This document shows positions 1-21,712 of a stretch of DNA of 21,712 nt, one piece after another (within the stretch, counting starts at the first letter, position 1; the number at the start of each line of letters is the position of its first letter). This DNA comes from a virus. Made by a program: the position numbers and the translations under genes. The stretch is taken from positions 1 to 21,712 of IMG/VR virus record IMGVR_UViG_3300007345_000331; one strand, written 5' to 3'. The notes under the pieces were generated by a model. It ran no database searches and was not told where the DNA came from. It was given only the letters and a program-made list of their open reading frames with translations.

Positions 1-2886
1 AGCGGCGTCATTGACGGCGACGATCTCTACGCTCTGGCGGTCGACGCCATGGAGCGGTCGGGCATGAGCGCTGACAGGGCCAAGGCCATCATCAACCGTG
101 GACTGAAGGACAACGGCTACGACGGCATCCTTGGCACGATTGACGACGAGGGCTTGGCACGCCCCATCGCAGCAATCTTCAACGGCGAAAACGTCCGCAG
201 CTTGAAGTCCCCGGACCTCCCGGTCGACGTCGTCGAAGACGCCATCGCCCCAACCGGCATCGGTTCCCAGTTCTTTGATCTGGTTGCCAGCGAGAACCAG
301 CTTCCGCCAGCTTCGGCTGCCGCGCTTGAAGACCACTTCAACCTAGCCGGTATACCGAAGGCGCTGTCTTCGGCGATGGCGCAATCCGGCACCAAGTCTC
401 GCGGTCGCAATCCCCTGATGAAGGGCTGGGACGTCATCATGGCGGGCGCTGACGGGCGTCTGCGTCGTGCGGGCATGGAGTGGCTGGCCGATAGCTTTGA
501 CCGCTTCACCGTCGACCAGACGATTGCCCTTGGCCAGAAACTGATGCCAGTCGTTGATGGCCTGAACCAGCTCCCCGGCATGCCTAAGAACCTGCTCGGC
601 AAGATGGGCAACTACCTGCGCCAAGGCATGCAGGGCAACAAGCTGCCGCTGATGCCAGCCTTCGAAGAGCCAGCACCGATGCGCCGCATCCGGGCTGCTC
701 TGATTGACGAGAGCAAGATCGCCAACCTGCGTGGCGCAGCCGAGCAGGAGATGTTTGCGAAGATCCAAGGCCTGTTCCAGCAGCAGCTCCGCATGATGCA
801 GGCAGAGGGTATCCTCGTAGGCGACCTTGGCCCATCTTATTATCCGCAAGTCTGGAACCCCGACATCGTTGCCCGCGATCCTGAAGGCTTTAAAAGCCTG
901 ATGATTGCGTACTTCCAGCGGGAGCAGCCCAACGCATCAGGCGATGAAGCGAAGCAGTTCGCCGACAAAATCTTCACCAACATCACGGAAGGCGACACGG
1001 GCGTAGTCGACCTTGATGCAGTCGGCGCGTCCATGACTGACAGCGTGTCGTTCGCTCGGATGCTCAACTTCCACAAGCAAGCCCCCGAGCTGCTCGAAAG
1101 TGCAGAGAGGTTCATGGAGCAGTCTCTGATGGCGACCATGGCCCGCTACTTCGATCAGACCGAGCGCGCCATCCAGCAGGCCAAGCACCTTGGTATTCAC
1201 GGCCATATGGTCAGCGACTACGCCAAGTCGGCACAAGAAGGCATGAACGGCATGATCGAGGTCATGTCGACCGACAGGATCGTCACGACCAAGAAGAAGA
1301 CCGTCATGGCTGGCGATGGGGGCGTCCTCGAGGAAGATGAGCGGTTCAAGATCAAGATGCTGGATCGGGCTGCCGCAGACGCCGCAGTCAAGGCTGCCCT
1401 TGAGAAGATCCGAGGCGGTGGAGATGTCGCTGCCGCAGAGGCGATCCTCATCGCGGCTAACAAAGGCGCCTCGAAGAGTTCGCCACACTTCCAGCGGCGA
1501 GCGCGAGCTGTTGCGGCGGCGATGGCTGACTTCCCTGACCCGACTAAGTTGATGAGAGACGACATCAACGCTGCCGAAGGTTACAGCCGCCTGTTGATGC
1601 GGAAACCACTGGGCAGTTGGCCTCGATACCTTCGCAGCGCCTCTCGCAACGTGCGGATGTTCAACAACATCACGCTCCTGCCCTTCTCGACCATCACCTC
1701 GTTCTCGGACTTGGCCCTGCCCATCATCCGCACCGGCGACTTCAAGGCGGCGTGGCGTGGCTGGACGAAGTACCTTGGCGACGACGACTACCGGAACTCC
1801 ATCCGCGAGATCGGCGTGGCCATCGATGGCCTTGTCCATGAGCGGATGGCCCAACTCATCGGCGACCCCAGCAACATGGTGCAGTCCACCTTCTTCAAGA
1901 TGATCGGCCTAACGCCGTGGACGAACCTCAACCGTGCTGGCTCTGCGGCCATCGGCCATCAGGCGATGACGCACCATATGAACGCGCTGAAGAAGATGGG
2001 GGCGCAGGCAAAAGGCTCGCCTGCCTATAATTACCACGACCGCTTCCTGAAGAAACATGGCTTGAACTACGACGCCTCCCAGCCGGTGCCTGACATCACC
2101 GACGAGAACGTCAAGCGCGCCGTCATTCGGTTCGTCGACAACACCATCTTCTCACCTAAGCCGCAGGACATGCCGCTGTACGCAGCCACTCCATGGGGCG
2201 CGATGATCGCCCAGCTCAAGTCGTTCTCTATCATGTACGGGCGGTTCTTTGCTGAGATCATGGGCGACTTCAAGCCCGCCTTTGGCGCGGTTGCAGCGGG
2301 CGACTTCAACACCGCCCGCAAGTACATGACCCGCCCTGCCCTGCTGATGACACTCGGCCCAGCGGTTGCCGCTGGCTCGATTGCCACCAAGGACGTGGTC
2401 ATGGGTCGAGGTGGTGACGAAGGCCAAAGCTTCGGCCTGAACACCGACCGACGCTTCAGCCAGTTTATTGGCAAGGAATGGGCTGACGAAGACCTCGACG
2501 CGATGGCGGGCTGGTACTTGCAGTCCTTCCTGCAAGCAGGCGGCGCCGGTCTCTTGGGCGACCTGTTCATCACCACCGCCGAACAGCAAAGCAACGGCGC
2601 ATACGGGCGTGAGCGGATCAAGGAGACAATCTTTGGCCCAAGCTACGGTCTGGCAAACGATATGCTCAAGGTCGGCGAGGCCGCTATCGATGCAGCCACG
2701 GGCGGTGACAGCGCTGGCGTCCAGCGTCAGGGCGTTCGTGAGATCGTCAGCCGAGTGCCAGTCGTTGGCGGCATTAGACCGCTGCGTGAAGGTGCTGTCG
2801 ACCTCGTTCGCGAAGCAGACACCAAGTCCAGCGGCGTAGGCGGCGGACCATTCAAGCGGACAACCTACGGGACGACGAACTTCTGA
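1..2886 (+). CDS. Large polyvalent virion-associated protein, C-terminal part (5' end outside window)
   Basis: The frame is open from base 1, so the first ATG in the window (49) is probably internal and the gene starts upstream. The first ~60 residues, with GYDGI and a later ENVRS, resemble the end of the ADP-ribosyltransferase-like domain found in phage polyvalent proteins. The middle is helical and rich in Ala, Met and Gln. Near residues 690-740 (counted from 49) is a stretch with FVDNTIFSPKPQDMPLY followed by an LKSF segment, which I recognise from the large-polyvalent-protein-associated domains of podovirus-like internal virion proteins. Such proteins are thought to be packaged and ejected with the DNA. 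The stop overlaps the next start (TGATG), so the spanins are translationally coupled to it. The exact domain names need a profile search; the virion role is an inference. Confidence 0.72.
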   Translation, partial: SGVIDGDDLYALAVDAMERSGMSADRAKAIINRGLKDNGYDGILGTIDDEGLARPIAAIFNGENVRSLKSPDLPVDVVEDAIAPTGIGSQFFDLVASENQLPPASAAALEDHFNLAGIPKALSSAMAQSGTKSRGRNPLMKGWDVIMAGADGRLRRAGMEWLADSFDRFTVDQTIALGQKLMPVVDGLNQLPGMPKNLLGKMGNYLRQGMQGNKLPLMPAFEEPAPMRRIRAALIDESKIANLRGAAEQEMFAKIQGLFQQQLRMMQAEGILVGDLGPSYYPQVWNPDIVARDPEGFKSLMIAYFQREQPNASGDEAKQFADKIFTNITEGDTGVVDLDAVGASMTDSVSFARMLNFHKQAPELLESAERFMEQSLMATMARYFDQTERAIQQAKHLGIHGHMVSDYAKSAQEGMNGMIEVMSTDRIVTTKKKTVMAGDGGVLEEDERFKIKMLDRAAADAAVKAALEKIRGGGDVAAAEAILIAANKGASKSSPHFQRRARAVAAAMADFPDPTKLMRDDINAAEGYSRLLMRKPLGSWPRYLRSASRNVRMFNNITLLPFSTITSFSDLALPIIRTGDFKAAWRGWTKYLGDDDYRNSIREIGVAIDGLVHERMAQLIGDPSNMVQSTFFKMIGLTPWTNLNRAGSAAIGHQAMTHHMNALKKMGAQAKGSPAYNYHDRFLKKHGLNYDASQPVPDITDENVKRAVIRFVDNTIFSPKPQDMPLYAATPWGAMIAQLKSFSIMYGRFFAEIMGDFKPAFGAVAAGDFNTARKYMTRPALLMTLGPAVAAGSIATKDVVMGRGGDEGQSFGLNTDRRFSQFIGKEWADEDLDAMAGWYLQSFLQAGGAGLLGDLFITTAEQQSNGAYGRERIKETIFGPSYGLANDMLKVGEAAIDAATGGDSAGVQRQGVREIVSRVPVVGGIRPLREGAVDLVREADTKSSGVGGGPFKRTTYGTTNF

Positions 2887-3122
2887 TGGCTGAACTTGCA
2901 CAACAACTGGCCGCAGGCGGCGCTGCTCTTGGAGCGGCGCTGTTTGGCCTCCTGCTCTACATCGTGGGCCGTAAGGACGCGAAGAAGGCCAGCGACAAGC
3001 GGGCCGAGAAGAAACTGGAAGAGATCAAACGTGATGTCGAAGACATTGATCGTGTCGTGCGCACTAGCAGCGACGCTGATATTGACAAGCGGCTGCGCGA
3101 CGGAGGGTGGTTCCGTCAGTGA
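2886..3122 (+). CDS. Inner-membrane spanin (Rz-like i-spanin)
   Basis: A 78-residue protein with one hydrophobic N-terminal segment (about residues 9-27) followed by a charged, Lys/Glu-rich helix likely to form a coiled coil, ending in RDGGWFR. This is the usual plan of Rz-type inner spanins: anchored in the inner membrane, reaching across the periplasm and pairing with an outer-membrane lipoprotein to fuse the membranes at the end of lysis. The start overlaps the preceding stop (TGATG). The strongest support is the small lipoprotein gene nested in the +1 frame of its 3' half. No endolysin or holin is next to it, so those would lie elsewhere. Confidence 0.68.
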   Translation: MAELAQQLAAGGAALGAALFGLLLYIVGRKDAKKASDKRAEKKLEEIKRDVEDIDRVVRTSSDADIDKRLRDGGWFRQ

Positions 3123-3231
3123 CGCCTGCCAAGTGTACGACTATATTTACCCGGCGATGGGCGACACTTACGAGACGAAGAGGCAGGTCTTAGCCCACAA
3201 CCTGCTCCACCAGAAACTCTGCGAAGACTAG
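3034..3231 (+). CDS. Outer-membrane spanin lipoprotein (Rz1-like), nested in the i-spanin gene
   Basis: A 65-residue protein that starts at an internal ATG inside the i-spanin gene in another frame and runs 109 nt past its stop. Residues 1-20 form a lipoprotein signal (MSK, hydrophobic core) ending at LTSGC, with Cys21 as the predicted lipidated residue. The mature part holds two further Cys residues (C32, C63) and a HNLLHQKLC end, a pattern seen in o-spanins of alphaproteobacterial phages. An upstream in-frame ATG at 2896 exists, but starting there would bury the signal peptide. Its TAG stop shares the CTAG tetranucleotide with the stop of the convergent DUF3310 gene. Confidence 0.7.
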   Translation: MSKTLIVSCALAATLILTSGCATEGGSVSDACQVYDYIYPAMGDTYETKRQVLAHNLLHQKLCED

Positions 3232-3509
3232 ACGACCGGCTTGCCTTCGAGCTGCCTGATCCGCATCTCGCAGTAACGCATGGCCTTACGCCAATCAGTT
3301 ATTTCTGACTGCACGGCATCCATATTCTCATACAGCTTGAAGCCCGCCCGCGCGGAATACTTTGCGACGGCTCCACGAACGTAATAGCCCTGCGGGTCAT
3401 TGGCCATGATGTACTCGATTGGCTCGATGCCGTTCCGCTCGTTGGCGTAATGATCGGGGTGTTCGATCAGATCGTCACTCGGCTGTGGGCGCCCAAACTC
3501 GATAGTCAT
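3228..3509 (-). CDS. DUF3310 family phage protein
   Basis: 93 residues. The motif HPDHY followed by GIEPIEYI and a later AKYSARAGFK is the signature of DUF3310, a small family common in phages next to replication and recombination genes; its biochemical role is unsettled. I chose the ATG at 3509 because AGGAAG lies 6 nt upstream, although this overlaps the nuclease gene by 35 nt. It is the last gene of the minus-strand recombination operon and ends tail-to-tail with the o-spanin gene, with no terminator hairpin visible between them. Confidence 0.75.
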   Translation of the reverse strand: MTIEFGRPQPSDDLIEHPDHYANERNGIEPIEYIMANDPQGYYVRGAVAKYSARAGFKLYENMDAVQSEITDWRKAMRYCEMRIRQLEGKPVV

Positions 3510-4287
3510 CGCAAACTTCCTGTGCAGTCTCATTCTTGTGGGTGCAGAACCACCGGCCATCGTCCTGTGCGATGCTGTGCTGGCAGGTCGCGCAATCTGT
3601 GTCGGGCTGTCGGCCCTCGCGGCACACGCCCCGCTTGAAGCAAAACTTGCAGCGCCAGTCGTCGGGGTTGTCTGTCACTCTGGGGGCGTGCCCGCCCATC
3701 ACCCGCTCGGCTCGGGCCATCAGCGCGTGAAAGGCGATCTCGTCGAACTCCACGATCTCAGCGTGGTACTCGCTTGTGTCTTTGTTGTAGGCCAGCATCA
3801 CCGCCTTCTCGAAGCCAGCCATCCCCATGTAGGTCTGCATCTGGTCAACGTATTGCGGGTGCGATTTGCCGATCCCATGCTTGACGAAGGCCCGCCACTT
3901 GGAGGCGTTCATGGTTTTGATCTCAAGCAGCGCCAGCTCGCCATCGTCCAGCTCAATCTGGCCGTCGATGTTCCCACGGATGTGGCCTCCGTGCATAGAA
4001 TAAGCGAACTGGCGCCCGGTCACAGGGTCACGGTCTAGGACCGTTAGCTTCGACCGCTTGAGATCCCCGACGATAAGATCTTCGGCTTTATGTCCGAAGC
4101 CAAAGATCCGCTGAAGCTTGGGAGGAGGCTCATCGTCGGGAAAGCCGCGTAGAGAGAATGAAAGCGCGGCATCACAGGGACCGCCGACGTTACTGCCGCC
4201 GATGTAACGGCGTGCCTTCTGGTTGGCCCGAAGGCCAACGAAGCCCTCGTCGATGAGGGTCAGTATGTCGTCGGCGGTCTTTGGCAT
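3475..4287 (-). CDS. Cas4/RecB-like PD-(D/E)XK exonuclease with probable Fe-S cluster
   Basis: 270 residues. The PD-(D/E)XK core is visible as GNIDG (D108), then LEIKT (E122, K124) and a QMQTY helix (about 149-153), as in Cas4 and AddB/RecB-type nucleases. Four cysteines are placed as in the Cas4/AddB iron-sulfur cluster: C38 near the N terminus and C213, C216, C222 after the core. Beyond these, C232, C235, C248 and C259 form a second possible metal-binding knuckle. It probably resects DNA ends to make single strands for the SSB-like protein and the Sak4-like ATPase encoded just upstream. Its start overlaps the SSB stop (TGATG), so the two are coupled. Confidence 0.8.
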   Translation of the reverse strand: MPKTADDILTLIDEGFVGLRANQKARRYIGGSNVGGPCDAALSFSLRGFPDDEPPPKLQRIFGFGHKAEDLIVGDLKRSKLTVLDRDPVTGRQFAYSMHGGHIRGNIDGQIELDDGELALLEIKTMNASKWRAFVKHGIGKSHPQYVDQMQTYMGMAGFEKAVMLAYNKDTSEYHAEIVEFDEIAFHALMARAERVMGGHAPRVTDNPDDWRCKFCFKRGVCREGRQPDTDCATCQHSIAQDDGRWFCTHKNETAQEVCDDYRVWAPTAE

Positions 4288-4769
4288 CAGAACGGGATCG
4301 CGTCGTCAAAGTTCTGGGAGCTGGGGGCGGAAGTGAACGGGTCACTGGCCGGAGCCGGAGCTGGCGCCGGTGCAGGCACGTCCGCATCAGGCGCAAAAAC
4401 GCCCGTGATGTTTTTGTACTGGCCCGTGCTGCCATCGTCCCGGCGGAACGACTTGCCGGGTTCGACCCGGATCGTCACGCGCTTACCCTTGAACCAGCCG
4501 ATGTCGTCCGGGCGGTCAGGGTTGTGGTGGTCGGTGGCGACCAGATACTGCTTGAGGCGCTGCTCACTGATGCGCTTGCCGACCTCGTTGTCGCTGTACA
4601 GGCGCAGCGTGTCGGTCAACGTCCCACCGGAGCCGGACATATCGAGGCTGAGAGCGCCTGTCTGCGCGTCCCAATTGACGTCGGTGATCTCCACCTTGTG
4701 GACGCCAACGCCCAGTCGCGACGACTGGCTTACGTTGGACAGGTCTAGGTCTGAAAATGCGAAACTCAT
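4287..4769 (-). CDS. Phage single-stranded-DNA-binding-like protein (DUF669-like)
   Basis: 160 residues. The N-terminal ~115 residues look like a beta-rich domain with WFKGKRVTIRV. Then comes a Pro/Ala linker of alternating PA (about residues 131-141), and the protein ends in DDAIPF. An acidic tip ending in Pro-Phe is the hallmark of SSB proteins, where it recruits partner enzymes. The body is not a plain Ssb OB-fold by eye and fits the DUF669 group found beside Sak4-type ATPases. The overlap with the gene on each side (ATGA at 4769, TGATG at 4287) fits a coordinated recombination module. Binding to ssDNA is an inference from tail and context. Confidence 0.72.
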   Translation of the reverse strand: MSFAFSDLDLSNVSQSSRLGVGVHKVEITDVNWDAQTGALSLDMSGSGGTLTDTLRLYSDNEVGKRISEQRLKQYLVATDHHNPDRPDDIGWFKGKRVTIRVEPGKSFRRDDGSTGQYKNITGVFAPDADVPAPAPAPAPASDPFTSAPSSQNFDDAIPF

Positions 4770-5515
4770 TTCTTGTCTCCAGTCTGAATTCGCTTGATGA
4801 TCTCAACGATGTTCGACGTCTCTTCGATGGGGCGAGCAACGCCACGCGGGTCACGGACTTTGCCGTGCCACCCCATGATCTCGTCGGTGTAGATGACGCG
4901 CTTCACGACAGGCGCAGAGTTGCCCGACTTTGAAGCGACCTTGGCCCCGGCGAAGACGTTATCGAACAGCGCGGGCACCTTCTTGGACTGCTTCGATCCT
5001 TGGATCTGTGGCCAGTAGTGCGTGACGCCGTTGGCATCCGTCTCTTCTTTGGCCAAGCAGGTAAACAGGATGTGGTAGTCGTTCTGATCGCGCATCATGC
5101 GCAAGCAGCCCTCTACCGCCTTGCCGTAGTCGGCCCATACCTTGAAGGCGTTTTGCTCGCCGTAGAGTTTGTCGAAGTGTTTGTGGATAAGGTCACAAAG
5201 CTCAGTCAGGCTATCAACCATAATCCATTTGTAGCCCTGCTTCTTGAACTCGTCCGAGCGCATCATCTTCAGCAGGTCTTTAAAGGCCAGCCCCTCGCCA
5301 GCTCCTTCTTCCCAGCCCGTGAAGGCGACATAGTCGATCTCCACGTCCTGAAGGCTTTTAAGGCCCGCCTCACCTGAGAAGATAATCCCCTTCCCGTAGG
5401 CCTCGGCGTAATAGCGGGCGGTGTAAGTTTTTCCGAAGCCGTGATGCGCGTACAGCAGCGACTTCGACGGTTCGTCGAGCGCGATGCTGCTGGTACTTCG
5501 AATAGGTAAAGACAT
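4766..5515 (-). CDS. Sak4-like RecA-fold ATPase (phage recombinase, AAA_24-type)
   Basis: 249 residues. Walker A is AHHGFGKT at 23-30, where the usual first Gly is Ala; Walker B is WIMVDS at 97-102, followed by LTELCDLI. A later LFTCLAKEE strand matches the sensor region of Sak4-type single-domain RecA-like phage ATPases, which promote annealing or strand exchange together with a phage SSB. It is the first gene of a four-gene minus-strand operon. An AAAGGAG element lies about 10 nt before the ATG, and a promoter/operator lies further upstream (5540-5579). Alternative: a general phage nucleotide-binding protein of the same fold. Confidence 0.78.
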   Translation of the reverse strand: MSLPIRSTSSIALDEPSKSLLYAHHGFGKTYTARYYAEAYGKGIIFSGEAGLKSLQDVEIDYVAFTGWEEGAGEGLAFKDLLKMMRSDEFKKQGYKWIMVDSLTELCDLIHKHFDKLYGEQNAFKVWADYGKAVEGCLRMMRDQNDYHILFTCLAKEETDANGVTHYWPQIQGSKQSKKVPALFDNVFAGAKVASKSGNSAPVVKRVIYTDEIMGWHGKVRDPRGVARPIEETSNIVEIIKRIQTGDKK

Positions 5516-5539
5516 TTCGCTTGCTTCTCCTTTGCTGCG

Positions 5540-5579
5540 GTGTCAAAAATCAGTACACCACTTTTTAACACCACGTCAA
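5540..5579. promoter_or_regulatory. Divergent promoter/operator between recombination operon and repressor gene
   Basis: On the minus strand, -35 TTGACG (5579-5574), a 16-nt spacer and -10 TGTACT (5557-5552) precede the Sak4-like gene. The region carries inverted arms: GTGTCAAAAA starting at 5540 and TTTTTAACAC ending at 5571, around a GTAC at 5553-5556. The right arm sits 2 nt farther from the centre than in the copy at 8353. On the plus strand TTGCTG and TACACC, 16 nt apart, could serve the HTH gene at 5592. A repressor bound here would act on both directions; the HTH protein encoded next door is the obvious candidate. Confidence 0.6.
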
Positions 5580-5591
5580 CAAGGAAAGATC

Positions 5592-5801
5592 GTGATCGAT
5601 TTCGATAAGCTCGCTAAGTCCGTTGGGGGTCTCCCGAAACTCGCTGCTCTGGCAGGACGCAGCCGGACTGCTGTTTATCACTGGCGCAAGTCACGCGACA
5701 TGCGCGTGAGCGATCTCCTGCGGATCTGTGATGCCGCTGGCCTTGATGCGCGTGAGTTTCTGCTTGCGGAGGAGAACGCAACGAATGACGAGCTGGATTG
5801 A
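5592..5801 (+). CDS. Small HTH DNA-binding protein (Cro/repressor-like)
   Basis: 69 residues from a GTG start at 5592 with AAGGA 7-11 nt upstream. A longer frame back to 5484 would read through the operator and antisense to the Sak4-like gene, so I reject it. Residues ~10-50 form a compact helix-turn-helix (GGLPKLAALAGRSRTAVYHW then RICDAAGLD) similar to Cro-type repressors. It faces the recombination operon across the shared operator and overlaps the primase start by 17 nt, so it probably autoregulates and sets the level of replication genes. The target motif is inferred from position only. Confidence 0.7.
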   Translation: MIDFDKLAKSVGGLPKLAALAGRSRTAVYHWRKSRDMRVSDLLRICDAAGLDAREFLLAEENATNDELD

Positions 5802-7800
5802 TCACGCCCTAGAACTGCACGAAGAGGGGCTGAATGTTTTACCGATCTTTAAGGGCAGCAAGCTGCCAATCGTGCAGTGGAAGCAATGGCAGCAGCAAGA
5901 CCAGACGGAACAAGACCTTCTAGATATTGCTGACTATTTTCAGGGCGATACACCGCCAAGCTGGCTGATCGACTTGGGTGACCGTCACGGCGGACGGCCA
6001 TGGTTGTCGGCCAGCCGCAAGCAACGGCAGCATTGGCCAGAGCCGGTCGAGCTGGACATGGGTATCGTCTGCGGCATGCGGGCTGGCATCGTTGTTGTGG
6101 ACGTCGACAACGAAGAAGCACAGCAGCACGCCGAGCAGTGGGGCGTGACCAGAACTCCTATGGCCGCAGCCACACGGCGCGGCACGCACTACTATTTCAA
6201 GCACCCCGGCAAGCTGGTACAGAGCAATGCCGGTGTCGGCGTCGTTGGGCTGGATGTCAGGGGCGACGGGGGATACGCCCGTGTGCCGCCCAGCACCGAC
6301 ATGAAGTGGTTAAGGCGGGTTAACATTGACGAGCTGCCGCCGTATCCCAATCTGACCGCCGCTGTGCCAGCGAAGGCCGAGCCACAGAAGGCTGTAATCT
6401 ACGATCTGAGCGGCACAAGACTGCCCGACGAGACCGCCGAAGACTGGCTGAAGGGCAAGTGCAACGGCTCACGCATAGGCAAGGGCGAGCGCAACAACAC
6501 TATGGCCAAGGTTGTCGGCATGCTCATCAAGGAGCGCCGTGACAAAGACTGGGTCATCAAGCAGGCGCAAGAGCTTGGGGCCAAATACTTTGACCACAAA
6601 AAGTATGCGGGCGATGAGACTGTCCGCATCGTCGAGAGCCTGTGGGGGATCGACCAAAAGAACCACGGCGAGAAGTACGAAGAGCCGGTCGAGGTCGAGC
6701 TGCCTACCATCGGCTACATCAGCGACGCCAACAGCGAAGAGTTTATCGCAGCCATGCCGCCGCGCATGCCCGCCTACGTGGAGACGATCCTTGAGCCGGG
6801 TAAGGCAACGATGGTGGCGGGCTACGCTGGCTCGGGCAAGTCTGAGCTGTTGATGATGCTGCTCAAGGCAGCGTGCGATCCAAGCAAGCTCGGCACCTAC
6901 GTTGGCCCATGGCAGATCCAGCAGACCGCCAAGGCGCTGGTGCTTGACCCGGAGAACAACCCACACCTGATCACCGACCGCCTGAAGCGCTTCGGCTTGA
7001 TCGGCAACAGCGGAGATAACCTGCGCGTTATACCGGGCAGCGTGCCCGGACCAGACGGCATGGTCGACATGGCGCTGAACCTTCGTGAGGACGTTGGCCT
7101 CAAGCGGCTGGGCGGGCTGCTGTCGCAGCACAACCCCGACATCGTCGTCTTTGACACGGTGCGCTCTCACTTCCCCGGCCTGAAAGAGAATGAGGCCAGC
7201 GAGTGGACAGACTACAACGTGATCACGCAGAAGCTCTGCCGCATGGGCCTTTGCGTTGTGTGGCTGCACCACAGCAACAAGCCCGGTCCTGACGGCTACG
7301 CCACCGAGGCTGGCTCGAGCCACGCACTGACCAACATCAGCACGCAGATTTTCGTTAAGCCCGTCTACGAGGATGAGGCCATGGCCCAGCGCAAACACGG
7401 CATATGGAACGACGACGAGCGGTTTGCTTACGTGGATGCCAACGGCTCAGTGATGACGCCTCGCCAGCAGATCATGGCGGCGAACGGCATCCGTGACGAC
7501 TTCAGCCGTGTGAGCCAGATCAGCTACGGCAAGGTGCGAGAGGCCAACCCCATCACAGAGCGCACCTACTACCTTGGCCAGACGATTGCGCCGGTCGAGT
7601 GGCGGCCACTGCTGTTCAGCACCCGCTCAGTCAAGCAGGCGGCACAGAACCTGTTCATGTCACTGGTGCAAAGGGGTGACCCGAACGCGCTGCTGACGGT
7701 CAGTCAGAAGCTCCACGTTCCGATGCCGCAACTTGTCGAGTGGGGTCTACGCGCCGAGGCCCAAGATAGACAACTTCCGCAGGGCCAAACAGCTCTCTAA
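5785..7800 (+). CDS. Bifunctional primase-polymerase / superfamily helicase
   Basis: 671 residues from ATG 5785, with GGAGGAG about 10 nt upstream. The N-terminal half is a Prim-Pol (archaeo-eukaryotic primase fold): DVD at 106-108, RRGTHYYF with H135, and GLDVRGDGGY (D157), the three catalytic blocks of the family. The C-terminal half is a RecA-fold helicase of the RepA/KaiC type: Walker A GYAGSGKS at 346-353, Walker B PDIVVFDT at 451-458, then VVWLHHSNKPG. It should prime and unwind phage DNA at the origin. The next gene-free stretch carries origin-like structures. The last ~16 residues (EAQDRQLPQGQTAL) look unnatural; one base removed from the GGGG at 7742-7745 would give a longer tail ending at 7855. 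Confidence 0.88.
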   Translation: MTSWIDHALELHEEGLNVLPIFKGSKLPIVQWKQWQQQDQTEQDLLDIADYFQGDTPPSWLIDLGDRHGGRPWLSASRKQRQHWPEPVELDMGIVCGMRAGIVVVDVDNEEAQQHAEQWGVTRTPMAAATRRGTHYYFKHPGKLVQSNAGVGVVGLDVRGDGGYARVPPSTDMKWLRRVNIDELPPYPNLTAAVPAKAEPQKAVIYDLSGTRLPDETAEDWLKGKCNGSRIGKGERNNTMAKVVGMLIKERRDKDWVIKQAQELGAKYFDHKKYAGDETVRIVESLWGIDQKNHGEKYEEPVEVELPTIGYISDANSEEFIAAMPPRMPAYVETILEPGKATMVAGYAGSGKSELLMMLLKAACDPSKLGTYVGPWQIQQTAKALVLDPENNPHLITDRLKRFGLIGNSGDNLRVIPGSVPGPDGMVDMALNLREDVGLKRLGGLLSQHNPDIVVFDTVRSHFPGLKENEASEWTDYNVITQKLCRMGLCVVWLHHSNKPGPDGYATEAGSSHALTNISTQIFVKPVYEDEAMAQRKHGIWNDDERFAYVDANGSVMTPRQQIMAANGIRDDFSRVSQISYGKVREANPITERTYYLGQTIAPVEWRPLLFSTRSVKQAAQNLFMSLVQRGDPNALLTVSQKLHVPMPQLVEWGLRAEAQDRQLPQGQTAL

Positions 7801-7935
7801 CTTTATCGATGAAGGCGGCGACCTGCGGCTCTGCCGCACGGTTGCGGGCTGCTAATTCTTTCTGCCCAACTGTATCAAATTTTACGCTTTTCAAAAGATG
7901 CACTTTCCAGCAAGAACCGCTTAGCCGGGAAGACT

Positions 7936-7967
7936 GTTTTGCTCGGACCCTAAGGGGAGAGCAAAAC
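7936..7967. repeat. Perfect 9-bp inverted repeat (hairpin)
   Basis: Arms GTTTTGCTC (7936-7944) and GAGCAAAAC (7959-7967) pair perfectly; inside, CCC and GGG around TAA can extend the structure. The right arm is preceded by GGGGA, giving GGGGAGAGC, the same start as the element at 7982. Confidence 0.7.
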
Positions 7968-7981
7968 CAAGCTGAATGACT

Positions 7982-8046
7982 GGGGAGAGCGAACTCCTGT
8001 TCGCGAACGAACTTCAGAAGAGAGCACTCATGTGCTCGAACGAACT
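7982..8046 (+). repeat. Tandem hairpin units, each followed by CGAACGAACT
   Basis: Unit 1: stem GCGAAC/GTTCGC with loop TCCT (7989-8004), then CGAACGAACT (8004-8013). Unit 2: stem GAGCAC/GTGCTC with loop TCAT (8022-8037), then CGAACGAACT (8037-8046). The units are 33 bp apart. Bases 7982-8008 recur inverted at 8277-8251. Confidence 0.75.
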
Positions 8047-8072
8047 ACTAAACGACGAGCTATATATATAGG

Positions 8073-8122
8073 AACACGGGGGAAAACGGTTGTCAATCCT
8101 TAACCGTATTTTAGCCCGTGTT
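8073..8122. repeat. Nested dyad next to TA-rich palindrome
   Basis: Outer arms AACACGGG (8073-8080) and CCCGTGTT (8115-8122) enclose inner arms ACGGTT (8086-8091) and AACCGT (8102-8107). A 12-bp palindrome CTATATATATAG lies just upstream (8060-8071). The combination of an easily melted run and a large dyad beside a primase-helicase gene is origin-like; no experiment-level evidence is available. Confidence 0.55.
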
Positions 8123-8227
8123 AACCCGGCAGTGTGCTGGACAAGCCACGAAAATAAGCCCCACCGATAGCGAAACCGCCAAGCGGCACACGCACTGGGC
8201 GACCCTCCCAACCTACCTCTATCGCCC

Positions 8228-8277
8228 GAGCCGCAGGAGCGGCTCTCACTGTTCGCGCACAGGAGTGCGCTCTCCCC
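8228..8277 (-). repeat. Inverted copy of the 7982 hairpin element plus a second AGGA-loop hairpin
   Basis: Stem GAGCCGC/GCGGCTC with loop AGGA (8228-8245) and stem GCGCAC/GTGCGC with loop AGGA (8255-8270). Read on the minus strand, 8277-8251 matches 7982-8008 at 25 of 27 positions, and the two differences are the two partners of one stem pair (A-T changed to C-G). Confidence 0.75.
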
Positions 8278-8295
8278 GACTGCTCGGCTACTCGA

Positions 8296-8345
8296 CGCGC
8301 TCCCGGCCCTTTGGTGGGGCCGGTCGCGTTATCCCTGTCTTTTTT
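8296..8345 (+). terminator. Possible terminator: GC-rich stem followed by T-run
   Basis: CCGGCCC (8303-8309) pairs with GGGCCGG (8317-8323), flanked by CGCG on both sides. The run of T (8340-8345) lies about 12 nt beyond the stem base, farther than in a classical terminator, so this is a moderate call. Confidence 0.4.
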
Positions 8346-8382
8346 GCTTGCTGTGTCAAAAAGGTGTACATAAGATTAACAC
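8344..8382 (+). promoter_or_regulatory. Promoter with 30-bp dyad operator
   Basis: TTGCTT (8344-8349), a 17-nt spacer and TACATA (8367-8372) form a weak-35/fair-10 promoter for the HTH/zinc gene at 8400. The dyad GTGTCAA (8353-8359), GTAC (8366-8369) and TTAACAC (8376-8382) is symmetric about 8367.5 and covers the spacer and -10, so a bound protein would block transcription. This is the best-formed copy of the motif in the window. Confidence 0.65.
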
Positions 8383-8399
8383 CACGCATGAGGACGCCG

Positions 8400-8678
8400 A
8401 TGCCTGCCCGTGTGCTGACAGACGATGAAAGACAATGGCTTGCTGAACACGTTGCCGACCCCCTTGCCGAACAGGCCCGCCATCTCGGCGTTTGCACCGA
8501 CACAGTCAAGCGGCTGCACGTCCAGCATGGCCTTCGTCAATATCCCGGCGCCAAGTTTCAGAAGCGCAAGCGCGCCACTTGGGAGCGCCCGTGCATTAGC
8601 TGCGGCGACACCAAGCGCCGTCCGCGCAACCACTACCTCTGCAAGACATGCCGAAAGGAAGCGGGCTATGCCAGTTAG
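8400..8678 (+). CDS. HTH and zinc-knuckle DNA-binding protein
   Basis: 92 residues. The start at 8400 has GAGG six nt upstream; the in-frame ATG at 8388 has no RBS. Residues 7-45 read as a helix-turn-helix (LTDDERQWLAEHVADPLAEQ then DTVKRLH). C65, C68, C81 and C84 (CISC and CKTC) form a Cys4 zinc knuckle in a basic region. Directly downstream of the operator at 8353, it may be a controlled phage regulator or replication accessory protein. Its stop overlaps the start of the nuclease gene by 11 nt. Confidence 0.68.
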   Translation: MPARVLTDDERQWLAEHVADPLAEQARHLGVCTDTVKRLHVQHGLRQYPGAKFQKRKRATWERPCISCGDTKRRPRNHYLCKTCRKEAGYAS

Positions 8679-9048
8679 CGGACGCGGCGCGAAAGCAAAA
8701 GGCGACGCCTACGAACGAGAGTTGGCCGCCTTTTTCAACGAGGTGTGCGGGATCGAGTGCCACCGCACGCCTTTGAGTGGTGGCGGGAGGGGCGAAGCCC
8801 TTCCCGACATCACCGGCACCCCCGGCATCGCCATCGAGGCCAAGCGCCACGAACGCATTTCGCTCGACGAGTGGATGCGTCAAGCCCGCAAAAACAGCGG
8901 CCTCGACATCCCGGTCGTCATCAACCGCAAGTCACGCCAACCCCTGCCCGACAGCTACGTCACCCTGCACCTCCAAGACTTCGCCGCCCTCTACCGGGGT
9001 TGGCTCCAGCTTAACGGCTACGTGAAGGAGCAGCCCGATGACGGATAG
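8668..9048 (+). CDS. Holliday-junction-resolvase-like PD-(D/E)XK nuclease
   Basis: 126 residues from ATG 8668, with AAGGAA upstream. The Hjc-type pattern is clear: N-terminal GAKAKGDAYERELAAFF (Glu near 16-18), then LPDITG (D47), then AIEAKR (E57, K59) and a helix with ISLDEWMRQAR. Such phage enzymes cut branched recombination and replication intermediates before packaging. A longer frame from 8425 overlaps the whole zinc-protein gene and is a shadow. It is coupled to genes on both sides by overlaps. Confidence 0.8.
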   Translation: MPVSGRGAKAKGDAYERELAAFFNEVCGIECHRTPLSGGGRGEALPDITGTPGIAIEAKRHERISLDEWMRQARKNSGLDIPVVINRKSRQPLPDSYVTLHLQDFAALYRGWLQLNGYVKEQPDDG

Positions 9049-9676
9049 TAAGATCGACGAACTGATGGACGAACTCCAGTCCACCATCGACCGCACAAAC
9101 AGCCCGGACGCCTTGGTTGCCTTTCTCGTTACCGACTACAACGACCAGCTCCCCAAAGTGCGCGTCTTCGCCGCTATCCCGCCCGGCTCTGCCGATGACC
9201 TGCACGAAGTCATCAGCGCCGCCTTCGCCGAGCTGGCCGCCACTGCCCACAACACCAGCGACGCCCCTGTCATTGACCGGGTGGCCCAAGCTTTCTTCGG
9301 CTGCGACTTCTCGGAAGTCGACGACAAAGTGCGCAGCATGTGGGCGTTCAACGACAGCCTGATCAGTCTGCTCGACGCCCTCGTCGCCGCCAAGCTGGTC
9401 CGCCCGTCCGTCCACGATTGGTACTGGCCCTTCCGCAATTTCCTCGTCCAGCAGCCCTTCGACCTGAGCGATGGCCTCCGCGCTTTCGTTGGCCGTGGTC
9501 CCGATGGCAACGACGGCGACGACCTTGCGGGCATGGTGATCACCGCCGTCGCCATCCTCGCCCACTTCGATCCGGTCCACCTACCCGACGATCTCGACAG
9601 CGACATCGCCGTCGAAGCCAGCAACCTGTGCGGCTCGTTTCTCGATTGCGTCTTTGCCAAGCTGGAGGCGCATTGA
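9038..9676 (+). CDS. Hypothetical protein, acidic
   Basis: 212 residues that I do not recognise. It starts at an ATG overlapping the nuclease stop, with AAGGAG 7-8 nt upstream. It is acidic (many Asp), predicted mainly helical, with no signal peptide or membrane segment and only two Cys. The stop overlaps the next start (TGATG), so it is co-translated with the nuclease upstream and the secreted protein downstream. Confidence 0.65.
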   Translation: MTDSKIDELMDELQSTIDRTNSPDALVAFLVTDYNDQLPKVRVFAAIPPGSADDLHEVISAAFAELAATAHNTSDAPVIDRVAQAFFGCDFSEVDDKVRSMWAFNDSLISLLDALVAAKLVRPSVHDWYWPFRNFLVQQPFDLSDGLRAFVGRGPDGNDGDDLAGMVITAVAILAHFDPVHLPDDLDSDIAVEASNLCGSFLDCVFAKLEAH

Positions 9677-10047
9677 TGATCCGCATCGCAGCCGCTGCCG
9701 TCTTCGCCCTCGTCATCACCCTGTTGTGGCACCAGCAGTCTAGCGCGCAGAACATCATCACGCCGCGCGACCGCTTCCTCGAGATGCTGGACGAAGCACA
9801 GGCCGAGCCAACGCACGCAATCTGGTTCTACATCGCTGGCCTCATCGGCGGCGCCAACCTCGCCAGCGTTGCCCTCACTGGCCAGCCGATGGTCTGCGAC
9901 ACGCACAAGTTCGAAGACCAAGAGCGCACCACCGAAGTCATCATGGATTGGCTCGTCCGTTACGGCCACCTCGACAACCCCGACTTCCTTCTCGAAGTCG
10001 CTGCCCCTTTAGCTTTCGCAGAGGAGTACCCCTGCACCGAGATCTGA
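9676..10047 (+). CDS. Secreted Rap1a/Tai-like protein
   Basis: 123 residues. Residues 1-24 are a Sec signal peptide ending near SSAQN. The mature part has FYIAGLIGGANLA, a central Cys in VCDT, a helix with DWLVRYG, and an AFAEEYPC end. This layout (two spaced Cys, AL..AF.PC end) matches the Rap1a/Tai family, whose founders are periplasmic immunity proteins against type VI amidase effectors. In a phage it could act in the periplasm on cell-wall enzymes, or be a host-benefit gene. The family call is by pattern and moderate. Confidence 0.55.
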   Translation: MIRIAAAAVFALVITLLWHQQSSAQNIITPRDRFLEMLDEAQAEPTHAIWFYIAGLIGGANLASVALTGQPMVCDTHKFEDQERTTEVIMDWLVRYGHLDNPDFLLEVAAPLAFAEEYPCTEI

Positions 10048-10184
10048 GCGCGGCCTGCCACCATTCCGCGCTCCCGCCCCTGCCCATAAGAGCAATCTCC
10101 TCCCTGCTGCTGGGCGGGGGCGGTCCTGCCAACAAGCCACAGTCAAACGCAAGTACCGGGTTTTTCCTTCCTGTGGCCTAAACT
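10048..10184. other. Intergenic region with long inverted repeat
   Basis: Contains GCCACAG (10136-10142) and CTGTGGC (10171-10177), a 7-bp inverted repeat with a 28-nt loop. On the minus strand a GGAGGAGATTGC leader (near 10105-10092) precedes ATG 10087, which opens a 48-codon frame antisense to the secreted protein; I do not call that a gene. Confidence 0.4.
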
Positions 10185-10209
10185 GCCCCGCTTCGGCGGG
10201 GCTTTTTTT
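10185..10209 (+). terminator. Rho-independent terminator
   Basis: GCCCCGC and GCGGGGC (7-bp perfect stem) close a TTCG loop at 10185-10202, followed at once by seven T (10203-10209). This is a textbook terminator. It ends only 2 nt before the RBS of the gene at 10222. Confidence 0.9.
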
Positions 10210-10221
10210 CAGGAGCAGAAA

Positions 10222-10473
10222 ATGCACACAGACAAACGCGCCCTCTACCAAATGGCAGCTACCATCCTGTCAGGTCTGATGGCCAAAGGCAGCTACTACA
10301 CAGGCGACCCGAAGGTCGCCGCAGCGGCTGCATGGGACTACACCGAAGCACTTATCAATGAGCGCGATAGACGCATTGAGGCTCGTATAGAGCGAAGCCG
10401 CCAGAAAGAACGAGAAAGATACAAGGCCGAGCACCCGCAAGACCCGGACGACAGCCACCCAGCCAGCCCTTAG
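10222..10473 (+). CDS. Small phage protein of unknown function
   Basis: 83 residues with AGGAG 8 nt before the ATG. The first half (YQMAATILSGLMAKGSYY and AAAAAWDYTEALI) is the style of small phage proteins found in early or accessory regions; the second half is a highly charged helix (RRIEARIERSRQKERERYK) and a Pro/Asp tail. No motif assigns a role. A strong terminator ends within the leader, so expression would need read-through or a promoter not recognised here. Confidence 0.62.
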   Translation: MHTDKRALYQMAATILSGLMAKGSYYTGDPKVAAAAAWDYTEALINERDRRIEARIERSRQKERERYKAEHPQDPDDSHPASP

Positions 10474-10510
10474 TCTGTCAACATTAATAAATCGCCGGGA
10501 ATTTTAAAAA

Positions 10511-11320
10511 ATGGTCGACGTCGTCACAACGCCGGATCTCTTCCCCCTACAGGAAGACGGGCGCATGTTTCCTGTCACGCTGTCCGCCTATCGCACAGAC
10601 TACGATGGCCCACAGCACACCTACCAATCTGGTGTCGACTATCCGCCCGCCACGATCCGCTTCTACAACCCCGGTGGCGTCGCCAAGCGCTCCGACAATG
10701 CCCAGTCTTTCTTTGGCGCCCTTCAGTCTGCCGACCTACCGGGAAGCGACGGCAAGCCCCTGCCCACGCCCGCCTTCCAGTCGCCCGCAGACGGCGTTGC
10801 CTACTACGGCTATTGGGTTGCAGACCGGGTCGGCGAAAAGCCCACCATCTCCAAGATCGTGGCCCAGTACAACACCGGCAACTCAGCCGCCTACCAGCGT
10901 TACGTCCAGTCCGCCACAGGCCTCAACGCCGACGACGAACTATCCGACACCGATCTGGCCAAGGTGGCCCGAGCCATGTTTGAGTGGGAGAGCGGCGGCA
11001 CCTCATCCGACAGCATGAACGCCAAGGCGCTCGACGCGATGCTTTCCGACGTCGACATTGAGGACGAGATTGAACGTGGCCGTAAGGTTCACGAAGCGGT
11101 CCAGTCTGGCGACACAATCGGCGCTGCCATTCTGGGCAGTTCTGCCAACGTCTCCGCCAACGACGAGGTCTCGTCACGGCTCTCCACTATTCCGCAAGAC
11201 CTGTCAGTCTTTGGCCAGACGTTGATCAGCCCGCTCGGCGACTACGTGATCCATAGAAAAAGCCCCGAGCAAACACTCGGGGCTTCAACAATGTCGGAGT
11301 TTCTCCGCCTCCGCTACTGA
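10511..11320 (+). CDS. P5-like phage structural/lytic-type protein
   Basis: 269 residues from ATG 10511, which lacks a clear RBS; ATG 10565 has AGGAAG about 8 nt upstream and is an alternative. FYNPGGVAKRSDNAQSFFGA, then FQSPADGVAYYGYWVAD, then ISKIVAQYNTGN and AYQRYVQSATGL follow the pattern of phage proteins annotated as structural protein P5, thought to be related to lysozyme/transglycosylase-like virion enzymes. The C-terminal third lacks clear motifs. The 3' end contains a hairpin that acts as a terminator for the opposite strand and overlaps the convergent gene by 7 nt. Confidence 0.6.
   Translation: MVDVVTTPDLFPLQEDGRMFPVTLSAYRTDYDGPQHTYQSGVDYPPATIRFYNPGGVAKRSDNAQSFFGALQSADLPGSDGKPLPTPAFQSPADGVAYYGYWVADRVGEKPTISKIVAQYNTGNSAAYQRYVQSATGLNADDELSDTDLAKVARAMFEWESGGTSSDSMNAKALDAMLSDVDIEDEIERGRKVHEAVQSGDTIGAAILGSSANVSANDEVSSRLSTIPQDLSVFGQTLISPLGDYVIHRKSPEQTLGASTMSEFLRLRY
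11256..11284 (-). terminator. Minus-strand terminator inside a plus-strand gene
   Basis: AGCCCCGAG (11261-11269) and CTCGGGGCT (11276-11284) form a perfect 9-bp stem with a 6-nt loop. Read on the minus strand it is followed by five T (11260-11256), so it fits termination of the gene ending at 11314. It lies within the coding sequence of the P5-like gene. Confidence 0.8.
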
Positions 11321-11559
11321 GGCGGCGGGTACTTCCGGTGGGCCTCGACCAGTCGCCAGTGCTCCGGCAACAGATTGCCAGCGCTGATCTCTTCAATCCG
11401 ATTTAGCGCGTGCTGCTCCAGCTCGTCGCCGTAAAGCCCCGTATCAATAGCCATGTTCACCATGTCGTAGCACATGGCCACCCAGCGCACGTTGAACTGT
11501 AGCTCGCCGACCACCGACTTGTGCAGCGCCTCGACGTTTGCCTCATCCGTTGGCCCCAT
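11314..11559 (-). CDS. Small hypothetical protein
   Basis: 81 residues from ATG 11559: MGPTDEANVEALHKSV, then a helix with FNVRWVAMCYDMVNMAI and ELEQHALNRIEEI, ending HRKYPPPQ. I do not recognise it; it looks like a small helical phage protein. The frame extends upstream, but that part reads like a shadow and would remove the overlap with the short frame at 11785. A strong minus-strand terminator lies 30 nt after its stop. Confidence 0.55.
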   Translation of the reverse strand: MGPTDEANVEALHKSVVGELQFNVRWVAMCYDMVNMAIDTGLYGDELEQHALNRIEEISAGNLLPEHWRLVEAHRKYPPPQ

Positions 11560-11785
11560 ACTCGGCGCCCCCCATCGGAGGCGGGCACCAAACTTGGCCC
11601 TTGGAAATCGAGGTCCAGCGCAACGGGTGCAGTTGCTCGCCGGGGCGTTTGACCAGCCAGCCAGCCCGGACAGACCTCCCACGCCCACAGGGCGGGTCAG
11701 TAGCCCAGTATTCAGAACATAAATGGAACAAAGAATGGCGCGCTAAATTAGCGCTTGCGTGGCCTGCCTTCGTATGGCCTAGCAT
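11543..11785 (-). CDS. Possible small Cys-containing protein
   Basis: 80 codons from ATG 11785 with GAGGAGATTGCCA directly upstream, the same leader type as genes near 20 kb. The product has WATDPPCGRG and VWCPPPMGG and three Cys but no family I recognise. It overlaps the start of the gene at 11559 by 17 nt, typical of coupled phage genes. Codon use is less biased than its neighbours, and plus-strand frames over the same bases are also open, so this is a weak call. Confidence 0.35.
   Translation of the reverse strand: MLGHTKAGHASANLARHSLFHLCSEYWATDPPCGRGRSVRAGWLVKRPGEQLHPLRWTSISKGQVWCPPPMGGAEYGANG
11740..11754. repeat. Near-perfect palindrome
   Basis: GCGCTAA and TTAGCGC flank a single A: 7-bp arms. 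It lies inside the weak short frame, upstream of integrase A. It may be a binding site; no function is assigned. Confidence 0.45.
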
Positions 11786-11847
11786 TGGCAATCTCCTCAC
11801 GTTGTGCGCACATCGTGGCGGGATGCGGCAATCTCCTGCTGCTTGGA

Positions 11848-11875
11848 GGGTCGGCTTCGTGGTTGGGGCCGACCC
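11848..11875. repeat. 8-bp-arm hairpin
   Basis: GGGTCGGC (11848-11855) pairs with GCCGACCC (11868-11875). Neither strand is followed by a good T-run, so I do not call it a terminator. The loop, on the minus strand, contains CCAACCACGAA, also found before the gene at 18439. Confidence 0.5.
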
Positions 11876-12133
11876 TTCGCTTTGTGCTAACCACCACTTA
11901 GTCAAAACGATGGGTGTTAATAAAACGAACCGCATAACCCGCGTCAACCCACCCAAAAGACCCCACCAGCCACTCCACAAAATGGCCCACTAAGGCAGGA
12001 CTACACACAGCCACCCCACACCAGCCGACCGTAGATGCGCGCTGTGAAAATCCCTGTTGTCTGATCCGACACAAAAGTTTCCAGCATTCCCAGACACTTA
12101 CACACATACTCACACCCCCTCTACTCCACGGTA

Positions 12134-12198
12134 TTGACGAAAATCACTCCACAAGCTACGGCTACAACGGGTTAAATGAATGCAAACATTTTTAACCC
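12134..12198 (+). promoter_or_regulatory. Possible promoter and 30-bp dyad before integrase A
   Basis: TTGACG (12134-12139) is a good -35; the -10 17 nt on (TACGGC) is weak. Downstream, GGGTTAA (12169-12175) and TTAACCC (12192-12198) form a dyad spanning exactly 30 bp, the same span and a similar arm (GKGTYAA) to the operator at 8353, but with GCAA rather than GTAC in the centre. It would lie over the transcription start. Confidence 0.42.
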
Positions 12199-12224
12199 AG
12201 CCATGCCTTACAGGAGATAAACGC

Positions 12225-13322
12225 ATGCCAGCCACGCTACCACCGCATATCCACCAGACCAGAAACGGCACCTTCACCGCCCGTCTCCGTGTCCCCGCCG
12301 ACCTCCAGCCCGTGCTCGGCAAGACCGAGCTGCACAAGTCTCTCCACACTAAGAACCTGCGCGAAGCCAAAGTCTTGGCCCCAACCATCGTCGCCCAGCT
12401 CCGCCACCAACTCGACGAGGCCAAGCTCGCCCCGCACCCCGACCACGGCACCCCAATAGAAGCAGCCGCAGAGTTCCTACCACCCCGCCCCCGCCACAAG
12501 GCCGTGCTGCGCGATCTAATAAATCACACCCGCCTTCAACACGTCGAGTATCTGACCCTCTCCCACTGGCAGCGATGGTGCTACAGCCGGGAAGATTTGC
12601 AGCCCCAACGAACAGTAGCCACCGTCCGCAACGAGACCACGCTCATCCGCTCGGCCATCCTCAAACTGATGGCCTCTCGCCGCCTGCCCTTCGACCGCAA
12701 CCTGCTGACCCACCCCAAGTGGCGAGAAACAACGAAGGCCGAAATCCGCACCCGCCAGCAAGCCAACAGCCCCTACACCCTCGACCGTTGGCAGGAACTC
12801 TACGACGCCATGCCCCGCCGCACTGCCTTCCAGCGGTCCTGCCGAGCTGCCTTTGCCCTTGGTCTCCTCACCGGCGCTCGCATCAGCGAGATCGCCAACA
12901 TGACCACGGCCCAGATCCAAGACAATCTGTGGACGATCCCCCGCAGCAAGACCCTGCACGGCGAGCGAACGATCCCCCTAAACTCATTGGCCCAAGACGT
13001 CATCGCCAGCCTGACCCCAGACCCCGACGGCTTTCTGTTCTCCCGGCGAGACGATGACTGGTCGACCCAAGCCACCCGCTATTCGATGGCCCTAGCTCGC
13101 ACCCTAAAAAAAGCGGGTGCCGCCTCGCATGAAACCATGCACAGCACCCGCTCGACTTTCCGCACGCTCGTCCCTCGCTACGCCAGCTCACCCGAAGGCA
13201 CCATCGACATGCTGATGGGGCACGCCCCACCCAAGCACGTCGCCGCCGCCTACTACCGGGCCAGCCTAGCCGACTGCATCACTTTAATGCGCGCTTACAC
13301 GCCTTCAATCCGTCTGGATTGA
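12225..13322 (+). CDS. Tyrosine recombinase/integrase A
   Basis: 365 residues from ATG 12225, with AGGAG 8 nt upstream. The N terminus (GTFTARLRVPADL, SLHTKNLREAK) is the arm-type and SAM-like region of phage integrases. The catalytic set is complete: R219 (TGARISEI), K242, H306 and R309 (HSTR), H333 (MGH) and Tyr 343 or 344 (AAYYR). It integrates or excises DNA at an att site. It faces opposite to all neighbours to its right and overlaps the convergent gene at 13632 by 44 nt. It is unlike integrase B in length and sequence. Confidence 0.9.
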   Translation: MPATLPPHIHQTRNGTFTARLRVPADLQPVLGKTELHKSLHTKNLREAKVLAPTIVAQLRHQLDEAKLAPHPDHGTPIEAAAEFLPPRPRHKAVLRDLINHTRLQHVEYLTLSHWQRWCYSREDLQPQRTVATVRNETTLIRSAILKLMASRRLPFDRNLLTHPKWRETTKAEIRTRQQANSPYTLDRWQELYDAMPRRTAFQRSCRAAFALGLLTGARISEIANMTTAQIQDNLWTIPRSKTLHGERTIPLNSLAQDVIASLTPDPDGFLFSRRDDDWSTQATRYSMALARTLKKAGAASHETMHSTRSTFRTLVPRYASSPEGTIDMLMGHAPPKHVAAAYYRASLADCITLMRAYTPSIRLD

Positions 13323-13632
13323 TCGTCCAGCCCATCATCGAGGCCCAGTCGAGCACCAGCTCCAGATCGTAATGCCAAACGTAACTCACCTGCTCGGCGG
13401 GCAGCCCCTGCCGACGCAGGTTGGCCAGCCGCCTCGTCGTCTTCACGTCCAGCAACTGCATCACCTGCTTGTTGCCCAGCGTCTTGGGCTGCTTGGCCTT
13501 CTCTTCAGCGGCGATCAGCCGATCCAGCTCCTCGAGCCGCACACCCTGCATCAGCAGCGCGTACTTCCGATCCGCTATCGCCACTTGCTCACGCCGTGCG
13601 TCAGCGCACAGGCCTTCCCACATCAGCGTCAT
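13279..13632 (-). CDS. HTH protein, possible excisionase-like factor
   Basis: 117 residues. Start ATG overlaps the upstream stop (ATGA). Residues ~50-80 (LGNKQVMQLLDVKTTRRLANLRRQ then LPAEQV) look like a MerR/excisionase-type helix-turn-helix, followed by VSYVWHYDLELVLDWAS. The N-terminal half is a long helix. It lies directly against the end of integrase A, so it might be a directionality factor, but that is inference. Other small phage DNA-binding proteins share this fold. Confidence 0.6.
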   Translation of the reverse strand: MTLMWEGLCADARREQVAIADRKYALLMQGVRLEELDRLIAAEEKAKQPKTLGNKQVMQLLDVKTTRRLANLRRQGLPAEQVSYVWHYDLELVLDWASMMGWTINPDGLKACKRALK

Positions 13633-13907
13633 AGGCCATCCAGCACCCGCCGCATCTGATCGGGCGCCAATCGCAGTGCCCCACTCAGCTCGGCAAGCTC
13701 CTCGCCAGACGCAGCCCGTAGCCCGTCTTTGATCCGCCGTTTAATGGAGTTGGCCCGTCTGTCTTCCGGGCGTTCTTCGTGGGGCAGCGCCTGCCCCCGC
13801 AAGACCGAGAGGGTGCGCTCTAACCGCACCCGCAAGGTTGGCCCCATATCCTCGTCGCTGTCCAGCAGCTCGAGCAGCATGTTGGCCGCAGTTCTATTGG
13901 TGTCCAT
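13629..13907 (-). CDS. Small hypothetical protein, charged
   Basis: 92 residues from ATG 13907 with GAAGGG 8 nt upstream; a GTG at 13916 has no spacing for an RBS. Helical and charged, with an acidic SDEDMG segment, a basic middle (RRANSIKRRIKDG) and a SGALRLAPDQMRRVL end that could be a short HTH. Role unknown. It has its own promoter (13944-13971) and is coupled to the HTH gene downstream by ATGA. Confidence 0.62.
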   Translation of the reverse strand: MDTNRTAANMLLELLDSDEDMGPTLRVRLERTLSVLRGQALPHEERPEDRRANSIKRRIKDGLRAASGEELAELSGALRLAPDQMRRVLDGL

Positions 13908-13943
13908 GGTGTACACCCTTCAGCAAGTTAACCTCGCCGACAG

Positions 13944-13971
13944 AGTGTACACTTTTTTAACAGTTCGTCAA
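13944..13971 (-). promoter_or_regulatory. Promoter with operator half-site
   Basis: On the minus strand: -35 TTGACG (13971-13966), 16-nt spacer, -10 TACACT (13949-13944). The spacer holds CTGTTAAAAA and then GTGTAC, the same order and spacing as the operator motif at 5571-5553 and 8353. The second arm of the dyad is absent. A further GTGTACAC lies at the RBS (13909-13916). It should drive the genes at 13907 and 13632. Confidence 0.6.
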
Positions 13972-14423
13972 TTTCCGTTGACCATCAGCCCCGGCTTCAC
14001 CGGCGCAATGAGATGGCGCAGCTCGTCTGTGCCGCCCACCTCAGTCTTGAGCATGTAGTCCTTGCCAAAGCCGCCCGTGGCCGCCAGATAGTCGGCGTCC
14101 TCCGCCGCATCCAAGAACCGCTGGCACATGACCCGCAGCTCCGACTGCCTCGTAACACCAAACTTCTTACCGATCTGCCGCTGGTGCGTCTTTACGGTCT
14201 CCGTCGAGATGCCGCCCATGATTTTGGCGACATCCTCCAACTTCATCCCGTAAACCATCCCCTGCAAGACAGCATGCTGGCGTGGCGTCAGCTTGGTCAG
14301 CTCGGGGATCTCCGCCCCGGCCAGCCCGCCTTTCCCTTTGGCCTCCATACGCAGCACGACCTGCGTCAGCCCCTCCACGGCGAGGCGTAGGCTTTGCAGC
14401 TCCCTTCTAGTCTCGTCGTCCAT
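13968..14423 (-). CDS. LuxR-type HTH regulator
   Basis: 151 residues from ATG 14423 with GAGGAA 7 nt upstream; a longer frame to 14480 would read through the hairpin in the leader. Residues 44-105 match the GerE/LuxR-type HTH: LTPRQHAVLQGMVYGM, then DVAKIM, then STETVKTHQRQIGKKFGVTRQSE. The N terminus is a short coiled helix rather than an autoinducer or receiver domain. It sits in the lysogeny region next to integrase B, so it may control lysogeny or the accessory genes. Confidence 0.75.
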   Translation of the reverse strand: MDDETRRELQSLRLAVEGLTQVVLRMEAKGKGGLAGAEIPELTKLTPRQHAVLQGMVYGMKLEDVAKIMGGISTETVKTHQRQIGKKFGVTRQSELRVMCQRFLDAAEDADYLAATGGFGKDYMLKTEVGGTDELRHLIAPVKPGLMVNGN

Positions 14424-14441
14424 GGTTCGTTCCTCACAGTG

Positions 14442-14499
14442 CCTGTGGGGCGATGTTGCCCCCGCCTCCACAGGTGTCAAAAAACTTTACAGCAGTCAA
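14442..14499 (-). promoter_or_regulatory. Leader hairpin and operator-like site before the LuxR-type gene
   Basis: GTGTCAA (14474-14480) followed after 6 nt by TTAC matches one arm and near-centre of the operator motif, with the other arm missing. On the minus strand TTGACT (14499-14494) could be a -35; its -10 is poor. The leader then holds a hairpin: GGGGC/GCCCC (14447-14451 and 14458-14462) inside CCTGTGG/CCACAGG (14442-14448 and 14468-14474). Confidence 0.45.
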
Positions 14500-14502
14500 T
14501 AG

Positions 14503-14524
14503 ACTTACGTGCTAAAGCGTAAGT
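14503..14524. repeat. 7-bp inverted repeat at the end of integrase B
   Basis: ACTTACG (14503-14509) and CGTAAGT (14518-14524) with an 8-nt loop, spanning the integrase stop codon. No T-run follows on the minus strand, so a terminator is unlikely; an arm or core site for recombination is possible but untested. Confidence 0.4.
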
Positions 14525-15330
14525 ATTGCCTCCCTTCCGTCCTTCGCCGATACATGTGAGTAACGCATCACCATGCTCAGGTTCTTGTGGCCCAGCAAAT
14601 CGGCCACCACCCGCAGGCTCACGCCTTGCCGCACCAGCTCACTCGCGAACGTGTGCCGCGCATCATGCGGCTTGAAGTCCTTCAGCCCCATGCGCACAAC
14701 GTGCGGCCACCACACGCCATAGAACTCACGCTCCCGCCACTTCTGACCTGTTGGCCCCGGGAACACCAGCCCGCCGCCCTCACGGGCGGCCTCTATAAAT
14801 GGCCACAGCCGGTCGTGGATGGGGATCACACGCCAGTGCTCACCCCGCCCACCTTTCAACGAGCGCAGCCGCAACGTCTTCCGCGCGTAGTCCACGGCTT
14901 CTGTCTCCAGCTTCATCAGCTCGCCCTTACGCGCGCCCGTGAAGAACAGTGCCGTCGCTATCGGCTTCAGCTCCTCGGGCGCCTCTGCTAAGAACTGGTC
15001 CCGCTCCTCAACAGTCAGCCACCGTTCCCGCCCTGCATTGTCCCTTGGCCGGTCCAAATACAGCGGCTGATGCCCGTGCATCTTGCGCCAGTAATTCACG
15101 ATGCTCTTGACCGTATTGATCTCCCTGCGCTGGGCCGGGGCGCCTTGGCCCCGGTTCACGTAGTCGGAGATGTCCGATCCCTTGAGATCTAGTATGGGGC
15201 GGTCACCCATCAGCTTGCGAAACTTCTCCGCAAAATAGACGCTGGTCCCGCCAATGCTGCCGTAGCGCAGCTTACTCTTGATCCAGAAGTCGATGGCATC
15301 ATTCACCCGTGGTTTACGTGGCCGCCCCAT
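14512..15330 (-). CDS. Tyrosine recombinase/integrase B
   Basis: 272 residues from ATG 15330, with AAAGGAGG about 7 nt upstream. Catalytic residues are R134 (FTGARKGEL), K159, H222 and R225 (HDAR), H248 (LLGHKN) and Y257 (MRYSHV), the full tyrosine-recombinase set. It is shorter than integrase A and lacks its N-terminal arm, starting directly in the core-binding domain. It is the last of a chain of overlapping minus-strand genes, so it is likely expressed with the small genes upstream of it, unlike the separately promoted integrase A. Confidence 0.9.
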   Translation of the reverse strand: MGRPRKPRVNDAIDFWIKSKLRYGSIGGTSVYFAEKFRKLMGDRPILDLKGSDISDYVNRGQGAPAQRREINTVKSIVNYWRKMHGHQPLYLDRPRDNAGRERWLTVEERDQFLAEAPEELKPIATALFFTGARKGELMKLETEAVDYARKTLRLRSLKGGRGEHWRVIPIHDRLWPFIEAAREGGGLVFPGPTGQKWREREFYGVWWPHVVRMGLKDFKPHDARHTFASELVRQGVSLRVVADLLGHKNLSMVMRYSHVSAKDGREAILTL

Positions 15331-15577
15331 TGGCTCGCCTCCTTTCCTGCATTTGTTTGACCCACGGCCAGTCACTCAAGATGACCTCGCCATACGTCCC
15401 TTCCAGCTCGGCAACGAGGGCCGCCATCTTGTCGGGTGAGCGCATGCTCACCCGCCTTTCTTTGGCCAGCAGCGAGAGCTTCACCCAGAAGCAATCCGGC
15501 CACCAGTTGTCCGTCAGCTTGTACCAGCTCGCCTGAACCCGCACGGCCTGCCGCCGTGGTCTCGTTCGAAAGAACAT
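15314..15577 (-). CDS. Small hypothetical protein, basic
   Basis: 87 residues from ATG 15577, with GGAG 8 nt upstream; a GTG at 15586 overlaps the previous stop (GTGA) and is an alternative start. The N terminus is Arg-rich (RTRPRRQAVRVQ), then WYKLTDNWWPDCFW. It overlaps integrase B by 17 nt, so the two are coupled. I do not recognise the family; an integrase partner is possible from position only. Confidence 0.55.
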   Translation of the reverse strand: MFFRTRPRRQAVRVQASWYKLTDNWWPDCFWVKLSLLAKERRVSMRSPDKMAALVAELEGTYGEVILSDWPWVKQMQERRRANGAAT

Positions 15578-15582
15578 GTTGA

Positions 15583-15774
15583 TCACTCCGTCATCACTTC
15601 AAACTCTGGCTTACTGGTCGACGGCTCCCACTCGGAAAGTCTGTAAATCTCTATTGGCCCGTACTTCCGCCTCTCATCGACGAGCCAAGCAGCACGTCGA
15701 GCCTTCGACTTGAAGGCCCGAATTTCACGGTTCGAACGCCCGTCATAAAACACTTCTGCAAAATAGATTTTCAT
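15583..15774 (-). CDS. Small hypothetical protein
   Basis: 63 residues from ATG 15774, which overlaps the preceding stop (TGATG), with GGAAGGAG upstream inside the previous gene. It begins MKIYFAEVFYDG, contains an Arg/Lys-rich helix (FKSKARRAAWLVDERRKYG), and ends in a short Glu-rich tail. The plan resembles small phage proteins with a beta hairpin plus helix. No function assigned. Confidence 0.58.
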   Translation of the reverse strand: MKIYFAEVFYDGRSNREIRAFKSKARRAAWLVDERRKYGPIEIYRLSEWEPSTSKPEFEVMTE

Positions 15775-16052
15775 CAACCTCTCCTTCCATTCAGGATCTC
15801 ACTCACCCGCCCCGGATTAGTCCCGGCCATGTTGGCCAGCTCGGTCAGGTGCGCATCAGGGTGCAGGGTGGCCAGCCGTCTGACCTTGGCCACCGTGTGC
15901 AGATCCAGCCGGTTCTTGACCGGCCCTCGCCGCACCGGCTTGCGCCGGATCATAAGACCCAGCGCCACCTGCATGGCCGCCCGCATGTTCTCGACGTCGT
16001 CCATCTTCAAGCCCTCCAACAGGATGGCCCGTGCCTTTGGTATGTCGCTCAT
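15774..16052 (-). CDS. Small HTH protein
   Basis: 92 residues from ATG 16052, in the repeated junction GGAGGCAGCGTGATG. The C-terminal half has a helix-turn-helix (TVAKVRRLATLHPDA then LTELANMAGTNPGRVSEILN), ending in a basic NGRRG. The N terminus is helical (MDDVENMRAAMQVALGLM) with a basic linker. It is likely a DNA-binding regulator; the target is unknown. Confidence 0.62.
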   Translation of the reverse strand: MSDIPKARAILLEGLKMDDVENMRAAMQVALGLMIRRKPVRRGPVKNRLDLHTVAKVRRLATLHPDAHLTELANMAGTNPGRVSEILNGRRG

Positions 16053-16064
16053 CACGCTGCCTCC
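16050..16064 (-). repeat. Class B gene junction, copy 1
   Basis: GGAGGCAGCGTGATG on the minus strand. It encodes the final EAA of the gene at 16270, its TGA stop, and the RBS and ATG of the gene at 16052. Confidence 0.85.
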
Positions 16065-16270
16065 AATCGCTGAACAATCATGTCTTTCGTCAAAAGCTCG
16101 CAGTCTTCCGTCTCGTCTGATCTGGCCTCCCAGTCCTCTGGCGGCATTCCGTTGTAATACTCTTCCAGCACCAGCTCGCGCACAGCCTCTGCGCTGTCCG
16201 CCTGCCGCACCAACTGGTACTCCACCACGGATGTCACTTGCTCAAATACGGTCACTTTGTAGGCGCTCAT
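16052..16270 (-). CDS. Small hypothetical protein
   Basis: 72 residues from ATG 16270, in the shared junction sequence. It starts with a beta-strand-like stretch (SAYKVTVFEQVTSVVEYQL), then a helix (SAEAVRELVLEEYYNG) and an acidic segment. The shape resembles the protein at 19750 (strand then AEDEDEARKIF-type helix), which may indicate a shared small fold. Ends in LEAA, encoded by the junction repeat. No function assigned. Confidence 0.6.
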   Translation of the reverse strand: MSAYKVTVFEQVTSVVEYQLVRQADSAEAVRELVLEEYYNGMPPEDWEARSDETEDCELLTKDMIVQRLEAA

Positions 16271-16282
16271 CACGCTGCCTCC
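16268..16282 (-). repeat. Class B gene junction, copy 2
   Basis: Same 15 bases as copy 1, preceded by AA, joining the Trp-rich gene (ending KEAA) to the gene at 16270. Confidence 0.85.
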
Positions 16283-16704
16283 TTCAGTAGGGTTTCGTCC
16301 CAGCATTGCTGGCGGACACACTCGTCCATCCAGTCTTCGCCACGCAGGTCTTTGACGATGCCGGGGTCATCGCAGACCCAGTAGCCATCGGTCTCAATCA
16401 GCAGCCAGCCGCCCAAGAAGTCATGGTAGGCTTGGGCGTTGGGGTAGTCTTTGAAGGTGTCGACCACGGGCGTGATACTCACCTCGCCCCAATGGAACGT
16501 GTGGTCCCAAGCAACGTCACCATTACTGATGAACTGCTCAAGCGCCTTGACGACATCGTCGAATTGTCCGTAGGGCGCTTCCCAAACGCGGTCCATGTCA
16601 TTCGGCCCAGCTACAGCATGAATGGCCGACGCCACTTCTCGGGAGGTGTTACGGCAATTCGCCCACTGCTCGTCCACTTGAGTGTGGATGTACTTATCCT
16701 TCAT
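16270..16704 (-). CDS. Hypothetical protein, Trp-rich
   Basis: 144 residues from ATG 16704 in the shared junction. Acidic and unusually rich in Trp and Asp (WAPY-like, DVAWDHTFHWGE, GGWLLIETDGYWVCDD), with three Cys. No signal peptide or membrane segment. I do not recognise it. Ends in LLKEAA, encoded by the next junction repeat. Confidence 0.6.
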   Translation of the reverse strand: MKDKYIHTQVDEQWANCRNTSREVASAIHAVAGPNDMDRVWEAPYGQFDDVVKALEQFISNGDVAWDHTFHWGEVSITPVVDTFKDYPNAQAYHDFLGGWLLIETDGYWVCDDPGIVKDLRGEDWMDECVRQQCWDETLLKEAA

Positions 16705-16716
16705 CACGCTGCCTCC
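16702..16716 (-). repeat. Class B gene junction, copy 3
   Basis: Same 15 bases, joining the MarR-type gene (ending KEAA) to the Trp-rich gene. Confidence 0.85.
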
Positions 16717-17153
16717 TTGTCGTTCGTCTGAAACTTTTCGATGGTGTCCAGCAGCGCCCGCGCAAACTGGGCGCCCTTTTCTGTCAGCACCAACTGCTTC
16801 CGCCTGCCGTCGAGAGGGTCGGGCCGATACTCCAGCGCCCGATGTCCCTCGTAGTAGATCTTCCGACCGTCAGGAGCGGTGTAGCTGTACGACTGATCCG
16901 TCCACCAAGACGTCAAGCGACTGGTGGCGCTTTCGCTTAGGCCGTATCGTTTGAAGTTGAAGTCCTTCAGGTCTCGCAGCTCATCGATGTCTTCGATCCA
17001 GACATTCAGGATGCTGAGTGCCCGAGTGATGGGCATATCTCTGGCCGTTTGGTCGATGTTGTCCGCGCCTCGCTGCCCGTGACAGTTGAGGTAGGCGAAC
17101 TCTTCAAGCACCCCCCGCACCAGCCTCAGTGCCTCTAGTTTCTGGTCGCTCAT
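16704..17153 (-). CDS. MarR-type winged-helix regulator
   Basis: 149 residues from ATG 17153 in the shared junction. Residues 71-85 (GLSESATSRLTSWW) fit the recognition helix, and DPLDGRRKQLVLTEKG at 112-127 matches the MarR wing consensus (DP.D.R...LT..G), followed by the dimer helix FARALLDTIEKF. It is likely a transcription regulator of the accessory genes or of a host promoter. Ends in NDKEAA from the next junction. Confidence 0.66.
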   Translation of the reverse strand: MSDQKLEALRLVRGVLEEFAYLNCHGQRGADNIDQTARDMPITRALSILNVWIEDIDELRDLKDFNFKRYGLSESATSRLTSWWTDQSYSYTAPDGRKIYYEGHRALEYRPDPLDGRRKQLVLTEKGAQFARALLDTIEKFQTNDKEAA

Positions 17154-17165
17154 CACGCTGCCTCC
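17151..17165 (-). repeat. Class B gene junction, copy 4
   Basis: Same 15 bases, joining the gene at 17440 (ending KEAA) to the MarR-type gene. Copies 1 and 4 also share the next bases, giving MSD at both starts. Confidence 0.85.
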
Positions 17166-17440
17166 TTTTCTTCATCAATCGTTATCACGGCGTGCAGGCA
17201 CTCCAGCGCATCGGCCTTCAGCCCACGCTCGTAGGCCTCCTTCAGCAGGCCCTCCGCCTTCAGTCGGGCGCTCTCCTTGCGGTGCATCATCGATGTCCGC
17301 CGCACGGCGGACAGCAGGTCTCGCCGCTCCATGTCCGTCAGCCGCAGCGTGACCGTCAGCGAGCGTGCCTCGTCGAGATAATCGACGGGCACCTCCCGCA
17401 GCAGCCACAGGTCTTCGACCAGCAAGCTGTGCTCTGTCAT
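17153..17440 (-). CDS. Small hypothetical protein, helical
   Basis: 95 residues from ATG 17440, overlapping the upstream stop (ATGA), with AAGGGGG upstream. It has a strand-like SLTVTLRLTDMERRDLL then a long charged helix (HRKESARLKAEGLLKEAYERGLKADA), and ends EEKEAA. The LTVTLRLTDMERRDL segment could be a ribbon-helix-helix, but I do not assign a function. Confidence 0.58.
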   Translation of the reverse strand: MTEHSLLVEDLWLLREVPVDYLDEARSLTVTLRLTDMERRDLLSAVRRTSMMHRKESARLKAEGLLKEAYERGLKADALECLHAVITIDEEKEAA

Positions 17441-17679
17441 GCTGGCCCCCTTTCAAACCGCTGCTCCCACGCAGCAGCCGCTCCGTCCCGAAGGCCCGCC
17501 AGATAACTCTCGGTGGCCCCCCGATCATCGCCATCACTGATGGCCTGCTCGATGGTGTGGCCCACGAACCGGCGGTAGGCGTCGCCATCAAGGTGCTGCG
17601 TGTTCACAAACGCCACCCGCTGGCTGGCTTGCTGCGCCAGCCGCCAGCCCACTTGGTACTGAGTTGGTTGAATGCGCAT
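17437..17679 (-). CDS. Small hypothetical protein
   Basis: 80 residues from ATG 17679, with GAGGAGG 5 nt upstream. Helical, with RRFVGHTIEQAISDGDDRG and an Ala-rich end. No motif recognised. The longer frame to 17820 reads antisense-like Ser/Arg sequence over the neighbouring gene and is rejected. Confidence 0.55.
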   Translation of the reverse strand: MRIQPTQYQVGWRLAQQASQRVAFVNTQHLDGDAYRRFVGHTIEQAISDGDDRGATESYLAGLRDGAAAAWEQRFERGPA

Positions 17680-17689
17680 GGTGGCCTCC

Positions 17690-17872
17690 TCAGTTGACCG
17701 ACAGCAGCGTGCGGAGGCCATCAATGCCCTCACACAGCTCCAGTTCAGTCGCCTTCCAGAAGGCCTTGTCAGAGACGTCGTCGCTCTCCTCCACCGTGTT
17801 GTCGATGGTGTCAGAAACAAACGCCTCCAGCTTGGTCAGGACGTCGTGCGCCCCGGCAATCGTGGTTGTCAT
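17690..17872 (-). CDS. Small acidic hypothetical protein
   Basis: 60 residues: MTTTIAGAHDVLTKL, an acidic middle (TVEESDDVSDKAF) and a helical end. Start is fixed by the 27-nt junction with CAGGAG directly upstream. No function assigned. Confidence 0.58.
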   Translation of the reverse strand: MTTTIAGAHDVLTKLEAFVSDTIDNTVEESDDVSDKAFWKATELELCEGIDGLRTLLSVN

Positions 17873-17899
17873 GGTTTTCTCCTGCTGTGTGGTTGGTCA
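17873..17899 (-). repeat. Class A gene junction, copy 1
   Basis: Runs from the XRE gene stop (TGA) to the next ATG: CCAACCACACAG then CAGGAG and AAAACC. Confidence 0.8.
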
Positions 17900-18439
17900 G
17901 TCGATGTCTTCGAAGATCTCGAGGCCGCTATCAGCGGCGAAGGCGAGCACCTCTCGGTATTCGCTGAACCCGGCCCAGTAGTCGACGAACGCCTCGGTCG
18001 TCCCGTAGTTGACGGTGCCGTCCGTGTCCCAGACCACTTGGCCCCCGTCCGTGCGGTAGAGGGTCAGCACGTCCCCGCCTGACAGCAGGTACGAGCCGAG
18101 CTTCACGCCCTTGAACCGCAGTGGCACGGCGCCCGCTCGCTTGACAACGTGCCGCTCGCTCTTCGGCGCTTGCTTGTTGTGGTTGGCAATGAACTTGCGC
18201 ACCGCCAGCAAGTTCCGGGTGTGCGGGATGGTCTTGCCTTGCTCCCATCGGTTGACGTTTTTGCTGCCGAGCATCTCGCCCAGTTGTTTCTGGGTGAGGC
18301 CCAGCTCCAGACGGATGCGCTTCAGCTCGACCATCTCCGGCAGCATGACAATCGCAGTCTTTTGCTTCTTCGTGGCCACAACGGGCGCTGGCGCAGGAGC
18401 GCCAGAGCCATTCAGTGCGGTTGCTAGTTCTTTAAACAT
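17897..18439 (-). CDS. XRE-family HTH regulator
   Basis: 180 residues. After an Ala/Pro linker (GSGAPAPAPVV) the XRE domain spans about 33-90: ELKRIRLELGLTQKQLGEML, then KNVNRWEQGKTIP, as in Cro/C1-type proteins. The C-terminal ~80 residues (GGDVLTLYRTDGGQVVWDTDG) are unlike a Peptidase_S24 or sensor domain and are of unknown role. It follows the ArdC-like gene in the same transcript, across a 27-nt class A junction, so it may regulate that unit through the operator at 19357, though several other HTH proteins are candidates. Confidence 0.76.
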   Translation of the reverse strand: MFKELATALNGSGAPAPAPVVATKKQKTAIVMLPEMVELKRIRLELGLTQKQLGEMLGSKNVNRWEQGKTIPHTRNLLAVRKFIANHNKQAPKSERHVVKRAGAVPLRFKGVKLGSYLLSGGDVLTLYRTDGGQVVWDTDGTVNYGTTEAFVDYWAGFSEYREVLAFAADSGLEIFEDID

Positions 18440-18466
18440 AGTCGTAGTCCTTTTCGTGGTTGGTTA
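18440..18466 (-). repeat. Class A gene junction, copy 2
   Basis: From the ArdC gene stop (TAA): TAACCAACCACG, then AAAAGGA and the XRE ATG. The RBS half differs from the other copies. Confidence 0.7.
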
Positions 18467-19342
18467 GGCGGCAAGGCGCTGCTCGGATGCAGCCGCCTCA
18501 GTTTTTAGGAAGGCCACCGCCTCGCTGGCCTTAGTCGCCGCCTGCTGGAGCATCCGGCGATCATTCTTCAGTCCGCGCAGCCAGTGCTCGAGGTAGGCTG
18601 CGTGGCTCTCCGTCTGGACGGGTACGGCGCCCAGCTCTTGCATCAGGAAGGCCGAGCCAAGCTCGGCGATCAGCTCCTCGTAGGCATACTCAGAGCGTCG
18701 GGGGTTGGTGTTCAGCACCCGGTCGAGCCGATGGGTGGCCCCAGTCCAGTGGACATGTTCATGGGCCAGCGTGGCGTAGTAGCTCGCCACCGAGCGGAAG
18801 CGCTCGATGGGCGGCATGACGATCTGGTCACGGCTCGGAATGTAGAAACACTGGCCCTGATCCTGCGTGCTGACGTCGCTACCCGTCGCCGCAAAGAAGT
18901 CTTCCAGTGGCTGCACCGGCGGGTTGTCGAGCAGCTCGTTGGTCAGCTCGAACCTCTTGGGCAAGCCCTCGATCTGGTCGCTGTTCCAGACGGTGTAAGG
19001 CTTGCTGAACTTGTACCAGCCAGCGTCGGGGTCGGCCTGATCGACCGGCGCAGACCCGTAGAAGAAGACATGCGTCCCCTTCCCTTTGCTGCCCTCGACC
19101 AGACGGCCACCCAGCGCAGCCATCTGCTTGAAGGTGAACCACTGCTGGCCCGTCCACCCATGCTTAATAGAGCTGGCCCAGCAGGCCAGAATGTTCAGCC
19201 CCTGATACGGCTCACCGTTGGCCCGCAGCGGCAGGCCACCGGACTGCGCTACCACCGGGTGCTGCCACGGCGGGACGCCCTGCTCCATCAGCTTGATGAT
19301 CTGGTTGGTCAGGTCGTTGTAGATTTCTGTTGAACGGCTCAT
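18464..19342 (-). CDS. ArdC-like antirestriction protein with metallopeptidase domain
   Basis: 292 residues. The N-terminal half (YNDLTNQIIKLMEQGVPPWQHP, LPLRANGEPYQGLNIL, KGKGTHVFFYG) is the ArdC/TraC-type ssDNA-binding domain. The C-terminal half carries the zincin motif HEHVH at 194-198 with YEELIAELGSAFL downstream supplying the third ligand region. ArdC proteins protect incoming DNA from restriction in the recipient. It is the first gene after a terminator and an operator/promoter, with GCAGGAG before the ATG. Length matches the family. Confidence 0.88.
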   Translation of the reverse strand: MSRSTEIYNDLTNQIIKLMEQGVPPWQHPVVAQSGGLPLRANGEPYQGLNILACWASSIKHGWTGQQWFTFKQMAALGGRLVEGSKGKGTHVFFYGSAPVDQADPDAGWYKFSKPYTVWNSDQIEGLPKRFELTNELLDNPPVQPLEDFFAATGSDVSTQDQGQCFYIPSRDQIVMPPIERFRSVASYYATLAHEHVHWTGATHRLDRVLNTNPRRSEYAYEELIAELGSAFLMQELGAVPVQTESHAAYLEHWLRGLKNDRRMLQQAATKASEAVAFLKTEAAASEQRLAA

Positions 19343-19356
19343 CTAGCATTCTCCTG

Positions 19357-19404
19357 CTGCTAAAAAGGTGTATCTATTTTTGACAGTTTTCCCCCCAACG
19401 TCAA
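19357..19404 (-). promoter_or_regulatory. Promoter with 30-bp dyad operator for the ArdC-like gene
   Basis: On the minus strand: -35 TTGACG (19404-19399) and a 17-nt spacer to AAAAAT (19381-19376). The dyad CTGTCAA (19386-19380), central ATAC (19373-19370) and TTAGCAG (19363-19357) spans exactly 30 bp, as at 8353. It covers the likely -10 and start point, so repression is expected. The -35 sits one helical turn farther from the arm than at 5574 and 13966. Confidence 0.58.
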
Positions 19405-19412
19405 GGGGGAAT

Positions 19413-19436
19413 AAAAAAGGCCCGCCGAAGCGAGCC
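19413..19436 (-). terminator. Rho-independent terminator
   Basis: On the minus strand GGCTCGC pairs with GCGGGCC (one G-T pair) around a TTCG loop (19436-19419), followed by six T (19418-19413). It ends the transcript of the acidic protein gene and isolates the ArdC promoter. Confidence 0.88.
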
Positions 19437-19462
19437 TGTCTGGGGTGGTTGGTGGGGTGCGG

Positions 19463-19750
19463 TCAGTCGTCGTCTTCGTCCTCTTCTTCGTCTTCGTACT
19501 CTTCGATTGGCTCGACGCTTTCGATCTCGACGAGGTCTTCCTGCACCTCCCCGATGTCGGCGCTGTCGATGGTGATCTCCGACCCGTGCCTGCCGACGTG
19601 GCTCACGCCCGACATGTCGCCGACATCCTCGGGCACGCACTCAGAAAAGATCTTCCGGGCCTCGTCTTCGTCGTCGGCCTCGATCTCCATGATGATCTCA
19701 AGATCGACGGTCGCACTGCAATTCGTGCGGATGGTGTACTTGGCAGTCAT
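19463..19750 (-). CDS. Acidic hypothetical protein
   Basis: 95 residues, very acidic, with a tail of almost only Glu and Asp (EEYEDEEEDEDDD). The N terminus is a strand (YTIRTNCSATVDLEIIMEIEA) followed by the helix DDEDEARKIF, similar in plan to the protein at 16270. The tail resembles DNA-mimic or anti-restriction proteins, but that is only a resemblance. Last gene before a terminator. Confidence 0.6.
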   Translation of the reverse strand: MTAKYTIRTNCSATVDLEIIMEIEADDEDEARKIFSECVPEDVGDMSGVSHVGRHGSEITIDSADIGEVQEDLVEIESVEPIEEYEDEEEDEDDD

Positions 19751-19777
19751 TGGGTAATCTCCTGTGTGGTTGGTTTA
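19751..19777 (-). repeat. Class A gene junction, copy 3
   Basis: From the TAA stop of the gene at 20053: AACCAACCACACAGGAGATT then ACCCA and ATG. Confidence 0.85.
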
Positions 19778-20053
19778 GTAAATGTCCAGCTCGCCACGTT
19801 CTTCACGCTCGCGCAGACGCACCTCGGCCTTGAACCTGTCGAAGTTGAAGCCGCTGTTACGTGCAGCGGCCAGCGCCTCAAGGGCGTGGGCAAGGTCTTG
19901 GCCAGCCTCGTAAAAGTCGAAGTGATCGTCTGGCCCGGTGATGTGGGCCTCGATGAACGCCGGTACGTCTGGCCCACGGTCAGGGTAGGCATAGAGCGCA
20001 GCGTCGTGCCCCTCTTCCCAAGTCTCCCAATGGATCATCAAGCGGTCTAGCAT
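19775..20053 (-). CDS. Small hypothetical protein
   Basis: 92 residues from ATG 20053, with CACAGGAG 8 nt upstream. Rich in His, Asp and aromatic residues at the N terminus (IHWETWEEGHDAALYAY), then a helix with AHALEALAAARNSG and a charged end. It overlaps the upstream gene by 7 nt. Not recognised. Confidence 0.6.
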   Translation of the reverse strand: MLDRLMIHWETWEEGHDAALYAYPDRGPDVPAFIEAHITGPDDHFDFYEAGQDLAHALEALAAARNSGFNFDRFKAEVRLREREERGELDIY

Positions 20054-20301
20054 TCTGCATTCTCCTGTGTCAGTGCGTTAACTGTGGCCCGTGCGCTGCT
20101 GATGAGGCCAAAGTAGCGGTCGTCAAACCAGCCCACGCCATCGGCATAGAACTCGGCGTCGCTCAGCAACTCGGGGATGGCTGGGTCTTTGCGGTGGACC
20201 CAGTAGTGGCGGCGCGTGCTGCGCCATATCTTGGGCGTGTCGAGATCACGCTCGGCGTGATCGTCGAGGAACGCCCGTGGGATACGGACTAGGTTGTGCA
20301 T
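20047..20301 (-). CDS. Small hypothetical protein
   Basis: 84 residues from ATG 20301, fixed by the class A junction. MHNLVRIPRAFLDDH, then RSTRRHYWVHRKDP and DGVGWFDDRYFGL. Basic and aromatic-rich centre; not recognised. The longer frame to 20511 is antisense shadow of the next gene. Confidence 0.6.
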   Translation of the reverse strand: MHNLVRIPRAFLDDHAERDLDTPKIWRSTRRHYWVHRKDPAIPELLSDAEFYADGVGWFDDRYFGLISSARATVNALTQENAEC

Positions 20302-20327
20302 GCTGCAATCTCCTGTGTGGTTGGTTA
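20302..20327 (-). repeat. Class A gene junction, copy 4
   Basis: From the TAA stop of the gene at 20798: CCAACCACACAGGAGATTGC then AGC and ATG. Confidence 0.85.
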
Positions 20328-20798
20328 GCTGTAGTGAGGGCGGGTCTTGGGCCAGCCCGTGGTGTCTTGGTCGAAGTGGATGGCAAGGTGGAAGTCCGTC
20401 TCCGTCGTGCGGTCCTCGTTGTAGACCTCCTCCAGCTCCTCCTTGAGCGCGATGGCCTCCGCCAACGTCGTGCGGAACCAGTGGTCTCGTGGCTGGCCGT
20501 AGTCGTACCACCAGCCGCCTTCCTCGGGTCCGCCGTAGGCCTGACCGACCTCGTACATCTGCACGACGAAGCCACGCTCGAGGCGCTCAGTCAGGCGGTC
20601 GATGAACGCTTGCGCCAGCGCCCATGGCTGGCTGCCTCGCTTGCAGTCGTCGGGGAAGAGAACCTCGCCCTCCTCGCCTGTGTCGTAGTCAAGGTCGAAG
20701 TCCACCACCTCGTAACGGAGCTGGCCGTTGTCGAGGAGCTGAATGGCGAAGTTGGTGGTGATTGGCCCGATTGTTATCTGGGGGAAAAAGGTTGTCAT
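20325..20798 (-). CDS. Hypothetical protein, acidic and aromatic
   Basis: 157 residues. Starts with beta-like segments (TFFPQITIGPITTNFAIQLL), an acidic DFDLDYDTGEEGEV stretch, then ERGFVVQMYEVGQAYGG and GGWWYDYGQ. No signal peptide: cytoplasmic by eye. Not recognised; possibly another small accessory or anti-host protein. Confidence 0.6.
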   Translation of the reverse strand: MTTFFPQITIGPITTNFAIQLLDNGQLRYEVVDFDLDYDTGEEGEVLFPDDCKRGSQPWALAQAFIDRLTERLERGFVVQMYEVGQAYGGPEEGGWWYDYGQPRDHWFRTTLAEAIALKEELEEVYNEDRTTETDFHLAIHFDQDTTGWPKTRPHYS

Positions 20799-20825
20799 AG
20801 GTGTAAACTCCTGTGTGGTTGGTTA
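20799..20825 (-). repeat. Class A gene junction, copy 5
   Basis: From the TAA stop of the gene at 21242: CCAACCACACAGGAG then TTTACACCT and ATG. Confidence 0.85.
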
Positions 20826-21242
20826 TACGTGCAGTTCTTCGCACATGAACGTGTCTTTGACCTCTCGCTCGAGGGTTTCCTCCTCCTCCCAGTCTTGCCC
20901 CCACGGGTCTTCGTTGGCCCTCTCCAGCGCTAGATCCTCGGCCTCCCGCATGGTGGACGCCTCGACGATGACCTCGGTCGTGAAGTGGACGAGACATTCC
21001 TGATTGACGCCCACCTTCCACTTGCGGACAGGCGGCCACTGCGGCTCCTTGTCCTCGTCCTGCTCAAGCGCTGAGCAGATCTCCCGTTGGCCTTGGATGG
21101 CCGCCGTGCAGATGCTGTGTGTTTGCGGCGTCAAGCCAATGCCCTTGGCCTCCTCGCAGATCTTGGCGAGCGTGTGCCAAGTATCGACCAACTGCTCTGC
21201 CATGCAGTCAAACTGTTCTTCGGTCAGGTCTTCGTAGTTCAT
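20823..21242 (-). CDS. Hypothetical protein, acidic
   Basis: 139 residues from ATG 21242, with CCAACCACAGGAG upstream. NYEDLTEEQFDCMAEQL, a helical middle, then a strand-helix part (NQECLVHFTTEVIVEASTMREAEDLAL) and an acidic end (WEEEETLEREVKDTF). The TTEVIVEASTMREAEDLAL segment again follows the strand-then-helix plan of the proteins at 19750 and 16270. Unknown function. Confidence 0.6.
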   Translation of the reverse strand: MNYEDLTEEQFDCMAEQLVDTWHTLAKICEEAKGIGLTPQTHSICTAAIQGQREICSALEQDEDKEPQWPPVRKWKVGVNQECLVHFTTEVIVEASTMREAEDLALERANEDPWGQDWEEEETLEREVKDTFMCEELHV

Positions 21243-21279
21243 GTTTTTCTCCTGTGGTTGGTGGTGGAGCGTCTGCTCC

Positions 21280-21303
21280 AAAAGGCCCGCCACTCGGGCG
21301 GGC
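21280..21303 (-). terminator. Probable weak terminator
   Basis: On the minus strand GCCCGCC (21303-21297) pairs with GGCGGGC (21291-21285), followed by GC-rich CC-TTTT (four T). A small second hairpin (GGAGC/GCTCC) follows. It sits 38 nt before the next ATG, too close for a separate promoter, so it may attenuate rather than end transcription. Confidence 0.5.
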
Positions 21304-21328
21304 AAGTTGGAGAAGACTGGTTGGTTGG

Positions 21329-21712
21329 TTAGTGCTTGCCGTAGCTCACGTTGGGCACGGACTTGTCCCAGCACGCACGGCAGTCGCCGCAGTAGCCGTA
21401 CTTGCGGCCCTTGCCTCGTCGGGTGGTGAGGTACTCATCCAGCGACACGACCTCGTAACTGCCGTCATCGTGCAGCCGGGTGCGGTAGGCCCCGCACTCC
21501 TTGCCGTGTGCCGTGCCGCCCTTGTAGACGGGGGTGTGAACCGTGCTGGTGGTGGCGTGGCTGGCGATTGGCCCGTCGTCGATCATCGTGCTGCTGATGC
21601 GGATGGTCAGGTTGTCAGGCTCGGGGCCGTGCAACTCACGGCACTCCTTCACGATCTTGGCCTCCCGTGTGGGCAGCCAGTGCTTGATCTCCGGCGTCAT
21701 GCGCGCCACCCG
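21329..21712 (-). CDS. Cys-containing hypothetical protein (5' end may lie outside window)
   Basis: The frame is open to the window edge. ATG 21700 gives about 123 residues but has no clear RBS, so the gene may start upstream. It has ECRELHG, then GKECGAYRTRL and a C-terminal YCGDCRACWDKSV (CxxCxxC), suggesting metal binding. Its stop is followed by TAACCAACCAACC, the first half of a class A junction, then the terminator at 21280. Not recognised. Confidence 0.55.
   Translation of the reverse strand, partial: RVARMTPEIKHWLPTREAKIVKECRELHGPEPDNLTIRISSTMIDDGPIASHATTSTVHTPVYKGGTAHGKECGAYRTRLHDDGSYEVVSLDEYLTTRRGKGRKYGYCGDCRACWDKSVPNVSYGKH

Follow-up and report, generated by a model that had tools for sequence, protein, structure and literature searches.

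What is the function of the hairpins that fill a non-coding gap beside the replication gene of a marine phage? The gap is approximately 500 bp long (positions 7904-8399) and lies in an IMG/VR viral record of 21,712 bases, analysed over its full length and here called the window. It separates the gene for a primase-polymerase (Prim-Pol)/helicase protein from a small HTH/zinc-ribbon gene, and the source of the record is a CRP-810-like phage. A preliminary description of this DNA named a structured RNA, a hairpin origin and a protein-bound hairpin as options, and made no choice between them. Of these we favour the origin. We suggest that the gap is the replication origin of the phage, with a probability of about two in three. 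The structure and the location of the hairpins are well supported, and the origin function is what we infer from them.

Genes around the gap

The features of the locus are listed in Table 1. The genes leftward of the gap encode a Cas4-like exonuclease, a Sak4-like ATPase and the Prim-Pol/AAA_25 protein of approximately 670 aa, the start codon of which was picked by inspection. Rightward are the small HTH/zinc-ribbon gene and then the gene for a RusA-like resolvase. Adjacent genes at 13968-15375 encode a LuxR-type regulator and an integrase, a pair that Roseobacter phage CRP-810 also has. The window has two tyrosine-recombinase genes, at 12180-13322 (+) and 14512-15375 (-), the second being the one paired with the LuxR-type regulator as in CRP-810. 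An ArdC-like protein with an ArdcN and a zincin-like metallopeptidase domain is encoded at 18464-19342 (-).

Table 1. Features of the gap and of the genes next to it (positions in the window; a dot means that no strand is given)
Feature	Position	Strand	Remarks
Replication protein, Prim-Pol (PF09250) fused to AAA_25 / RSF1010 RepA-type helicase	5785..7800	+	Pfam PF09250 3.5e-19, PF13481 1.6e-12
Small gene MIN, GTG start, overlapping the Prim-Pol gene at its 3' end in antisense	7700..7903	-	ORF
H0, 9-bp stem GTTTTGCTC..GAGCAAAAC with inner CCC/GGG stem	7936..7967	.	DNA fold z -4.2
Left arm of the inverted repeat, holding H1 (7989-8004, GCGAAC-TCCT-GTTCGC)	7982..8008	+	
Iteron-like repeat CGAACGAACT, second copy 8037-8046, 33 bp apart	8004..8013	+	Direct repeat; the copies follow H1 and H2
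H2, GAGCAC-TCAT-GTGCTC, loop TCAT, direct-repeat copy of H1	8022..8037	+	
Low-GC segment between the hairpin clusters, candidate unwinding region	8040..8200	.	
Candidate leftward promoter, TTGACA (8096-8091) and TATATA, spacer approximately 20	8065..8096	-	TGTCAAT and TATA columns do not vary within the close group
H3, GAGCCGC-TCCT-GCGGCTC on the minus strand (plus strand GAGCCGC-AGGA-GCGGCTC)	8228..8245	-	
Right arm of the inverted repeat, holding H4 (8255-8270; minus strand GCGCAC-TCCT-GTGCGC)	8251..8277	-	
GC-rich hairpin CCGGCCC-TTTGGTG-GGGCCGG	8303..8323	.	No terminator T-run after it in the scan
Candidate HTH-gene promoter TTGCTT-17-TACATA, overlapping palindrome-like operator GGTGTACATAAGATTAACACC	8344..8383	+	TTTGCTTGC columns invariant in the close group
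Small HTH and zinc-ribbon protein, candidate origin or operator binder	8400..8678	+	Syntenic CRP-810 homologue, 41% identical
RusA-like / PDDEXK Holliday-junction resolvase	8668..9048	+	phrog_244 1.7e-22, PF24608 1.7e-9

A search with a Prim-Pol profile gave 80 viral loci. Nine of these, from eight distinct phages, form a close group with Prim-Pol proteins 57-64% identical to that of the window, and approximately 70 form a distant group with identities near 28%. The gene order Cas4(-), Sak4(-), Prim-Pol(+), small gene(-), gap, HTH(+), resolvase(+) is common to approximately 70 viral contigs from both groups. Homologues of MIN gave significant matches at the same place in approximately 50 loci or viral contigs, CRP-810 included. 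The counterpart in locus L004 is at 13700-14017 (-), and the annotation of CRP-810 does not contain this gene. The HTH/zinc-ribbon gene, with its counterpart at L004 14266-14559 (+), is likewise unannotated in CRP-810 and is kept beside the hairpin element. Its product is a candidate origin-binding or autoregulatory protein; an RWP-RK-like match of this protein is below the cut-off.

Hairpins in the gap

The core of the gap is an inverted repeat, the arms of which had been described as complementary at 25 of 27 positions. A repeat search recovered the same arms (27 nt, 93%, 242 nt between them), with a score of 21, whereas 200 dinucleotide shuffles gave 12 at most. The two differences are indeed both partners of one stem pair, A/T in H1 and C/G in H4, and the two hairpins with 4-nt loops that had been placed at 8022 and 8228 are present there as H2 and H3. 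To this set we add H0, the GC-rich hairpin and a 28-nt direct repeat (7986-8013 and 8019-8046).

Hairpins with a stem of at least 6 and a loop of 3-6 number four in 7904-8399, against a shuffle mean of 0.48, and four were reached in 2 of 500 shuffles. No other 496-bp stretch of the window is as dense in hairpins. Those with a TCCT, TCAT, AGGA or ATGA loop and a stem of at least 5 are found only in the gap, with the exception of one within a gene at 18388. Folded as single-stranded DNA, H0-H4 and the GC-rich hairpin have z from -2.3 to -4.2.

Folding of the whole strand predicts a long-range stem of 27 bp, which we rejected as the functional fold of the window. The local hairpins are preferred because both mismatches break the long stem yet keep the local hairpins, and because close-group locus L007 matches in the hairpins only.

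GC-rich hairpins downstream of the Prim-Pol gene, with T-runs near 8340, could also be transcription terminators at the end of that gene. However, the terminator scan was negative at these hairpins, the T-run lies approximately 16 nt past the stem and overlaps the conserved TTTGCTTGC candidate -35, and the hairpins come in inverted clusters. We find this explanation hardly credible.

Conservation among relatives

One pair change within the window is by itself thin evidence for a selected fold. The gap region is also present in two viral contigs from other metagenomes, at 99.4% and 95.6% identity, with all hairpins kept. In the latter contig none of the 22 differences in the gap falls within the stems (P about 0.02).

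None of the eight distinct close-group phages has lost the outer stem of H0. Pairs 6, 7 and 8 of this stem show complementary changes, and L013 and L014 have one T.G pair in common. The right-side hairpins of L007-L012 have GCTCC-CCC-GGAGC in common, with complementary pair variation further out and a C.C mismatch in L011. Read off the sequence, L007 repeats the pattern of H1 and H4 of the window: its left hairpin and its right hairpin both have the loop motif TCCGGGGGA, inverted with respect to each other, and a single pair distinguishes them, A-T in one and C-G in the other. Inverted hairpins with the same loop on opposite strands are found in the window and in L007. In L013 and L014 a TTAT or TGAT loop is common to both sides. 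In L008-L012 the left and right hairpins differ and have no common motif, and L011 has no left hairpin.

Some details of these hairpins should be noted. In the left hairpins at L008:8213-8236, L010:4502-4525 and L012:8218-8243, the CAAACATA/TATGTTTG stem is tipped by GCGAAGC, which we take to be an unusually stable DNA mini-hairpin. At L013:8187-8210 and L014:5140-5165 the left hairpin is replaced by GCGAGC-TTAT-GCGAGC, in which pairing is possible only via tandem G.A mismatches. A separate inverted repeat, TGATCTCAAGCA with a span of 149, is found in the exonuclease gene region of the close group (L007 4117-4265, L008 4099-4247 and L010 388-536).

The distant phages have in their gap an element of 90-150 nt, the closing arms of which are perfect over 10-14 bp. 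Of 41 non-redundant loci, 23 have the strongest inverted repeat of their contig (span 60-160) in the gap, where 3.0 would be expected (p 5e-16). A MAFFT alignment of all 32 elements was too divergent for consensus folding, and an anchored subset, A7, was used instead. Among 14 aligned sequences, nine of the 12 pairs of the closing stem are changed on both sides, and the covariation is 0.635, whereas shuffles give 0.195 and sliding gives no more than 0.14. In L027 and L028 the closing stem is reduced to 7 bp by loss of its outer part, and no clear element was seen in L053 and L038. A scan of genome contigs gave one distant match only and no usable prophage. Distant loci also have a further 12-bp inverted repeat, TCGTGCAGGTCT with a span of 119, within the Prim-Pol coding region, for example at L048 2024-2142, L047 6995-7113 and L065 7013-7131.

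The preliminary description held that a fold is under selection and could be examined by covariation in relatives. In the relatives studied here pairing is kept with compensatory changes; H0 has complementary changes at three pairs and the distant closing stems covary strongly, which bears this claim out. The feature is real, is under structural selection and has a fixed place beside the Prim-Pol initiator gene.

It could be argued that the hairpins are selfish or passive palindromic repeats, inserted in an intergenic gap that tolerates them. The type of hairpin is specific to the phage (the loops are TCCT in the window, GGG in L007 and GCGAAGC in L008), and near-identical copies of some occur in a single phage (L010). 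On the other hand, the window has no other intergenic copies, the elements occupy a single fixed place across highly divergent phages and the closing stems are kept by covariation. We consider such an insertion very unlikely.

Promoters, repeats and base composition

Between the two hairpin clusters is an 80-mer with 41% GC, which is among the lowest 0.06% of 80-mers in this contig of 60% GC. The candidate leftward promoter in this region was not called in a strict promoter scan. Most distant phages have a candidate leftward promoter of the form TTGACN-17-TANNNN, the -10 of which is within the right arm of the closing stem. A perfect GGTGTAAA..TTTACACC palindrome precedes the HTH gene in L007 and L008. 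The hairpin promoters of N4-type vRNAP have 3-nt loops and go together with N4 replication genes; we rejected this candidate, as the loops here are of 4 nt and the gene module is different.

The arms might instead be inverted double-stranded operators that regulate the divergent promoters without any hairpin being formed. In favour of this, the elements are flanked or overlapped by the candidate divergent promoters, the HTH gene has palindrome-like operators ahead of it, and the window has the CGAACGAACT repeats. Operators of this kind do not agree well with arms in which the letters vary among phages and complementarity is kept, nor with the window hairpins, which keep their stems and loop motif and change pairs. 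In addition, many distant elements have an apical helix in which a mismatch is retained 7-8 bp from the loop; read on the plus strand, it is mostly A.G, G.A or T.T. A mismatch at a fixed place is meaningless in duplex DNA and points to a folded single strand, not to a duplex binding site. Inverted operators are a rather improbable explanation of the hairpins. It should be noted that, because the site also holds two candidate divergent promoters, some of the conservation may be regulatory.

At the gap, plus-strand GC skew drops from approximately 0 to between -0.04 and -0.17 in all close-group contigs examined; a drop is also seen in some distant ones. In the window, plus-strand skew is strongly negative from approximately 8000 to 17500, whichever way the genes are oriented, and close to zero on both flanks of this stretch. 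Some observations speak against the gap being an origin: the hairpins of the close group are not uniform, the closing stem is shortened in L027 and L028, and GC skew along CRP-810 as a whole has no clear switch.

DNA or RNA fold

The 32 closing stems, with approximately 350 pairs, contain no G.T and no A.C and are Watson-Crick except for two cells. As these stems came from a Watson-Crick search, a second search was done in which G.T and A.C were scored neutrally. This gave 21 G.T and 28 A.C pairs against 458 Watson-Crick pairs in 34 loci; wobble is not enriched on either strand and the core is still Watson-Crick. Structured RNAs usually tolerate G.U pairs. A Watson-Crick core with no excess of wobble therefore favours a DNA fold over an RNA fold, although this is not proof.

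A structured RNA would be located in the 5' leader of the leftward MIN transcript, or in a read-through RNA from the Prim-Pol gene, and would control expression. H0, H1 and H2 do lie between the candidate leftward promoter and the small minus-strand gene, and all elements fold far better than shuffles. For the distant elements, RNA of the minus strand folds on average 4.5 kcal/mol better than RNA of the plus strand (Wilcoxon p 8e-6), but the shuffle-corrected z-scores of the two strands are nearly equal, about -6.3 and -6.8 (averaged by hand). The apparent minus-strand preference is not carried by the z-scores, and a choice of strand from RNA folding energy was rejected. Besides the lack of wobble excess, several points disagree with an RNA. 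Neither candidate transcript includes H3, H4 or the GC-rich hairpin, which sit between the two divergent candidate promoters. The leftward transcript of most distant phages cannot hold the full closing stem, because the candidate -10 is inside the right arm of that stem. Rfam 15 at gathering score gave no match in the window and, in 13 relatives, a tRNA only; a tRNA search of the window gave none. We regard an RNA element as unlikely.

Comparison with known replication origins

AlphaFold models of the Prim-Pol/helicase protein of the window were made from 41 sequences, with a mean pLDDT of 81 for the whole and 88 for the N-terminal part. The model of the Prim-Pol domain is closest to pRN1 ORF904 (Z 12.6, rmsd 3.5, 156 aligned), followed by NrS-1 (Z 7.8) and RepB' (Z 5.8). 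The helicase model is closest to RSF1010 RepA (Z 19.9, rmsd 3.5, 233 aligned; the next match has 17.5). Going by the best matches of the models, the initiator appears to be a chimera of a pRN1-like Prim-Pol fused to an RSF1010 RepA-like helicase.

Replication of plasmid pRN1 depends on a stem-loop of 100 nt that lies downstream of the Prim-Pol gene, and is recovered when a complementary change makes the stem symmetrical again (PMC4234260). Neither gel-shift nor footprinting experiments showed specific binding of the full-length pRN1 protein to this region, and a like stem-loop requirement was proposed by the authors for Bordetella phage BIP-1 (PMC4234260). Our control, Bordetella phage BPP-1, has a convergent small gene beside its Prim-Pol gene, and an inverted repeat of 104 nt lies between this gene and the small one that follows. 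Most distant loci and CRP-810 resemble these systems in having a non-coding stem-loop of approximately 100 nt just downstream of the Prim-Pol gene. As in pRN1, the symmetry of the stem is kept rather than its sequence, and a PF09250 protein is encoded beside the element. The pRN1 replication protein has an SF3 helicase and a C-terminal winged helix; the helicase here is instead of the RepA/AAA_25 type. Also unlike pRN1, the element is flanked by a convergent small gene, candidate divergent promoters and an HTH/zinc-ribbon gene. The window itself departs further from the pRN1 type; it has two inverted hairpin clusters instead of a single stem-loop, its best inverted repeat spans 296 nt and its conserved units are local hairpins.

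Replication of plasmid RSF1010 starts at the ssiA and ssiB hairpins, one on each strand, which are recognised by RepB' (PMC4434180). The window resembles the RSF1010 oriV in arrangement, with inverted hairpins for each strand around a low-GC segment and with two iteron-like CGAACGAACT repeats, and its helicase domain is closest to RepA. In contrast to RSF1010, there are two hairpins on each side, no RepC homologue was identified, and the Prim-Pol is fused to the helicase and pRN1-like, with a Z of only 5.8 to RepB'. Phage NrS-1 also has a Prim-Pol, with one recognition site on each strand (PMC7102993); these are 8-nt sequence motifs, whereas in our phages the fold is kept.

CRP-810-type phages (PMC11288001) have the same order of the replication module and the same LuxR and integrase pair. 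CRP-810 has a syntenic stem-loop (TGGTACAAACGC/GCGTTTGTACCA), although the Prim-Pol of the window is only approximately 32% identical to its Prim-Pol. The terms 'hairpin' and 'origin of replication' do not occur in the text of the published description of CRP-810-type phages (PMC11288001), and our literature searches gave no other report of a hairpin or an origin in the CRP-810-like family.

Proposed origin and its significance

By analogy with these systems, the gap most likely serves as a replication origin, one that varies the stem-loop design of pRN1 and BPP-1. In brief, the gap would unwind at the low-GC promoter segment near 8040-8200, perhaps with the aid of transcription or of the small HTH protein. 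Once exposed, the strands would fold, H1 and H2 (with H0) on one side and H4 and H3 on the opposite strand. The Prim-Pol/helicase of the phage itself would recognise the hairpins and prime each strand. Unwinding, recognition by the Prim-Pol, priming and origin activity are proposed here; what we observed are the hairpins with their covariation and fixed place, the folds of the modelled protein and the lack of wobble excess. In most of the family the origin would be one stem-loop of 90-150 nt with a perfect closing stem, and in the subgroup of the window it would be split into two inverted hairpin clusters, arranged like ssiA and ssiB of RSF1010. Since the window has several hairpins in place of the single closing stem, we infer, rather than observe, that the two designs have the same function.

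More tentatively, and with the odds somewhat against it, we speculate that the chimeric initiator of this marine family recognises origin hairpins of phage-specific sequence. The single ancestral stem-loop would then have become paired, inverted, strand-specific priming hairpins in the subgroup of the window, and hairpin and initiator would coevolve and thereby set the specificity of the origin.

If the gap is an origin, a globally distributed marine phage family would gain one with conserved stem pairs that can be mutated; the one description that we found reports none. Initiation by a Prim-Pol at a stem-loop would extend from one archaeal plasmid and a few phages to many phages with a different helicase. 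It would also become testable whether Prim-Pol initiators read the fold of the DNA rather than its sequence, a question that was left open in the work on pRN1.

Follow-up and report, generated by a model that had tools for sequence, protein, structure and literature searches.

A repeat fused to stop codons marks the gene junctions of a phage accessory operon and may act as a shared translation junction

Our findings describe a gene junction that is reused between many unrelated genes of one operon in uncultured phages of a small group, and in which the upstream stop codon is followed by TAACCAACCAC and then by the ribosome-binding site of the next gene. The repeat is real, both in the window, by which we mean the whole stretch of 21,712 nucleotides analysed (IMG/VR record IMGVR_UViG_3300007345_000331), and in its relatives. 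We propose, with confidence that is about evenly balanced, that it is a lineage-specific, cis-acting junction that works at the RNA level in the translation of an accessory operon, resembles the start-associated sequences (SAS) of mycobacteriophages, and serves secondarily as an exchangeable gene boundary. The genes and the individual copies are listed in Table 1.

The first-pass annotation of this sequence reported five near-identical junctions with 26-27 nt up to the next ATG, and these coordinates hold on the (-) strand, where the junctions measure 29-30 nt from the stop codon through the ATG. What all five have in common is (TAA/TGA)+ACCAACCAC; their near-identity does not extend to the 19-mer TAACCAACCACACAGGAGA, which occurs with 0-1 mismatch in three of them only (20309, 20807 and 19758), while the remaining two keep its 5' half only. 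The core ACCAACCAC is present in seven copies in the window against a shuffle mean of 0.02, all of them intergenic and on the (-) strand, the one that is transcribed, within the non-coding part that makes up 6.4% of the operon. At <=3 mismatches the 19-mer has four copies in the window, compared to none in 100 shuffles. The partial copies noted earlier at 20054, 21243 and 21314 are also genuine, the first being a degenerate copy in g3, the second a good copy before g1 and the third a copy after the GP88 family gene. The virion region of the window has no junction copies of the ACCAACCAC type.

Table 1. Genes, junctions and element copies in the window.
Feature	Position	Strand	Remarks
GP88 family gene	21329..21709	(-)	Pfam PF17338; cut by contig end
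Element after GP88 stop codon	21315..21331	(-)	TAACCAACCAACCAGTC; runs into hairpin module
Hairpin module GTCTTCTCCAACTTGCC-stem-GGCCTTTTGGAGCAGACGCTCC	21266..21317	(-)	kept in five relatives, before two different genes
Good element copy before g1, 3' of hairpin	21240..21265	(-)	ACCACCAACCACAGGAGAAAAACATG
g1, 139 aa, no known family	20823..21242	(-)	46% identical to G001 gene 17
Class A junction g1 to g2	20796..20825	(-)	TAACCAACCACACAGGAGTTTACACCTATG; also in G001, G002 and G012 (other upstream gene there)
g2, 157 aa, phrog_7302-like	20325..20798	(-)	no assigned function
Class A junction g2 to g3	20299..20327	(-)	TAACCAACCACACAGGAGATTGCAGCATG; same repeat after g2 in G001 and G012, but another gene follows
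g3, 84 aa	20047..20301	(-)	no homologue found in relatives; other genes there in G001 and G012
Degenerate copy before g4	20051..20082	(-)	GTTAACGCACTGACACAGGAGAATGCAGAATG; lies inside g3 coding sequence
g4, 92 aa	19775..20053	(-)	59% identical to G001 homologue
Class A junction g4 to g5	19748..19777	(-)	TAAACCAACCACACAGGAGATTACCCAATG; orthologous junction in G001
g5, 95 aa	19463..19750	(-)	homologue in G001
g5 stop + CGCACCCCACCAACCACCCC + terminator hairpin with T-run	19410..19465	(-)	terminator in place of ribosome-binding site
ArdC-like antirestriction protein (ArdcN + MPTase-PolyVal)	18464..19342	(-)	occupies CobS-CobT place of G001
Class A variant, ArdC to HTH	18437..18466	(-)	TAACCAACCACGAAAAGGACTACGACTATG (variant sequence TAACCAACCACGAAAAGGA)
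HTH regulator	17897..18439	(-)	gene of same operon
Class A variant, HTH to c7	17870..17899	(-)	TGACCAACCACACAGCAGGAGAAAACCATG (variant sequence TGACCAACCACACAGCAGGAG)
c7, 60 aa	17690..17872	(-)	no assigned function
AAA protein	4766-5515		relatives annotated Sak4-like ssDNA annealing proteins
YqaJ-type nuclease	3475-4287

Placement follows a common pattern across four phages, in which the element stands at 25 gene junctions. The downstream start is ATG in every one of these, the upstream stop is TAA in 22 (compared to 6 of 28 elsewhere, p = 1e-6), the gap is 22-30 nt in 18, and in the operon regions the core lies on the transcribed strand in a ratio of 29:0. The spacers, in turn, are specific to the gene that follows, with g2 preceded by TTTACACC[T/C]ATG in all four phages, including G012, where the upstream neighbour differs. 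The element is also found between a stop codon and a terminator-like hairpin with no ribosome-binding site directly after it, so it is more than a Shine-Dalgarno context. One such copy, between the g5 stop and its terminator (within 19410-19465), had been missed in the first-pass annotation.

The same element in the same operon is carried by G001, G002, G012, L322 and L384, and the best explanation of these carriers is a temperate group of CRP-810-like phages. The CRP-810-type phages, nearly all of which have CobS and CobT (PMC11288001), are likely the family concerned: the AAA, PD-(D/E)XK, primase-polymerase, LuxR, integrase and virion proteins are common to the window, G001 and CRP-810, with identities between the window and CRP-810 of 50% (AAA), 44% (nuclease), 33% (virion protein), 28% (primase) and 35% (integrase), and the G001 terminase is 49% identical to that of CRP-810. 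The core is absent from CRP-810, the repeat being confined to a small, GC-richer group; the pattern that the first-pass annotation named as refuting its reading, gene order kept in the absence of the repeat, is seen at this distance only, CobS-CobT being in order in CRP-810 without it. G001 is syntenic with the window, most of its proteins being ~50-80% identical. At the orthologous g1-g2 and g4-g5 junctions the two phages retain the element and differ by no more than one ACCA unit or an edge base, despite flanking proteins that are only 45-60% identical and four-fold sites that agree at only 46-65%, and the copy before g1 has other flanks in G002 than in the window, with ACCAACCACAGGAG unchanged. 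The earlier suggestion that conservation goes beyond the need of a Shine-Dalgarno is thus borne out, and persistence of the repeat at unchanged neighbours in the face of such heavy synonymous divergence requires function or continuing homogenisation. A host-wide leader convention was ruled out, since matches to the spaced pattern in 754 proteobacterial genomes were at or near background: 385 alphaproteobacterial genomes gave 3, equal to the 3 of a backwards control, and 369 gammaproteobacterial genomes gave 13, slightly above the control (4). DNA searches of phage and plasmid records for close isolates returned short, unrelated matches only, and a protein-guided scan of bacterial genomes identified no host, yielding only nuclease relatives of 30-37%.

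The closest known parallel is the SAS of Cluster K mycobacteriophages, whose 13-bp consensus GGGATAGGAGCCC admits two deviations at most (Pope et al. 2011, PMC3203893). The likeness, proposed in the first-pass annotation, stands in position, orientation, restriction to non-structural genes and conservation. Both are short asymmetric repeats around the Shine-Dalgarno, in one orientation, before many unrelated genes of this kind; both favour ATG starts, and both are conserved beyond rRNA pairing, as seen here in the retention of ACCAACCAC where diverged phages share orthologous junctions. Additionally, some SAS are accompanied upstream by another motif (ESAS), just as the hairpin module accompanies some copies here. 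The likeness does not reach the consensus or the gaps. With up to two deviations allowed, no junction here matches the SAS consensus, and ACCAACCAC + variable + AGGAG has AGGAG alone in common with it. SAS end 3-7 nt from the start, whereas the conserved half here lies upstream of the Shine-Dalgarno and adjoins the upstream stop; most SAS genes come after gaps >50 bp, in contrast to the short gaps here; and the core here is also found ahead of terminators. Putative promoters lie in ESAS (PMC11373665), but the hairpin module is not promoter-like.

Under the translation reading that we favour, each copy would provide an upstream TAA stop, a single-stranded tract of A and C only, a Shine-Dalgarno, a short gene-specific spacer and the ATG, the tract consisting of ACCA units (ACCAACCA, sometimes three) and then CAC or CACAC. 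Such a junction would most likely act as a landing or re-initiation leader, at which ribosomes would end one gene and start the next 22-30 nt on from a standard leader, independently of the identity of the neighbouring genes. As a side effect, genes and even the hairpin module could be exchanged between copies with expression intact, which the comparisons below support, though we claim no cause. An unstructured leader that exposes the Shine-Dalgarno was considered and rejected, as folding with and without the element was no different: predicted Shine-Dalgarno accessibility was 0.43 with the element, 0.48 with random sequence instead and 0.42 in genes without it, so that a simple unfolding role is unsupported. 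The copies placed between stop codons and hairpins also count against a role in translation, as no ribosome-binding site comes directly after them. Pairing of CCAACC with 16S rRNA, in which h45 contains GGUUGG, was also dropped because the order in the mRNA is wrong for continuous pairing.

Exchange at these junctions was a further proposal of the first-pass annotation and is supported in part, as neighbouring genes do appear, from the comparison of gene content, to have been swapped there often. CobS-CobT in G001 is replaced by ArdC in the window, itself a fragment; g1 alternates with z before g2; three different genes follow g2 in three phages; HTH is preceded by ArdC or CobT; and MMI has three different following neighbours. 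In several comparisons the gene on one side is kept and that on the other side has been replaced, the change in identity falling within the repeat itself. The repeat lies on both flanks of the hairpin module before g1, at a place where the matching G001 and G012 junctions are plain repeats, and the G002 contig ends at the exact 3' end of a repeat and that of L384 13 nt past one. It is therefore conceivable, if unlikely in our view, that the repeat owes its retention mainly to its use as short homology in gene-cassette exchange, with an incidental ribosome-binding role. The Sak4-like annealing protein and the YqaJ-type nuclease of the phage itself, candidates for which it encodes, would then recombine phages at 17-22 nt repeats. 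Recombination may make use of the repeat, but in the close pair L384 and G012 gene 15 was lost through a join at AGGA microhomology, and the loss of gene 14 has one end within a coding region; neither loss is repeat-to-repeat, which speaks against breakpoints in the repeat only. Variable boundaries carry the element in 10 of 14 cases compared to 4 of 9 conserved ones, a difference that is not significant (p = 0.38). On these results homology is no more than a possible cause of exchange, and retention of the repeat beside unchanged neighbours argues against it as the main function.

Conservation that is exact in sequence, beyond the need of any A/C-rich leader, leaves room for a trans-acting factor. 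T4 RegA, for instance, controls many early genes, and ACCAACCAC could similarly serve as operator for a trans-acting regulator encoded by the phage, be it an RNA-binding protein or a small RNA, that controls the whole operon together, which we consider distinctly unlikely. The nine bases are kept exactly, on one strand and also outside ribosome-binding sites, and the element is predicted to be single-stranded (0.78-0.95 unpaired, two junctions folded); however, no candidate RNA-binding protein was found among the genes tested, the window has no match to the known RNA families of Rfam, and a small RNA with a complementary seed was rejected, as copies of GGTTGGT and GTGGTTG are scattered and none is conserved across the phages. 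More doubtful still is the fuller version in which a phage-encoded regulator acting on RNA recognises ACCAACCAC and thereby switches the entire accessory operon at once, the hairpin module upstream of some copies being part of that control; if it were true, genes acquired between repeats would join the regulon automatically. That nothing specific is involved, the copies being relics of recent duplication of one leader, of an A/C-rich kind common before Shine-Dalgarno sequences, we regard as very improbable. In an unbiased set of viral contigs, 8 of the 14 A/C-only tracts that precede AGGAG do have a spaced ATG after it, and (ACCA)n-AGGAG leaders occur in several unrelated phages, but the operon regions of four phages contain these nine bases 29 times, and copies kept across relatives with strongly diverged synonymous sites are not recent relics. 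Least probable of all is a site that acts at the DNA level in the manner of stoperators, mentioned for Cluster A mycobacteriophages (L5) in PMC3203893. Stoperators are also short asymmetric intergenic repeats in one orientation. They act in transcription regulation, as asymmetric repressor sites that block transcription in intergenic gaps, and the single orientation relative to transcription, the short gaps and an HTH regulator in the same operon would all fit. Against this, the copies here are rarely found away from gene junctions, lack dyad symmetry and hold a constant position relative to the upstream stop and/or the Shine-Dalgarno; nor would a site read in DNA have any reason to provide a stop codon. 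The boundary or linker sequences of lambdoid phages are short conserved sequences at gene boundaries that were proposed to guide modular exchange; there, different sequences lie at different boundaries, whereas here a single sequence serves many boundaries within one operon.

What start-associated repeats do in phages has been an open question since 2011. In summary, a sequence with no relation to SAS, in a phage family that is likewise unrelated, follows their placement rules and adds new ones: it is fused to the stop codon, also stands before terminators and has a paired hairpin module. It offers a second system in which the role of such junctions in translation, co-regulation or gene exchange can be tested, and suggests that standard gene junctions for accessory operons evolve time and again in phages.

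The accessory operon occupies the right third of the window (21,712 bases, a complete IMG/VR virus record) on the - strand, and the repeated element joining its genes has an even chance, in our judgment, of being a cis-acting translation junction. All five junctions named in the first-pass annotation are present, each 29-30 nt long with the stop codon and the ATG included, but their description as near-identical holds for only three, which match TAACCAACCACACAGGAGA with 0-1 mismatch; the ArdC-HTH and HTH-c7 junctions (Table) share its 5' half only. What the five have in common is a core, ACCAACCAC, lying immediately 3' of the stop. Its seven exact copies in the window (shuffle mean 0.02) are all on the transcribed strand and all fall in the operon's non-coding 6.4%. 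In the four main records, the core occurs within the operon regions 29 times on the transcribed strand versus 0 on the opposite one.

Scanning viral contigs for CCAACCACACAGGAG returned 74 matching contigs, of which just two contain multiple exact copies, namely the 41-kb L065 (record G001) and the 8.5-kb L010 (record G002). A third relative, L078 (G012), was drawn from the same list by a wider count, and two further scans supplied L322, which is nearly identical to G001, and L384, which is closely similar to G012. The carriers comprise six records, four of them well separated and all uncultured contigs, and the relatives' genes were called with a simple purpose-written script rather than a trained gene finder. 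The window and G001 are syntenic, with per-protein identity mostly 50-80%. The repeat is absent from other relatives of the window AAA and nuclease genes, though the longest of these examined show no homologues of the operon genes, so their lack of the repeat is uninformative; no ACCAACCAC was present in Roseobacter phage CRP-810, the nearest isolate.

Across four records the element occupies 25 junctions, at every one of which the downstream gene starts with ATG. The upstream stop is TAA at 22 of them versus 6 of 28 other junctions (p = 1e-6), and 18 of the gaps span 22-30 nt, the longer ones mostly containing terminators or hairpins. ACCA units number two or three per repeat, and the link from core to Shine-Dalgarno varies (CACAGGAG, CACACAGGAG, CACACAAGGA, CGAAAAGGA and others). 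The Shine-Dalgarno-to-ATG spacer is gene-specific: throughout the four phages g2 has TTTACACC[T/C]ATG, also where it lies behind a different upstream neighbor. At the g1-g2 and g4-g5 junctions the element is retained in both the window and G001, where the surrounding proteins are 45-60% and four-fold sites just 46-65% identical. The window and G002 share g1 and g2 at 99% DNA identity, and ahead of g1 their bases around the repeat differ while ACCAACCACAGGAG is unaltered. Because the core also sits between a stop codon and a terminator-like hairpin, both in the window (Table) and in relatives (after g5 in G001, before and after GP88 in G002, before GP88 in G012), the element is more than Shine-Dalgarno context.

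Coordinates of junctions, hairpins and neighboring genes
Feature	Record	Position	Strand	Sequence or remark
ArdC-HTH junction	window		-	TAACCAACCACGAAAAGGA
HTH-c7 junction	window		-	TGACCAACCACACAGCAGGAG
Core with terminator-like hairpin	window	19410-19465; 21266-21331		
Hairpin module	window	21266-21317	-	CTTCTCCAACTTGCC-stem-CTTTTGGAGCAGAYGCTCC, conserved
Hairpin module	G001	36.7 kb		
Hairpin module	G012	5.1 kb		
Hairpin module	L384	1.7 kb		
ArdC	window	18464-19342		
CobS-CobT pair	G001	30137-33428		
Degenerate copy	window	20051-20082		TAA out of frame
g3-g4 overlap	window	20047-20053		g3 runs through the g4 ribosome-binding site; its TAG overlaps the g4 start
Second junction class	window	17165, 16716, 16282, 16064	-	four exact copies of GGAGGCAGCGTGATG, fusing Shine-Dalgarno, stop and start; precede four successive genes without G001 homologues
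LuxR/GerE-type regulator	window	13968-14480	-	no recognized sensor domain; kept in G001 and CRP-810
Tyrosine recombinases (integrases), close together	window	12180-13322; 14512-15375	+; -	both kept in G001

Genes beside the repeat are frequently replaced. The repeat precedes each of three different downstream neighbors of g2 (g3 in the window, a 64 aa gene in G001, MTNYCYC in G012); the upstream neighbor of g2 is g1, except in G012, where it is an unrelated 58-aa gene (z); and GP88 is followed by a hairpin and g1, or by z. The antirestriction gene ArdC fills the position that CobS and CobT take as a pair in G001 and CRP-810, and the repeat forms the downstream border of both ArdC in the window and CobS-CobT in G001. 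In L384 the repeat behind z leads into a start differing from that of G012, and the G002 contig stops exactly at a repeat's end, as expected at a point of strain divergence. A Sak4-like AAA protein and a YqaJ-type nuclease give the phage a recombination kit of its own, which makes an exchange mechanism acting at the repeats plausible. Still, we consider it unlikely that the repeat is a recombination boundary, and the cassette exchange at junctions earlier proposed stands only in part: L384 lacks two small genes found in G001 and G012, and relative to G012 (L214) the loss of gene 15 is joined at an AGGA microhomology and that of gene 14 has one end within coding sequence, while the element lies at 10 of 14 variable versus 4 of 9 conserved boundaries, classes assigned by hand, which is not significant (p = 0.38).

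Recognition of the element by a trans-acting regulator, which with the recombination boundary is one of the two main rival readings, seems more doubtful again. We rejected simple Shine-Dalgarno exposure, predicted accessibility being 0.43 when the element is present, 0.48 when it is randomized and 0.42 for other genes, and also a host-wide leader convention: 385 alphaproteobacterial genomes gave 3 matches to the pattern ACCAACCACN{0,6}AGGAGN{4,9}ATG (3 for the backwards control) and 369 gammaproteobacterial genomes gave 13 (control 4).

The hairpin module occurs, among viral contigs, in this phage group only. It lies ahead of g1 in the window and G002 with the repeat on both flanks, and ahead of another gene in G001, G012, L384 and L322, where the GP88 or g1 side has a plain repeat. 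Its inner stem carries compensated changes (C-G to A-T, C-G to G-C), and its outer stem, CTCCAA:TTGGAG, is mutually exclusive with an alternative hairpin, GGAGC:GCTCC, the same kind of predicted exclusive stems as in an attenuator.

The closest known system is the start-associated sequences (SAS) of Cluster K mycobacteriophages (PMC3203893); the first-pass annotation likened the junctions to the start-associated sequences of some mycobacteriophages. The two agree in where they lie, in their bias to one strand, in being confined to non-structural genes and in their excess conservation, but the sequence differs, and short gaps, stop-codon fusion and use before terminators belong to our element only. 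The second motif of that cluster, ESAS, contains putative promoters (PMC11373665), whereas the hairpin is not promoter-like. By analogy the element seems SAS-like in working, yet is not an SAS. Several (ACCA)n-AGGAG leaders also occur ahead of ATG in other viral contigs found by motif search (L294, L287, L326/L271, L278, L245, L330, L244, L219), which are unrelated or only distantly related, and A/C-only tracts ahead of AGGAG often mark true starts. Such leaders in unrelated contigs are possibly convergent and, weak as evidence from motif-selected contigs is, may reflect a wider leaning towards leaders of this kind.
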